DNA of 64,000 nucleotides from Ignavibacteriota bacterium (GTDB lineage Bacteria > Bacteroidota > Ignavibacteria > UBA10030): the NCBI GenBank assembly GCA_003170475.1, contig PMZI01000023.1, forward strand, positions 276,402-340,401, given 5' to 3'. Under the pieces are notes generated by a model. That model made no database searches and was not told where the DNA came from. It worked only from the letters and a program-made list of their open reading frames with translations. Position 1 is the stretch's first letter. Every line of letters begins with the position of its first letter. Positions 1 to 64,000 of the stretch are shown here, piece after piece. The position numbers were made by a program, and so were the translations under genes.

Positions 1-31
1 ACAAACAGCCACCCCCGAAGGAAGTGACGGT

Positions 32-1654
32 ATGAACAATCGCCTCTATATTGACTCGTACGCGATGATTGGAAGGCGCGGAGCGAAGGACATTGAAACA
101 CGCTATGAAACAGAAGATCTCCTTGAGGAGATGGAGTGGTGTGGGATCCACGGCGCGTTCGTTGCACATGCCACCGCCAAGGAGTACGATCCGACGTTCG
201 GCAACAAACTCCTTATGCGTGAGCTGAAGAAAAGCCCGAGGTTGTATGGCGTCTGGACCGTCATGCCGCATCACACGGGGGAAATGGCTGAGCCCAAAGA
301 GCTCGTGAAGGAGATGCGCGACCATGGCATCCGAGTCGCGAAAATGCATCCGCGCATTCACCGGTATCCGTTTACCATGGATTACTGCGGTGCTCTTCTC
401 AAAGAGCTGGAGCGAAACGAAATCCTCCTCATGCTCGAAGGAGGACACTTCTACAATCTTGATGTCCTCGAGTCGAGTAATCAGGTTCTCCTTTCAGAAC
501 TTGATGTTGTCCTCACAAATTTTCCCAATCTGAAGGTTCTTCTCCAAGGATCACGCTGGGATTCGACGCGTTACACCCAACCGTTAATGAAGAAACACAA
601 GAACCTCTACCTCGAGCTCTCAAGCCATCAAGGGAACCGGGCCATGGAGGTTTTTACCGAATGGTACGGTGCCGATCGCATCCTTTTTGGCACGGGGGCG
701 TTGGACAAAGCGCCGGGTGCAGCCAAGGCGTTTGTCGACTACTGCACGCTCAATGATACAGACAAACAGTTAATAGCGGCCGGGAATATCTCGCGGCTCA
801 CAAAGCTCGAGACTCCGCCCTACCCGTATAAAGAAGAGAAGAACTCGGATTGGATCGTCGAACGCGCAAAGGAAGGCAAGCCGTTGAGGGAAATCCTTGT
901 GATCGATTCTCATGCTCACATTGCGCACGACGGGGCTGCCGGGGTGGGATTCATCCATATGCCCTACGGCGATGCCAAAAGCATGGTTGAGCGAGCTAAG
1001 TTGATGGGAATTCGAAAAATGTGCGTCAGCAGTTTTCTGGCGATCTGGGCGGACTTTGATGAGGGGAACGCAATTGTCTGGGAGGCCATGAAACGCTATC
1101 CCCGCTTCTACCACGGGTATGCGTCGCTCCAGCCGCAATATGTGAAGAACTGGAAAAAGGAGCTACAGAAAGTCCATGGCAAATGGAAAATGGGAGGATT
1201 GAAACCGTACCATCCTCGCACGAATATTCCTTACAACGACAAGCTCTGGGATCCATGGTACGAATATGGCAACCGCATCAATGCCTATGCGCTCATTCAT
1301 CCCTCACCCAATGTTGTTGAAGAGGTGAACGATATCGCTGCCCGCTATCCAAATATCACCTTCATCATCGCGCACTGTGGTGGTTCATACCCCGATGCGC
1401 GCAAGGGCATCGAGATCGCCAAAAAGAATCCCAATGTATACCTGGAAATTACGCTCACCGCCGTGACGTACCGAATCATCGAGTTCATGGTACAGCATGT
1501 CGGGGCCGACCGCGTTTTGTTCGGAACGGATCAACCGATGCGTGACCCCATTCCTCAGTTTGGCTGGATGGCGTACTCCCACTGCACGCCGGAAGAGAAA
1601 GAAAAGATGTTCGGTCTCAACATGCAAAAGATCCTGAAGAGAGTAAAACTCTAA
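32..1654 (+). CDS. Tandem two-domain amidohydrolase (Amidohydro_2-like); N-terminal half degenerate
   Basis: C-terminal half has VIDSHAHI (HxH), FIIAHCGG and RVLFGTDQP metal-site motifs; N-terminal half is colinear but has YIDSYAMI, LLQGSRWD and RILFGTGAL. Confidence 0.8.
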   Translation: MNNRLYIDSYAMIGRRGAKDIETRYETEDLLEEMEWCGIHGAFVAHATAKEYDPTFGNKLLMRELKKSPRLYGVWTVMPHHTGEMAEPKELVKEMRDHGIRVAKMHPRIHRYPFTMDYCGALLKELERNEILLMLEGGHFYNLDVLESSNQVLLSELDVVLTNFPNLKVLLQGSRWDSTRYTQPLMKKHKNLYLELSSHQGNRAMEVFTEWYGADRILFGTGALDKAPGAAKAFVDYCTLNDTDKQLIAAGNISRLTKLETPPYPYKEEKNSDWIVERAKEGKPLREILVIDSHAHIAHDGAAGVGFIHMPYGDAKSMVERAKLMGIRKMCVSSFLAIWADFDEGNAIVWEAMKRYPRFYHGYASLQPQYVKNWKKELQKVHGKWKMGGLKPYHPRTNIPYNDKLWDPWYEYGNRINAYALIHPSPNVVEEVNDIAARYPNITFIIAHCGGSYPDARKGIEIAKKNPNVYLEITLTAVTYRIIEFMVQHVGADRVLFGTDQPMRDPIPQFGWMAYSHCTPEEKEKMFGLNMQKILKRVKL

Positions 1655-1705
1655 AACTGTCGCTAAACAGAGGAGAGGGATCCCCCTGTGTGATGCTTCT
1701 ATAAT

Positions 1706-1821
1706 TACACAGAGTTCCACGGAGAATCACAGAGTGCCACAGAGAAAATCTCTCTGTGTAACTCCGCGCTCACTCTGTGTTTCTCCCCGCCTGCCCCTGT
1801 TGATTCTCACGGGCGGGCAGG
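1706..1821. repeat. Intergenic inverted-repeat region (CACAGAGT/ACTCTGTG family) followed by a GC-rich hairpin
   Basis: ACACAGAGT (1707), CACAGAGT (1728), CACAGAG (1738) opposed by CTCTGTGT (1752) and ACTCTGTGT (1772); then CCTGCCC (1790-1796) ... GGGCAGG (1815-1821). Confidence 0.6.
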
Positions 1822-1901
1822 TGTGAAACGCTTCTCATCTGATGCGCATGACCGAACTCATCGTTCGGTGGGATTTTTGACAAGGACTCTAGTCTCTTCG
1901 A

Positions 1902-4292
1902 ATGAAATCTTCTTTTCCGCTCATACTGCTGTTGACCGTCGGTGTGCCGGCTCTTACTGCCGGCACCGTACAGGATCCTGATCGGACTGAAATTCAGAAC
2001 GAATCGATCAAGATCGTGATCGAGAAATTCAACGGCATATATCGGGAGACGTACTATGCGCGCCAGAACGATTCCTGGCGCACAATACTCGAAAGTGGCA
2101 GCGATCAGAGGCCAGAACCGGCTGTGAGGCAGAATGGATCAAGTATTCCTTTCGCGTATCGGATTGTGATGATAGAGCGGACAACTGATGGCGTTCAGAG
2201 AGTGGTGCTCGGTGGGTCGCTGGAAGGTGCCACGCTGGTGAAATCCATCAGTCTTGTCCCGGGCAAACCGTACGCGAGAGTTGATGTGAGGTATCGAATC
2301 CCAACGAAAGTTCAACTGCAGGCACTCTGGTCGACATACTCATTTGCCCCCGACAACAAACTCTATCGGGAGTATAAACCACTCGACTTTATCTTTACAC
2401 CACAGCTTCGGCCGGAAAAAGAATATGTGATCGCCGACCACATATTTCGCTCGCCGGCGCTAATGATGCAGAAGGGACAAGACTTCGTCGCCCTAGTCCC
2501 GATCTTGGAGAATGTCGACGGCAATAAACGAGCGATCAGGACGGTTGCGGATATGCAAGTTGAAACGGCCGACAAACCGTTTATCTCCATTGGCCTGCAG
2601 AATTTCACGCCCGAACCCTACGCTCTTCACAATACGCACGTTTACTACGTGACTCCGGATTCGCTCGCCGCGACACTGAAAGACACAACAGTGTCGCTCG
2701 GATATCTGCTTTTCCTGCGTGCCGATGCTCCCGAAAGAGAGGGCTTTCGAGACGTGGTGAGGTATCATTGGGCGGCATCGGGCTCAGAGTATATGCAGCG
2801 GGTGATCGGACCGCAAGCCGAACCATTTTCAGGATATATCCAGAAAGCATGGTATCAGTTTCTTCCTCAAGTGGCGCTGGATACTCAGTACGATGGACAT
2901 TCGGTAACGCTTCTTCGTCAGGCGCGGTTAGCCTGGAGCAACAAACTGCACAAAGCTGCCGATAATGATAGCTGGTTCAATGTGTGGTTTAATGCCCTTC
3001 GGACTGCGTACGGAATGTTTCTTTACGGAAAACAAATCGGTGATAGGCATCTCATGAATGAGGCCGAGAATGTTCTCAACCTCGCGCTTCTTGCACCCCA
3101 GAAGGAAGGAATCGCCCCTACCATCTTCTATATGGACAGCGCCGGGGGGCATTGGGTTGCCGACCATGCATGGGGCGGGATTGATGATGGCAGAGATCTT
3201 CCGATGTTCCATAATGCTTGGACCTGCTACTGGCTCCTGCAATGGATCGACCTTGTGCCGGAGCGAAAAGCCGAAATTTTCCATTTCACGGGAGCCTTCG
3301 CCGGTTTTCTTCTGTCGCACCAGCAAGCGAGCGGAGTGATTCCATCCTGGTATGATCCAACGACTCTCGCACCCGTCGAGATATTCCGGGATGAGAATGC
3401 AGAAACTGCCGGAGCGGCGCTGTTTTTGGCAGAATTCTATGCGAGGACGAAAGAAGAAAGATACTTGGCTGCGGCCGAGCAGGCGATGCGATATGTTTTT
3501 ACATCCGTGGTGCCTCAGCGGAAGTGGTTCGATTTCGAAACGTATTTCTCATGCTCTCGCAAGCCCTTAGACTTCTTCGACAAATATACACAGCAATATC
3601 CGCAGAACACATTGTCGATGCACCAGGCAGCAGAAGCGTGCTATGAATTGTACAACCTGACGGGGAAGCAGCAATACAAGGAGCGCGGTCGTGAAATCAT
3701 CGACTACCTCTGTTTGTACCAGCAGGTATGGAGCCCGCGTTGGCTGTCGTGCGAACTCTTCGGCGGCTTTGGTGTGCAAAACACGGATGCGGAATGGAGT
3801 GATTCGCGGCAGGGATATTTTGCCGTGACGTTAATGAACTACTACGAGTTGACGGGAGAAAAGGAATATTTTGAACGGGGTGTGGCTGCACTGCGCGCAA
3901 TGTTTTCGCTGTTTGAATCCCCCACATCTGCCCGCACGGCTGAGAACTATGGCCACTCGGGCATGGACAGGCCCGCAGGAGTCACAGGTTTGCATTGGGG
4001 AACCGGCAGCTCGGTTGTCTCTCTCCACCTCATCACAAATAGATACGGCGACGCATATGTTGACGTAGCGGGAGGCTGGGGTGTCGGCATCGATGGGTGC
4101 AGGATTCCAAACGTGAAAGTCACCGAAGGGACGATCAGCGTTGATGTGCTGGATAACCTGTCGGCTTCCCGAACAATCAGTTTGAAATTTGGCAGAGTGG
4201 CGAAGGGAGATTACGAAATCACGATCAATAAGAAACCACTTGGACATTTTTCATCGGCACAGTTGACGAAGGGAATCGAAGTTGCGATCTAG
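1902..4292 (+). CDS. Exported 796-aa protein, probable (alpha/alpha)-toroid glycan-active enzyme, family unassigned
   Basis: Signal peptide MKSSFPLILLLTVGVPALTAG; helical-repeat-like C-terminal half rich in W/Y/H (GGHWVADHAWGGIDDGRDLPMFHNAW). Confidence 0.5.
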   Translation: MKSSFPLILLLTVGVPALTAGTVQDPDRTEIQNESIKIVIEKFNGIYRETYYARQNDSWRTILESGSDQRPEPAVRQNGSSIPFAYRIVMIERTTDGVQRVVLGGSLEGATLVKSISLVPGKPYARVDVRYRIPTKVQLQALWSTYSFAPDNKLYREYKPLDFIFTPQLRPEKEYVIADHIFRSPALMMQKGQDFVALVPILENVDGNKRAIRTVADMQVETADKPFISIGLQNFTPEPYALHNTHVYYVTPDSLAATLKDTTVSLGYLLFLRADAPEREGFRDVVRYHWAASGSEYMQRVIGPQAEPFSGYIQKAWYQFLPQVALDTQYDGHSVTLLRQARLAWSNKLHKAADNDSWFNVWFNALRTAYGMFLYGKQIGDRHLMNEAENVLNLALLAPQKEGIAPTIFYMDSAGGHWVADHAWGGIDDGRDLPMFHNAWTCYWLLQWIDLVPERKAEIFHFTGAFAGFLLSHQQASGVIPSWYDPTTLAPVEIFRDENAETAGAALFLAEFYARTKEERYLAAAEQAMRYVFTSVVPQRKWFDFETYFSCSRKPLDFFDKYTQQYPQNTLSMHQAAEACYELYNLTGKQQYKERGREIIDYLCLYQQVWSPRWLSCELFGGFGVQNTDAEWSDSRQGYFAVTLMNYYELTGEKEYFERGVAALRAMFSLFESPTSARTAENYGHSGMDRPAGVTGLHWGTGSSVVSLHLITNRYGDAYVDVAGGWGVGIDGCRIPNVKVTEGTISVDVLDNLSASRTISLKFGRVAKGDYEITINKKPLGHFSSAQLTKGIEVAI

Positions 4293-5274
4293 CGTGCTCG
4301 TGATGTGTTTGCTCATGGGAACCACATGTGTCGAACTTCTGCAGGCTCGGCAGGATACTCTCTTCATGTCTGTTCTGAATTCCCGTAAGCATCGATTGGG
4401 AGCCCGGGACAATCCAACCGTTGGGCTCTTTGTGAGCACAGACGGTGGAACAACATGGAATCATAAAGGCTGGACCGGATACATCCGGATATTCTATACA
4501 GAAGCCGGTACAGATGGGAACATATGGTCGGCATGCGGCAATGGAGTTCTGCGTTCGACGGACGGAGGAAATTCATGGAGAATCACAACGGGTTGGCAGG
4601 TCACCGAAGTGTTGAAGATCAAGGTTGACGCACGTGCGCCGGGCACCGCGTATGCTGCAACAGCTTATGGAGTATTCAAGACGGAGAATGGCGGAGAAAC
4701 CTGGCAGGAACACAACAGAGGATTTCTGAAACCATTTGTTTCGGACATCGTGATCGATAAGCAACAATCCGCGCGGCTGCTTGCTGCCACTGAGGATGGA
4801 GTGTATCTCAGCTCAGACGGTGGCACCGTTTGGCATCGCGCAGGAATCGATGGCAGAGGAGTACGGACTGTCGCACAGCATCCCACCATCAAGGATCTGT
4901 TCTTTGTCGGGACAGAGGACGATGGCGTCTTCATTTCCCGAGATGGGGGAAAGAACTGGACTGCTGCCAACAATGGTCTCAAACATCTCACCGTCTATTC
5001 CATCGCGTGTGATCGATCAAATCCTGATGTCCTCTATCTGGGAACACACGGCGGCGGAGTGTATCGTTCTTCCGACGGAGGAAAAAGCTGGCAACAGAAG
5101 GCGGAAGGTCTGGGCAATCTCGTTGTCCATTCCATTGTGATGCTTCCGTCGAATTCATCTGTCGTCTTCGCCGGAACCCTGAACGGAGGGATTTTCAAAA
5201 GTACTGACGGCGGTGACCACTGGAATTTCAACAGTCAGGAAGAAGCACAGGTGTGGGGTCTATGGGCGAGGTGA
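4282..5274 (+). CDS. Exported Asp-box (BNR/VPS10-type) seven-bladed beta-propeller protein
   Basis: Seven Asp boxes: STDGGTTW, STDGGNSW, TENGGETW, SSDGGTVW, SRDGGKNW, SSDGGKSW, STDGGDHW; N-terminal hydrophobic signal. Confidence 0.8.
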   Translation: MRSSVLVMCLLMGTTCVELLQARQDTLFMSVLNSRKHRLGARDNPTVGLFVSTDGGTTWNHKGWTGYIRIFYTEAGTDGNIWSACGNGVLRSTDGGNSWRITTGWQVTEVLKIKVDARAPGTAYAATAYGVFKTENGGETWQEHNRGFLKPFVSDIVIDKQQSARLLAATEDGVYLSSDGGTVWHRAGIDGRGVRTVAQHPTIKDLFFVGTEDDGVFISRDGGKNWTAANNGLKHLTVYSIACDRSNPDVLYLGTHGGGVYRSSDGGKSWQQKAEGLGNLVVHSIVMLPSNSSVVFAGTLNGGIFKSTDGGDHWNFNSQEEAQVWGLWAR

Positions 5275-7094
5275 GCACATCAATGGCGGGAAGAGTTCTT
5301 TTGGTGCTGATCGCGCTTGGATCGGTCTCCATCCACTCGATGGCGCAGATGGGCTCATCCCCGGAATCCCGGTTTGAACAACGCCGGTTGCGACTTATGG
5401 ACGTTGTGAGCCAGGAACGCGACAGAGGATTCTTCACGGTTGCCGCGAAGTTGGCTACCGGCCGAGACAAAGAATTTGCCCTCGCGATGCTCGATTCCCT
5501 CACATCCGATGAAAGCATGGGAGGCATGTTCTACTCGTACATGGCGATCGGAACATATCTCAGGCTGAAAGATCAGTTGCCAGATACCCTGTTGCACAAG
5601 ATTCGACGAGCGTATCGTGAGCGTACGATGTACCGTGGTGACACTGAAAATCATTGGGTTGCATACTACACGGGCCTGTATCTTGCAGCTCAAACGTGGC
5701 CGAACGAGGAGCGCTCGCAATGGTTCAACGGCAAGAGCTCTGCAGAGAATTTCAAAGAATCGGAGGAGTGGCTGAGTCGCTGGATGACCACAACGGCAAC
5801 GATCGGACAAGGAGAGTTTGATTCGCCGACCTACTTCACCGTATTCATCACCCCGATGATCACGCTCTTTGATTTCGCCAAAGATCCTGTCATGAAAAGA
5901 AAGGCCCAGATGACGGCAGATCTGCTGCTGGCGGACTTTGCGGCGGAACATCTCGACGGAAACTACTGCGGCGGACACAGCAGAGACTATCCTGAAGATA
6001 TCATCAACCCCCTGTCTGCCCCCGCTGCATTGTGGGCATGGCTGTACTTCGGTGAACCGAAGGTGGAACTATGGCAAGAGAGCCGGTACCGCCCACGATA
6101 TCGCGGCGGGTGGGAAACGCTCTTTGGAGCGATGAGCTCCTATCGCTTGCCCGATGTCATCTATAGAATCGCCACCGACCGCTCGAAGGCGTATGTCCAC
6201 ACAGAGACGAAGCGGGTTCGAAACATTATCCGCTTCGGACGGGAAAAAAATCCCCCCGTGTATAAGTACACGTACATGACTCACGACTATGCGCTTGGCT
6301 CGCTTCAAGGTGGAATTCTTCAACCGATTCAGCAGCATACGTGGGATGTTACCTATCGATCCGACAAGCCGAACAATACGATTTTTACACTCCATCCCTT
6401 CTATTCAGGGAAAGAACTGGCGATGTTCTTTCCGGAGGAACAGAAGTTCCTGGCTGATGATGTGGATCGCTATCATATCGTTTACACCGATCCCAGAAAA
6501 TGGAACTCCAGCTCTCCGTACGAGCAGACATTCCAGCACAAGAATGCGATCATCGTTCTCTATGACATATACCCGGAAGCGAATCACAAGCATATCGACG
6601 GATTCTTCCCGAAGAACCTCGATGAACGCATCGACGACTCCTCGGGCTGGATCTTCTGCCGCGCCGGATCGGTTTATGCGGCGGTTTTCCCTTTGCGGCC
6701 TTATGAGTGGATCGAAGAAAAGATCAACTGGCGCTGGCGGAGCGCGGATTTGAAGAATGGAATTGTGCTTGAGGTTGGGTGTTCAGATGAAGACGGCACC
6801 TTCGAGTCTTTCAAAAAAAATGTCATACAATCGAAACCCGCTCTGAACAGTTCAAAAGATGACCTCACCGTGAACTACAAAACCCGGAGAGGCGACGCGA
6901 TGAAATTCACCTTTGGTGGAAAACGATTGCTCAATGGAAAGACGGTCGACTTCAGAGCTTACAAGTTATTCAACGGACCCTTCATCCAGAGTGAACGCGG
7001 TAGTGGAGTCATCACCTTAACGGATGGCAACAACGTGCGGATGCTCAACTTCAAGAAAGCGACGATAAAAGAATGGCAGCTATCAAAAAATTAG
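5253..7094 (+). CDS. Exported toroid-like protein, paralogue of 9177-10997; candidate polysaccharide-active enzyme
   Basis: Signal-like MAGRVLLVLIALGSVSIHSMAQ (probable start 5283); shares YRGDTENHW, TIGQGEFDSP, HLDGxYxGG, GSLQGGILQPIQQHTW, IDGFFPxNLxERI with 9177-10997. Confidence 0.6.
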   Translation: MGSMGEVSTSMAGRVLLVLIALGSVSIHSMAQMGSSPESRFEQRRLRLMDVVSQERDRGFFTVAAKLATGRDKEFALAMLDSLTSDESMGGMFYSYMAIGTYLRLKDQLPDTLLHKIRRAYRERTMYRGDTENHWVAYYTGLYLAAQTWPNEERSQWFNGKSSAENFKESEEWLSRWMTTTATIGQGEFDSPTYFTVFITPMITLFDFAKDPVMKRKAQMTADLLLADFAAEHLDGNYCGGHSRDYPEDIINPLSAPAALWAWLYFGEPKVELWQESRYRPRYRGGWETLFGAMSSYRLPDVIYRIATDRSKAYVHTETKRVRNIIRFGREKNPPVYKYTYMTHDYALGSLQGGILQPIQQHTWDVTYRSDKPNNTIFTLHPFYSGKELAMFFPEEQKFLADDVDRYHIVYTDPRKWNSSSPYEQTFQHKNAIIVLYDIYPEANHKHIDGFFPKNLDERIDDSSGWIFCRAGSVYAAVFPLRPYEWIEEKINWRWRSADLKNGIVLEVGCSDEDGTFESFKKNVIQSKPALNSSKDDLTVNYKTRRGDAMKFTFGGKRLLNGKTVDFRAYKLFNGPFIQSERGSGVITLTDGNNVRMLNFKKATIKEWQLSKN

Positions 7095-8095
7095 CGCCCG
7101 TGATGTTTCTGGCTCTTCTCATGGGCATCGTTTTCTCAGCCTTCCGACCGGCGCCTCAGGAGAAGAGTGAGGGGAAGACCTACTATGCGGCCGTCTTTCT
7201 CAATCGGGGTCACGTCACGGGTGGCACACAGAGCAATGTCGGGCTCTTCAAGCGCGCCGCCGGCGATACCGTTTGGACGAATATCTATCGCAGAAACCTC
7301 CTCAGCTTTGGCCTTGGTATCTGGGAGGGAAAATCGGGGAGGCGGTACTACATTGCAGCGGGTAACGGTCTCCACCGGTCGGTCGATGGAACAAAGTCAT
7401 GGCGCGTTCTTACAGACTGGCACACCGAAGAAATTCTTTCAGTCGCCCCCGACCCGATCGATTCCTCCATCATTTATGTGTCGACGCCATTCGGTGTCTT
7501 CAAATCTATCGACGAGGGACGCCACTGGGAAAAGAAAATGACAGGGATGAAGAAGTGGTTCGTGAAGAAAGTTGTTCTGGATGTGAACGATCGAAAGAAG
7601 CTCTTTGCCGTTGGGGAAGACGATGTATTCCGCTCAACCGACTCAGGTGATCACTGGGAAGCCCTGCACGCAGGACTCTCGGATGTTCAGTCGTTTGCGC
7701 AGGATCCCGCGTCCCCGAACCACTTTCTGGCTGGCGGTGAGGAGAACGGTATTCGTCTCACCCTCGATGGCGGTAAAACATGGCAAACCGCCCAAGGAGT
7801 GCCGAAAGAATCTTTTTATGCGATCACCATTTCGCCCGATGGGCGCACGGCGTATGCAGGCGGCTTCAAGACAGGGTTGTGGACAAGCACAGACGCCGGG
7901 ATGTCGTGGAAGCTTCTGTGGAAAAATCCCGAGATCGAAGCGATTTCCACGATCTTTGTACACAAGAACGACCCGAGCCACCTGATGATCGGTACAAGTG
8001 GCCAGGGAATCTATGAATCGCCGGATGCGGGCAAGACATGGCGCTGTGACGGACTGCAGGGATGTCAGGTGAGACAAATCGAACTCTATCCTTAA
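7073..8095 (+). CDS. Exported Asp-box seven-bladed beta-propeller protein
   Basis: Seven Asp-box-like repeats (SVDGTKSW, SIDEGRHW, STDSGDHW, TLDGGKTW, STDAGMSW, SPDAGKTW and a degenerate first RAAGDTVW); signal peptide. Confidence 0.75.
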   Translation: MAAIKKLAPVMFLALLMGIVFSAFRPAPQEKSEGKTYYAAVFLNRGHVTGGTQSNVGLFKRAAGDTVWTNIYRRNLLSFGLGIWEGKSGRRYYIAAGNGLHRSVDGTKSWRVLTDWHTEEILSVAPDPIDSSIIYVSTPFGVFKSIDEGRHWEKKMTGMKKWFVKKVVLDVNDRKKLFAVGEDDVFRSTDSGDHWEALHAGLSDVQSFAQDPASPNHFLAGGEENGIRLTLDGGKTWQTAQGVPKESFYAITISPDGRTAYAGGFKTGLWTSTDAGMSWKLLWKNPEIEAISTIFVHKNDPSHLMIGTSGQGIYESPDAGKTWRCDGLQGCQVRQIELYP

Positions 8096-8110
8096 GAGAA
8101 GGCATCTTCT

Positions 8111-9160
8111 ATGATTGATCAATACGAAACATTCGGGCATCACAGGAATGTTGCACGGTCTCTGTTGATTCTCATTTCACTCTTGGCCGTGGTCGTAATA
8201 ATTCCGGCAACTCTCTTGTCGCAAGAATCAACTGTCTACGTCTCGGTCTTGTCGACAAAACTGTTTGTCGTCGGGGCCGCGAATCCTGAAACCGGAGTCT
8301 TCTACAAGAAAACCACGGACGACACTGTGTGGCAACACACGGGGCCAAAAAACATACGTGATTTCGGAATCGCGGTGCACACGCCGTCACGGGGTCAACT
8401 GATTTGCATTGCTGCCGGGAACGGTCTCCACAAGACAACCGACGGCGGAAAAACGTGGAAGATGACGACGGGATGGCAGATTACCGAGGTCTCGAGTGTG
8501 GTCATTGACAAGGACGATCCTCATCTGATATTCTGCACAACTCCCTACGGCGTTTTCAAAACTCTGGATGGCGGCGCAACGTGGGTCGAGTGCAACAATG
8601 GTATCAAGCAACTCTTTACGTCCTCCATTCTCATGGATCACTCGAACTCGAGCACACTGTATTGTTCCACGGAAGACGGCGTGTATCGGAGCGAAGATCG
8701 GGGGAATTCCTGGAAGCGAACCGGGCTGACCGTTGGCGGTGTGCGAGTGGTAGTTCAACATCCCAAAGATTCGAATACCCTCTTTGCAGGGACCGACAAT
8801 AACGGGATCTATGTGACTCACAACGGTGGGAAGTACTGGGAGAAATGTGCTGCCGGTCTGGATCATTCAACATTCTACGCGATCGTCTTTGACCCTAACA
8901 ACCCGCAGATTCTCTACGCCGGCGGATATGTCACCGGCGTCTACAAATCAACCGATGGCGGACAAAGCTGGAAGAGGATAAACGACGGCCTCACGAATCT
9001 GAACATTCATTCTCTGGCGGTCGATCCGACGAACAGCAATCGGGTCTATGCAGGAACGCTCTGGAGCGGTGTGTTTCGTTCGCTCGACGGCGGTGCCAGT
9101 TGGCACTCTGCAGGGCTAACCGGCTCACAAGTGTGGACAATTACCGTACAACCATTCTAA
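8111..9160 (+). CDS. Exported Asp-box seven-bladed beta-propeller protein
   Basis: Seven Asp-box-like repeats (TTDGGKTW, TLDGGATW, SEDRGNSW, THNGGKYW, STDGGQSW, SLDGGASW and a degenerate first TTDDTVW); signal/TM segment. Confidence 0.78.
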   Translation: MIDQYETFGHHRNVARSLLILISLLAVVVIIPATLLSQESTVYVSVLSTKLFVVGAANPETGVFYKKTTDDTVWQHTGPKNIRDFGIAVHTPSRGQLICIAAGNGLHKTTDGGKTWKMTTGWQITEVSSVVIDKDDPHLIFCTTPYGVFKTLDGGATWVECNNGIKQLFTSSILMDHSNSSTLYCSTEDGVYRSEDRGNSWKRTGLTVGGVRVVVQHPKDSNTLFAGTDNNGIYVTHNGGKYWEKCAAGLDHSTFYAIVFDPNNPQILYAGGYVTGVYKSTDGGQSWKRINDGLTNLNIHSLAVDPTNSNRVYAGTLWSGVFRSLDGGASWHSAGLTGSQVWTITVQPF

Positions 9161-9176
9161 CGAGGAAACACTGACC

Positions 9177-10997
9177 ATGAACATCAAGAAGTTTTTTCTG
9201 ATCGTGATTCTGTTCGCTCTTCAGAGTGCGAACGCACAAATGGTCTCTCGGGAGACATACCTTAAGGAATTTGAGAAGCGTGCGGCGTTCGTCACCTCCA
9301 TCTACGATACTGCTCAGTCCGTGGGGTACTACCAGGCTGCCGTGCGGTACGCGCGCGGAAAGGATCTTGCCACTGCGGACAAGATGCTGATTGAGCTGCT
9401 TCGCGATCCCCGCGGCGATATGTTCTGGATGATCCCGGCGATAGGGACCTATCTCCACGGAAAGGACAATATGTCCCCGGAGGCGCGTGCGGCAATGCGC
9501 AATGCATGGAAAACCTACGCCCCGTATCGCGGTGATACGGAAAATCATTGGTGCATGTACCACGCATCCCTCTTTCTGGCTGCCGAGCAATGGCCAAATC
9601 TGCCCGGCTCAGAGTGGTATAACGGAAAGAGCTCCGAGGAAAACTTGCGAGACGCGAAAGAATATCTCATTCATTGGATGAATATCTCGACGACGATCGG
9701 TCAGGGGGAATTCGATTCTCCGGACTATTTCCCCGAGTACGCGATGCCCATGATCCTGCTCAGTCAGTACGCCAAGGATCCAGAGATGCGCACCCGCGGC
9801 ACGATGATGACGGATTACATTTTTGCGGATTTCGCGGTCGAACACCTCGATGGACAATACATCGGTGGGTTCAGCAGAATTTATCAACCGGCGGTCTACA
9901 AACCGTTGCTCTCCGGGGCATCCGCATTTGCCTACTTATATTTCGGCACCGGTGAACCTACAAACTCGGGTTGGACCGTGCTTCCAGCCCTCTCCAACTA
10001 TCGGCTACCGGAGATTATCTACTCCATCGCACTTGATCGGAGCAAGACGTATATCCACCAGGAGCGAAAGCGCGTACGCAATGTCATTCGCTTTGGGACA
10101 GAGAAGAATCCCCCCGTGTACAAGTACTCCTACATAACAAAGGACTACGGCATTGGCTCCCTCCAGGGGGGCATCCTGCAGCCGATTCAACAACACACCT
10201 GGGGTGTTCGCTATACGTACGGCCGCCCCTACACGACGATTTTTGGACTTCATCCCTACTGGTCGGGTACAGAGGTTGGAATGTTCTTTCCGGAAGAAGT
10301 GAAAACCCTCATCGCCGATGTCGTCGCATCCAAGGGGACCTACAATAACCCGGACAAGTGGACCGGCGGTTCGCCGTTTGAGAGAACATTCCAGCACAAA
10401 AACACACTAATCGTTCTCTACGATATCGCTCCCGGTACGACCACGGAACACATCGACGGGTTCTTCCCGCGCAACCTCGAAGAAAGAATCGTCGAACCAT
10501 CGGGCTGGATTGCCTGTAAAGCCGGCGATGTCTACATCGGATGGTACCCGCTGCAGGAGTATGAATGGAAAGAAGAATCCGACGTCAGCATCAATACGCT
10601 GAATGACATCGGGCGGCCGCAACTGGAGCGCGTGAAAGAAACCGGAAACTGGCGCCTGAGAAGCCACAAACCGCAAAATGGTTACGTCATCGAGGTGAGG
10701 TCAAAGGATGAAATTGGTTCATTTGCACAATTTCAGGCGGCCTTGAACGCCCATACTCCGGCCGCGACATTGCAGCCGGGATCGGTTTCGGTGCAGTACA
10801 CGACTCTCGGCGGAGACAAAATGGACTTTGCGTTCCCCGAGAAGCGAACGCTCAATGGAAATGCGATCGATCTTTCCAAGACGAAACTCTTTGAGGGCCC
10901 GTTTATCAATGCCGAGGTGGGCAGCGAGAAGATGACGATGACCTACAAGAACAAGAAACTTGTGCTCGATTTTAAAGCAGTCAAAATAATCGAATGA
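9177..10997 (+). CDS. Exported toroid-like protein, paralogue of 5253-7094
   Basis: Signal peptide MNIKKFFLIVILFALQSANAQ; shared blocks with 5253-7094. Confidence 0.6.
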   Translation: MNIKKFFLIVILFALQSANAQMVSRETYLKEFEKRAAFVTSIYDTAQSVGYYQAAVRYARGKDLATADKMLIELLRDPRGDMFWMIPAIGTYLHGKDNMSPEARAAMRNAWKTYAPYRGDTENHWCMYHASLFLAAEQWPNLPGSEWYNGKSSEENLRDAKEYLIHWMNISTTIGQGEFDSPDYFPEYAMPMILLSQYAKDPEMRTRGTMMTDYIFADFAVEHLDGQYIGGFSRIYQPAVYKPLLSGASAFAYLYFGTGEPTNSGWTVLPALSNYRLPEIIYSIALDRSKTYIHQERKRVRNVIRFGTEKNPPVYKYSYITKDYGIGSLQGGILQPIQQHTWGVRYTYGRPYTTIFGLHPYWSGTEVGMFFPEEVKTLIADVVASKGTYNNPDKWTGGSPFERTFQHKNTLIVLYDIAPGTTTEHIDGFFPRNLEERIVEPSGWIACKAGDVYIGWYPLQEYEWKEESDVSINTLNDIGRPQLERVKETGNWRLRSHKPQNGYVIEVRSKDEIGSFAQFQAALNAHTPAATLQPGSVSVQYTTLGGDKMDFAFPEKRTLNGNAIDLSKTKLFEGPFINAEVGSEKMTMTYKNKKLVLDFKAVKIIE

Positions 10998-11015
10998 AGA
11001 ATTGGAAAGCGCCCC

Positions 11016-11957
11016 ATGAGTCATCACAAACATCTTGATGTAATCGTTGCGGGCATTGCGCTGACAGATATCATCGGTCGCCCTGTGGATCTTAAGAATC
11101 TTCCAAAGCGGGGCGCGCTGAAGCTGATCGACTCGATCACACTCACGACCGGCGGGAATGTCTCGAATGTCGGAATTGACCTGGCGAAACTGGGCTTCAA
11201 TGTCGGAGCCATTACGCGGGTTGGCAATGATTCGCTCGGGAGATATGTGACGCAGCATTATCGGACATTCGGCATCGACACAGAAGGAGTAATCATCGAT
11301 GCCAGGGCCCAGACATCTGCAACCATCGTGAATGTCGACAGAACCGGGGAACGCACGTTTCTCCATACGCGCGGATGCATGAAGAATTTTCGCTCGGCGG
11401 ACGTCCTCTCGCGCCTTGCGCTTCTTCAGAAAGCGCGTATGCTCGCCATTGGGTACCTCGGCCTGCTTCCGGAGACCGAAAAAGATTTTGGGCGATTGTT
11501 CCGAACGTTGAAAGAGAAAACATCACTCAAGATACTTCTGGACAGCGCCGCCTCGCCGCGAGTGACTCCCCGGGCGCTGCGAAGTTTCCTGCCGTACGTG
11601 GATTTCTTCGTCCCAAGCTATGAAGAAGCGATGCTCATGAGCGGCCGCAGCACTCCGGAATCCATTGTCGAATTCCTGAGACGGTCGGGTGCACCCCATG
11701 TCGTCGGAGTAAAGTTGGGAGCACAGGGATGCTATCTCTCTGACGGTCATCGTGCGGCATATGTGAAAGCGCAAAAGGTGAGACGCGTTGTGGATGCAAC
11801 CGGCGCTGGTGATGCATTTGTCGCCGGTTTCATTGCGGGGACCCTCAAGGGAATGGATGTATTTGAATCGGCTCGTGTTGCCAACGCTGTTGCCGCAAGC
11901 TGCGTCTCAGCGGTCGGGGCGTCAACAGCTATCAGGGAATTGCAGAACTATTTCTAA
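11016..11957 (+). CDS. PfkB-family carbohydrate kinase (ribokinase-like)
   Basis: TTGGNVSNVGIDLAKLG near the N-terminus and DATGAGDAFVAGF near the C-terminus. Confidence 0.88.
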   Translation: MSHHKHLDVIVAGIALTDIIGRPVDLKNLPKRGALKLIDSITLTTGGNVSNVGIDLAKLGFNVGAITRVGNDSLGRYVTQHYRTFGIDTEGVIIDARAQTSATIVNVDRTGERTFLHTRGCMKNFRSADVLSRLALLQKARMLAIGYLGLLPETEKDFGRLFRTLKEKTSLKILLDSAASPRVTPRALRSFLPYVDFFVPSYEEAMLMSGRSTPESIVEFLRRSGAPHVVGVKLGAQGCYLSDGHRAAYVKAQKVRRVVDATGAGDAFVAGFIAGTLKGMDVFESARVANAVAASCVSAVGASTAIRELQNYF

Positions 11958-11986
11958 ATTTTCTTCACCTGGGATATGCTGCGAAC

Positions 11987-14671
11987 ATGACGAAACCAAC
12001 CTACCATATCGTTTCACATTCACATTGGGATCGTGAGTGGTATTTCCCGTTTGATCGTTTTCGCGCGATGCTGGTGGATATGATCGAAGATCTCATCGAA
12101 CTGTTCTCGAGAGATCCGGAGTTCAAATCGTATACGCTCGATGGTCAAATGGCTGCCGTGATGGACTATCTGGAAACGCGACCGGATCGCATGGAAACGA
12201 TTCGCGATCTCGTAACGAAAGGAAAGCTTTTCATCGGACCGTGGTACATTCTGAGTGATGAATTCCTCTCAAGCGGCGAATCGCACATTCGGAATCTCTC
12301 TCTCGGATTACGACTTGGGAAGACGCTTGGCGGAGCTATGCGGGTGGGCTATATCCCCGATCAGTTTGGCCACATTGCTCAAATGCCCCAGATTCTCAAG
12401 GGATTTGGCATCGATACCGCCCTTATCTATCGTGGTTTCGGTGGTGAACCCGGACAAGAAAAATCCGAGTACTGGTGGATCAGTCCAGATGAGACGCGGG
12501 TTTTGATGCACCATCTGCCGAAGGATGGCTACAGCGCCGGATATTTTGGAACGAAGGACAAAGAGATAATCGTTCAGAAATTCGACCGGCTGAAAAAGGA
12601 ACTCGATGCTCGCGGCACAACGTCTCAACGCCTCTTCTTCAACGGCGGTGATCATCACTGGCCGGACGAAGATGTGACCACAGCCATCACAGTACTACGA
12701 GAGCATTATGACGCCGATTTCAAACATAGCAATTTTCCGGACTTCTTCTCAGCCGTAAAGAAAGAACTCGGAACGGGAGACGCACTTCCGAGACTAGAGG
12801 GAGAAGCCCGATTCGGTTATCGATACGCGTTTGCCGTACTCGGCGGTGTATTCTCAAGTCGAATGTACACAAAACAGCTCAACGCTGAGTGTGAGAATCT
12901 CCTCGAGCGAACGCTCGAACCACTGAACGTGATTGCTGTGCACAACGGCATGAGAAGCAGAACGCCTCAGATTGAGCAGGCGTGGAAATATGTGCTACAA
13001 AATCAGGATCACGATGCTATTTGCGGGACTAGTGTGGATGAAGTGCATCACGAGATGGTTATTCGTTACGCGAAGACGAAACAAATCGGCGAACATGTTA
13101 AAGCCGAGTGTTTTGCGCATCTGCTTCCATACAACGAGCGAGAGTACAAAGATGAGAGGTATGTTTTTGTTTTCAACCAATCACCATGGCAGCGAAGCGG
13201 GATCACCGAAACAGAAATCGAGTTCTATCTTCAAGATGTTGTTGTGGGTTTGAATCCTGAAGTGAAAGTCGATGACAAGAAGCCGCCCGTGAAGGGGTTC
13301 AAGCTCTTCGATCCGAATGGCCTGGAAGTGCCGTATCAGGTTGTGGATCGGAAAGAAGCGTTTGGCGTGACGTATTCAAAGCGGGATTATCCGCATCAGA
13401 CCCTCGTCGATCGATTTTCGATTGTGCTTTCTGCGAACGCCATCCCTCCATTGGGATGGAAAGGATTGACGGTGTTGAGAGCCGATGATATACCGAAGTA
13501 TCCTTCGGAGATAATGTTTGGAAAGCGAAGCATTGAAAACGAGTTTCTGAAAGTCGAAGCAGACGATCACGGCAAGGTCACGTTGACCGACAAATCAACC
13601 GGACTCGTCTATGAAGACATCGGTTCCTTCGAAGATTCGGGTGATGTCGGTGATGAATATAATTACTCGTATCCCGAAAAGGACGGTTGGTACACATCGA
13701 ATCAGTTTGTCCCGCGCATTTCGATCGAAGAGAAAGGACCGTTGCGCGCTTCCTTGAAGCTTGAGCATCGGATGATGGTGCCAAAGGAAGCCTCGAAAGA
13801 CGACAAATCACGATCGGCAGAAATGGCGGAGCTGCTTGTCGTCACAACCTTCTCGCTGACGCGTCTGTCAAAGCGAGTCGATATCAAGACGACGGTAGAC
13901 AACGTGTGCAAAGACCATCGGTTGCGAGCTCTATTCTTGACCGGCATGAGCACGGTTGCATCATATGCGGAAACGCCATTCGCGGTTGTGAAACGCGAGC
14001 ATCGAACTTATGACACCACTCTATTTCACATCGAGCACCCGGCAATGGTTGCACCAATGCAGCGATTCGTCACGATCCACGACGACTCCAAAGGGATGAC
14101 GCTCATGGTCAAAGGACTGCCGGAATATGAGCTCAAGCTTGATAAGAAGGGCGAGCTCGCGCTGACGTTGCTTCGGTGTGTGGGAAAGCTGTCGGGAAGG
14201 GATCTGACGACGCGTCCGGGTGGTGCCGCGGGCTGGTGGAACGAAACGCCCGAAGCCCAATGTCTTGGCCGCCACACGTTTGAGTACTCCGTATTTCCAC
14301 ACCAGTCGTTGAACAAGGCTCTCTGGACGGCAATATTGGAACAAGTCGAAGATTTCACTACGCCATTGCTTGCCGTGAAACGAAAGAACAAACAGACCGT
14401 GTTGGAGAAATCATTTCTCTCTGTGGAGCCAAAATCACTGCTGTTGACGTCACTCAAGAGATCCGATGACGAATCGTCTGTCGTTCTACGGTTGAACAAT
14501 CCGGTCGATGGAGAGATTCGGGGCACCGTTCACGTGGAGGCGAATGTGAAAGAAGTGTACCGTGGGACCATGAATGAAGATGTGGTTGGACCCATGGAAC
14601 TTCTCAACGGTCACGATATTCCGGTCACGGTGAAGCCATTTGAAGTGATGACAATTCTCCTGAAGTTGTAA
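11987..14671 (+). CDS. Glycoside hydrolase family 38 alpha-mannosidase (MngB-like)
   Basis: SHSHWDREWYFPFDRFR, GYIPDQFGHIAQMPQILKGFGID, QNQDHDAICGTSVDEVHHEM. Confidence 0.9.
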   Translation: MTKPTYHIVSHSHWDREWYFPFDRFRAMLVDMIEDLIELFSRDPEFKSYTLDGQMAAVMDYLETRPDRMETIRDLVTKGKLFIGPWYILSDEFLSSGESHIRNLSLGLRLGKTLGGAMRVGYIPDQFGHIAQMPQILKGFGIDTALIYRGFGGEPGQEKSEYWWISPDETRVLMHHLPKDGYSAGYFGTKDKEIIVQKFDRLKKELDARGTTSQRLFFNGGDHHWPDEDVTTAITVLREHYDADFKHSNFPDFFSAVKKELGTGDALPRLEGEARFGYRYAFAVLGGVFSSRMYTKQLNAECENLLERTLEPLNVIAVHNGMRSRTPQIEQAWKYVLQNQDHDAICGTSVDEVHHEMVIRYAKTKQIGEHVKAECFAHLLPYNEREYKDERYVFVFNQSPWQRSGITETEIEFYLQDVVVGLNPEVKVDDKKPPVKGFKLFDPNGLEVPYQVVDRKEAFGVTYSKRDYPHQTLVDRFSIVLSANAIPPLGWKGLTVLRADDIPKYPSEIMFGKRSIENEFLKVEADDHGKVTLTDKSTGLVYEDIGSFEDSGDVGDEYNYSYPEKDGWYTSNQFVPRISIEEKGPLRASLKLEHRMMVPKEASKDDKSRSAEMAELLVVTTFSLTRLSKRVDIKTTVDNVCKDHRLRALFLTGMSTVASYAETPFAVVKREHRTYDTTLFHIEHPAMVAPMQRFVTIHDDSKGMTLMVKGLPEYELKLDKKGELALTLLRCVGKLSGRDLTTRPGGAAGWWNETPEAQCLGRHTFEYSVFPHQSLNKALWTAILEQVEDFTTPLLAVKRKNKQTVLEKSFLSVEPKSLLLTSLKRSDDESSVVLRLNNPVDGEIRGTVHVEANVKEVYRGTMNEDVVGPMELLNGHDIPVTVKPFEVMTILLKL

Positions 14672-14734
14672 CCCGTTGCAGTTGGAATTTCTTACGTCCC
14701 ATTTTGACATTCATTTTCAATAATCGAGGCTCCT

Positions 14735-15562
14735 ATGTCAACATTACCTGGTAATCAACTTCGAACGAGCAAAATTCTGAATCCTGAGAGCGGCAACGGG
14801 ATTGTCGTGGCCATCGACCACGGTCTCTTCATTGGACCGCTCCCCGGTATCGAAAGCGCAAGCAAGGCAATCGACGTTCTCTTACCGGGAAAACCCGATG
14901 CCATCCAAATGACGCCGGGTACAACCCGAGCGAATCTCGGCAAGTTCTATGGAAAAAATAAGCCGGGTGTCATTGTTCGACTTGATGCAACAAACATCTG
15001 GCGGAAGAAGCCGGCGCCCAAAGAAGGGTACTATACGGCTGTCGCCTCGGTCAAGGACGCGGTTCAACTCGGAGCTGACGCTGTTGTGACGTTTCTCTTC
15101 GCGGGGTACGACACCGACGCGCAGGAAGCGGATAACCTGCAAACGCTTGCCCGGCTGGGAAGCGAGGCGAAAGAGTACGGAATGCCGTTTATCGTGGAAC
15201 CATTAGCCATTCAGAAGGGATCCAATGTCGTCAGAGATTTTGACATCATGAAGCTTATCATCCGCATGGCGTCCGAAATTGGGGCAGATCTCATCAAAGC
15301 CGATTTCCCCGAATCAAAGAAGCAGTTCGAAGAACTCGTTGGAGTATCCTCGGTTCCGATCCTTGTTCGCGGCGGACCGAAAATGGATTCAGACAAAGAA
15401 ATGCTTCAGATGGTTAAAGACGCCATCGATGGTGGAGCAAAAGGAATTGTCTTTGGTCGAAACGTGTGGCAGCATAAAGAGCCGGCGAAAATTCTCCGCG
15501 CCCTTGCGGCGATTGTGCATGAAGGGCAGGGCGTCGCGAAAGCGTTGAAGGCAGTCTCATGA
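14735..15562 (+). CDS. Class I aldolase of the FbaB/LsrF (DeoC/LacD-like) family
   Basis: VAIDHGLFIGP, EIGADLIKADFPE, PILVRGGPK, GAKGIVFGRNVWQ. Confidence 0.85.
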   Translation: MSTLPGNQLRTSKILNPESGNGIVVAIDHGLFIGPLPGIESASKAIDVLLPGKPDAIQMTPGTTRANLGKFYGKNKPGVIVRLDATNIWRKKPAPKEGYYTAVASVKDAVQLGADAVVTFLFAGYDTDAQEADNLQTLARLGSEAKEYGMPFIVEPLAIQKGSNVVRDFDIMKLIIRMASEIGADLIKADFPESKKQFEELVGVSSVPILVRGGPKMDSDKEMLQMVKDAIDGGAKGIVFGRNVWQHKEPAKILRALAAIVHEGQGVAKALKAVS

Positions 15563-16737
15563 GTTCTTCCGGGAAGCACGCAAAGAAGAACGGATCTGAA
15601 AGGAATGGTAGAATGCAGAAAGAAATCCGTATTGGCATGATTGGCTTCGGCCAGATGGGTCGCATTCACAGCTACGCCTATCGTTCGATCCCACTCTATT
15701 ATGATGGCAATCCATGCAAGGTCACGCTCAAATGCGTCTGCGATTCGAATGAAGCGCTGGCGAAGAAGGGGGTTGACCAAGCGGGGTTCGAATCATTTAC
15801 GCGGGATTATCGAGAGTTGGTTGAGCGGAAAGACATCGATGTTGTGAACATTTGCACGCCCAACAAGATGCACAAAGAAGCCGTTCTCGCCGCACTGGCG
15901 TCCGGCAAGCATGTCTACTGCGAAAAGCCGCTTGCGTTCAATGAAGCGGAAGCGAAGGAGATTGTTGCGGCGGCGGACAAGTCCGGTCTCAAGCACCAGA
16001 TTACGGCGGAATATCGCTTCATTCCGGCCGTGATGAAGGCAAAGGAGTTGATCGACGCGGACTTTGTCGGGAGGGTATTCCATTTCCGGGGGCTCTATCT
16101 TCATTCGGGCTATATCGATCCGAAGCGGCCGCGCGAATGGCGACTCCTCAAGGAAGTCATTGGCGGTGGTGTTCTTGTGGATCTTGGCCCGCACATCCTC
16201 GATCTCATGCATTATCTCGTGGGGGATGTCGACGAAGTGTCGGCGAGCATGGAGACGTTCTTTCGGGAACGTCCGTTGCCGGAAGACCCCAAGAAGATGG
16301 GAAAGGTGGATGTTGAAGACGCTATTTCGGCAATCTTGAGGCTGAAGAATGGTGCACTGGGATTCGCTGAGATGTCGCGCGTCGCCACAGGGGCAGAAGA
16401 TGAGCTGCGTTTTGAAATTCACGGGCAAAACGGAGCATTGGCATTCAATCTCATGCAGCCCAACGAGCTTCTTGCATACAACGCCAAAGATCCAAAGGGA
16501 ATGCAGGGGTTCAGAAAGATCAGCACTGTTCAAAAGTATCCGGCGCCGGCAATGATGCCGGCCGCGAAGTTCACCATGGGGTGGGTCCGTTCACACGTGG
16601 CGGCACTCTATAGCTTCCTGGATTGCATCGTGAATGACAGGAAGCCATCACCGAACTTCCATGACGCATTGAAGATGCATCACCTTATGGAATCCATGTA
16701 TCGGGCGGCGGAGACGAAGAGCTGGGTGAAGGTGTAG
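15559..16737 (+). CDS. Gfo/Idh/MocA family oxidoreductase
   Basis: IGMIGFGQMGRIHSYAY, NICTPNKMHKEAVLAAL, GKHVYCEKPLAFNEAEA; alternative start 15613 (MQKEIRIGMIGFG). Confidence 0.9.
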   Translation: MSSSGKHAKKNGSERNGRMQKEIRIGMIGFGQMGRIHSYAYRSIPLYYDGNPCKVTLKCVCDSNEALAKKGVDQAGFESFTRDYRELVERKDIDVVNICTPNKMHKEAVLAALASGKHVYCEKPLAFNEAEAKEIVAAADKSGLKHQITAEYRFIPAVMKAKELIDADFVGRVFHFRGLYLHSGYIDPKRPREWRLLKEVIGGGVLVDLGPHILDLMHYLVGDVDEVSASMETFFRERPLPEDPKKMGKVDVEDAISAILRLKNGALGFAEMSRVATGAEDELRFEIHGQNGALAFNLMQPNELLAYNAKDPKGMQGFRKISTVQKYPAPAMMPAAKFTMGWVRSHVAALYSFLDCIVNDRKPSPNFHDALKMHHLMESMYRAAETKSWVKV

Positions 16738-16799
16738 TCCTCGATCAAGATCGTCTTTCAGGGACATCAACGGAGAGGTAGGAGAAAGGATCAGTACGC

Positions 16800-18014
16800 A
16801 TGGCAGGCACGTTCACCGTTCAACAGAATCTGGAACTCCTCGGGAGGTATCGGTATACGGAAATCCAGCTCATGGAGCTTATGGGAAGTTGGGCTTGCAC
16901 GATGATTGATCCCGAGATCAAGATTGGCTTTGGGCGTAACATGTTTCAGGATTCTGTGCACGCCGACTTGCTGGGGAAGAGGATTCCGGAATTGAAAGGC
17001 CGCTCTCAGCATTTTCATTCGATTCCGCCGAGCGATGGTTATGTTCGGCTGCTGGAGAAGATCTGGAATACATCGGATGAACTCCTTCGGCTGGTTGCTC
17101 TCTATCAGGTAGTGAAACCGGAACTTGTGACAGTCTACCGCCGACACCTCGAACGCATGGAGCTTCCGGCGGATGAACCAACGGGAAACATCATCCGTCT
17201 CATTGCCGATGAAGAGCAGGATCATGTTGAATGGGGCAGGAAAATGATTGACAGGATTCTCGGATCATCGAATCGCTTGGAAGAGGCTCGCACCTGGAAA
17301 GAGAGCCTGTTGAAAGAATTGAACGACGCGGGCGGAGTGTGGGGCGATGGAAGACAACCGGGAACCTATTCATTTAAAAAGACGCATCCGTACAGCAAGC
17401 TGCCCGTACGAGACAGCCGATGGAATGTCATGCAGCACCCGGAAGAATTTAAGGAAAAGGATTGGTCGTTTGATACCACCGAGGGAAAGCTGCACCTGCT
17501 CCACGATCTCCTGAACAGCGAATTTATTACGGTCGAAAGGATGGGACTTATTCTCTCGGACTTTCCCGAAATTCCGTGGCAGATGAAGATGGATATGGCC
17601 CGCCAGGCTTGGGACGAAGCGCGGCACGCGGAAATTGTTCAACGACGCCTGGAAGAACTGGGCGGTCATGTCGGAATGTTTCCGACCAGTTGCTTCGGTT
17701 GGGAGCAGGATGTCAATCGTCCGGATCCCCTGGAGCGGCTGGCGCTGTCCAACATGACTTTTGAAAGTGAGAGCTGCAAACATTTGCGCGACTGGATTGC
17801 GAAGGCCAAGAAAACCGGCGATACTCGTTCGCTGCAGCTGGTCGAGTTTCTCCTCGCTGATGAAGTCAATCACGTCCTGTACGGGGTGCATTGGATTGAC
17901 GAATTGACAAAGGAAGACCCCGAGCGGCGAAAACGAGTTCTGGCGTACCCGGACAAAGTTCTTGCGGACCAGCACCCGGTCGGAGTCTATTTCAAAGAAA
18001 CGAAAAACGCGTGA
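16800..18014 (+). CDS. Ferritin-like (DUF455-like) protein with two ferritin-like halves
   Basis: ExxH/DxxH motifs: FQDSVHADLL and EEQDHVEWG (N half), WDEARHAEIV and ADEVNHVLYG (C half). Confidence 0.65.
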   Translation: MAGTFTVQQNLELLGRYRYTEIQLMELMGSWACTMIDPEIKIGFGRNMFQDSVHADLLGKRIPELKGRSQHFHSIPPSDGYVRLLEKIWNTSDELLRLVALYQVVKPELVTVYRRHLERMELPADEPTGNIIRLIADEEQDHVEWGRKMIDRILGSSNRLEEARTWKESLLKELNDAGGVWGDGRQPGTYSFKKTHPYSKLPVRDSRWNVMQHPEEFKEKDWSFDTTEGKLHLLHDLLNSEFITVERMGLILSDFPEIPWQMKMDMARQAWDEARHAEIVQRRLEELGGHVGMFPTSCFGWEQDVNRPDPLERLALSNMTFESESCKHLRDWIAKAKKTGDTRSLQLVEFLLADEVNHVLYGVHWIDELTKEDPERRKRVLAYPDKVLADQHPVGVYFKETKNA

Positions 18015-18041
18015 CATGAACCCACCACAAGGAGTATTGCG

Positions 18042-18938
18042 ATGAAGGTTGCACAGTTCGAAGACTCGCAGGGGTATTGTATCGGCCTCTCAACAAACGG
18101 CGGATGGATCAACTACTCTGATGCGGAGGCTGCGTATACAGCGATCACACAGAATGTTGTCGTCGAGCCGACAACTACCATTCTCCGGCTGCTGGAAGAC
18201 GGGAGATTTGACCCTGCGGAGTTCAAAGCCGTGCTCAAGTTTCTCAAGCGGCACAAACTTGAGACGCATTATCCCATTAGCAAGGAAGCGATTTTGAAGG
18301 CCCCTATTCTCCGGCCGCCAAAAATCGTTGCGCTGGGCCTCAATTACGCGCTTCACGCCAAAGAGGGGAATGCGGCAGTCCCGGTGGAACCGATCATATT
18401 CATGAAGGCGGGTTCGTCTGTTATTGGTCCCGACGAGACCATCCTGCTCCCCGGAGGCCTGGGCCGCATGGATCACGAAGTGGAACTTGCCGTCGTCATC
18501 GGACGCCGTGCTACGGCAGTGAAAAAGAAAGACGCGATGAACTTTGTCGCCGGCTTCACGATCCTCAACGACGTAACCGCCCGTGAGCTGCAAGCAAAAG
18601 ACCTGGAGCAAAAGCATCCATGGTTCAGGTCAAAGAGCTTTGACACCTTTACTCCGATCGGGCCGTGGATTGTCACCGTCGATGAGATTCCGGCACCAAT
18701 TCGGCTTGGCCTCGAATGCCGTGTGAATGGCGCGGTTCGCCAGAAAGCGAACACGAGCTCGATGGTGTTCGACGTTCCGACGCAGATCGAGTTTATTTCG
18801 AAACACATTACGCTGGAACCCGGTGATATTCTTTCGACGGGAACGCCAAACGGTATCGGGCCGATCGAAGATGGAGACCAGGTCTTATGCCGCATCGAGA
18901 AAATTGGTGAATTGAAGAACCCCGTGCGTGATCGATGA
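18042..18938 (+). CDS. Fumarylacetoacetate hydrolase (FAH) family protein
   Basis: KIVALGLNYALHAKE, IFMKAGSSVIGP, MDHEVELAVVIG, GDILSTGTPNGIGPIEDGD. Confidence 0.9.
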   Translation: MKVAQFEDSQGYCIGLSTNGGWINYSDAEAAYTAITQNVVVEPTTTILRLLEDGRFDPAEFKAVLKFLKRHKLETHYPISKEAILKAPILRPPKIVALGLNYALHAKEGNAAVPVEPIIFMKAGSSVIGPDETILLPGGLGRMDHEVELAVVIGRRATAVKKKDAMNFVAGFTILNDVTARELQAKDLEQKHPWFRSKSFDTFTPIGPWIVTVDEIPAPIRLGLECRVNGAVRQKANTSSMVFDVPTQIEFISKHITLEPGDILSTGTPNGIGPIEDGDQVLCRIEKIGELKNPVRDR

Positions 18939-20038
18939 AGATTGATCAGATCATACTGACGCATGTCCGCGTTCCGCTGACTGAGCCGTTCAAAATCAGC
19001 AACGGGGAAATCACGGAAAAGGACGCAATTCTGGTGGGAGTGCACAGCGAAGGCCTGGTTGGGTACGGGGAATCTTCGCCAATGTCGGGGGCATTCTATT
19101 CGGAAGAAACACCGGAAAGCACATGGGACTGTCTGGTCGGCGAGTTGATCCCCAGAATACTCCGATCTCATCCGGCAAACGTCGAAGAGGTGAACAGGCT
19201 TCTTGACTCTGTCGCAGGCAACGCGTTTGCGAAGGCCGGGATTGAGACTGCCTTCTGGGATCTTGCAGCGCAGAAGGAAGGCGTGCCGTTGTACAGGCAT
19301 TTGGGTGGCAAGCGGAACAGCGTAGAGTCTGGACTGGCGATGGGCATTGTTCCCTCAATCAAGTATCTTCTTCAATCGATCGAACAGCATCTTGATGAAG
19401 GATACAAACGACTCAAGATTAAGATCCAGCCGGGGTGGGATATCAAACCGCTGGCTGAGATCAGAAACAAGTTCGGATCGATTCAGCTTATGGTGGACGC
19501 GAACTGTGCCTACACACAGGCGGATCTTCCTCATCTGAAAGCGTTAGACGACTTCGATTTAATGATGATCGAACAACCGCTCCCGAAAGATGATCTTGAG
19601 GGACACGCGAAGCTGCAGGCGATCAGCCGAACTCCCGTTTGTCTCGACGAGAGCGCAAAAGATGTACCAACCGTGCAAAAGGCTATCGCGCTGAAGAGCT
19701 GCAAGATTGTCAACATCAAGATTCAACGCGTAGGCGGATTGCTGAATGCAAAGCGAATCCACGATCTCTGCGCAGAGGCGGGCATCCCGGTCTGGGGTGG
19801 GACAATGCCGGAGCTCGGAATCGGCGGTGCACAGACGGTGCATATGGCAACATTGGACAATTTCACGTATCCGACAGATGTCGAATCATCGAAACGATGG
19901 TTCGTTGAAGATATTATTGACCCGCTCATCGAGGTTCATGACGGAATGATTACCCTTCCCGCCGGGAACGGTAATGGGTATTCACTGAACACCCGGGTGA
20001 TTGCGCGGTACAAAGTTCGAGAACAGCACTTTCGTTGA
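18935..20038 (+). CDS. Enolase-superfamily MLE-subgroup enzyme (NSAR/OSBS or dipeptide epimerase-like)
   Basis: LKIKIQPGWD (KxK), MVDANCAYT, MIEQPLPKDDLEGHAKLQ, VCLDESAKD, VNIKIQRVGGL, GGTMPELGIGGA. Confidence 0.85.
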   Translation: MKIDQIILTHVRVPLTEPFKISNGEITEKDAILVGVHSEGLVGYGESSPMSGAFYSEETPESTWDCLVGELIPRILRSHPANVEEVNRLLDSVAGNAFAKAGIETAFWDLAAQKEGVPLYRHLGGKRNSVESGLAMGIVPSIKYLLQSIEQHLDEGYKRLKIKIQPGWDIKPLAEIRNKFGSIQLMVDANCAYTQADLPHLKALDDFDLMMIEQPLPKDDLEGHAKLQAISRTPVCLDESAKDVPTVQKAIALKSCKIVNIKIQRVGGLLNAKRIHDLCAEAGIPVWGGTMPELGIGGAQTVHMATLDNFTYPTDVESSKRWFVEDIIDPLIEVHDGMITLPAGNGNGYSLNTRVIARYKVREQHFR

Positions 20039-20077
20039 CGTGGTTTTGTCGCATCGGGAGAGTGGAGAGCCGGAAAC

Positions 20078-21865
20078 ATGAGATTGAGAGAACTGAAAAG
20101 AATTATCACATTCCTATGTGCATTTGTGCTGGTGGGAATCATGAATATGCGCGGACAACAAAGCAGGTGGGTTGATTCGACACTTGCCACCATGACGGTG
20201 GAAGAGAAGGTCGGACAGCTCTTCGTGGCGGATCTCGTCGCGGTCTATTCAAACAGAGAAAGTCCAAATTTCCAGCTCGCTCTTGAATGGGTGCACAAAT
20301 ACCATGTTGGAGGCTTCGTTCTTGCCGGCGGCATTGTGACGGATATTGCGTTGATGACAAACGCTCTTCAGCGTGAATCCAAAATCCCACTCCTCATTAA
20401 CGGCGATTTAGAGGGAGGGCTCTGGTTCAATCATCCTTACCGGTGGCAGAGGGGAAGAGCTCCTGAGTTGCCTAGATTCATTGGCGGTGGAGGCACATCG
20501 CTGCCGTCCCTGATGGCTATCGGAGCGACGGGTAACCCCCGGTATGCGTACGAATTTGGCAGAATAACGGGTGAAGAAGCTCGGGCAGTCGGCATTCACT
20601 GGACGAATTCGCCGGTTGCAGACGTGAACATCAATCCGAATAATCCCATTATCAACACGAGGTCGTTTGGTGAGAATCCGGCTGAAGTCGCGAGACTTGT
20701 TGAAGCATACGTACAAGGAGCGCAGTCGGCCAGATTGATGGCGACGGTGAAACACTTTCCGGGACATGGAGATACACAAGAAGACACACACATGAAACTG
20801 CCGCTGCTGCCGTTCGATCGAGCTCGGCTTGATTCGGTGGAATTTGTTCCATTCAAAGCTGGAATCCATGCAGGCGTGAAAGCTGTGATGACAGCACACA
20901 TTGCGCTGCCGAACATCGACCCGACGAACCGTCCTTCCACACTTTCACCCGTGATGATGACAGAGATTCTTCGTGGATCCCTGGGGTTCAACGGTGTCGT
21001 GGTAACCGACGGAATGACCATGCAGGGAGTGACGGACAATAACACCCCTGATGAAGCGGCAGTCAGGGCAATCGAAGCGGGGGTCGATGTTGTGCTGGTT
21101 CCTGAAGATCTCTCCAAGGCATATGATGGAGTTCTTCGTGCGGTGAAATCAGGCAGCATTTCTTCGCAACGGTTGGATCAATCTGTGCACCGGCTTCTTG
21201 AAGCAAAGTTGTGGGTTGGGCTTGACAAGCAGCGAGTCGTGAATATCGAAGACATATCGAACATTGTCGGTTCTCCCAAGGCAGAAGTGATCGCCGACTC
21301 GATGTTCAGAGATGCCGTAACCCTTCTGAGAAACGAAGGAAAAGTATTGCCGCTCAAGAAAAGGGCACGAATACACATTGTGTCGATCACTGATGAGCCC
21401 GATGTCTTTGTCGGCGAAGCCTTCGGTGACGCAATGCGAAGCGGCGTTCAATCTGCAACGATGTCGAGACTCTGGAATGGCTCGGGGAAAGAGGATATCA
21501 ACCGAGTTTCAGCGGAGCTTCGAAACACAGACGTGATCGTCCTGGGAATTTACGTTTCTATCGGTGCGTGGAAGGGTGAAAACAAATTCTCAAATGATCT
21601 AGAGGAGTTCTTCCAGAAACTTGCACGGGGCAAGAAACCCGTGGTGACCATCGCGTTTGGCGATCCGTATGTATTGAGCAAGATGCCTTTGAGCGATGGC
21701 ATGATCGCCGCGTATGCAGGACTGCGCAAATCCGAAGAAGCCGTTGGGAAAGCTCTGCTCGGTATGTCGGAAGTAGTTGGAAAACTGCCGGTGACCATTC
21801 CAGGGAGATTCAAACGCGGCAACGGTATTCATCTGATGCCGGTGCGTTCCTCGGAGGACCGATAA
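20078..21865 (+). CDS. Glycoside hydrolase family 3, beta-N-acetylhexosaminidase (NagZ-type)
   Basis: VKHFPGHGDTQEDTH (NagZ-type acid/base signature), GVVVTDGMTMQGV (nucleophile Asp), N-terminal signal segment. Confidence 0.85.
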   Translation: MRLRELKRIITFLCAFVLVGIMNMRGQQSRWVDSTLATMTVEEKVGQLFVADLVAVYSNRESPNFQLALEWVHKYHVGGFVLAGGIVTDIALMTNALQRESKIPLLINGDLEGGLWFNHPYRWQRGRAPELPRFIGGGGTSLPSLMAIGATGNPRYAYEFGRITGEEARAVGIHWTNSPVADVNINPNNPIINTRSFGENPAEVARLVEAYVQGAQSARLMATVKHFPGHGDTQEDTHMKLPLLPFDRARLDSVEFVPFKAGIHAGVKAVMTAHIALPNIDPTNRPSTLSPVMMTEILRGSLGFNGVVVTDGMTMQGVTDNNTPDEAAVRAIEAGVDVVLVPEDLSKAYDGVLRAVKSGSISSQRLDQSVHRLLEAKLWVGLDKQRVVNIEDISNIVGSPKAEVIADSMFRDAVTLLRNEGKVLPLKKRARIHIVSITDEPDVFVGEAFGDAMRSGVQSATMSRLWNGSGKEDINRVSAELRNTDVIVLGIYVSIGAWKGENKFSNDLEEFFQKLARGKKPVVTIAFGDPYVLSKMPLSDGMIAAYAGLRKSEEAVGKALLGMSEVVGKLPVTIPGRFKRGNGIHLMPVRSSEDR

Positions 21866-22893
21866 TGTTGTTGACAACGTCATTTGTTGGCCTGACACTG
21901 CAGAGCCCGGTGATTGTTGCCTCCGGTCCGGCGAGCCATGATGTGAACCAGATTCGACTTGCCCAGGAGCAGAAGGCGGGTGCCGTCGTACTCAAGACGG
22001 CTTGTTCGGACAAGTACGCTCACATGCGCTCCTGGCCGAGGCCCCGCTACAAACTGCTCGATTGGGACAAGCAAATTGCCGGTCGGTCGAAAGCCTTCAG
22101 TCTGTACGCATACGAGCAGGGATACAGCGGAACGCTTGCAGATTATTGGCAATTCATCAGGGTCTGCAAAGAACATGCTTCTATTCCGATCATCGGCAGC
22201 ATTTTTGCCGACGAAGCTCAGGAGTGGCGGGAATTGGCAATGAAGGTAGAACAGAGCGGCGCCGACGCGGTCGAACTCGATATTTCCTCACCGCATCGCC
22301 CCGGAAGTTTGGGATTCGAGACAACGTTTGTCGCGGCGATCAAGGCGGTTGTCGGTGCAGTGGTCATTCCCGTACTTGTCAAACTGTCTCCCGGGCCGGA
22401 TGTTGTGCCGCAATCCCTCAGCGCACAAGAGTGTGGGGCAAAAGCGGTAACACTGTGCAATCGGCTTCGCGGAGTCGATGTCGATATCGAAAACCAACGG
22501 CCGATTCTCCATGGTTATTTTGGCGGCATCGGCGGACCCTGGGCGAAGTACTACACATTGCGTCATGTCGCTGAAGCGGCCCAGGCCGTCTCGATCCCCA
22601 TTAGCGGCACAGGGGGAACGATGAATGGGGAAGATGTTATCAAGTATGTCATGCTCGGTGCCACGACAGTGCAGATCCTCTCCGTCATCATGATCAACGG
22701 CTGGGAATCGATCGGACAAATCAATGGGGAGATTGAACAGTATATGACGCGAACGGGCATTTCTTCGCTCGATCAAATTCGCGGCAAGGCGCTTGAAGCA
22801 ATGACCCACCCTGACGAAATCATACGTTGGTCAGGAGAATCGAAAAAGGGGCCCAGGAACATCTGGACCGACGACAAAACCGCTGAGGAATGA
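21865..22893 (+). CDS. Dihydroorotate dehydrogenase-like flavoprotein (PreA/DPD-like)
   Basis: SPVIVASGPAS, PVLVKLSPG, AVTLCNRL, ISGTGGTMNGEDVIKYVMLGATTVQI. Confidence 0.8.
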   Translation: MLLTTSFVGLTLQSPVIVASGPASHDVNQIRLAQEQKAGAVVLKTACSDKYAHMRSWPRPRYKLLDWDKQIAGRSKAFSLYAYEQGYSGTLADYWQFIRVCKEHASIPIIGSIFADEAQEWRELAMKVEQSGADAVELDISSPHRPGSLGFETTFVAAIKAVVGAVVIPVLVKLSPGPDVVPQSLSAQECGAKAVTLCNRLRGVDVDIENQRPILHGYFGGIGGPWAKYYTLRHVAEAAQAVSIPISGTGGTMNGEDVIKYVMLGATTVQILSVIMINGWESIGQINGEIEQYMTRTGISSLDQIRGKALEAMTHPDEIIRWSGESKKGPRNIWTDDKTAEE

Positions 22894-23234
22894 CGCCGAC
22901 AGCAATGACCAACGAACAATCGAAATACCCCGGGCTGCATCCGCTTCCACCCTCGTTTGTCAGGGAGTTTCCTCCGGTTGCCGTGGTGGTGGAGGAGAAG
23001 TGCATCGCCTGTGACCGATGTCCGCCACTGTGCTTCTTTGATGCAATTGTGATGGAACATCGCTCTCAGCACAAATACAAGAGGACGGCGGTCGTCGTCA
23101 CCGAGAATTGCACCGGTTGCGGGCTTTGTTTTGAAGCTTGTCCCGTTGATGCGTTTGAGTGGGTTCCGGACAAGACGCCCGGAGCCGGATCCTCGAAGGC
23201 AACGGGAGAATCTGAAAGAGACCTGAGTGCATGA
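22890..23234 (+). CDS. 2x[4Fe-4S] ferredoxin-domain protein
   Basis: CIACDRCPPLC and CTGCGLCFEACP cluster motifs; start overlaps the stop of the DHOD-like gene. Confidence 0.9.
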   Translation: MTPTAMTNEQSKYPGLHPLPPSFVREFPPVAVVVEEKCIACDRCPPLCFFDAIVMEHRSQHKYKRTAVVVTENCTGCGLCFEACPVDAFEWVPDKTPGAGSSKATGESERDLSA

Positions 23235-23848
23235 GAGTTATTGATCTGACACATCCGATTACATCTGAGATTCCGGTCTATTTCCCGTGGCATCCGCCGA
23301 CCGTTCTGGAACGCACGGCGACATACAAAGAAAACCGATGCGAAGTGCGCAGGTTGAGCATCGGTACACACACGGGTACACACATCGATGCTCCCAGTCA
23401 CGTCTTCGACGGGAAACCAACTCTCGACCAATATGATCCGCGCCTCTGGTACATGGATGCGCAGGTTCTTGATTTCACCCCGAGGGAGCCGGGAAAGGAA
23501 ATCTCGAAAGAGGAGATTGCAGCAAAGCTCAAGATCAAAGGAGTTGGGGTAGTCATAAAGACGGGATGGGATGTGGAATTCGGCAAGAAAGACTATTACA
23601 AAACCTATCCCCCTTTAAGCACACACGCTGCAGAGTTTCTTGTGAAGATGAATGTCCCCATCGTTGCCGCCGATACGCCGTACACGCTCGACGTGCATTA
23701 TATCTTGCTGAATCACGGCATTCCCTTGGTAACGAATCTGAACAACACCGGGCAGTTGAAAGAGGGAATGATCAAACTCATCGCGGCACCGTTACTCATC
23801 AAGGGCAGCGACGGAGCTCCGGCACGCGTCTTGGCAGTGATTGAATAG
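23231..23848 (+). CDS. Cyclase / kynurenine formamidase family metal hydrolase
   Basis: MRVIDLTHPITSEIPVYFPWHPP, LSIGTHTGTHIDAPSH. Confidence 0.85.
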   Translation: MRVIDLTHPITSEIPVYFPWHPPTVLERTATYKENRCEVRRLSIGTHTGTHIDAPSHVFDGKPTLDQYDPRLWYMDAQVLDFTPREPGKEISKEEIAAKLKIKGVGVVIKTGWDVEFGKKDYYKTYPPLSTHAAEFLVKMNVPIVAADTPYTLDVHYILLNHGIPLVTNLNNTGQLKEGMIKLIAAPLLIKGSDGAPARVLAVIE

Positions 23849-23856
23849 AAGAATTC

Positions 23857-24984
23857 ATGGAAGCCATCACAAAACTTCTCTCGGATCTTGTCGCAATTCC
23901 CAGCATGAATCCCATGGGGCGGGGGCGCCTGGGGAAGGAATACTCTGAGCAGTCCATTGCAGAGTTTGTCGCAGAGTTCATGAGGAAAGCATCGATTGAT
24001 GCAGAGCTGCAGCAAGTTTCGCCCGGCAGACCAAACGTCATTGGGTTTGTCTCCGCCGGAGCGAAGGAAACGCTGATGCTGGAGGCTCATCTTGATACCG
24101 TTTTTGCAGATTCGATGCTGATCGATCCTTTCGACCCTGTCGTTCGCGATGGAAAGCTCTACGGACGCGGGGCGTGTGACACAAAAGGCTCGATAGCAGC
24201 ATTTCTACAGGCTGTGGTCAGCTCGCTCAAGGCGGCGAAGAGATTGCGCTACAATATTCTCTTGCTCTTTGTCTCGGACGAAGAGTATCGTTTTGCAGGA
24301 GCACAATACGCTGTCCGTCAGGGCCTGAATGCAAATTTTGGAATAGCTGGCGAACCAACTCAGCTCAGAATTGTGCGGGCTCACAAGGGCGTGACGCGTT
24401 GGAAGATCCTCACAAAAGGAGTCGCCGCTCATTCGGCGTATCCGGAACGAGGAAAAAATGCAATCTACGCAATGGCGAAAGTCGTTGACAGACTGCAACA
24501 ATACGCAGTCGCGCTGAGAGCGGTACATCCTCATCCGCTGTTGGGAACTCCTTCGCTGAGCGTGGGGGTCATTGAAGGCGGGCAGACGGTCAATATTGTT
24601 CCCGATCATTGCTGGATTGAAATTGACAGACGCACGCTTCCCGGTGAAATGGCAGAGGATGTTCTGAAGCCGATCCATTCTCTTCTAAGTACTCTGGAGG
24701 AGTGCGAGATTCAACAACCGCATCTCTCCGTGGCGGGCATGGAAGTCGCCGAGAGCTCTCCGATTGTTCAGATTTTGAAAGAAGCAGTAACATCCGTATG
24801 CGGAGAGGCAATCGTGGAAGCGGCACACTATGCAACAGATGCCGGCATCTACAATGCGGTTGGAGTGCCGACGGTGGTGTTTGGACCCGGGAACATCGCG
24901 CGCGCACACACAGAAGCCGAGTACGTCGAACTTGAACAGCTTCAGCAGGCAACTACAATCATTGAAAGGCTCCTCTCATCGTGA
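23857..24984 (+). CDS. M20 family metallo-deacylase (ArgE/DapE-like)
   Basis: LMLEAHLDTVFAD, LYGRGACDTKGSIAAFLQA, LLFVSDEEYRFAGA. Confidence 0.9.
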   Translation: MEAITKLLSDLVAIPSMNPMGRGRLGKEYSEQSIAEFVAEFMRKASIDAELQQVSPGRPNVIGFVSAGAKETLMLEAHLDTVFADSMLIDPFDPVVRDGKLYGRGACDTKGSIAAFLQAVVSSLKAAKRLRYNILLLFVSDEEYRFAGAQYAVRQGLNANFGIAGEPTQLRIVRAHKGVTRWKILTKGVAAHSAYPERGKNAIYAMAKVVDRLQQYAVALRAVHPHPLLGTPSLSVGVIEGGQTVNIVPDHCWIEIDRRTLPGEMAEDVLKPIHSLLSTLEECEIQQPHLSVAGMEVAESSPIVQILKEAVTSVCGEAIVEAAHYATDAGIYNAVGVPTVVFGPGNIARAHTEAEYVELEQLQQATTIIERLLSS

Positions 24985-25904
24985 TTCTTGGCCTGGACAT
25001 TGGCGGTACCAAAACAGCGGTTGTGATCGGAACAACTCGCGGAGAGATTCTCTCGCGGAAACAATTTCCGACGATGCCTCAGCGTGGATTTCAACCGGTG
25101 TTTGACGAATTGGCCGCATGCATCCGTGAAGTTCTTTCGAGTTCCCCCGGTCGCGTCGATGCAATCAGTGTCGCTATCGGCGGTCCGCTGAACGTCTTGA
25201 AAGGAATTGTCCAATCTCCGCCGAATCTGCCCGGATGGGACAACATTCCGTTGAAGCGGCTGCTCGAGGAAAAATTCGACCTTCCCGTCTATGTGGAGCA
25301 CGATGGAAACGCCGGTGCGCTCGCCGAGTTCTATTTTGGAGCCGGGAAAGGATATCGAAATATCGTATTCCTTACGATGGGAACGGGTTTTGGAGCCGGC
25401 CTGATTCTCGACGGAAAACTCTATCGTGGGGCGAATGATACAGCGGGAGAAATCGGTCACATCCGCATTGCTGAGGAAGGTCCGCTCTGCTATGGAAAGG
25501 CAGGCTCCCTGGAAGGGTTTGGCAGCGGAACCGGCATGGCAAAACTGGCCCATCTAATGTTTCCCACCAAGTGGAGTGAGACGATCAATGTTCTTGACCT
25601 CTATTCGTCGTTCAGAAGTGGATCACTCGAAGCGCGCCAGGTATTTGAACGTGCCGGATTCCACTTGGGACGCTGCTTCGCGATGATTGCCGATCTGTTG
25701 AACCCGGAACGCATTATTCTCGGGGGGCTTGGAATGCGGATTGGTGACGCATTTCTTCCCAAAGCGGAGGAGATCTTTCAACTGGAAGCTCTGGCCCAGA
25801 CAACGCAAGCATGCAAGATTGTCCCGGCACAACTGGGAGAACACATCGGAGATATCGCCTCTCTCTGTGCCGCTCTCGATCAAGGAGTATTGCTTAACAA
25901 GTAA
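24981..25904 (+). CDS. ROK family sugar kinase
   Basis: ILGLDIGGTKTAVVI, VYVEHDGNAGALAEFYFGAG, FLTMGTGFGAGLILDG, GEIGHI. CPLC-type ROK zinc motif not seen. Confidence 0.9.
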   Translation: MILGLDIGGTKTAVVIGTTRGEILSRKQFPTMPQRGFQPVFDELAACIREVLSSSPGRVDAISVAIGGPLNVLKGIVQSPPNLPGWDNIPLKRLLEEKFDLPVYVEHDGNAGALAEFYFGAGKGYRNIVFLTMGTGFGAGLILDGKLYRGANDTAGEIGHIRIAEEGPLCYGKAGSLEGFGSGTGMAKLAHLMFPTKWSETINVLDLYSSFRSGSLEARQVFERAGFHLGRCFAMIADLLNPERIILGGLGMRIGDAFLPKAEEIFQLEALAQTTQACKIVPAQLGEHIGDIASLCAALDQGVLLNK

Positions 25905-25960
25905 GCATCCATGAAATGAATTGCGGCCGGATGGACCTGAACGACCGCCGAGGAATTCGC

Positions 25961-28207
25961 ATGACGACCAGAATGAACAAAGTGCTTCTTATCACTCTTT
26001 TCTGTATCAGTTCCACCTTGTCCCAGAAGTCTGCGTATCTGGAGCAGATAAAGAACGCAGCGGAACAGGGTTGGCGCGACAATCCCCGCATCATCGAGCA
26101 ATGGAAACGCGACTACAAACCGAGTACTCTTTGGGGATACAACTCCCCCGGCTATCCCGTGTATCTTGCCGGAACCATGGGATTTCTGTATGAAATAACG
26201 AAAGATGAGACGTATGCGCGCCGAACGGCAGAGTTGCTGGTTTCGTACGGCGAGCTCCGGAATTCGTATCCGAAAGATTACTGGAAAACACGCGCGGAGT
26301 ATGCCAACGGAATTCCGGCGATCTCGAATTTCTTCTTCATGCCGCCCTACATACGCGCATATCTCAGAATACGGAACAGTGGCGCTCTGACAGATCAGTC
26401 CCGTCAAACCATTGAAGAAGACATCGCCGGGAGCGCAGACTTCGTTTTCTTCTTTCCGGAGTGGGGGACGCACAATAGAGCAATGCTTCGGGCCGAGGCG
26501 TTAATCTATGCCGCGCAAGCGCTTCCTCATCATCCACATGCCGCGAAGTGGAAACACATGGCTCAGATTCTCGCGGACGACAGTATGAAGCAGTGGGAGA
26601 TCGAAGACGCAACGGTGTACCACCCGGTTTGGTTGACATCTCTCTACTCCTATGCCGATGCTACCAATCAACCCGATCTCTTCGATTCACCCCTCACAAA
26701 ATATTACCAGAAATATTTCTTGAAACTCATCGGACCGCACGGCATTGTGCCGGAATTCGGAGACGCTCGATGGGCGTCAGGACTGGAGGGGTTGAGATTC
26801 GTTGCGATTTTTGAAAAGGGGGCGGCTGTCTACAAAGATCCGGAACTCAAATGGGCCGCTCAGTCGGTGTTTGAAGCTGCGAAACGAAACAACCCGCAGA
26901 TCGGTGTGGGAGAGGCGTACTATCTCTCTGACGCATACCGCTGGACAGATGAATCTATACAACCGAGACAACCAAAGAGTCTCTCCCAGGAAGTTCTGGA
27001 AGATGTTGTCGGCAAGAAAATGGTTTTCCGCAACGGATGGGATCCGACGAGCACCTATATGTTGCTCAATTATCGTGATGAGGGGGACGGTGGTTGGACG
27101 TATCGGGAATTTCTTCGCCAGACGATCTCTGTGGAAGAGGAGAAAATGACTCATGGTCATGCGGATGAGAACAGTATTCCGCTTCTGATGAGCGAGGGTT
27201 CACTCCTTCTGCATGACGCTGACTACAGGAGCGATCTGCCGAGCGGCCCGTATGGAGCCTGGCGGCAGGACTATTTTCACAATCGGCTTGTGGCGCGGAC
27301 GGGCAAGCGGGACAGCCATCAGGCGCTCTTGGAGTTCGTTCAAAACTCCGGCGCTTATCGTGCCGTTCGAACCCAAAAGATTGACTTCCTCAATCTCAAA
27401 GAAGTCGACATGAGCCGCACGCGGGTTATTGATGAAGACCTCGGCTATCAATCCGATCGCGTTATCACCTATGTCAAAGAAGAAAACTGGTTCGTCGTTG
27501 TCGACGCGGTGAAGATACTCCGTTCAGGATACTACACTTTTTCAACCATGTGGCACGCTTTGAATCTGCTGGCAAAAGGCAAAGACTACTTCGACGTGGC
27601 AACAGATTCCATTCAGGGGGTCAAGTTCTCGACGAAGAGTTCGTTGCTTATGGTCTTTCCGGAAACATATGCAAAGACCATTGGCGTTGAACCGATTTCA
27701 CGAAGCAATCAGAAAGAACAAGCAATTTATCAAACCATCTCGAGTCAATACAAAGCAGGCGACACAGAATTGTTCGTGACCGTGCTGATTCCCCATCGGC
27801 GCGACGTCAGCATTGAAGACTTGAAGTCCAGGATCAAACTCGTGGATGTGAGTGCTCCATATCGGGCCGTCGGACTTCAACTCGATCGCAAGGATCGGAC
27901 CTCCACCCTCTGTGTAAAAGTCGATCAAGCTATGGATATTGCACGAGAAAACATACGTCCACGATATCTGTACGCACTCGGCAAAGTGGTATATGGCGAC
28001 TTTGAAACAGATGCCCATTTCATGTTCGCGACAGTAAACAAGGGAAGCGTCACTTATTCTGCTGCCAATGTTCTCAAGGTCCTCTACAAAGGAAAACCTC
28101 TGATGGAAGCCCTTGCGGACACACACGGCTTGCAGCTTGACGGATCACCCGATCGGGTCGGTTACGTCAAGTGGAGATACTGGGAAGATACCGTTGAACA
28201 GAAATGA
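25961..28207 (+). CDS. Exported heparinase II/III-like polysaccharide lyase-fold protein
   Basis: Signal peptide MNKVLLITLFCISSTLSQ; EEEKMTHGHADENSIPLLMSEGSLLLHDADYRS and YYTFSTMWHALN. The ORF track begins at 25916. Confidence 0.7.
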   Translation: MTTRMNKVLLITLFCISSTLSQKSAYLEQIKNAAEQGWRDNPRIIEQWKRDYKPSTLWGYNSPGYPVYLAGTMGFLYEITKDETYARRTAELLVSYGELRNSYPKDYWKTRAEYANGIPAISNFFFMPPYIRAYLRIRNSGALTDQSRQTIEEDIAGSADFVFFFPEWGTHNRAMLRAEALIYAAQALPHHPHAAKWKHMAQILADDSMKQWEIEDATVYHPVWLTSLYSYADATNQPDLFDSPLTKYYQKYFLKLIGPHGIVPEFGDARWASGLEGLRFVAIFEKGAAVYKDPELKWAAQSVFEAAKRNNPQIGVGEAYYLSDAYRWTDESIQPRQPKSLSQEVLEDVVGKKMVFRNGWDPTSTYMLLNYRDEGDGGWTYREFLRQTISVEEEKMTHGHADENSIPLLMSEGSLLLHDADYRSDLPSGPYGAWRQDYFHNRLVARTGKRDSHQALLEFVQNSGAYRAVRTQKIDFLNLKEVDMSRTRVIDEDLGYQSDRVITYVKEENWFVVVDAVKILRSGYYTFSTMWHALNLLAKGKDYFDVATDSIQGVKFSTKSSLLMVFPETYAKTIGVEPISRSNQKEQAIYQTISSQYKAGDTELFVTVLIPHRRDVSIEDLKSRIKLVDVSAPYRAVGLQLDRKDRTSTLCVKVDQAMDIARENIRPRYLYALGKVVYGDFETDAHFMFATVNKGSVTYSAANVLKVLYKGKPLMEALADTHGLQLDGSPDRVGYVKWRYWEDTVEQK

Positions 28208-28228
28208 GTCTGTGATCGAGGACCAGAG

Positions 28229-29167
28229 ATGGTAACGACAGTTACACTGAATCCCATGCTCGATAAAACGATTTACGTCGATCGGGTGGAGCGTGGAGCG
28301 ATTCATCGTGCCTCCAAGATGGAGATGGTCGCCGGGGGGAAGGGGATCAATGTGTCGCGCCAGCTCAAGCATTTGGGAATCAAGACCGTCGCGACAGGAT
28401 TCCTGGGGGGCGAAGTTGGTTCCATCGTGTCGCGATTGTTGAAAGAAGAATCGATTGAGCAGGACTTCGTTCGCACGGAGGCTGCGACACGAGAGGGATT
28501 TACGCACCTTGAGCCCGATGGGACCTGGACAGCTCTATTTGAACCGGCACTCCCCGTTGAGCAATCGGCTGTTCATGAATTGAACAAGAAGATTACCGAG
28601 CTTGCCTCGAAGAGCACCTGGATTGTCTGTGGCGGAAGTTCTCCGGGGAATGAAGCGGATGATATTTTTCATGAAGCACTGCTTCTTGCGCACCGGATCG
28701 GTATCTCGAGTGTGCTCGATTCTTACGGTCGCGCGTTTGAGCTGGGACTCAAGGCGCAGCCCACCGTGGTAAAACCGAATAAGCGGGAATTTGAGATGAC
28801 GTTTCACCAATCGCTGACGACGGAAGCAGAGCATGTCCACGCGGTCCGATTTCTGCTCGAACAAGGCGCTCGGTACAGCATTCTCACCGACGGCGGAAAC
28901 GCGTTCTATGCCGGCATTCAAGGACACTTCTGGAAAGTCACGCCGCCCCAGACGAAGACGGTAAATCCCACTGGGTCAGGAGACGCTCTCGTGGCCGGCA
29001 TCCTGTATGGATTTCATCAGGGTTGGAAGTTCGAAAGGTGCCTGATTTTTGGCGCGGCAACGGGGGCAGCAAATGCAAGCATGTGGGGGGTCGCAAACTC
29101 AAGTCTGCCAGAAATCTTAACTCTTGAAGCAAATGTCAGGATCCAACGAGTGAGCGTGAAAATATGA
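28229..29167 (+). CDS. 1-phosphofructokinase / tagatose-6-phosphate kinase-like PfkB kinase
   Basis: VTLNPMLDKTIYVD, MVAGGKGINVSRQLKHLG, VNPTGSGDALVAG. Confidence 0.88.
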   Translation: MVTTVTLNPMLDKTIYVDRVERGAIHRASKMEMVAGGKGINVSRQLKHLGIKTVATGFLGGEVGSIVSRLLKEESIEQDFVRTEAATREGFTHLEPDGTWTALFEPALPVEQSAVHELNKKITELASKSTWIVCGGSSPGNEADDIFHEALLLAHRIGISSVLDSYGRAFELGLKAQPTVVKPNKREFEMTFHQSLTTEAEHVHAVRFLLEQGARYSILTDGGNAFYAGIQGHFWKVTPPQTKTVNPTGSGDALVAGILYGFHQGWKFERCLIFGAATGAANASMWGVANSSLPEILTLEANVRIQRVSVKI

Positions 29168-30195
29168 ACAGAAGATTAGAACAAGCCTTGGAGTGTGAAC
29201 GCCCCGATCGCATTCCGTTCTTGCCCGCGATCTACGAACACAAAGCCTGGTTTATCGGCGAAACACCTTCAGCTGTGTGTCGGGATCCGCACCTCCTCAC
29301 CAAGGCCCTTCTCGCTGAGTATGAGCGTGTTCAGCCGGACGCGCTGACGATCGGGATTGATGTGTATAATGTGGAGGCAGAGGCGATCGGATGCAAGGTG
29401 ATCTACTACGAAGGAGAAAACACGTCGGTTCCTGCAATAGCGCCCGAAAGCGTGGTGTTTCGGGGCTCAGAGGAAGTCGTATCTCTCAAGATGCCTGATC
29501 CCCAAAAAGACGGTAGAATGCCGTTGAATCTCGAGGTTGCTCGAAACATCATGAAGGTTCTTGGCAAGGAGATTCCGATCCGCGCTGCCCTCTCGGGTCC
29601 ATTTTCACTCGCGGCGCACTTGACCGGACTGGAGAATCTCTTCATGCTTGTGTTCACCCGGCCCAATCTGGTCCACGAGCTTCTTGATTTTGCCAGCGAA
29701 GTGATCAAGCGATATGGCCAAGCCTTCATTGAACTTGGCTGCGGCGTTGTGGTTTTTGATTCCCAGTCTTCCACTGAGCTTCTTTCGCCACTTGTGTACC
29801 GTGAATTTGTCCTCCCAAGAACTCGAGAGTTGATTGAATACTTCCACCAGCAGGGTGTCCGGAACGTTCCTCTGATTATTGGAGGGAATACGACGAAAAT
29901 GCTGGATGAATATCTCGAGACCGGGGCCAACAACGTGCTGTGCGATGCAAGAGCTGATGTGACGGAGTTTCTGCACAAGTGTTCCGCCGCCCGGAGAGCA
30001 TTCAGGCGGAACATGGATTCCACCGATTTTCTGACGCTCTCTTCTGAAGATATCTACCACCGCACAGTCGACTGTCTGAAGGAATCGAACGGCTATCCCG
30101 GCTTCATTCTTGGCACGGTGATACTACCGTATGGAACGCCGATGACGGCTCTTGATGCAGTTCGGAGCGCACTTCAGGAATACAAACATTTGTGA
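29164..30195 (+). CDS. Uroporphyrinogen decarboxylase-family protein (MtaA/MtbA/CmuA superfamily), probable corrinoid methyltransferase partner
   Basis: RRLEQALECERPDRIPFLPAIYEH, ALSGPFSLAAHL, VFDSQSSTELLSPLVYREFVLP, GGNTTKMLDEYLETGANNV; directly upstream of corrinoid protein. Confidence 0.8.
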   Translation: MNRRLEQALECERPDRIPFLPAIYEHKAWFIGETPSAVCRDPHLLTKALLAEYERVQPDALTIGIDVYNVEAEAIGCKVIYYEGENTSVPAIAPESVVFRGSEEVVSLKMPDPQKDGRMPLNLEVARNIMKVLGKEIPIRAALSGPFSLAAHLTGLENLFMLVFTRPNLVHELLDFASEVIKRYGQAFIELGCGVVVFDSQSSTELLSPLVYREFVLPRTRELIEYFHQQGVRNVPLIIGGNTTKMLDEYLETGANNVLCDARADVTEFLHKCSAARRAFRRNMDSTDFLTLSSEDIYHRTVDCLKESNGYPGFILGTVILPYGTPMTALDAVRSALQEYKHL

Positions 30196-30211
30196 GACGG
30201 ACCGGGGCATT

Positions 30212-30853
30212 ATGAAAGAATTGCTTGATCTTTCCCAGCTTATAGAACAGGGACAATCACAAAAAGCGTTGACCCTGACACAGCAATTGGTGAATTCGGG
30301 ACTCCCCTCGCAAACCATTCTCAATGATGGATTGATTGCCGGAATGGCGGTGGTTGGAGAGAAAATGCGGAATGGCGACATGTACTTGCCTGAAGTTTTG
30401 CAGTCTGCCGGGGCGATGAAAGCTTCACTGGCGATACTTAAACCACTTCTTGCCCTTGAGGGAACAAAATCGCGGGGAAAGATCCTCATTGGTACGGTGA
30501 AGGGGGATATGCACGACATAGGAAAGAACCTCGTCAGCATCATGTTGCAAGGGGCGGGATTTGAGATCGTTGACATCGGCTGCAACGCGGATCCTCAGAG
30601 ATTTGTATCGGCCATTGCGGAACACGCCCCGGAGATCGTCGGACTATCGGCAATGTTGACAACGACGATGCTGAATATGAAAACGACGATCGATGCCATT
30701 GCGGGGGCAGGGCTTCGATCAAAGGTAAAAATTATTATCGGCGGGGCTCCCGTCAGTCAAAAATTCGCAGACGAGATTGGCGCAGACGGCTATTCACGCG
30801 ATGCCGTCCTTGCTGTTGACAAAGTAAAACAATTCATGGACCGCACCTCTTAA
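30212..30853 (+). CDS. Corrinoid protein, MtaC/MtbC-type methyl carrier
   Basis: GTVKGDMHDIGKNLVSIMLQGAGFEIVDIG (DxHxxG cobalamin motif), helical N-terminal cap domain. Start refined from 30152. Confidence 0.9.
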   Translation: MKELLDLSQLIEQGQSQKALTLTQQLVNSGLPSQTILNDGLIAGMAVVGEKMRNGDMYLPEVLQSAGAMKASLAILKPLLALEGTKSRGKILIGTVKGDMHDIGKNLVSIMLQGAGFEIVDIGCNADPQRFVSAIAEHAPEIVGLSAMLTTTMLNMKTTIDAIAGAGLRSKVKIIIGGAPVSQKFADEIGADGYSRDAVLAVDKVKQFMDRTS

Positions 30854-30876
30854 CCAAGACAGATGGAACTCAGCAG

Positions 30877-32250
30877 ATGAAGAAGACGTTCAAGACGCTC
30901 GCAATTCCCGATCCACAACAACTGATGTTTGGTCGAACCCCCAATCCCATGACCTGTGGCTTTGGGCTCACGCTGGGAAACGGTCAGGTTTTTCCTGAGC
31001 TAAACTTCACACTTCCAACCATGGCGTTGGAACAGACAAACTGGCCTGCCGTCGTTGCCCAGTATGAGGAAATAGGATCAATCATCGAACGGGCTGCAGC
31101 AAGACTGAAACCACCGGGTTTGATGGCGGAGTTTGAGCTTCTTCCTCCGATGACAGAACATCCATCGTGGGGGGCGGAGCTGACATCGGTGCTTCTCAAG
31201 CATCTTGATCAACTGCACAAGGATACCGGTATTCCATGCGCCTTGCGTGTTACCCCGACGGACATCAGAGATGTCACAAAACCCCCGGAGCTGAGGTCCG
31301 GAAAACCACTCGAACTCTTGCTGCAATCCTTCGAACAGTGCGCAGCGGCAGGAGCTCATGTGCTCTCAATCGAATCAGTAGGTGGAAAAGAAGTCCACGA
31401 TGAAGCCCTGCTGTATGGAGATATCGAAGGGGTGATTTTTGCGCTCGGTGTGCTCGCGTCACGGGATATGGAATTTCTTTGGGAGAGAATCATCGCTACG
31501 TGTTCGAAGCACAAGGTTGTGCCGGGGGGCGATTCGGCCTGTGGTTTTGCCAACACGGCGATGCAACTCGCTGGACAAGGAATGCTCCCGGAAGTCCTCG
31601 CCTCCGTTGTTCGCGCTGCGAGTTCCGTTCGCAGCCTTGTCGCATATGAATGCGGTGCCTACGGACCATCGAAGGACTGTGCGTATGAGGGTCCGGTGAT
31701 CAAGGCAATCACGGGGGCACCGATTGCCATGGAAGGAAAATCGGCAAGTTGTGCGCACTTCAGCCCGGTAGGAAACGTCGCAGCCGCGATGTGCGATTTG
31801 TGGAGCAACGAATCCGTGCAAAACGTGAGATTGCTCTCCGGCCCCGCGCCTGAAGCATATTTCGAATTGCTCGTCTATGACTGCCGTCTCTTCAATCAGG
31901 CCCTGGAGACAAAAACAGAAAACGTCTACCAGAATCTTCTCGTCTCATCCGATATCCATTTGAGTCCTCAGGCATATGTGTTGTCGCCGCAATCGACGTC
32001 ACGGATCGCTTCGGCCATTGTGCGGGAGTCAGGCCACTACGCCCAAACGCTTGCGGCAGCCAGAGAGGCAGCAACTCTCCTACGAGAAGGAGTTCAACGA
32101 AAAGAGCTGCAATTGAACCCGCGAGAAACCGAATGGCTGGAGAGAATCACGCGGGAGTTGAACGCTCTTCCTTCCGATGAGCAACAGATGATTGTGACGA
32201 TGCAGGACCGGTACGGCCACCTTTTTGCAGCTAATAGCTATGGCTTGTGA
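30877..32250 (+). CDS. mtaB: MtaB-type methanol:corrinoid methyltransferase
   Basis: MFGRTPNPMTCGFGLTLGNGQVFPELNFTLP, SIESVGGKEVHDEAL, GGDSACGFANTAMQLA, KDCAYEGPVIKAITGAPIAMEGKSASCAHFSPVGN, LWSNESVQNVRLL match recalled MtaB family sequence including E/C/C metal-site regions. Confidence 0.82.
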   Translation: MKKTFKTLAIPDPQQLMFGRTPNPMTCGFGLTLGNGQVFPELNFTLPTMALEQTNWPAVVAQYEEIGSIIERAAARLKPPGLMAEFELLPPMTEHPSWGAELTSVLLKHLDQLHKDTGIPCALRVTPTDIRDVTKPPELRSGKPLELLLQSFEQCAAAGAHVLSIESVGGKEVHDEALLYGDIEGVIFALGVLASRDMEFLWERIIATCSKHKVVPGGDSACGFANTAMQLAGQGMLPEVLASVVRAASSVRSLVAYECGAYGPSKDCAYEGPVIKAITGAPIAMEGKSASCAHFSPVGNVAAAMCDLWSNESVQNVRLLSGPAPEAYFELLVYDCRLFNQALETKTENVYQNLLVSSDIHLSPQAYVLSPQSTSRIASAIVRESGHYAQTLAAAREAATLLREGVQRKELQLNPRETEWLERITRELNALPSDEQQMIVTMQDRYGHLFAANSYGL

Positions 32251-32337
32251 ACAAGAAATGTCAGTTTGAGAGTACTGTTCCCGTATGCAATTACGTAAAT
32301 TCTTCTCACCCCAGAACTCATAGCGCAAAGGAATACC

Positions 32338-34671
32338 ATGCCAACGATTTTTGATCTACTGACTCAGACAAAGACTATCCACACCACCGCCTCGCCTCTC
32401 AAGGTCGAGCAGACGGTCGCTCAGGAATTGAAGACCCTGATCGGCGGCCGGGTAGACATCAAACAAGTCGCGGGATTGAACGCGCCTTCCGGAACGGTAA
32501 GGCTTGCCGTCGTCCCGGAGAAATCCAAGTGGCGGTCAATCCATCCGTCTCTTGATGGGGCGAAGGATTGGATGATGGTGAGAGTGAAGAATGGGGGTGG
32601 GGTCGAGATCCTTGCGTCACGTCCACACTTGCTCTTCTACCTTTTCGCTCAACTGACGGAGAATTGGAAGGGAGAAGGCATCGAGAAGTTCACGGATGGC
32701 AGGATTCTTCATCCATCCTTCCGCAATCTTCGTCCGGTCTACGATCTCTTCCTCACGCAGCATGCACGAACGGTGCGCAATTTCGATCGTGAAGAACACA
32801 TTCGCAACCTGGCCCGCCTGGGTTTCTCGCATGCAGAAGTCAACGGACTGGCGTTCGCCGTTCCGTTTGAGCGCGGTCCCCAGGGGGAACTGCTCCATCG
32901 GTTCTATACGTACTGCCCGTCCCTGGATCAATTCGTCTCCAGCCGTCTGAACAAAGGCACCTATGATGACGACTACTTGCAGGCGAACATGAACTTCCTG
33001 AAGACCAATGCCGCCCTTGCTCAGAAATATGGGCTTGAACCCGGTATGGTGTGCTTTGAGCCGCGGTCCGTCCCTGACAACCTGCTAGAGAAATATCCCA
33101 TGCTGCGTGGTGCCCGCGTCGATCATCCGATTCGAAGCTGGCATCCACGGTACAATCTCTCTATTGCGCATCCGGTGGTACGGGAGCACTATGCAGAGAT
33201 GATGGAGAAAATCCTTCGGGAAGTGCCGAGCCTCGGGTACATCTCCATCTGGTCGAATGACAGCGGCGCCGGGTTTGAATACACGAGTTCACTATATGTG
33301 GGGCGCAACGGCGGCGGCTATGTCATTCGCGAATGGAAAGGCGATACTGAAATTGCAGAATCGGCCGCCAATAACCTGATGCGTTTCCAACGGCTCCTTC
33401 GGGACGCCGGCCGAAAAGTCAATCCAAAATTCCGCTCCCTGATACGGCTGGAACCCTTCTGGGCGGAACATGAATACATTTGGAAGCAACTGGAAGAAGG
33501 CCTTGATGTTGAAGTGTCGTCGTTGTTGACGAAGGGCTGGGGACTGGCGTACAAACATCCAAAGTATAAAGAGGCCAGGGAAATTCACGGCACTGCGCTG
33601 CACAACAAATTTGTTGACGCTGAAAAGCCGGTTCTTGAAGAACTTCGGCAGAAGAAATCAGAAGCCGATGTCTATTTCAATCCTGGCATTATCTGGAACC
33701 ACGAACCACTCATCGGCGTTCCCTTCCCGCAACTCGTCTATGACAAGCTGGCGGATATGTACAAGCAGGGCGTAACAACCCCCTGCTACAATGGGAGTGC
33801 AACGCCTCAATCGTTCGCACCCTACAACATTAACCAGGAAGTAGTGCGGGCCTTTCAGGGTGACAGCGCATTGAACCTTGAGGCCTTTCTCCACAAAAAG
33901 GCGGCAGAGTGGATTGGCGAACCCCTTGCCGCTGATCTGGTGAAAGTCTGGAACCACTCGGATGAGGCCTACCGGTCATTTCCAATCCCCATCTGGATCT
34001 ATTCCTCATGGGGAAACTGGTATCGTCTCCCGACTCGACCTATCGTTCCAAACGTCGAGGCGATTTCGGAAAAGGATCGCGACTATTACGAAACATTCCT
34101 GCTGGCGACATCTCACAACCGATGCAGGGTAGACTTCCGGTATGACGTGGGATTCGATCTCGTCGACCCTGCTCATGCATTGCATTGCGTGAAACTGATC
34201 GATCGTGACCTTTTCCCGCACATGGAAGCAGCATTGAAACTGCTTCGCCACATGAAAGACCGAGCGACAACGGACGCAGCGCTCGCCTGCATTACGGACG
34301 TGACGGATAGAATGCTGGGATTGTACTGCTGGTATCGAACGCAACGCAATGTGGCAGCATGGGTGGCAGGGGTGCACGGCTATCTGGAATCGAAAGATAA
34401 GAAAGTCAGAAAAGAATGCCGGAAACTCCTGAAAGAGATGGTGCTGGATGAAATCGAAAACACGAAACAGTTGCTGGAACTCTGGGAAACGTCCAAGACC
34501 AATTGGATGATTCTTTCTGCGGTGGGCGAGACAACGTTTATCTACTACGACAATTTTGGCGAGCAGTTGAAGCGGAAGATCGCCCTGATGAAGGGACATG
34601 AGAACGATGAGCCGTATGTAGATCCGAACTTTCAATGGCGTGTGCCGGGATTCACTGATAGGAAGGCATAA
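32338..34671 (+). CDS. Large cytoplasmic glycosidase-like protein (GH20/GH67/GH84-like N-terminal domain plus probable TIM barrel), family uncertain
   Basis: N-terminal alpha/beta domain then DREEHIRNLARLGFSHAEVNGL, GYISIWSNDSGAGFEYTSSLY; no signal peptide. Confidence 0.45.
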   Translation: MPTIFDLLTQTKTIHTTASPLKVEQTVAQELKTLIGGRVDIKQVAGLNAPSGTVRLAVVPEKSKWRSIHPSLDGAKDWMMVRVKNGGGVEILASRPHLLFYLFAQLTENWKGEGIEKFTDGRILHPSFRNLRPVYDLFLTQHARTVRNFDREEHIRNLARLGFSHAEVNGLAFAVPFERGPQGELLHRFYTYCPSLDQFVSSRLNKGTYDDDYLQANMNFLKTNAALAQKYGLEPGMVCFEPRSVPDNLLEKYPMLRGARVDHPIRSWHPRYNLSIAHPVVREHYAEMMEKILREVPSLGYISIWSNDSGAGFEYTSSLYVGRNGGGYVIREWKGDTEIAESAANNLMRFQRLLRDAGRKVNPKFRSLIRLEPFWAEHEYIWKQLEEGLDVEVSSLLTKGWGLAYKHPKYKEAREIHGTALHNKFVDAEKPVLEELRQKKSEADVYFNPGIIWNHEPLIGVPFPQLVYDKLADMYKQGVTTPCYNGSATPQSFAPYNINQEVVRAFQGDSALNLEAFLHKKAAEWIGEPLAADLVKVWNHSDEAYRSFPIPIWIYSSWGNWYRLPTRPIVPNVEAISEKDRDYYETFLLATSHNRCRVDFRYDVGFDLVDPAHALHCVKLIDRDLFPHMEAALKLLRHMKDRATTDAALACITDVTDRMLGLYCWYRTQRNVAAWVAGVHGYLESKDKKVRKECRKLLKEMVLDEIENTKQLLELWETSKTNWMILSAVGETTFIYYDNFGEQLKRKIALMKGHENDEPYVDPNFQWRVPGFTDRKA

Positions 34672-34700
34672 AAGGAGGTGTCCTGATCGACCGCCCTGGT

Positions 34701-35861
34701 ATGGTATTGCCGAAGAAAATTATTCTAGCGCCAGATTCATTCAAGAGCTCCCTGACTGCTCACGAGGCAGCTTCTGCTATGGAGCAGGGAGTGTTGCAAT
34801 TGCTTCCGGATGCTCACGTCATCAAGCATCCCGTCTCTGACGGCGGTGAAGGGCTGGTGAGTGTTGTCACCCCGGCGCTGGGTGGTTGCATTGTGACAAC
34901 GAATGTTGCAGGACCATTACCGGGTCAGCGCGTTGATGCTCGATGGGGCCTGTCTTCAGATGGATCGTTGGCTATTATCGAGATGGCAGAAGCGGCGGGA
35001 TTGAGTCTCGTTCCTATCGATCGACGTGATCCAAAAATCACAACGACCTATGGAGTCGGAGAGCTTATCCGGGCCGCTCTGGATGCAGGAGTTTCTTCTA
35101 TTCTGATTGGAATCGGCGGGAGCGCCACCAACGACGCCGGTGCCGGGATGGCAGAGGCACTCGGTGTCAAATTTTTCAATGCAAGCGGGAAGTCGTTGGA
35201 TCGCGGCGGAGCAGCCCTTGTTGACATTGTGTCTGTTGATGATCAGGGAAAAGATGCGCGCTTGGACAACGTTGAAATTCTGGTCGCGTGTGATGTCCAG
35301 AATACGCTATGCGGCATTGAGGGAGCATCCGCGGTGTATGGTCCGCAAAAAGGGGCAAGGCTGTCCGATGTCTCTCTATTGGACAAAGCACTTCTTCGAT
35401 TCGGCAAAACGGTTCAGACCGATCTCGGTATGGATGTGCTGAATCTCCCCGGAGGCGGCGCGGCCGGAGGCATGGGAGCCGGACTGGTTGCATTTTGCGG
35501 CGCGACATTGAAGCGAGGGATTGATCTTGTATTGCAGCTCACCGGATTTGATGATTGCCTTCAGGGCGCAGATTTTGTTATTACGGGCGAGGGTAGAATT
35601 GACCGACAGGTAAGATTCGGGAAGGCGTTATCGGGCGTTGTCGAGCAGGCGAGACGCAGCAACATTCCGGTGGCAGCCGTTGTCGGCTCCATCGAAGGAT
35701 CCCGCGAGTCTTTTTTAAATGACGGTTTTCTGGATGACCTTGAACCGCTTGTCGATGCCCATACTTCGATCGAAGAAGCAATGCGCAACGCTCAGACGCT
35801 CATTGCCGAGAGAACCAAACTGTTGATTCAACGGTATTTAAGTCGTAAGTACAACGATTGA
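34701..35861 (+). CDS. Glycerate 2-kinase (GarK/GlxK family)
   Basis: KIILAPDSFKSSLTAHEAASAMEQG, VSDGGEGLV, IGIGGSATNDAGAGMAEALG, GGAAGGMGAGL. Confidence 0.93.
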   Translation: MVLPKKIILAPDSFKSSLTAHEAASAMEQGVLQLLPDAHVIKHPVSDGGEGLVSVVTPALGGCIVTTNVAGPLPGQRVDARWGLSSDGSLAIIEMAEAAGLSLVPIDRRDPKITTTYGVGELIRAALDAGVSSILIGIGGSATNDAGAGMAEALGVKFFNASGKSLDRGGAALVDIVSVDDQGKDARLDNVEILVACDVQNTLCGIEGASAVYGPQKGARLSDVSLLDKALLRFGKTVQTDLGMDVLNLPGGGAAGGMGAGLVAFCGATLKRGIDLVLQLTGFDDCLQGADFVITGEGRIDRQVRFGKALSGVVEQARRSNIPVAAVVGSIEGSRESFLNDGFLDDLEPLVDAHTSIEEAMRNAQTLIAERTKLLIQRYLSRKYND

Positions 35862-35910
35862 GCGGCTTTTTGTCCTGGAACGAAGAGGGGGGAGTACTTA
35901 CACTCACCGT

Positions 35911-36828
35911 ATGAAGAAACCATCTCGGTTGGTTGATACGCTTGCTGTTGGTTTTCTTGCGCTGGTATGGGGGTTCGCGTGGCCTGTAGCCAAAATTGGC
36001 CTGCGCGATTGTGATCCCTTTTTGCTTGCCAGCCTTCGTAGTATCGTTGGAGGCATTTTTCTGTTCTTTTGGCGGCTCCGTAAGTCCGATAAAGAACAAT
36101 TCACACGACGCACACTCTGGGTGTCATTCGTTGCCGGGACATGTTGGGTAGGAATCCCCATGGCTTTCACGTCGTGGGCTCTCCTCTACATCAACGTTGG
36201 CCTTGGCTCTATTCTTCAAAGCACAACCCCATTTTTCGTGGCAATCAGTGCCTATTTTCTGCTCGATGAGAAACAGTTCTCATTCGCCAAAATCGCAGGC
36301 CTTGTGCTAGGATTTCTTGGAATCGTTGCTCTTTTTTCGGACAAGCCGATCACGGACATTACCAGCCTGACCGTTCTCGCAGCGCTTGCTGTCCTGATCC
36401 CTTCGGTACTAAACGGCTATGGTCAGGTGTACGCTCGCAAGCACTTCCACGGGAATGACCAGTTTGGATTTATGACAGTCATTTTGATTATCGCGGGACT
36501 TGAATCGCTGCCTTTCAGCTTTCTCAACGGTATGCCGAAAGTCACCCCGACCGTCGATCTGGTCTTTGCCGTTCTCTATTTGGGAATTGTCGCTTCAGCG
36601 ATTCCATTTGCAGTGTACTTTGCGCTTCTTGTTCGTGTCGATGTTGTCATTCTTTCCATGGTGGGGTACGTTATTCCGGTCGTCGCTGTCGCGTCGGGCA
36701 TGATTTTGTTTGGTGAACGAATGTCCCCACCGGAAATGGCTGGGTCCATTATGGTCATTGTCGGCGTTGTCTTAGCCACGCAATATGATCTTGTGAAGTC
36801 TAAATTCCTGTCCCGGCAAACCTCGTAA
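35911..36828 (+). CDS. EamA/DMT-family transporter
   Basis: About 10 hydrophobic segments; FLALVWGFAWPVAKIGL; PVVAVASGMILFGERMSPPEMAGSIMVIVGV. Confidence 0.9.
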   Translation: MKKPSRLVDTLAVGFLALVWGFAWPVAKIGLRDCDPFLLASLRSIVGGIFLFFWRLRKSDKEQFTRRTLWVSFVAGTCWVGIPMAFTSWALLYINVGLGSILQSTTPFFVAISAYFLLDEKQFSFAKIAGLVLGFLGIVALFSDKPITDITSLTVLAALAVLIPSVLNGYGQVYARKHFHGNDQFGFMTVILIIAGLESLPFSFLNGMPKVTPTVDLVFAVLYLGIVASAIPFAVYFALLVRVDVVILSMVGYVIPVVAVASGMILFGERMSPPEMAGSIMVIVGVVLATQYDLVKSKFLSRQTS

Positions 36829-36839
36829 AGGGATCTCTC

Positions 36840-37751
36840 ATGATTCGCATTGGTCTGGTTGACCTCGATACATCCCATCCAAAAGCCTTCACGAAAATCT
36901 TGAACGGAATGCCCGGTGTAAAAGTGAATGCTCTTTGGGACGGCCGCGACGTGTGGCCGGAGGGATATGATGATCAGTTCGCTCGAGAAAATGACATTCC
37001 CCATGTTTGCAAGAAGCTCGAAGACATGCTCGAGCACGTGGATGCGGTGATGATCCACGGGGTGAACTGGGATAAACATGTTGACCGGGCGTATCCATTC
37101 CTCGAAGCAAAGAAACCGGTTTTGATTGATAAGCCGATGGTCGGGAAGGTGCGGGACATCTACGCCCTTCTCGAACTGCACGTAACTCACGGCACGCCGG
37201 TGTTCGGAGGATCTGCGCTGCGGTATGCACAGGAGATTCCTCTGCTTCGGTCGCAGGCGGACCGCATCGGGGAAGTATCGACCGTCGTTGCTACCGGGCC
37301 CGGCGACTTTTTCAGCTACGGAATTCATACAACAGAACTTGCGCAAGGAATGATCGGTACGGGCGCGAACTATGTCGAGTACGTCGCTGAGAACAAATCA
37401 TCCTTTGTCGCCGTCACCTATCACAATGGATTTGTGCTGATGTTGCAGCTCCAGCAGCCTTTTCACGAGTGGTCGATGTGTTTGTATTCTGCAACGGGTA
37501 TGCATACCGTGCGAATTGATCCCAGCCATATGTATGAGGCGTTTCTGCAACACTTCATCGACATGGTAAATGGAAAGGAAATACCTTTCACGCTCGAAGC
37601 ACCGCTGGAGGCGGTGAAAATCCACATTGCAGCGAAATTGTCCCGGCAACACGGCGGAAAAATATATCTTTCGGAAATTCCTGCCGAAGAAGGGTTCGAT
37701 GGGGCGGCCTATGCGGCAGAATATGCAGCAGCGAAACGAAGAGGTGCGTGA
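36840..37751 (+). CDS. Gfo/Idh/MocA-like oxidoreductase
   Basis: Rossmann-like N-terminus MIRIGLVDLDTSHPKAF, VMIHGVNWDKHVDRAYPFLEAKKPVLIDKPMVG. Confidence 0.75.
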   Translation: MIRIGLVDLDTSHPKAFTKILNGMPGVKVNALWDGRDVWPEGYDDQFARENDIPHVCKKLEDMLEHVDAVMIHGVNWDKHVDRAYPFLEAKKPVLIDKPMVGKVRDIYALLELHVTHGTPVFGGSALRYAQEIPLLRSQADRIGEVSTVVATGPGDFFSYGIHTTELAQGMIGTGANYVEYVAENKSSFVAVTYHNGFVLMLQLQQPFHEWSMCLYSATGMHTVRIDPSHMYEAFLQHFIDMVNGKEIPFTLEAPLEAVKIHIAAKLSRQHGGKIYLSEIPAEEGFDGAAYAAEYAAAKRRGA

Positions 37752-37754
37752 TTT

Positions 37755-38633
37755 ATGAAAAGAGGCGACCCACGGGGTGTCATTCTCGCTGCCGGCATTT
37801 CATCGAGGATGAAATCTCCTCCCATCGATGCGCGTCTTGATCCCGAGCTTGTGAAGCAAGCCGAGGAGAGAACGAAGGGAATGATCAGTGTCGGTGAAGG
37901 AGGCAGGCCGTTTCTTGACTACCTCCTCTCGAACATGAAGCAAGCGGGTATTGATGACGTCGTGATCATTGTGGGGGAAAAGGACGAGGTGTTGCGGGGA
38001 TATTATGGGTTGAAGGATCGCGACAACCCTTTCCATGGTCTTCGTATATCGTATGCGATCCAGCGTATTCCCGAGGGACGAAAGAAACCGTTGGGTACCT
38101 CGGACGCGTTGATGCAGGCACTTTTGGTTCGGCCCGACTGGAAAGGGGGCGACTTCATTGTCTGCAACAGCGATAACCTCTATTCTGTTCGCGTCTTCAC
38201 AATGCTGCTCGACTGTGATGCTCCGAATTCCCTGATCGATTATGATCGTTCAGGATTGGAATTTGCCGAGACAAGAATCGCCCAATTTGGCATTACCAAA
38301 AAGGACAAAGACGGGTACCTTCTGGAAATTGTTGAAAAGCCGCCACTCGAAGAACTCGAGCGACTGCGCAGTGCAGATGGGAGTCTCAGGGTGAGCATGA
38401 ACATCTTTCGTTTGAACTACGATATGATTTTCAATCCGCTCAGAGATTGTCCTGAGAGCCCGGTGCGTCATGAAAAAGAACTGGTCACGGCAGTAACGGC
38501 AATGGTGAAACTCCATCCGCGAACATTGAAAGCGCTGCCTCTCAAAGAGCACGTTCCGGATCTTACCTACAAAGACGATATTGCAGTAACAAGTGAATAC
38601 CTCCGGAAACACTATTCCACTCTGGACTGGTAG
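37755..38633 (+). CDS. Sugar-phosphate nucleotidyltransferase-like protein
   Basis: GVILAAGISSRM, VIIVGEKDEVLRGYYG, GGDFIVCNSDNLYS, LEIVEKPP. Confidence 0.8.
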   Translation: MKRGDPRGVILAAGISSRMKSPPIDARLDPELVKQAEERTKGMISVGEGGRPFLDYLLSNMKQAGIDDVVIIVGEKDEVLRGYYGLKDRDNPFHGLRISYAIQRIPEGRKKPLGTSDALMQALLVRPDWKGGDFIVCNSDNLYSVRVFTMLLDCDAPNSLIDYDRSGLEFAETRIAQFGITKKDKDGYLLEIVEKPPLEELERLRSADGSLRVSMNIFRLNYDMIFNPLRDCPESPVRHEKELVTAVTAMVKLHPRTLKALPLKEHVPDLTYKDDIAVTSEYLRKHYSTLDW

Positions 38634-38681
38634 TCATCGGTTCGAAACTACACTCAACCCTCAGCGAGCATCAGAGAATCC

Positions 38682-40148
38682 GTGCAACGAGATCTTTCTG
38701 AAGAACTCCGGCAAATCTACAATTGCTCACCTGACGAGCTTCTCCTTCATACTGCGCGCTACGAGCGGCTTCTCAATCTCTATCGCTTAAGCTTTTCCGG
38801 ACAGAATCCGACGTTCATCGTCCGCGCTCCCGGTCGCGTCAATCTCATTGGTGAACACACAGACTACAACGGCTACCCGGTCATGCCGATGGCGATTGAC
38901 CGGGACTTCGTCTTCGTCCTTGCTCCGTCATCCAGCGGGGTCATTGATATTGTCAACGAATCCCCCTCCTTTGAGCGCAGAACGATCAATGCGAGATTTC
39001 CCGTGCCTCCGTATCAACAAGGAGATTGGGGGAATTATGTCAAGGCGGCTGTTCATGGGATTCTCGAAGCTGGCTGGGTTGATCCGAAGAATGTGACGGG
39101 TTTTCAGGCGTTCGTCGGCGGAACGATTCCGGAGTCAGCCGGATTGTCTTCGTCGTCGGCACTCGTCGTTGCATCTGCCCTTGCATTTCTTGCGGCGAAT
39201 AACACGCAAGTCGAAAAAGAACAGTTGGCGGAACTCCTGGCGCGGGCAGAACGATATGTCGGCAGTGAAGGAGGGGGAATGGATCAAGCTGTCTCGCTGC
39301 TGGCGGAACCCGGAAAAGCGCTCAAGATCGATTTCTTTCCGTTACGCACGCAGCCCGTCAGTTTGCCGGAAAACCTGTCGTTCGTCGTCTGTAACAGTCT
39401 TATCCGTGCACCGAAAAGTGAGAGCCTCCGGTATGCCTATAACCGACGGGTGATTGAATGCCGCCTGGCAACCGCACTTGTTGCGAAGACTGTTGAGGAG
39501 CGTTCTGGAAAGAACAGTCAACCACAACGGCTTGCGGATCTCTCCGGCGAGAAACTTGGGCTTGAGCAGCGAACCGTCGACAAGATTGTGGCTCAGGCAA
39601 TTGGCGAAAGGCCCCTGTCGCTGAAGGACGTTTCTTACTTTCTGGGGGAAACGGCCGAAGCCGTCCAGCAGCGTTTGTGTACTCTCCGCGACGGAAGCGT
39701 GCTCGCCGAACCTCCGGAGGGATTCAAGATTTGGAATCGATACAAACACGTGGTGAGCGAAGCGCAGAGAGTTGAATCGGCCGCTGGGGCGTTTCAAGCC
39801 GGCGATGTGTCCGCGGTCGGCAGCTTGATGAATGCATCGCATGTCAGCTGTCGCGATGACTATGAAATCAGCTGCCCGGAGCTCGAGGTTCTTGTATCGG
39901 TTGGGCGTGAGGTCGGCGCCGTTGGTGCAAGACTTACTGGAGCAGGGTTCGGCGGCTGCACGGTGAACGCCGTTCCTTCCAATCAAGTACGACAATTCAT
40001 AGATCGAGTAACCATCGCATACTATCATGAGTACGTAAGGCAGGAAAAAGAAAAACCCTTCACAAAGTACACAAATCTTCATGATGTCGTTTTTGTATGC
40101 CGCGCAACTACAGGAGCCGGAGCGTGGCCCAACAGAGGAGATCGTTGA
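38682..40148 (+). CDS. GHMP sugar kinase, galactokinase / GALK2-type (GalNAc kinase-like)
   Basis: FIVRAPGRVNLIGEHTDYNGYPVMPMAI, IPESAGLSSSSALVV, GSEGGGMDQAVSLLA, GARLTGAGFGGCTV; GALK2-like insert ending in KIWNRYKHVVSEAQRV. Confidence 0.85.
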   Translation: MQRDLSEELRQIYNCSPDELLLHTARYERLLNLYRLSFSGQNPTFIVRAPGRVNLIGEHTDYNGYPVMPMAIDRDFVFVLAPSSSGVIDIVNESPSFERRTINARFPVPPYQQGDWGNYVKAAVHGILEAGWVDPKNVTGFQAFVGGTIPESAGLSSSSALVVASALAFLAANNTQVEKEQLAELLARAERYVGSEGGGMDQAVSLLAEPGKALKIDFFPLRTQPVSLPENLSFVVCNSLIRAPKSESLRYAYNRRVIECRLATALVAKTVEERSGKNSQPQRLADLSGEKLGLEQRTVDKIVAQAIGERPLSLKDVSYFLGETAEAVQQRLCTLRDGSVLAEPPEGFKIWNRYKHVVSEAQRVESAAGAFQAGDVSAVGSLMNASHVSCRDDYEISCPELEVLVSVGREVGAVGARLTGAGFGGCTVNAVPSNQVRQFIDRVTIAYYHEYVRQEKEKPFTKYTNLHDVVFVCRATTGAGAWPNRGDR

Positions 40149-41942
40149 GTGCCCGCTACGCCCGTCTTTAATACTGTGAACCTTCTCGACTACAGCCTGA
40201 TCGCCCTTCATTTCATTATCATCATCTGGGTGGGCATCTACGCCGCGCGTCGTAACAAAAACACCGAGGAATACTTCAAAGGTGGAGGCCAGATTCCGTG
40301 GGTGATCGCGGGTCTTTCCAACTGGGTCGCGGGCTACTCTGCGTTCATGTTCGTTGCCGCCGCCGGATTTGCCTATATGAACGGCATCGGCTCCGCCGTC
40401 ATCTTTACGTCGGCATTCTGGGCGTACGGCGTGGGCTATTTTGTCTTCGGCAAGTTGTGGCGGCGCGCCCGGCTGGCGTCTCCGCTCCGCTTTCTTACAC
40501 GGCGCTATTCAGCATCGACGACGTATTTCTATTCGTTGGTTTCGATCATTCCACAGATCGTCGGCATCGGGCAAGGCCTCTACATTCTGTGCATTTTTAT
40601 CTCAACCGCACTGGGTTTCAATGAGCGAGCATTCGATCTTGGTTTTGTCATGGTCAGCGGATTTCAGCTTTCCATCATTCTGGTCGGCACGGTTATGGTG
40701 GTTTACTCCGTGATTGGCGGATTGTGGGCTGCAGTACTTTCCGATTCGGTGCAGGCAATCATCGTTACCATCATGACGCTGATTATCTTTCCGGTTGCGT
40801 TTGCCTATTTGGGGGATGGACACGGCCTTATGGCAGGTTTCACCAGATTGCTCAATGAGGCCCCCAAAGGCTATTTCCAACTCAGCGGAGATACAGCGAA
40901 ACCGTTGTTTCTTCTCGCCTATTTCTTGAACGTGATGCTGGGGTATAACGTCGGTTGGGCAATCGTTCAACGGTACGGCAGCGTTGCCGACGAGCGGGAC
41001 ACGAAAAAGATGGCGATCCTCTGCGCCGTGCTTTCCGTGCTTGGGCCGCTTCTCTGGATTCTTCCGGTCATGGCGGCAAGAGTCATTCTGCCAGACATGT
41101 CTGCCCTCTGGCCTTCGATTGCTGTTCCGGCAGAAGCATCGTTCGTCAGCCTTGTGTTGATGCTGTTGCCGCATGGACTGATCGGGTTTGTTGTCTCGGC
41201 AATTCTCTCGGCGACATTAGGACAATCGGGGGACACGTTCAACTGGCTGGCGGCGACAGTTACACGGGAAGTGTATGTGCCGCTGACGAAACGCTGGTAT
41301 AATAGAATTCCCTCCGACAGGAGCCAGTTACGGGTTGGTCGGACATCGATGCTGATTGTCGGCATCCTCGGCGTCTGGGTGGCGTTCTACATTCCAAAAT
41401 TCGGTGGCGCCTTTCAGTTTGCATTGCAGTTCTATTCGTTGACTGCCGCTTTCATGATGCCGGTCTTTCTGGGAATGCTCTACAGGCGAACTCCGTGGTG
41501 GTCTGGAATGGCGTCTTGCAGCGCCGCAATCATCTTCGCGGTAACCTTGATGGCGCTTGGTCTCTGGAACGATCAGGCGTTTGCGCGCAACATGATCAGT
41601 GAATCGATTGCTGCCACGATAGTGTTCTTTGGATCCGCATTCTGGTTCAACGAAGACGACCCGCGGCATGCCGAACTGCGTGTTCTCGAGAAAGACCTCA
41701 ATACGCCCGCACATGGGGAGAAAGTTCACCTGGAAGGCGGGCGTGTCGGAGCGTATGTTCTGATTGGTAGAATCTGTGTGGTCATGGGAATTATCATGAT
41801 TCTTTGTGTCTTCACCCCCTCAACTCGGGTGGCTCCTGCATCCCTCAATGTTGTCGCGGGAGTGCTCAGTCTGTCGTTGGGTGCCACAATTCTGTACCTT
41901 ACGAGAGAGAAGGGACAAAAGAACGGAAAGGCAACGCCATGA
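40149..41942 (+). CDS. Sodium:solute symporter (SSS family)
   Basis: Multi-TM; AARRNKNTEEYFKGGGQIPWVIAGLSNWVAGYSAFMFV; FVVSAILSATLGQSGDTFNWLAATVTREVY. Confidence 0.92.
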   Translation: MPATPVFNTVNLLDYSLIALHFIIIIWVGIYAARRNKNTEEYFKGGGQIPWVIAGLSNWVAGYSAFMFVAAAGFAYMNGIGSAVIFTSAFWAYGVGYFVFGKLWRRARLASPLRFLTRRYSASTTYFYSLVSIIPQIVGIGQGLYILCIFISTALGFNERAFDLGFVMVSGFQLSIILVGTVMVVYSVIGGLWAAVLSDSVQAIIVTIMTLIIFPVAFAYLGDGHGLMAGFTRLLNEAPKGYFQLSGDTAKPLFLLAYFLNVMLGYNVGWAIVQRYGSVADERDTKKMAILCAVLSVLGPLLWILPVMAARVILPDMSALWPSIAVPAEASFVSLVLMLLPHGLIGFVVSAILSATLGQSGDTFNWLAATVTREVYVPLTKRWYNRIPSDRSQLRVGRTSMLIVGILGVWVAFYIPKFGGAFQFALQFYSLTAAFMMPVFLGMLYRRTPWWSGMASCSAAIIFAVTLMALGLWNDQAFARNMISESIAATIVFFGSAFWFNEDDPRHAELRVLEKDLNTPAHGEKVHLEGGRVGAYVLIGRICVVMGIIMILCVFTPSTRVAPASLNVVAGVLSLSLGATILYLTREKGQKNGKATP

Positions 41943-42892
41943 GTGCCATCATTCGTATCAGCGCAGCTCAACTGCCAACGGTCATCGAGGGAAAATCGTT
42001 TGACGAAAAACAGAAAGTGAACCTCGCTCAAATTCTCATCATGCTTGAACAGGCCGGGAAGCGGAAGTCGGATCTTGTTCTCTTCGGTGAATATGTCAAT
42101 CTGCATCACAGAACCTGGTCCAGCGACAAGAAAGAATACGTTCCCGACCCCATTCCGGGTCCATTTACCGACACGATTGCTGCCGCAGCGAGACAAGCCG
42201 GCCTCAATGTTGCCCTTCCTGTGTATGGCACGCACAAAGGCGCTCTTTCGAGTTATGTCGTTCTCCTGAATAGGAAGGGCACCATTGTCGGCTGCTATCA
42301 AAAGGCACATCCGACTCTACCGGAACAGGAAATGGGGATCAAGGCTGGCGCTGATTTGCCAGTCTATGAGCTCGATTGTGCTAAGGTTGGCATCATGACA
42401 TGCATGGATATCGAGTATCCGGAGGTGGCTCAGGTCTTGATGTTGCGCGGTGCAGAAGTCCTTCTCTTCCCGCACGTACAAAGCACATGGGGAGAAATAG
42501 ACTGGGAGATCCGCTATCGCGCAAGAGCTATCGATACCGGTCTACCGGTGGTTTCCGCCTGCTATGGGTATCGTGAGGGAGAGTGGCTCCCGGGAAAGAT
42601 GATCGGTCGAACGAGTGTCATTGGGAGAGACGGCCTGATTCTTGCCGACCTGGGACGTGCAATCGACCTTCTGACATACGATCTTGACCTCGACGACAAA
42701 AGAATAACGAATTTCTTCTTCGACAAGAAATACGATCGCACATTGGCTGTTACGGCGTCAAGGCGGCCAGAGCTCTATGGAGACATAGTGAATCAGGCGA
42801 TCAAAGAGAAGGCGCTGAAGGAAATCCAGAGGCGTGAAGCAGAGCGGGAGCAACTAGCGAAAGCGAAGAGTAAGACGAAGAGGAAATCTTAA
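41939..42892 (+). CDS. Carbon-nitrogen hydrolase (nitrilase superfamily)
   Basis: E-K-C triad: LVLFGEYVNL, GCYQKAHP, IMTCMDIEYPE. Start refined from 41804 (ATGA overlap with symporter stop). Confidence 0.88.
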   Translation: MSAIIRISAAQLPTVIEGKSFDEKQKVNLAQILIMLEQAGKRKSDLVLFGEYVNLHHRTWSSDKKEYVPDPIPGPFTDTIAAAARQAGLNVALPVYGTHKGALSSYVVLLNRKGTIVGCYQKAHPTLPEQEMGIKAGADLPVYELDCAKVGIMTCMDIEYPEVAQVLMLRGAEVLLFPHVQSTWGEIDWEIRYRARAIDTGLPVVSACYGYREGEWLPGKMIGRTSVIGRDGLILADLGRAIDLLTYDLDLDDKRITNFFFDKKYDRTLAVTASRRPELYGDIVNQAIKEKALKEIQRREAEREQLAKAKSKTKRKS

Positions 42893-42957
42893 ACTCGAAA
42901 TTCAAAACCCGAAACGAGCTACCACTTTGAGATTTGATGTCTAAAATTTCGAAATTG

Positions 42958-44055
42958 TCACACATTAAACCTTACGAACATCACATCCCCATCCTCAACG
43001 ATGTAGTCCCTGCCGTGAACATGGAGAAGTCCGTGTTCTCTGAGCGCGGCTTCTGATCCCAGTCGGTCCAGATCAGAACACTTCATCACCTCCGCTCGTA
43101 TAAACCCCTTTTCGAAATCAGTATGCACAACACCTGCGGCCGTCGGTGCTGTTGTGCCTTTCCGCACGGTCCACGCATGAAGCTCTTTGGGATTGACCGT
43201 GAAGAAGGTAACAAGCTGGAGAAGATCATAACCCTCACGGATGACTTGATTCAATCCGGATTCCTGCAAACCGAGTTCCTGGAGAAACGGTCCCCTCTCC
43301 TCACTTGGTAGTTCTGCCACTTCTGCTTCGACTTCTGCGCTGATGAGGACAACTTTTGCGGATTCCCTGGCAGCGACTTCTCGAACCTGGCCGATGTAGT
43401 CTGGCTCGGATGAGAAATGCTTTTCGTGTACGTTGCAGATGTACATCACGGGCTTGTTGGAGAGCAGGTGAAGATCGCGAAAAAGGTAGTGTTCCTCTTC
43501 CGTATGGGTGGGATGGTAGCGTGCGAGCCGACCGGTGGCGAGATGAGTGCGAAGCGCCGCGTAGAGAGGCAATTCGTCCTTCGCTTTTTTTTCGCCGGAT
43601 TTCAGGCGCTTTTCGGTTTCTCCTATCCTGTGGTCAAGTGTGTCGAGATCTTTGAGTATAAGCTCGGTTTCGACAATTTCGATGTCGCGCTTGGGATTGA
43701 TGGTGCCATCAACATGGATGATGTTGGGGTCATCGAAACATCGGACGATATGGAGAATGGCATCAACGTTGCGTATGTGTGCGAGGAACTGATTGCCGAG
43801 GCCTTCCCCTTTGTTGGCGCCGCGAACCAAGCCGGCAATGTCAAGAAACTCCAGCGTGGTGGGAGTGGTTTTCGCGGGCCTGAAGATCTGCGTCAGTCGA
43901 TCAAGCCGATTGTCGGGGACGGGAACAATGCCAACATTGGGATCGATCGTGCAAAAGGGATAGTTTGCCACTTCAGCCCCGGCGGCTGTGATGGCGTTGA
44001 AGAGGGTAGATTTTCCGACATTGGGGAGTCCGACAATACCGCAGGCAAAGCCCAT
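42958..44055 (-). CDS. ychF: Redox/ribosome-binding GTPase YchF
   Basis: CGIVGLPNVGKSTLFNAIT, DIAGLVRGANKGEGLGNQFLAHIRNVDAI, C-terminal TGS-like GKTTAPTAAGVVHTDFEKGFIRAEV region. Confidence 0.96.
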   Translation of the reverse strand: MGFACGIVGLPNVGKSTLFNAITAAGAEVANYPFCTIDPNVGIVPVPDNRLDRLTQIFRPAKTTPTTLEFLDIAGLVRGANKGEGLGNQFLAHIRNVDAILHIVRCFDDPNIIHVDGTINPKRDIEIVETELILKDLDTLDHRIGETEKRLKSGEKKAKDELPLYAALRTHLATGRLARYHPTHTEEEHYLFRDLHLLSNKPVMYICNVHEKHFSSEPDYIGQVREVAARESAKVVLISAEVEAEVAELPSEERGPFLQELGLQESGLNQVIREGYDLLQLVTFFTVNPKELHAWTVRKGTTAPTAAGVVHTDFEKGFIRAEVMKCSDLDRLGSEAALREHGLLHVHGRDYIVEDGDVMFVRFNV

Positions 44056-44167
44056 GCTTCACTCATCTCCATTTTAACGGACTATGCAGATTTTCCAAAA
44101 CTGGCGTGGCTGGACTTATGAATGCGCGGGAACCCCAAATAAACCGACATGGAAACAAGAAAGAACT

Positions 44168-44201
44168 TGCATATTTATGCATAATCATGTATAATTATGC
44201 A
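44168..44201. promoter_or_regulatory. Tandem ArgR (ARG-box-like) operator upstream of argC
   Basis: TGCATATTTATGCA (44168-44181) and TGTATAATTATGCA (44188-44201), imperfect palindromes, 20 bp centre to centre. Confidence 0.65.
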
Positions 44202-44214
44202 TAACAAAGAAAGG

Positions 44215-45252
44215 ATGAAAGGCTTGTCGACTGCTCTTCGGGCATCAATTGTTGGGGCTTCCGGCTACTCCGGCGCTGAACTCCTCAAGATACTGTTGCG
44301 ACACAACTTTGTCAAGGTGGATAAGTTGTTTGCGAACAGCTCCGTGGGAAAGCGGGTGAAAGACATCTATCCGTGGTTCGCAGGGCGAGTGGAAACAACG
44401 TACGAATCATATTCCGTTGACGCTGTGGATAAAAGCGACATTATCTTCATCGCGCTTCCTTCAAGAGAAGCGATGAACATCGTTCCGGCGTTGCTTGAAC
44501 GCGGAAAAAGGATTATTGATCTCGGCGGAGATTTCAGACTCAAAGATCCCGCTCTGTACGAAAAATTCTACAAACATCAACACACCGCCGTCCATCTGCT
44601 TCCCCGGGCCGTCTTCGGACTGCCTGAGTGGAATCGTGCCGCGATCAGAACGGCAATGCTCGTCGCAAACCCCGGCTGCTATCCAACGAGTGCTATTCTT
44701 CCATTGGCTCCGGTGCTCAAGGAAGGAATTGTCCACCAACACGGCATTACCATCAGTTCGCTCTCGGGTGTCTCCGGCGCAGGACGAAGTGCATCCACCG
44801 TTTTTTCTTTTGGCGAAGTCAATGAATCCGTCAGAGCCTACAAAGTGGGGGAACACCAGCACATTCCGGAAATCAAAACGAGCCTCGAGGCAATCACCGG
44901 CTCTCCGATCTCAATGACATTTGTCCCGCACCTTCTTCCCATTACGCGCGGCATCTACACCAGCATCTACGCAACGTTGACGAAAAGTGTCACTCCATCG
45001 GACGTCCTTGAAGCATTTCGAAAATACTATGGCAAGGAACCATTCGTTCGGTTTTCGGATATATCAATCCCGGAGATCAAGAACGTCAACTACACAAACT
45101 TCATCGACATCGGATTCCGCATCTACGCCGACAACAACCAGCTCATCATTCTGTCGGCTATCGATAATCTCGTGAAGGGCGCTGCGGGTCAAGCTGTGCA
45201 GAACATGAACATCATGTTTGGTTACAACGAAACGGAGGGACTTCTCTCGTGA
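44215..45252 (+). CDS. argC: N-acetyl-gamma-glutamyl-phosphate reductase
   Basis: SIVGASGYSGAELLKIL, VANPGCYPTSAILPLAP, GVSGAGRSAS. ORF track start 44197 lies inside the second ARG-box-like site; 44215 or TTG 44224 preferred. Confidence 0.95.
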   Translation: MKGLSTALRASIVGASGYSGAELLKILLRHNFVKVDKLFANSSVGKRVKDIYPWFAGRVETTYESYSVDAVDKSDIIFIALPSREAMNIVPALLERGKRIIDLGGDFRLKDPALYEKFYKHQHTAVHLLPRAVFGLPEWNRAAIRTAMLVANPGCYPTSAILPLAPVLKEGIVHQHGITISSLSGVSGAGRSASTVFSFGEVNESVRAYKVGEHQHIPEIKTSLEAITGSPISMTFVPHLLPITRGIYTSIYATLTKSVTPSDVLEAFRKYYGKEPFVRFSDISIPEIKNVNYTNFIDIGFRIYADNNQLIILSAIDNLVKGAAGQAVQNMNIMFGYNETEGLLS

Positions 45253-46466
45253 CAATACCTGCAATGAACGAATGCCCGGGTGGCATCACCGCACCCCTTG
45301 GATTTCGTGCTGCCGGCATGTATTGCGGCATCAGGAAGATCAAGAAGGACATCGCCATGATCGTGTCGGATGTGCCGGCGACGGTTGCCGGGGTCTTTAC
45401 GTTGAACAAGACCCAGGCTGCGCCGGTCCTTGTCGACAAGATTCAACTCAAGCGTTCATCCGTGTGCTCCGCAATAGTTGTGAATAGCGGCAATGCAAAC
45501 GCCTGTACAGGGGAACGCGGGTTGAATGACGCATGGGAAATGGTCAGGACAACCGCCTTGGCGCTTCACATTCCGGAAACTCGAGTGATGATCTCATCGA
45601 CGGGAGTTATTGGTCAATATATGCCGATGGATAAAGTGTCCCCTGCGATTAGCGAATTGGCGGGGAGACTCAGCAAAGAGGGGAATGAGGACACTGCAGA
45701 GGCGATCATGACAACCGACACCTTCGCGAAAGAAGCCGCCGTCAAATTCACCTTGGGAGGAAGGACGGTAACGATTGGAGGTGTGGCAAAGGGGTCAGGC
45801 ATGATTGCCCCCAACATGGCGACCATGCTGGCGTTTGTCACAACAGATATTGATCTTGATCAGGCGTTGCTCACAAAAGCACTGCAAGGAGCAAACAATC
45901 GGTCGTTCAATCGAATAAGCGTCGATGGCGACATGAGCACGAATGACATGGTTCTCGTTCTGGCAAATGGTATGGCGAGGAACGCCCAGCTCACGGACAA
46001 CTCGGAGGAGTATCAGCTGTTTGCTGCCGCTTTGGAATATGTGCTTATCAAGCTCGCGAAAATGATTGCAAAGGACGGGGAAGGAGCTACAAAGCTCATC
46101 GAAATCATGGTGAAGGGTGCCAGATCGGAAGATGAGGCGGCGCAGGCAGCAAGAGCAGTGGCGAACTCAAACCTCGTGAAAACGGCCATCCATGGAGCCG
46201 ACGCAAATTGGGGTCGTATTTTGGCTGCCGTAGGGTATTCAGGAATCGACTTCAATCCGGACGATACGGAGATCTCCTTCGGGGAACTGCCGGTCTTGCG
46301 ACGGAACTACGAGATCGTCCTTGACGAAGAAAAAGCGAAAGAGCTGCTATTGAAAGACACGGTGATGATCGTGGTGAACCTGAATCAGGGAAACCAGTTC
46401 GCCCGATTCTGGACTTGCGATCTCACGAAAGAGTACGTTCACATCAATGCGAGCTATCGATCATGA
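45249..46466 (+). CDS. argJ: Bifunctional ornithine acetyltransferase / N-acetylglutamate synthase
   Basis: [23 protein letters not shown] with ATMLAF autoproteolysis motif, [11 protein letters not shown]. Confidence 0.95.
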
Positions 46467-47317
46467 TTGACCCTGCCAAAAAAGAAGAAGTCCTTATTGA
46501 GGCGCTGCCGTACATTCAGACGTACGAAGGGAAGACGTTCGTCATTAAGTACGGCGGCGCCGTCATGACCGACGATCGCCTGAAGCAGACGTTTGCGAAG
46601 GATGTGACGATTCTGCGAAAGATCGGGATCAACATCATCATTGTCCATGGTGGGGGAAAAGAGATCACTGCGACGGCAGAAACCCTCGGTATTCCCACGA
46701 CGTTTGTGGACGGTCAGCGATACACAGACGAAAAAATGATCGAAGTTGTGTTAATGGTGCTGGCGGGTCAAATCAACAAAGAAATTGTGAATTTGATCAA
46801 CATAAACGGGGGAAACGCGATCGGTCTTTGCGGCGTGGATAACCTTCTCCTCAGGGCGCGCAAGTTGGTGACGGAGGGAAGGGACCTCGGCTTGGTTGGC
46901 GAAATCACGTCCGTGAATGTTCCATTTCTCAGTTTACTGCTCCAGAATGGAATGATGCCCGTGATTGCGCCTGTCGGCGTTGGCGACGGCGGGCAACTCT
47001 ACAATATCAATGCTGATCTCGCCGCGGGAGCTGTCGCATCTGCGTTGAAGGCTGAGAAACTGGTGTACCTAAGTGACACCGAAGGTATTCTCGTGAAGGA
47101 GAAACTGGTGTCTTCGATGACTAAAAGCGAGGCGAGCAGATTCATCGATGAGGGTGATATCTTCGGCGGCATGATTCCGAAGGTCACATCAGCATTTGAT
47201 ACTCTCGCTGCGGGTGTCAACAAGGTTCACATTATCGACGGCCGAATTAAGCATTCGTTGTTGCTGGAGATTTTTACGGACGAGGGAATTGGCACACAGA
47301 TGGTTCACGAGTCATAA
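46463..47317 (+). CDS. argB: Acetylglutamate kinase
   Basis: FVIKYGGAVM, IIIVHGGGKEI, NINADLAAGAVASAL. Start refined from 46415 (ATGA overlap with argJ). Confidence 0.95.
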   Translation: MIDPAKKEEVLIEALPYIQTYEGKTFVIKYGGAVMTDDRLKQTFAKDVTILRKIGINIIIVHGGGKEITATAETLGIPTTFVDGQRYTDEKMIEVVLMVLAGQINKEIVNLININGGNAIGLCGVDNLLLRARKLVTEGRDLGLVGEITSVNVPFLSLLLQNGMMPVIAPVGVGDGGQLYNINADLAAGAVASALKAEKLVYLSDTEGILVKEKLVSSMTKSEASRFIDEGDIFGGMIPKVTSAFDTLAAGVNKVHIIDGRIKHSLLLEIFTDEGIGTQMVHES

Positions 47318-47334
47318 CCAACAGGCCTCCGCCT

Positions 47335-47796
47335 ATGAACAAGCAAAACAGACAATTTTCCATCAAACAAATTATCACTCATCAGGTGATTTCGAATCAG
47401 GACGATCTGTGTCAGGCTCTCGGCAAAGCCGGGTTTGCCGTGACGCAGGCAACGCTGTCACGCGACATGAAAGAGCTTGGCATCGCCCGGGTCAACACCG
47501 CAGCGGGTCACCGGTACATTCTTCATGTCGAAAGTGAAGAACGACGGCTGACGTCAATGATCGGGTATGAAATCGAAAGCATCGATGCGAACGAAAACAT
47601 GATTGTCATCAAAACGCTGCCGGGGCGGGCTCAGGGAGTAGCGGAGATCATCGACAGCGTGCGTCATCCAGCGGTGCTTGGAACGTTGGCGGGAGATAAC
47701 ACCATCTTTGTGACGCCGTCATCCGTCACAAAGATTCCCGAGATTCACAAGCTGCTCAAAAACCTGATGACCCAAAAGAAACTCGACGTTGGCTAA
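47335..47796 (+). CDS. argR: Arginine repressor
   Basis: QDDLCQALGKAGFAVTQATLSRDMKELGIARV winged-helix; C-terminal LGTLAGDNTIFVTPSS oligomerisation/arginine-binding domain. Confidence 0.95.
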   Translation: MNKQNRQFSIKQIITHQVISNQDDLCQALGKAGFAVTQATLSRDMKELGIARVNTAAGHRYILHVESEERRLTSMIGYEIESIDANENMIVIKTLPGRAQGVAEIIDSVRHPAVLGTLAGDNTIFVTPSSVTKIPEIHKLLKNLMTQKKLDVG

Positions 47797-47849
47797 AACA
47801 GGGACGTTGTGATTGAACATTCGTACATGCTTACCTTGAGGAGACAACC

Positions 47850-49106
47850 GTGAAGAAACAAAGAATTGCAGTGGCATATTCCGGCGGCCTTGATACCTCT
47901 GTTATCGTCAAATGGCTGCAGGAAAAATACAACGCAGAAGTGATTACCGTGACAGGAAACCTTGGCCAGAAGAAGGAGTTGACCGGGGTTCCGGAAAAAG
48001 CATACAAGACAGGAGCCAAAAAAGTATATGTGCAGGACCTGAGAGACGAATTCGTTGAAGACTACATCTTCCCGGCGCTGAAAGCCGGGGCTCTCTACGA
48101 ATTCACCTACCCCATGGCGACGGCCATTGGCAGACCGTTGCTGGCGAAATCGCTGGTCGACATCGCGCGCCGTGAACGATGCACAGCTGTGGCACATGGT
48201 TGCACCGGAAAAGGCAACGATCAGGTTCGTTTTGAGGCGTCGATTGCCGCATTGGCTCCGGATCTGAAAGTGCTTGCACCGCTCCGCGATTGGGAATTCA
48301 AATCCCGTGAAGAAGAAATTGCGTATTGTGAAAAGCACGGAATCCCGGTGGCGGCGACGAAAAAGAATCCCTATTCGATCGACGAAAATGTGTGGGGAAC
48401 CGCCATCGAGTGTGGCGTTCTTGAAGATCCCATGGCAGAACCTCCAGCGGATGCTTTCCAGAGAACCGTTTCTCCGCAGGAAGCCCCCGACAAAGCAACG
48501 ACACTCACCATTGAGTTCAAGCAAGGTGTGCCTGTATCTCTTGATGGCAAAAAGCTCTCTGGCTTTGAGATCATTGAGACGCTCAATGAAATCGGAGGTG
48601 AAAACGGCATCGGACGGATCGATTTGATCGAGAATAGATTGGTAGGAATCAAATCCCGTGAAGTGTACGAAGCACCGGCCGCGGTCATCTTGCATTTTGC
48701 GCACAGGGAACTGGAACGCCTGACGCTTGACAAGGAAGTAACGCATTACAAAGCGAAGATTGCCCAGGATTATGCGAACCTCATCTATAATGGTCTCTGG
48801 TTTACGCCCCTGCGAGCGGCCCTGGAAGCCTTCGTCAACGTGACGCAGAAGACCGTCAATGGACTCGTCAAGATCAAACTCTACAAAGGGAACATCGACA
48901 TAGCGGGGCGGTCCTCTGCCAATTCGTTGTATGACACGAAGCTGGCCACCTATACAGAAGAGGATACGTTCGACCACAAAGCGAGCGAAGGATTTATCAA
49001 GATCTTCTCGCTTCCCGCGAAAACGTTCTATCAAGTCAATCCAAGAGGGTTTGTAAAGAAACGCACCTTGAAGCGCAAACAGAAGAAATCCGCGACAAAG
49101 TCATGA
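47850..49106 (+). CDS. argG: Argininosuccinate synthase
   Basis: [34 protein letters not shown]. Confidence 0.97.
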
Positions 49107-49134
49107 TTTGATTGAACTATCCATGAACAAAAGA

Positions 49135-49166
49135 AGCCGACGAGCAATCGTCGGCTTTGTTATTGT
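49135..49166 (+). terminator. Rho-independent terminator after argG
   Basis: Perfect 9-bp stem AGCCGACGA-gcaa-TCGTCGGCT with GNRA-type loop, followed by TTGTTATTGT. Confidence 0.85.
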
Positions 49167-49270
49167 TGTACGTCACCTCAAGTCGTATGCAAAGGAAGAA
49201 ACGAACAATCCAGCGGAAAGCAACGGCTCTTCCCCGCCTTGACGCTCAGAGGCATATTCAGTAGCTTACC

Positions 49271-51589
49271 ATGAACTCTTTTGAGGTCGCTGCTATGCGC
49301 TGTCGCTTTGTCTTTGATGTTACACTCATTCTTTTCCTCTGTCTGCTTCCTGATGGTTGGTCTCAAGCTCAGGAGACGAACAAGTCCCTGGACAGCCTCA
49401 TCAGAAAAGCCGATTCGCTTCTTGCAATGCGGAAACCCGCAGCTGCAGAAGAACTCTACAAGGCCGTGCTCTCGATCAACAACGCTTCGCTTCCCGCGAT
49501 CATAGGGACTGGGAAAGCCGCAATGGCCGAGCGATCATGGTCCACCGCAGTTGATGAGTTCGAGCACGCATCAGAGCTTGACTCGAGCAATCTGGATGCA
49601 CGGTACTATCTGGGTTGCGCCTATGCGGAACGTGGTCGATCCCGCTATCTTATCGACAAACTGCTGGGATTGTTTTCTCAATCGAGCTTTGACAAAGCAA
49701 AATCCAATCTTGATTGGGTGATATCGCGTGATTCACTATTCCGCGATGCTTTGTATCAGCGGGCAATAGTATTTTATTTTCAGCACGAATACCGAAATGC
49801 CATTCCGCTCGCCCTCAAGCAGATTGAACTCAAGCCGGATCTTCGCAATGGTCATAGTGGTCTGCAAAAGATTTATCGCGAGGCAATAGCATATTGGTCA
49901 CTGAGTGATCTGCCGGAGCGTGTGTCTCAACCTGAAAATGACTATGATCGATTCTTCCATGCCGAGCGTCTTCGTCGAAAGGGTCGCTTACAAGAAGCCG
50001 ATTCGTTCTTGCGTGAAATGCGGGAAAGGCCGGGTATCGTGCGTCCTCAGTTGATTCTCCAATCGTTGGCGAGACTCAAGGCAACGCAAAAAATGCCGGA
50101 TGAGGTGGAACAGCTTGTCACCGAATCGATCGCTCTCATTCGTACGATGGCTGATGCCGACCTTGTTTTCGAAGATGTGAAGTATCTTGTCTCGGACTCA
50201 GAGCTGGCTCAATACGACGCGTTGACGTCAGCGTCTGATGCGCGGCAGTTCTTCACCACCTTCTGGGCGAAGCGAAATCCGTATCCGGCCCAACGGGCAA
50301 ATGCGCGGATAGCCCAGCATTATGAACGCCTGGCGTATGCTGAGGAGTACTTCGAACAGTTCGGGCGCAAGACATTTGCGGCCGAAACGATGCCGGTGGA
50401 CTTTCCACAGGCATACTTCCTGAACGAAGAATTTAACGATAAGGGAATCATTTACTTGCGCCACGGCGAGCCTAATCACAGAGTGATGACACTGAGAGCG
50501 GACACTTCGAACGAATCATGGCAATACCTCGCAACCCCGGAATACGGAGAAATGCTGTTCGACTTCTTCGTTCCGGTTGGTGGACACATCACTGAATGGC
50601 GTCTCACACCGGTTCTGCCCGATCCTGGTATGTGGGAAGATCGCGAGGAGTACTCTCAAAAGTACATGCGCCTCGTACATTCGGCATCAAACGGAGTGTC
50701 ACAAGAACTGATGCGATCGACAGAAGAAGGCAAGGAGCAAATTGAAAGGGGTATCTCCACAGATCGCTTTTCGTTTACGGACACGGTGCGATACTACGAA
50801 TCTCCGATCTCGGTGGTGTGTTTCCGGGGGAGCAGGGGGAGAACCGTGATGGATATTGGCTATGTGATTGCCCCCTCGGAAATCGCGAAAACGCTTGCTG
50901 ATACGGTAACATCGTTCGATGTCGAAGCCCAATGTTCATTGTATACAACATCATGGAAGCGGGTTGTATCTTCGCACAGGAATCATACGTACGGACGAAC
51001 GAAAGGTCTCGGCGAACTCACCATTGAGCAGTTCAGTGCGAGCGTTGCGCCGGATTCATATTTTGTGGCCTGGCAGGGGAAACCCGTTCGTGGGAACATG
51101 ATATTCAATAAGGACGCACATGTCCTTGCGCCGGATTTCTCCGGCTCTTCCCTTAATATCAGCGACATCGAGCTGGCGTATATGATCGAGCCGGCGAAGC
51201 CTGGTGGAGGATTTACCAAAGGATCACTGTCGGTTGTTCCCAATCCTGTTGGAAAATGTCCACTCGACCATCCACTGTATCTCTATTTCGAGATATACAA
51301 TCTGGCGAAGGACGCCAACGGTCGAACTTCATACTCGATCGAGTACAAACTCGCATCGGTGCAAATTAACAAGTCCTTGTTGGCGAGTCTCTTCGGCAGT
51401 CGCCGCAAAACGTCGATTGCGGTGCCTTCAGAACGAACCGGAAAAGAAAACTGGTCCCCGGAGCACATGGCTTTGGATGTCAGCGAACTCGAACCGGGGC
51501 GATACAACGTTCAGGTGACGCTGAAAGATCATGTCGCAGGAACATCGGTGTCGCGATCGGTTGCTGCGGAGATCTATGAAAAAGAATGA
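49271..51589 (+). CDS. TPR and GWxTD-domain protein
   Basis: Signal segment, TPR-like helices (EELYKAVLSINNASLPAIIGTGKAA), FFTTFWAKRNPYPAQRANARIAQHYERLAYAEEYF. Confidence 0.75.
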   Translation: MNSFEVAAMRCRFVFDVTLILFLCLLPDGWSQAQETNKSLDSLIRKADSLLAMRKPAAAEELYKAVLSINNASLPAIIGTGKAAMAERSWSTAVDEFEHASELDSSNLDARYYLGCAYAERGRSRYLIDKLLGLFSQSSFDKAKSNLDWVISRDSLFRDALYQRAIVFYFQHEYRNAIPLALKQIELKPDLRNGHSGLQKIYREAIAYWSLSDLPERVSQPENDYDRFFHAERLRRKGRLQEADSFLREMRERPGIVRPQLILQSLARLKATQKMPDEVEQLVTESIALIRTMADADLVFEDVKYLVSDSELAQYDALTSASDARQFFTTFWAKRNPYPAQRANARIAQHYERLAYAEEYFEQFGRKTFAAETMPVDFPQAYFLNEEFNDKGIIYLRHGEPNHRVMTLRADTSNESWQYLATPEYGEMLFDFFVPVGGHITEWRLTPVLPDPGMWEDREEYSQKYMRLVHSASNGVSQELMRSTEEGKEQIERGISTDRFSFTDTVRYYESPISVVCFRGSRGRTVMDIGYVIAPSEIAKTLADTVTSFDVEAQCSLYTTSWKRVVSSHRNHTYGRTKGLGELTIEQFSASVAPDSYFVAWQGKPVRGNMIFNKDAHVLAPDFSGSSLNISDIELAYMIEPAKPGGGFTKGSLSVVPNPVGKCPLDHPLYLYFEIYNLAKDANGRTSYSIEYKLASVQINKSLLASLFGSRRKTSIAVPSERTGKENWSPEHMALDVSELEPGRYNVQVTLKDHVAGTSVSRSVAAEIYEKE

Positions 51590-51598
51590 ACGCGTACT

Positions 51599-52348
51599 AT
51601 GAGTGTGGTTCGCACCATGGCATCCAGAGAACTCCGAGTGAGCGAAGACGGTCCGTATGGCGCTCGCGAACTGAAAGCACGCTATCGGCCGTATTTTCTG
51701 CGCGGTCTGTGGTTGTCCCTGCTGGTTCACGGGCTGTTTCTGTCAGCATATTGGTTGTCGCAGATTTCTCTTTTCTCCCGCGTAGAGAAGGGGAGGGTTT
51801 TTGTCGTGCGATACGCCGACCTCGGTCCTCCTCCGTCGCTGCAGCATGAACTACTGCATGGAATTCCCTCTGCGAAATATTCACTCAAGGACTTTGATTA
51901 CGGGGTACCGGTGCCGGTTCCGGAGGTGGAACTCAAGGAAGAGAAGCCCTTCCCGACCCAGGAACAACTCAGCCAGACGGGTCCTGTTGCCGGAGAAGGA
52001 AATGGCGGTGGGATCATGATTCCAGACAGCGTCCGCGATGACCTCGTCGGAGGTGACCTGGAAGGCATCACACCGGATGTATTCCCTGTTCTCATGAAGA
52101 TCGCTGTACCGCTGTATCCGGAAGCGGCGATGAAAAAGAAGGTGGGCGGGACAGTATGGCTCAATGTGTTGGTCGATCAACGCGGGAGCGTGAAGTCGGC
52201 GAGGGTTTTGAAGAGCGATGCGGAAGAGCTGAATCAGGCGGCGATGGATGCCGCTCGCAAGTATGCGTTTACGCCGGGGATCTACCGAAACAAGCCCATC
52301 CCGGTCTGGGTGTCAATTCCGATCGAGTTTCGATATGAAGGAAACTGA
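51599..52348 (+). CDS. TonB-family energy transducer
   Basis: Single TM near N-terminus, C-terminal YPEAAMKKKVGGTVWLNVLVDQRGSVKSARVLKS...YAFTPGIYRNKPIPVWVSIPIEF. Confidence 0.88.
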   Translation: MSVVRTMASRELRVSEDGPYGARELKARYRPYFLRGLWLSLLVHGLFLSAYWLSQISLFSRVEKGRVFVVRYADLGPPPSLQHELLHGIPSAKYSLKDFDYGVPVPVPEVELKEEKPFPTQEQLSQTGPVAGEGNGGGIMIPDSVRDDLVGGDLEGITPDVFPVLMKIAVPLYPEAAMKKKVGGTVWLNVLVDQRGSVKSARVLKSDAEELNQAAMDAARKYAFTPGIYRNKPIPVWVSIPIEFRYEGN

Positions 52349-52616
52349 ATTCGATACGATGTGTCACCAGGGGACGCGTCCCGCGAAAACTTGACGGAAG
52401 AATCATCGAGATCATCAAAGCCTATGCGATGTGCCGCCGCTGACCCTCGCCTTGAATCTTCACTCAAATCTTGGTTCATTCAATCGCACCGTCAGTTTGA
52501 TGCAAAGGCTCATGTTGGTGCTCCGCACCTACCCCCCCTCACGTACCGATTCCTTCCTGTGTGGGAATAACCCTCTGACGATGCCACTGCTTTCAAATCA
52601 AACAAAGGAGATTTCG

Positions 52617-54428
52617 ATGTTTCGCAAATTGCTTTCTCTGCTCCTCTTTGTTCCTTGCACTCTCCCGGCAGCAGGAGTCACTCAAAGTGATTCCCTGTAC
52701 ATGCGTTTCGTGTCGCCCGAACATGACTCAATCCAAAGCAATGCACCTCGGAGCAATTTTGCCGCCTGCACTAATCCTGCCGCGAAAGTATTCATTAATG
52801 GTAAAGAAGTGAAAGTCTATGGTAGCGGTGCGTTCATAGGATCGGTGAATCTTGCCGTCGGCATAAATCCTGTGCGAGTTGTCGCGCGTGCGATGAACGG
52901 TGACTCCCTGGTGAAGCTCTTCGTTTTTACCCGACCCGAGCCGCCGAAGCCGTTGACGCATGAACCGGCGGTGATTGACGCTCAGTCAATCGAGCCGAGG
53001 CAAAACCTGTGGCTGGGAAAAGACGATATCCTCGAAGTAAAATTCCGCGGAAGCCCGGGATATCAAGCATACCTCGATATCGCGGAAGTTGAATCAGGGA
53101 TTCCGATGTTCGAATTGCCCGCGAGCGACTCCATCGCCGGATCCGGAACGTACATCGGGCGATACAAAGTGAGGGAATCAGACAAAGCGCGTGATGTGCC
53201 GGTGCGTGTGCGACTGAAGAAAAGCTTCTGGAGCAGCGAAAAAGCATTCTCAGCTGGAAAGGTTTCGATCCTTCCGAAGGAATTCCCGCGAGTGGCAATC
53301 GTCACGGGGCGAAGGCCGTTCCTCAACGCCGGTCTCGGCGAAGATCGACTTGGTGGAGCGAAGCTTGGTTACCTCCAGGCCGGTATCAGGGTAACGGTTG
53401 TCGGCAAAGTGGGGCGTCAGTACAAGATACAACTGTCAGACGCCATGGTGGGATGGCTGCCGGAAGATTTTGCGCAGCTCTTGCCCGTCGAAACCCCTCA
53501 GCCGCGATCACTTGTAAGCTCCATCTCAACATCGGGGAATGCCGCGGAAGATCTCATCAGTGTCTCACTTGATCAACGCCTTCCGTATCTCGCAGACCAA
53601 ATGGTCGATCCCCCTGCGCTGGTGGTCGATATTTTCGGCGCAACCTCGAACACCAACTGGATTACACACCACCGTTCGGCGACGGGAATCAAGAGCGTCA
53701 GTTGGAATCAAATTGGGACCGATCATTATCGCCTAACAATTGCTCTGAACAATTCCCAACACTGGGGGTACGACGTCGGGTACGACCAGGGATCCAACCT
53801 GAGAATTCGTGTACGAAAACCACCCAAGGTCGCAAATCCGGATTCTGTTCTTGCTGGTTTCACGATCGCTGTGGACGCGGGGCATGGTGGTGATAACACA
53901 GGTGCAGCTGGCGCGACAGGAGTACTGGAAAAGAATATCAACCTCTCGATAGCGTTGCATCTTCGATCGCTTCTTGAGGACAAAGGCGTGAAAGTTGTGA
54001 TGACAAGGGTGGACGACAGCAGCGTGGGCATGCCGGAACGGACGGATGCCATCATCAATGGAGGGGCACAGATTCTCGTCAGTATCCACTGCAATTCTGT
54101 CGGAGCGAGTTCGGATGCAGAAGCGGTACGGGGAACAAGCACATACTACCGCCATCTTGGCTATCAACCTCTTGCCAACATCATGTATGGAAAGATGCTC
54201 GAGCTGGGTCTGAATCAATTTGGCATGGTCGGGAGCTTCAACTTTTCGCTCAATGCACCCACGCAGCTTCCGAACGTGCTGGTGGAGACGGCATTCCTCT
54301 CGAATCCGGACGACGAGATGAAACTGCTCGACGACAGTTTTCGGAAGGCCATCGCGGGCAAGATCACTTCAGGATTGGAGCAATTCGTGAAAGCGTACGC
54401 ACGGTCAGCAGAAAAGGGGAAAGAATAG
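52617..54428 (+). CDS. N-acetylmuramoyl-L-alanine amidase (Amidase_3, AmiC-like) with SH3-like region
   Basis: Signal peptide MFRKLLSLLLFVPCTLPAAG; IAVDAGHGGDNTGAAG, LEKNINLSIALHLRSLL, ILVSIHCNS, VETAFLSNPDDE. Start refined from 52431 (SD aaaggag). Confidence 0.92.
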   Translation: MFRKLLSLLLFVPCTLPAAGVTQSDSLYMRFVSPEHDSIQSNAPRSNFAACTNPAAKVFINGKEVKVYGSGAFIGSVNLAVGINPVRVVARAMNGDSLVKLFVFTRPEPPKPLTHEPAVIDAQSIEPRQNLWLGKDDILEVKFRGSPGYQAYLDIAEVESGIPMFELPASDSIAGSGTYIGRYKVRESDKARDVPVRVRLKKSFWSSEKAFSAGKVSILPKEFPRVAIVTGRRPFLNAGLGEDRLGGAKLGYLQAGIRVTVVGKVGRQYKIQLSDAMVGWLPEDFAQLLPVETPQPRSLVSSISTSGNAAEDLISVSLDQRLPYLADQMVDPPALVVDIFGATSNTNWITHHRSATGIKSVSWNQIGTDHYRLTIALNNSQHWGYDVGYDQGSNLRIRVRKPPKVANPDSVLAGFTIAVDAGHGGDNTGAAGATGVLEKNINLSIALHLRSLLEDKGVKVVMTRVDDSSVGMPERTDAIINGGAQILVSIHCNSVGASSDAEAVRGTSTYYRHLGYQPLANIMYGKMLELGLNQFGMVGSFNFSLNAPTQLPNVLVETAFLSNPDDEMKLLDDSFRKAIAGKITSGLEQFVKAYARSAEKGKE

Positions 54429-54648
54429 CAATCAGGAGTCAGAAAGCGACGCTTCGGGCAAGAAACGATAATTGTCACCCGGGTCGGAAGTCCTCACAGC
54501 ACTTCTCGCTAGAGAGGCTGTGCTTGGATTTCTTCCGTTGATAGGCGGTGGATTTTTCAGTATTTTGCTTATGAATGGTTAGCGTGTCAGTCGGCAGCTA
54601 ACAGTCCCACCAATCATCAATCGAACATCGTCGATCGGAAATTACCGT

Positions 54649-56040
54649 ATGGCACATCGCGCACTCTGGAGCGGGCGGTTCACAGAACCCCTGGCTGAAA
54701 TTGCGTTAAAATTCTCCTCTTCTATCGAGCTCGACAAACAATTGTATAGAGAAGATATCGCCGGGAGTATTGCGCACGTAGAGATGCTGGGAGCGACCCA
54801 TATCCTGACGGCGGCAGAAGCCCGCAAGATCCGCACAGCGCTGAATCAGATACAAAGAGAAATTGAAACGGGTAAGTTCCGGCTCACGGAAGAGCACGAG
54901 GATGTGCATCTTGCGATTGAACAAAGGCTGATTCACAAGATTGGTCCCTTGGGCGGCAAACTTCACACGGGGCGGAGCCGAAACGACCAGGTGGCACTCG
55001 ACGAGCGTTTGTATCTTCGTTCGGCCATCAGGGACATCAACAAGCTGATCATTCAGCTGCAGCGAGTGTTGCTGTACAAGGCCGAGAAGTATTTTGGAAC
55101 GCTCATGCCGGGATACACCCACCTCCAGCGTGCGCAACCCGTCATGCTCTCGCATCATCTCCTCGCCTATGTTTCCATGCTCGAGCGTGACCTCGAGCGC
55201 ATGAACGATTGCTGTGCACGGCTGAACAAGCTGCCTCTGGGTGCAGCAGCTCTGGCGGGGACATCATTTCCCATTGATCGAGCACGAGTTGCGAAGAAGC
55301 TCCATTTTGACGGCGTGGTGGAAAACAGCATGGATGCGGTGAGCGATAGGGATTACGTCATTGAGTTCATTGCTGCATGCAGCCTCGTGATGACGCACCT
55401 GAGCCGCATCGCGGAAGAGATGGTGCTCTGGAGCACGAAGGAATTTGGCTTCATCCATATCAGCGATGCCTACACAACGGGCAGCAGTATCATGCCGCAG
55501 AAGAAAAATCCTGATATGGCCGAACTTGTGCGCGGCAAGACGGGGCGCGTCTACGGATCGCTGGTAAACATGCTAACCATCATGAAAGCCCTTCCGCTCG
55601 CCTATAATCGAGATATGCAGGAAGACAAGCTGCCCATGTTTGAATCGGTTGCGACAACACAACAATGTCTGGCGATCGTCGCGCAAATGCTTGTGCACTC
55701 ACAATTTGACCGCCACCGCATGGAAGAGGAACTTCGAAACGATTTCTTGACTGCGACGGAGATAGCAGACTATCTGGTGCGCAAAGGATTGCCGTTCCGG
55801 GAGGCGCATGCAATAACGGGAAAGATTGTGACACACTGCATCGAGCGGCGCATGTATCTGGGGAACCTTGATCTGGAGACACTGCACCAGTTCTCGAAGT
55901 TGTTCGCGCCTGACGTGTTCGATTTCATGTTGCCGCATCGGAGCGTTGAGCAGAAAATGTCTTCGGGCAGCACCTCCCCACATGATGTGAAGCGCCAGAT
56001 CATTCGTTGGTCTAGGGTGTTGAAGGTGCGAAGGGGGTAG
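54649..56040 (+). CDS. argH: Argininosuccinate lyase
   Basis: LWSGRFTEPL, LHTGRSRNDQVA, GSSIMPQKKNPDMAELVRGKTGRVYG. Confidence 0.97.
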   Translation: MAHRALWSGRFTEPLAEIALKFSSSIELDKQLYREDIAGSIAHVEMLGATHILTAAEARKIRTALNQIQREIETGKFRLTEEHEDVHLAIEQRLIHKIGPLGGKLHTGRSRNDQVALDERLYLRSAIRDINKLIIQLQRVLLYKAEKYFGTLMPGYTHLQRAQPVMLSHHLLAYVSMLERDLERMNDCCARLNKLPLGAAALAGTSFPIDRARVAKKLHFDGVVENSMDAVSDRDYVIEFIAACSLVMTHLSRIAEEMVLWSTKEFGFIHISDAYTTGSSIMPQKKNPDMAELVRGKTGRVYGSLVNMLTIMKALPLAYNRDMQEDKLPMFESVATTQQCLAIVAQMLVHSQFDRHRMEEELRNDFLTATEIADYLVRKGLPFREAHAITGKIVTHCIERRMYLGNLDLETLHQFSKLFAPDVFDFMLPHRSVEQKMSSGSTSPHDVKRQIIRWSRVLKVRRG

Positions 56041-56082
56041 GGAGAGGGAACTCGCAAGGAGTCAGTAAGAAGGTGAAAGCAA

Positions 56083-56111
56083 AAGGCCGCCCCGGATATC
56101 GAGACGGCCTT
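56083..56111. terminator. Bidirectional terminator between convergent argH and the D-aminoacylase gene
   Basis: AAGGCCG...CGGCCTT stem flanked by A-rich left and T-rich right sides. Confidence 0.7.
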
Positions 56112-56128
56112 CTTGTGTGTACGAGTGT

Positions 56129-57790
56129 TTACTGGCGGACGTAACCGGGGCCGCGGAGCACCCGGCCGGGGAGATTGCCGGTGAACTTTCCGTTTTCCCA
56201 AACTGGCATGCCGTTGACGAGGACGAGACTTATTCCTTCGGAGTACTGGTGAGGGTTCTCAAATGTCGCCTTGTCGGTGATGGTCGCAGGATCGAAAACC
56301 ACGAGGTCAGCATAAAAGCCCGTTTTCAGGATGCCGCGATCCTTGATACCCATGCGTTGCGCAGGAAGCGACGTCATCTTTCGGATAGCGTCTTCGAGAG
56401 TGAGGATTTTGTCTTCCCGCACATACTTGGCAAGAATCCTCGGAAAACTCCCAAACGTTCTCGGATGAGGCTTTCCCTGGGAAAGTGGTCCTTCAGTGGC
56501 ACGAGCCGTAGCATCGGTGCAGAAACTCGTCCAGGTCTGAGCCATTCCCATTCTCAAATCCTCCTCGGTCATACCAAACGTAACACGGCCCGTCTTGCCC
56601 GAATCGGCGACGAGGAAGTCGAACATCGCTTCGAGAGGCTCTTTCTTCGATGCAGCGATAACCTCGGTGAATCGTTTTCCTTCCCATTTCTTCAGTTCGG
56701 GGTTTGAGACGGAACTTATCAGAACGAGCTGAAAATCTAACCATTTTGCAGATGCGAGTTCCTTCTTTATCTGCTTGCGAACCATGGGGTCCTGCAGGCG
56801 CTGCATGAATTTCTCAGTCCCGCCTTCCAGCACCCAGCCCGGCAGCCATGCTTTCAGGTCGTTGGATGAGGCGATATAGGGATATTGGTCGGCTGTGATG
56901 TCGAGGCCTTCGTTCCGCTGCTGCTGGATGATCCGTACAACTTCGGGCATCTTTCCCCAGTTGGGTTTTTGTGCGACCTTCAAATGCCAGATCTCCACAG
57001 GGATTTTCGCTCCTCGAGCAATATCAGCGGCTTCCAGAACAGACTCGATAACCTTTTCCTGCTCGTTCCGGATGTGCGAAGCGTAGATGCCGCCAAATTC
57101 GGCAGATGCTTTTGCCAACTCGATCAATTCAGGTGTTTTCGCAAACATCGCGGGCATATACTCCAGAGCAGAACTGACCCCCATTGCTCCCTGCTGCATG
57201 GCGGTTCGGACAATCTGTTTCATCTGACTCAATTCTTCGGTCGTCGGTTCGCGGTTGTCAAAACCAATGACAAATTCCCGCGCGGTTGCGGCCCCGACAT
57301 ACGATCCAAGATTGATTGCCGACCTGTTTTTCTCCACCCGGGCAAAGTAGCCGTTGAAGTCTGTCCAATCAACGGTGAGCTTGTACTCATCGAAATAGGA
57401 CTTCATCTCTTTGAGAATCTTGTCATTCACGGGGGCCGGAGATTCTCCCTCTCCATTGATTTCGGTGGTGATCCCCTGCGAAATTTTGCTCATTGCGCGG
57501 TTGTCGACAAGGATCGCATGCTCAGACTGCCCAAGCATGTCGATGAACCCGGGCGACACGACTTTGCCGCCTGCATCGACGACACGCTTTGCCAGCCGTA
57601 CATCGAGCTTTCCGATGGAGACGATTTTATCGTGATAGATGCCGATGTCTGCTTGATACCACGGATTGCCGGTGCCGTCGACAATCCTGGCGTTCTGGAT
57701 GAGAATGTCATAGGGACCCTCGCCAGAAGGCTGGCAAGAGATTCCGGATATGACGAGGAGGAAAAAGAGGGTAGCAATGAGAGGTTTCAT
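56129..57790 (-). CDS. N-acyl-D-amino-acid deacylase (D-aminoacylase) family, predicted lipoprotein
   Basis: ILIQNARIVDGTGNPWYQADIGI, VVSPGFIDMLGQSEHAIL, YASHIRNEQEKVIESV, LVISGISC lipobox. ORF track start 57838. Confidence 0.88.
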   Translation of the reverse strand: MKPLIATLFFLLVISGISCQPSGEGPYDILIQNARIVDGTGNPWYQADIGIYHDKIVSIGKLDVRLAKRVVDAGGKVVSPGFIDMLGQSEHAILVDNRAMSKISQGITTEINGEGESPAPVNDKILKEMKSYFDEYKLTVDWTDFNGYFARVEKNRSAINLGSYVGAATAREFVIGFDNREPTTEELSQMKQIVRTAMQQGAMGVSSALEYMPAMFAKTPELIELAKASAEFGGIYASHIRNEQEKVIESVLEAADIARGAKIPVEIWHLKVAQKPNWGKMPEVVRIIQQQRNEGLDITADQYPYIASSNDLKAWLPGWVLEGGTEKFMQRLQDPMVRKQIKKELASAKWLDFQLVLISSVSNPELKKWEGKRFTEVIAASKKEPLEAMFDFLVADSGKTGRVTFGMTEEDLRMGMAQTWTSFCTDATARATEGPLSQGKPHPRTFGSFPRILAKYVREDKILTLEDAIRKMTSLPAQRMGIKDRGILKTGFYADLVVFDPATITDKATFENPHQYSEGISLVLVNGMPVWENGKFTGNLPGRVLRGPGYVRQ

Positions 57791-57856
57791 GTGGTCACCT
57801 AAGGAGTGGGTGGACGATCCTCTTCCGCGAACGGTCACGAGACGCGTGTGGACGAC

Positions 57857-58441
57857 TCAAAAAGCATCTGATGTCATGAAGAGAAGTGCTGCGAGCGCGA
57901 GAAAGAGAATCAATGTGACAACGAGAGCTTTCAACATATGTACTTTCTCAGCGTTTTTCATCCCGAAGTAGCAGATGATCCCCGGAGTTCCCCACGCCAT
58001 GCCAATTAAATTGAGACCGAAGCCGACCTTCGCGAATAATTTCTCCGGATCATTATAAAACATCTCAATCGAAAGGACGGTCAAAACGCATCGCAGAATG
58101 GAGGTGAAAATGAGGGGAGCCATTCCCAAACCGACGAATCCGAGGGCATTGGGTAACTCACCGAGTCCGCCCAGAAGTTCTGCGCCAATATGAAATACCA
58201 TCGCCAATACAACCCAAAGCAAAAATGTGGTGAGTGTCGAGATAAAGAACGACAGGACACCAACACTCATGGTGGAAGTTCTCAGATAGCCCTGAAGGAA
58301 TGAATCGAGAGAGGTGAAAAACGCATACAGACTGACAATAATGAACGTATCCCCCAAACGCGGTGTATCATAGAGGGATGCCGTCGTGTACTCGGGGTCG
58401 AACATCACCTGGAAGATCTGCTGCAGATAGTACATGTTCAA
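57857..58441 (-). CDS. YIP1-family membrane protein
   Basis: Five hydrophobic segments in the YIP1 pattern. Confidence 0.65.
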   Translation of the reverse strand: MNMYYLQQIFQVMFDPEYTTASLYDTPRLGDTFIIVSLYAFFTSLDSFLQGYLRTSTMSVGVLSFFISTLTTFLLWVVLAMVFHIGAELLGGLGELPNALGFVGLGMAPLIFTSILRCVLTVLSIEMFYNDPEKLFAKVGFGLNLIGMAWGTPGIICYFGMKNAEKVHMLKALVVTLILFLALAALLFMTSDAF

Positions 58442-58532
58442 CCCTCGAGGCCGGTGCGTGGAAGAGTCTTCTTCAGATGGTACATCATTTGCTCTGGAAA
58501 ATCAAGCCAATAGAGCGCACGGGAGAAGAGGG

Positions 58533-59450
58533 TTAGGGCATCGGTGGGGCTCCAACGGTTTTGTCAGCGAGGCGGTCCCATGCTTTGACAAGAAATGGCA
58601 CGATCAGCAGGGCGATGAACGCGACCACGATGCCAACGACTGCATCGGTGACAAAATGATAGCGCAGGTAAAACGTCGAGACGTACAGGGAAAGCACGAC
58701 AGGCGTCAACACATAGAAAGTGGGCCGGTGGTAGCGGTAGGCCATCACCCACATGATGGTGGCCGCGGCGGTGTGCGGACTGGGAAGGTTGCCGCCGACG
58801 AAGTGAACATTGGAACGCATGAGTTCACCGAAGAATGTAAACGCATATCCCTTCAATGGCACAGTGTACAAGTCACCGATCGTCGCCATCGGTCCGGCGA
58901 CGGGGAAAAGAATGAATCCGATATCGCAGAGAATATTGGTGAACCCGAGAGTGAAGAGGTAATCTTCCATGGCAACGTCACCGCGCAGGTAATAAATGAG
59001 CCCACACAGCATGGGATACATCGGAACGTAAATGACGTAGGCAAACATCATCCATTCGGTCAGGGGAGGCGTTGTGATATGCTGGAGCCAGAGTGTCGGC
59101 TGCACTCCAAAAATGTACTGCTCCGCATCCATCACGTACGCATCCAACCATTGGCCCTGAAGAATGAGCTGCAGTTTGTCGACAGCGCCGAAAAGGTAAG
59201 CGTACGCAAGAGTTACCGCGACGACACGAAGAAAGAAACGAGGAAACTTCTTCGCTATTTTCTCCGAGCTGAAAACAAGCGCCAGGTACACCGCTCCGAC
59301 CACGATGTTCTTGATGATCAGCATCCACCACCCCTGAACCGACGGGTAGAAGAGAAGTGCGAGGATGCTGAAGAACGAAAGGGTAAAGAGAATGAGTCCG
59401 TCTGTGGCGCGGAGTCGAAAACCTGCGATATGTATTGTCTTGTCAGTCAT
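58533..59450 (-). CDS. PAP2 superfamily membrane phosphatase / phosphotransferase-like
   Basis: GGNLPSPHTAAATIMW and YLRYHFVTDAVVGIVV motifs, multiple TM segments. Confidence 0.8.
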   Translation of the reverse strand: MTDKTIHIAGFRLRATDGLILFTLSFFSILALLFYPSVQGWWMLIIKNIVVGAVYLALVFSSEKIAKKFPRFFLRVVAVTLAYAYLFGAVDKLQLILQGQWLDAYVMDAEQYIFGVQPTLWLQHITTPPLTEWMMFAYVIYVPMYPMLCGLIYYLRGDVAMEDYLFTLGFTNILCDIGFILFPVAGPMATIGDLYTVPLKGYAFTFFGELMRSNVHFVGGNLPSPHTAAATIMWVMAYRYHRPTFYVLTPVVLSLYVSTFYLRYHFVTDAVVGIVVAFIALLIVPFLVKAWDRLADKTVGAPPMP

Positions 59451-59494
59451 CCTGAGAGGGATCGCGGTGAGATTCTAGAGTGATGGGAATTCAG

Positions 59495-60238
59495 TTATCG
59501 TAAGAAACAAATCGAGTAGTCCAGGACAACGCCCAGGAGCCAGTGGAGGAGAATGATAAAGAGAATTGACTGTGCCCGGAATGCAATGATTCCCCAGATC
59601 AACGCGCCGATCACGGAACTGTAAATTTCACCTGTGGGCTTGCCGATATGAAGAATGCAGGAAAGTGCTGTTTGCACGAGAATTGCTTGCCAGTCGCCAA
59701 GCGTTTGACGTAGTCCAAATTGCATGAATCCGCGAAAATATGTTTCCCACCCGATGTAGAAAAGGAGATACGAAAACGCGTGACTGAGAAATGCCGTCGA
59801 CGAAATACCAGCGCCCTTAAAAAGGGGATACTCGGCAACAAATTCCGGATCATTTCTGGAGAGGTACGATGCGAGGGCAAAAATCGGCGCAAGCACGAGA
59901 AATGCCTTCAATCCGAAACGCCAATCTCCGACCTGCAAACCGAATGAAGAAAGACGTTCTTTGAAAACAAACCTGATAATCAGAAACGGAACAACAGCGA
60001 AGAGAGCGAAAGCAGACAAGTACGTATAGAGTTCTGCCGTGCGCTGCGGATCACCAAAGAGCACAAGCGTTGATGTGAGGTTGCTCAAGTAGAAGGGTTT
60101 GGTGCCGAAATATTTCCACGTGGTGAGAATAAACGGAGTCAAGAGCAGAATAATCGTCGGCTTCTTGTTTTCGCCCGTGATTAACCCGCTCAGCGAAAAA
60201 GAGGTCGTGAATCGGCCAACGGAAGGCGGCATCTTCAT
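59495..60238 (-). CDS. CPBP-family (CAAX-type) intramembrane protease-like
   Basis: FYIGWETYFRGFMQFGL, ALSCILHIGKP, IWGIIAFRAQSILFIILLHWLLG. Start refined from 60274 (ATGA overlap with upstream stop). Confidence 0.75.
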   Translation of the reverse strand: MKMPPSVGRFTTSFSLSGLITGENKKPTIILLLTPFILTTWKYFGTKPFYLSNLTSTLVLFGDPQRTAELYTYLSAFALFAVVPFLIIRFVFKERLSSFGLQVGDWRFGLKAFLVLAPIFALASYLSRNDPEFVAEYPLFKGAGISSTAFLSHAFSYLLFYIGWETYFRGFMQFGLRQTLGDWQAILVQTALSCILHIGKPTGEIYSSVIGALIWGIIAFRAQSILFIILLHWLLGVVLDYSICFLR

Positions 60239-61254
60239 CGGCTCCTTCTGTCTGTTCGTTGGTTGAGCAGCCACTCATAGGTTATGCGAACCCCCTCCTT
60301 GAGTGGCGTAATCGTGTAGCCAAGTTCGCGTTCGGCCTTCTCCAGAGAATACACCCAATCCTGAAGAAACGTCTCAACCCATCCCGGCGTGATTTGAGGA
60401 TACATGCCGAGCCACTCCGCCTTTTTTTTCTCGAATCCGGCGTAGAAATAGGCGATTCTCGGGGGCAGGTTCATTTGAAAGTGCTTCTTGCCGCTGACTT
60501 CATCGACGAGTTGAAACAGTCGCTTGAGTGAGGCATTCTCGCCGCCGAGGATATAGCGCTCTCCAATTTTTCCTTTTTCCATGGCCAAAATGTGACCGCG
60601 AACCAAGTCATCCACGAGCGCATAGTTGCCGATGTCTTTGCCACCGTTGAGAAGAACGGGCACCTTCCCCTTGTCGTACATATCGATCATCAGCGACACG
60701 GAGTTTCCCTCGGTCAGCTTGCCGGGGCCATAGACACGCGTAGGGTTGACGATCACGACCGGAAATCCTCTTGCCGCGAACTGAAGCGCTTCCCGTTCAG
60801 CAGTGGTTTTCGTCTCTTCATATTCTGTGAAATATCGCTGTGTTATCCGTGGCATGTTCTCAGTCCCAATAACACCGGGGAGCGTTGGCCCGAACGCAAC
60901 GATCGTTGAAGTGAATACAAGACGCTCTACGCCGAGTCCCACAGCGGCTTCGAATACGTTCCGCATTCCACCGACGTTCTGTTCAAAGAACACCTTTGGA
61001 TTCTTCGCCCAGTTTTTAGCATATGCGGCCAGATGGAACACCCGGTCACAGCCCTCCATTCCCCGCTCGAGCGATTTTCGGTCGAGGATGTCTCCGGTGA
61101 CAAGCTTGATGCGCTCGTGGGAAAGACCATCAATGTTGCTTGTGCTCCTTGTGAGAGCATGGACAGTATGACCTTGACGGACAAGTTCGTTGACGAGCTT
61201 GGTTCCGATAAAACCTGTAGAGCCGGTTACGAAAATGGTTTTTGCTGAAGCCAT
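60235..61254 (-). CDS. NAD-dependent epimerase/dehydratase (extended SDR)
   Basis: IFVTGSTGFIGTKLVNELV, VFHLAAYAKNW, RYFTEYEETKTTAEREAL, NPTRVYGPG. Confidence 0.92.
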   Translation of the reverse strand: MASAKTIFVTGSTGFIGTKLVNELVRQGHTVHALTRSTSNIDGLSHERIKLVTGDILDRKSLERGMEGCDRVFHLAAYAKNWAKNPKVFFEQNVGGMRNVFEAAVGLGVERLVFTSTIVAFGPTLPGVIGTENMPRITQRYFTEYEETKTTAEREALQFAARGFPVVIVNPTRVYGPGKLTEGNSVSLMIDMYDKGKVPVLLNGGKDIGNYALVDDLVRGHILAMEKGKIGERYILGGENASLKRLFQLVDEVSGKKHFQMNLPPRIAYFYAGFEKKKAEWLGMYPQITPGWVETFLQDWVYSLEKAERELGYTITPLKEGVRITYEWLLNQRTDRRSR

Positions 61255-61573
61255 GGAATATCCTGAAGAATGGGTAACTCACTGGTGAATCATCGGCGGG
61301 TCGAACAAAAGCTAAACTAGCGAAAAAAGGGCTGAGTCTCAATGGAAATTCGAAAATCGCCCGCGGCGCCCACCGCCGTGCCGGTCGATACTCCGTAGAC
61401 CATGGAATCTGCTTATGGAATCGGTTGGGAATCAACCGTTGATGTTCCGGCATTTTTCGATTGCATTTCCAAACGCGCTCCTGTACACTGGAAACGCGCA
61501 TCGGTCGCATGGGGGCGGGTGTTCTCGCCGGGGTGGTCCCTGCGTCGCAATGAAATTCGAGAGGAAGAGAATC

Positions 61574-62176
61574 ATGAAAACATTCATCTGCGTTTTGTTG
61601 CTGGCGTTTCTCCCTTCGTTGTTGTGGGCGCAGAAGATCGGCGTCCTGCCATTCGAAGATGCAGCCAATGCTGGCCCGGAGCTCGGAGATCAAGTGGCCA
61701 AATTTATCCGATCCGAGTTCATGAAGAACAAGAAGTACATACCAAAATTCATTCAAGTTCCCAAGCCCAAAGATGAAGAACCCACGCCTGTAGATCTTGA
61801 CAAAGCCGTGGAGCTGGGGAAGAAGAACGGAGTTGCCTACGTGGTGATCGGGACAATCCTGGAGGCCGAAGTCAGCAAGAGTTCATCGGGAGTGGGAGGG
61901 ATCACGGTTCTTGGACAGTCTGTCGGGTCTTCGTTGCGGACGGTGACAGCATCTGTCGTTATTCAGGGCGATCTCATTTCGGTTTCCACGCGTGCACTCA
62001 TCGAGAGCTTCCGTGCAAGCGGGAGCAAAACGGATAAATCCGTTGGTGCAGACGTTTCGACGGAATGGGGAAGTATCAATTCGGACAAGGAAGAGGGGGG
62101 AAACACGCCGAACGCGCAAGCACTTCGTGAGGCTGTCGAGGATCTGGTCAAACAGATGTCTGAAAAAATCCAGTAA
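61574..62176 (+). CDS. CsgG-like secreted protein
   Basis: Signal peptide MKTFICVLLLAFLPSLLWAQ then KIGVLPFEDAANAGPELGDQVAKFI, YVVIGTILEAEV. ORF track start 61415. Confidence 0.6.
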   Translation: MKTFICVLLLAFLPSLLWAQKIGVLPFEDAANAGPELGDQVAKFIRSEFMKNKKYIPKFIQVPKPKDEEPTPVDLDKAVELGKKNGVAYVVIGTILEAEVSKSSSGVGGITVLGQSVGSSLRTVTASVVIQGDLISVSTRALIESFRASGSKTDKSVGADVSTEWGSINSDKEEGGNTPNAQALREAVEDLVKQMSEKIQ

Positions 62177-62207
62177 GCGGATTCGTTCCGCCTCACAACT
62201 TCAAACA

Positions 62208-62253
62208 AATGACCGTCATCTCCTGCTCATGTCGAGGGAAGATGACGGTCATT
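62208..62253. terminator. Bidirectional terminator between convergent genes
   Basis: Perfect 14-bp inverted repeat AATGACCGTCATCT ... AGATGACGGTCATT. Confidence 0.8.
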
Positions 62254-62264
62254 GTCGTTCATAG

Positions 62265-64000
62265 CTATTTCAAAACCTGGAGCTTCAGATGCGAGTTCAA
62301 GGCAGGCGTGTGATACACGCGTTGAGTCGCCTTCTGGAAATCAGATTCCTTCGCATGATAGATATCCACAAACGTCTGCGGATTACGGTCGATCATCGGG
62401 AACCAGGTGCTTTGGATCTGGACCATGATCCGGTGGCCCTTCTTGAACGTGTGGAAGATGTCGTTCAAGACGAATTCGATCTTCGTCGGCTGATTCGGTA
62501 CAAATGCTTCCGGCTTCGCCATACTATTTCTGAATTTCCCTCGCAACACGTCGCCGCGCACCATTCTCTGAGCGCCTCTCACCTTCGGATCGTTTCTCTG
62601 TCCGCCCGGGCCTAACAGCGGGAAGTTTTCCGGCAATACATCGATTACCTTCACGATCCAATCCGAATCTGTGCCGGTCGTTGAAACATACAAACTTGCT
62701 GTGATCGGACCGGCCACCGTGATATCGTCTGTCAGTACATCAGTCTCATACACAAGCACGTCGGGGCGAGTCCAGACAAAGCGTTGGTCTTCAAGCGGAA
62801 ACGCCGCATTGTACCAATGACGTATCTCGGAGGTATAAGGAACCGGTTTTGAAGGGTCGCTAATGTATTCATCGTACTCCGAGGAATGGTCTCCCTGGGT
62901 TGGCGGGGTAAACGAAAGATGATTCTTGTCGTCCAGGTACAATTCCGTTGGCTTGACATTCTTCGGAGGCCAGCTATCGAGGAATCTCCAGACATTACTC
63001 CCCGTTTCAAAGACCATCGCTTTTGCCAGATTTGGCTGACCCTTGTCTTTCAAATAGAAGTTGAAAAACGGCACGACAATACTATCGACGTAGAACTTTC
63101 CTGTTGCTGAGCCCCATTTCATATATCCGAGCGAGTCGCCGTTATCGTATCCCCATTCGCCATGCGACCATGGGCCCATGACCAGCCTATTTTGATTCTT
63201 GGGGTTTAGGCTATTGATGGCGGCATAAAGATTGAGAGCGCCGTAGAGGTTTTCGGAATCATACCATCCACCGACAACAAGGGTAGCGGGTTTGATGTTC
63301 TTCACGTGCGGCAGGATATTGCGGGCCTCCCAGAAACTGTCCCAAGTGCCGTGATTCATGATGTCATTCCAGAATCCCACGCTGTCTTTGAAATAGCGTG
63401 TGTTTGCATTGGGGAGCGGTCCAAGATTGAGGAAGAACTTGTATCCGTCAATCGTTCCGTGATCGAATGGATGGGAATCATTTTCGGTCGGTGTGGGGCG
63501 CGGCCAACCGAAGCGGGCAAAGAAATCAAACGCGTGCGGCAGAAGAAACGCGCCATTGTGAAAGAAATCGTCTCCCGACATCCATTTTGAAACCGGTGCT
63601 TGTGGAGAAGTTGCCTTGACTGCCGGGTGAGCATCAATGGTGCCGGTGGTGCTATAGAAGCCGGGATACGAGATCCCATAAATCCCAGCACGACCATTAT
63701 TGTGCCGGATATTCTTGACGAGCCAGTCCACCGTGTCGTATGTATCGCTGCTCTCGTCGATGTCCTTGGGACTCTTTTTGTTCTCGATGTAGGGGCGAAC
63801 ATTGAGGAACGTCCCCTCCGACATGTAGCGTCCCCGGACATCCTGGATGATCAAAATATATCCTTCCTCTGCGAACTTCAGTGCCTGCGTTCCGAGGTAC
63901 GGCGGGTAAAAGTTTTCTCCGTAAGGAGCGGAGCTGTACGGAGTGCGATTGATGAGGAACGGGTAACTCTTTGTTGTATCTATCGGAGTATAGACCGCGG
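62265..64000 (-). CDS. CocE/NonD-family hydrolase (X-Pro dipeptidyl-peptidase S15-like), truncated by window end
   Basis: Frame stays open upstream of 63854 to the window edge (AVYTPIDTTKSYPFLINRTPYSSAPYGENFYPPYLGTQALKFAEEGYILIIQDVRGRYMSEG); GISYPGFYST nucleophile elbow. Confidence 0.9.
   Translation of the reverse strand, partial: AVYTPIDTTKSYPFLINRTPYSSAPYGENFYPPYLGTQALKFAEEGYILIIQDVRGRYMSEGTFLNVRPYIENKKSPKDIDESSDTYDTVDWLVKNIRHNNGRAGIYGISYPGFYSTTGTIDAHPAVKATSPQAPVSKWMSGDDFFHNGAFLLPHAFDFFARFGWPRPTPTENDSHPFDHGTIDGYKFFLNLGPLPNANTRYFKDSVGFWNDIMNHGTWDSFWEARNILPHVKNIKPATLVVGGWYDSENLYGALNLYAAINSLNPKNQNRLVMGPWSHGEWGYDNGDSLGYMKWGSATGKFYVDSIVVPFFNFYLKDKGQPNLAKAMVFETGSNVWRFLDSWPPKNVKPTELYLDDKNHLSFTPPTQGDHSSEYDEYISDPSKPVPYTSEIRHWYNAAFPLEDQRFVWTRPDVLVYETDVLTDDITVAGPITASLYVSTTGTDSDWIVKVIDVLPENFPLLGPGGQRNDPKVRGAQRMVRGDVLRGKFRNSMAKPEAFVPNQPTKIEFVLNDIFHTFKKGHRIMVQIQSTWFPMIDRNPQTFVDIYHAKESDFQKATQRVYHTPALNSHLKLQVLK

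What the first reader, a model, noticed from the sequence alone, without database searches (positions are those of the whole stretch)
29164..32250. Corrinoid methyltransferase cassette (UroD-type / MtaC / MtaB) embedded in a glycan-catabolic cluster
Three consecutive genes encode a UroD-family protein, a DxHxxG corrinoid carrier and a very MtaB-like protein retaining the metal-site regions (IESVGG, GDSACGFANTAM, EGKSASCAH). MtaABC systems are known for methanol use in methanogens and acetogens; here the neighbours are glycosidases, sugar kinases and a polysaccharide-lyase-like protein. Inference: the cluster may harvest methyl groups released from methylated or methyl-esterified glycans, or transfer methyl from another substrate. 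No corrinoid reductive activase or pterin-binding methyltransferase is seen in the window.
Basis: partly seen in the sequence, partly recalled or inferred. Interest (0 to 1): 0.78.

Follow-up and report, generated by a model that had tools for sequence, protein, structure and literature searches.

The report
MtaB-like demethylase in glycan-degradation island
A vitamin-B12-based methyl-transfer module, a distant cousin of the methanol system of methane-makers, sits inside a carbohydrate-degrading gene island of an Ignavibacteria-type bacterium and of many relatives, and may let anaerobes strip and reuse methyl groups from plant or microbial glycans.

Summary
Three tightly spaced + strand genes encode a UroD/MtaA-fold protein (29164-30195), a two-domain corrinoid protein (30212-30853) and an MtaB-family protein (30877-32250; PF12176, 518 bits). 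The zinc ligands Glu/Cys/Cys (E166, C222, C268) are present here and in all 95 clade members examined. Two inferences need correcting. (1) It is not a methanol MtaABC set: the MtaB forms a separate, strongly supported clade across about 11 bacterial phyla, with different residues beside the zinc cysteine, and the UroD protein has lost MtaA's HxC...C zinc triad in every relative. (2) The missing parts exist elsewhere in the genome: a RACo activase, a pterin-binding methyltransferase with MetF/MetV, and homocysteine methyltransferases, but no FTHFS or acetyl-CoA synthase. The glycan link holds. MtaB co-occurs with the island's heparinase-like and GH138/GH67-like proteins, and one related contig carries MtaB, corrinoid protein, RACo, DUF1638 and homocysteine methyltransferase within about 21 kb of the same island. 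Best reading: corrinoid-dependent removal of a glycan-derived O-methyl group, passed to homocysteine or THF. The substrate is inferred; methanol is not excluded. New variant of a known kind.

The parts
29164..30195 (+). UroD/MtaA-fold protein, 343 aa, without the MtaA zinc triad (reads PLIIGGN where MtaA has LHICGN; C-terminal Cys replaced)
   Evidence: PF01208 171 bits; TIGR01463 115 bits, below its 235.4 cut-off; AF2 model pLDDT 85, best PDB match MtaA 4ay7/4ay8, TM 0.85-0.87; triad lost in all relatives
30212..30853 (+). Two-domain corrinoid (B12) protein, 213 aa, DxHxxG motif; closest solved structure Moorella 1y80
30877..32250 (+). MtaB-family zinc corrinoid methyltransferase, 457 aa; Zn ligands E166, C222, C268
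   Evidence: PF12176 518 bits; 2i2x_A E 7e-92; ligands invariant in 19 and in 95 sequences; separate clade
32338..34671 (+). 777-aa protein without a Pfam match; fold suggests a GH138/GH67/GH115/GH84-like glycosidase; adjacent to MtaB in relatives
   Evidence: pLDDT 68.5; best 6hzg GH138, TM about 0.5; then GH84, GH67, GH115; co-occurs with MtaB, 26 of 33 genomes against 15 of 358
28229..29167 (+). PfkB-family hexose kinase, start-stop overlap with the UroD gene
   Evidence: PF00294, TIGR03168 above cut-off
25916..28207 (+). Heparinase II/III-like protein
   Evidence: PF16889, 22.5 bits against cut-off 22; co-occurs with MtaB, 21 of 33 genomes against 11 of 358
24981..25904 (+). ROK family sugar kinase; beside MtaB in some relatives
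   Evidence: PF00480, synteny
23857..24984 (+). M20 family peptidase/deacylase; beside MtaB in some relatives
   Evidence: PF01546, synteny
34701..35861 (+). Glycerate kinase
   Evidence: TIGR00045 above cut-off
35911..36828 (+). EamA-family transporter of the conserved island
   Evidence: PF00892, synteny
36840..40148 (+). Gfo/Idh-like oxidoreductase, nucleotidyltransferase and GHMP kinase of the conserved island
   Evidence: synteny
11987..21865 (+). Upstream part of the island: GH38, DeoC/LacD-type aldolase, Gfo/Idh, DUF455 protein, FAA hydrolase, MR/MLE enolase-superfamily protein, GH3
   Evidence: Pfam; largely conserved upstream of the MtaB region in G242 and G204 (L098, L099)

Best explanation
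The cassette is a corrinoid-dependent demethylation module. The MtaB-like protein uses its Glu/Cys/Cys zinc to polarise the oxygen of a methyl donor, most likely an O-methyl ether or ester group on a sugar or uronic acid released by the island. It transfers the CH3 to Co(I) of the adjacent corrinoid protein. The RACo activase encoded elsewhere in the genome rescues oxidised corrinoid. The methyl group then goes to homocysteine (HMT or MetH) and/or to tetrahydrofolate (pterin-binding methyltransferase plus MetF/MetV), not to coenzyme M and not to acetyl-CoA. The UroD-like protein is a partner without the MtaA zinc site, either a second substrate-side methyltransferase or a substrate/corrinoid-handling subunit, and not an MtaA thiol methyltransferase. 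Shown here: the gene set, intact zinc ligands, loss of the MtaA triad, the activase and acceptor enzymes in the genome, and conserved linkage to the glycan island. Inferred: substrate, direction, acceptor and the UroD role. The confidence given is for the whole statement with a glycan-derived O-methyl donor other than free methanol; for a zinc/corrinoid methyltransferase in general I would say about 0.85.
For: Zinc ligands E166/C222/C268 invariant in 95 of 95 members of the clade. Cassette order UROD-corrinoid-MtaB conserved at 60-94% identity in the genus, in further genera of the same family and in family f12 of the class. RACo (PF14574, PF17651, Fer2), pterin-binding methyltransferase, MetV (PF12225), MetF (PF02219) and further corrinoid proteins in the own genome. 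G264 contig C50 carries M20-MtaB-ROK-UroD-heparinase-like-aldolase, then the 777-aa protein and glycerate kinase, then RACo-DUF1638-HMT-corrinoid protein, all within about 21 kb. G015 carries corrinoid-HMT-MtaB-253 aa-RACo. In 38 of 67 loci outside the Ignavibacteria-type island another corrinoid methyl-transfer gene lies in the held locus. MtaB presence in 391 genomes of the class tracks RACo (21/33 against 22/358), the 777-aa protein (26/33 against 15/358) and the heparinase-like protein (21/33 against 11/358), Fisher p 6e-15 to 8e-24. The 777-aa fold is nearest GH138 (RG-II), then GH84/GH67/GH115; GH67/GH115 substrates carry 4-O-methyl-glucuronate (established knowledge). Pocket-flanking columns differ from M. 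barkeri and a canonical-like bacterial MtaB (A221 for D/S, F224 for Q/H, F86 for T/N, P90 for Q/F).
Against: No substrate is shown. Outside the Ignavibacteria-type island glycan genes near MtaB are only modestly represented (GH2 in 3, sugar transporters in a few of 99 neighbours), and in many Acidobacteriota and Verrucomicrobiota loci MtaB stands alone. Several genomes with MtaB and corrinoid protein lack a detected RACo, some nearly complete (G002, G065, G078, G124). Only two canonical-side MtaB sequences were available for the pocket comparison. The 777-aa model is of moderate confidence (pLDDT 68.5; TM about 0.5). Co-occurrence statistics are inflated by relatedness (33 MtaB genomes in 18 genera).
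Confidence: 0.45

Rival explanations
1. Ordinary methanol:corrinoid methyltransferase. The MtaB-like protein uses methanol released from pectin or other methyl esters; the sequence divergence reflects only a different corrinoid partner and phylum.
For: All zinc ligands and 38% identity to M. barkeri MtaB. Acidobacteriota of Stordalen Mire express genes called mtaB and interpreted as methanol genes (PMC10805028); several loci here are Acidobacteriaceae MAGs labelled fen, bog and palsa, possibly from that site. A pectinesterase gene with a UroD gene next to it lies elsewhere on the same contig (C14, L036).
Against: Separate clade on a long branch; NF040651 388-430 bits against 658 for a canonical-like bacterial MtaB; conserved changes beside the zinc cysteine; UroD partner without the MtaA triad; no pectinesterase among the window genes scanned with Pfam.
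Confidence: 0.33
2. The UroD-like protein is the real substrate methyltransferase, zinc-free as reported for CdmB and the Moorella O-demethylase, acting on a methoxylated compound; MtaB acts on a second donor and both share the corrinoid protein.
For: UroD-superfamily donor methyltransferases can be zinc-free (PMC13222342). 19 UroD paralogues in the genome, several beside glycosidase or sugar genes. G004 has UroD-corrinoid-HMT-DUF1638-RACo in one locus without MtaB there.
Against: MtaB and the corrinoid protein persist in relatives whose UroD type changes or is absent; the best structural match of the UroD model is MtaA rather than an O-demethylase, though CdmB may not be in the library.
Confidence: 0.14
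3. A non-glycan methyl donor (methylated sulfur, amine or aromatic) feeding methionine regeneration; location in the island is historical.
For: HMT, MetH activation-like domains and DUF1638 recur beside MtaB-like genes.
Against: Conserved embedding and co-occurrence with island enzymes in the class; zinc-site MtaB chemistry fits C-O donors (established knowledge).
Confidence: 0.08

Closest known systems
MtaB of Methanosarcina barkeri (PDB 2i2x chain A), methanol:corrinoid methyltransferase
   Same: Same family PF12176, full-length alignment, identical zinc ligands Glu/Cys/Cys
   Different: 38% identity; separate clade; pocket-flanking residues changed (D to A at 221, Q to F at 224, T to F at 86, Q to P at 90, window numbering); partners differ
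MtaA / soluble CoM methyltransferases (4ay7), UroD superfamily
   Same: Same fold, TM about 0.86
   Different: HxC and C-terminal Cys zinc triad lost in all relatives of the window protein
Moorella corrinoid protein 1y80; MtgC/MtbC-type corrinoid proteins
   Same: Two-domain B12 protein with DxHxxG; E 4e-63 to 1y80
   Different: Below the cut-off of every NCBIfam model matched, including MtaC (113 against 420 bits)
RACo/RamA reductive activases
   Same: Genome copy has Fer2, RACo middle and C-terminal domains
   Different: Not in the window; lies in a rhamnose cluster on contig C46
Type 1 mlp gene clusters (Kountz and Balskus, PMC10418091)
   Same: UroD-superfamily protein plus corrinoid protein, and an activase in the genome
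   Different: Those have several Mlps with an activase in the cluster; here one UroD without the zinc triad plus MtaB, and glycan genes around
P450-based oxidative demethylation of 6-O-methyl-galactose in marine bacteria (PMC10033563)
   Same: Removes an O-methyl group from a sugar during polysaccharide use
   Different: Oxidative, releases formaldehyde; here an anaerobic corrinoid route is proposed

Membership tests
MtaB (methanol:corrinoid methyltransferase) | PF12176 full-length match | tested here: met
   518 bits, positions 2-459 of 460
MtaB (methanol:corrinoid methyltransferase) | Zinc ligands Glu/Cys/Cys | tested here: met
   E166, C222, C268; invariant in 95 of 95
MtaB (methanol:corrinoid methyltransferase) | Methanogen MtaB equivalog NF040651 cut-off (720 bits) | tested here: not met
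   429.5 bits; a canonical-like bacterial MtaB scores 657.8, also below
MtaB (methanol:corrinoid methyltransferase) | Groups with canonical MtaB in a tree | tested here: not met
   95 sequences including the window are separated from M. barkeri and L096, SH-aLRT 100; only two canonical-side sequences, both on long branches
MtaB (methanol:corrinoid methyltransferase) | Methanol activity | not testable with these tools
   needs biochemistry
MtaC | Two B12-binding domains with DxHxxG | tested here: met
MtaC | MtaC equivalog cut-off | tested here: not met
   113 against 420 bits
MtaA (methylcobamide:thiol methyltransferase) | HxC...C zinc triad | tested here: not met
   IIGGN and VILPYG in the window; lost in 11 of 11 aligned proteins and in 2 more distant ones
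MtaA (methylcobamide:thiol methyltransferase) | UroD-superfamily fold | tested here: met
   TM about 0.86 to 4ay7/4ay8
UroD-type O-demethylases (MtvB, OdmB, VdmB, CdmB) | Sequence clustering with these proteins | not tested
Three-component corrinoid methyltransferase system | MT-I, corrinoid protein, MT-II candidate and activase in one genome | tested here: met
   window; which protein is the MT-II is not established
Acetogenic methanol use (Wood-Ljungdahl pathway) | Formyl-THF synthetase and acetyl-CoA synthase | tested here: not met
   no PF01268 or PF03598 hit in the genome, 96% complete

The most novel reading that the evidence does not exclude
A previously unrecognised subfamily of zinc/corrinoid methyltransferases, matching the MtaB (methanol) family model in about 11 phyla, that removes O-methyl groups from glycan-derived sugars or uronic acids without oxygen and feeds them to homocysteine/THF: an anaerobic counterpart of the P450 sugar demethylases.
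Probability: 0.4. Interest if true: 0.8.

Novelty: new variant of a known kind. Interest (0 to 1): 0.6.

Why it matters
Methylated sugars (4-O-methyl-glucuronate in xylan, 2-O-methyl-fucose and 2-O-methyl-xylose in RG-II, methylated algal and bacterial glycans) are common, and the bacterial sugar O-demethylation described in the papers found here needs oxygen. A corrinoid route in polysaccharide-degrading phyla would explain how anaerobes clear these blocks and would tie glycan decay to one-carbon metabolism. It also means that environmental surveys reading 'mtaB' as methanol use in Acidobacteriota and similar phyla may be misassigning the substrate, which bears on methanol and methane budgets in peat.

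Tried and rejected
A search for canonical MtaB in plasmids found nothing, so only M. barkeri and L096 represent the canonical side. A census of MtaB neighbours in other phyla was run to see whether the glycan link is general; it is not strong there, so I did not extend the sugar-demethylation claim to the whole subfamily. Acetogenesis was rejected. MtaA identity for the UroD protein was rejected on the zinc triad. Literature searches for corrinoid demethylation of sugars in the held open-access library found no such system; subscription papers were not searched.
Full report
WHAT IS THERE. The three genes are real, on the + strand and at the stated coordinates. The UroD-type gene (29164-30195) starts inside the stop codon of a PfkB kinase gene, the corrinoid protein gene starts 17 bases after it, and the MtaB gene starts 24 bases after that, which looks like one operon. 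Family scores are decisive: PF01208 E 4e-50, B12-binding domains 1e-28 and 3e-17, PF12176 E 2e-155; 2i2x chain A E 7e-92. Aligned to M. barkeri MtaB, the zinc ligands E164, C220 and C269 (known from the structure; from memory) correspond to window E166, C222 and C268.

WHOSE GENOME. The window is a stretch of a 4.08 Mb, 85-contig genome, 96% complete. The nearest named relative by MtaB is an Ignavibacteriales MAG labelled LacPavin (94%). The genome has one MtaB, 19 URO-D paralogues, one RACo-type activase with Fer2, middle and C-terminal domains, a 1231-codon MetH-type gene, three homocysteine-methyltransferase-type matches, MetH included, and a four-gene module on contig C45: pterin-binding methyltransferase, MetV-like, MetF and corrinoid protein. 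A further corrinoid protein lies on C27 near UroD and HMT genes. No formyl-THF synthetase and no acetyl-CoA synthase was found, so acetogenesis is unlikely.

A SEPARATE MTAB SUBFAMILY. In a tree of 97 sequences, 95 including the window are separated from M. barkeri MtaB and from L096, a canonical-like bacterial MtaB beside a RACo-family gene and a corrinoid protein gene, with support 100 on a long branch. Scores against the methanogen MtaB model agree: 388-430 bits for four clade members, 658 for L096. Zinc ligands are invariant in all 95, but columns next to them change together: A221 where canonical has D/S, F224 for Q/H, F86 for T/N, P90 for Q/F, S296 for D, P297 for V/L. This keeps the chemistry and probably alters the pocket. 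The weakness is that only two canonical-side sequences were available.

THE UROD PROTEIN IS NOT AN MTAA. An AlphaFold2 model (pLDDT 85) matches MtaA from M. mazei best (TM about 0.86). But MtaA's HxC motif (LHICGN) reads LIIGGN in the window protein and LIIGGN, LIVGGN or LVIGGN in its relatives, and the C-terminal cysteine is gone. Triad-bearing UroD proteins exist elsewhere in the genome (L022:7457, L024:9935, L026:9471), and next to RACo in G013 and G359, so a thiol methyltransferase could be supplied from there. Zinc-free UroD-family donor enzymes are known (CdmB and the Moorella O-demethylase; PMC13222342), which leaves a substrate-side role possible.

THE ISLAND. In the same genus and in G307 of the same family the order M20 - ROK - heparinase II/III-like - (PfkB) - UROD - corrinoid - MtaB - 777-aa protein - glycerate kinase - EamA - Gfo/Idh - nucleotidyltransferase - GHMP kinase is kept as far as the contigs reach. 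In G264 and G278 MtaB sits directly between the M20 and ROK genes. A KSB1-labelled contig has GH3 - ROK - heparinase-like - UroD - MtaB (L144). The strongest single locus is G264 contig C50: MtaB, ROK, UroD, heparinase-like, aldolase, 777-aa protein and glycerate kinase, then RACo, DUF1638, homocysteine methyltransferase and corrinoid protein on the other strand, within about 21 kb. Across 391 genomes of the class, MtaB presence tracks the 777-aa protein (26/33 against 15/358), the heparinase-like protein (21/33 against 11/358) and RACo (21/33 against 22/358), with p of 6e-15 or smaller. These counts are not phylogenetically independent; the 33 genomes fall in 18 genera, 13 of which have the 777-aa protein in an MtaB-bearing genome. 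The 777-aa protein has no Pfam match; its model (pLDDT 68.5, so tentative) is nearest GH138, which acts on pectin RG-II, then GH84, GH67 and GH115. Some substrates of these families carry O-methyl sugars (established knowledge).

OUTSIDE THE ISLAND. In 38 of 67 loci from other phyla another corrinoid methyl-transfer gene (corrinoid protein, RACo, DUF1638, HMT, UroD, MetH activation-like) is in the held locus, which supports a corrinoid methyltransferase function for the subfamily. Glycan genes are only modestly represented there, and many copies stand alone. The substrate may differ between lineages.

MECHANISM AND CONFIDENCE. Most likely: zinc-assisted transfer of a methyl group from an oxygen of a glycan-derived donor to Co(I) of the corrinoid protein, reactivation by RACo, and passage to homocysteine or THF. 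The corrinoid methyltransferase function is about 0.85 likely, a glycan-derived O-methyl donor other than free methanol about 0.45, methanol about 0.33. Literature in the held library treats Acidobacteriota mtaB as methanol genes (PMC10805028), and the sugar demethylation it describes is by P450 (PMC10033563).

VERDICT. A real and conserved system, correctly spotted, with its family labels in need of correction. New variant of a known kind; interest 0.6.

Noticed in passing
G000 contig C46 (L022:7457-18505): The genome's RACo activase lies at the end of a rhamnose cluster with alpha-L-rhamnosidase, L-rhamnose isomerase, a kinase and two UroD paralogues (one with the MtaA-type triad).
   Followed up: partly
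G000, 19 loci: 19 URO-D family paralogues, many beside glycosidases, sugar transporters or kinases: GH29 fucosidase (L030), pectinesterase (L036), ABC sugar transporter (L026), GH43-like (L027), a paralogue of the 777-aa protein (L038). Their functions are unknown.
   Followed up: partly
L142, L141, L146, L145, L164: Proteins resembling the MetH activation domain beside MtaB-like genes; L142 has RACo, corrinoid protein, MtaB, activation-like domain and HMT in a row, like a dismantled MetH with a new methyl donor.
   Followed up: no
L120 (13692-14795), L111: A protein resembling the C-terminal half of MetE (core-MetE-like, by eye) near MtaB-like and corrinoid genes; could be an alternative methyl acceptor enzyme.
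   Followed up: no
L233 (G004:C29): UroD-UroD-corrinoid-HMT-DUF1638-RACo-transporter-UroD-UroD locus without MtaB: probably the same system with UroD as donor enzyme.
   Followed up: no
window 16800-18014: DUF455/ferritin-like protein conserved in the island; role unknown.
   Followed up: no
window 44197-49106 and 54649-56040: Arginine biosynthesis genes (by eye, from ORF order and sequence beginnings: argC, argJ, argB, argR, argG and later argH) just downstream of the island.
   Followed up: no
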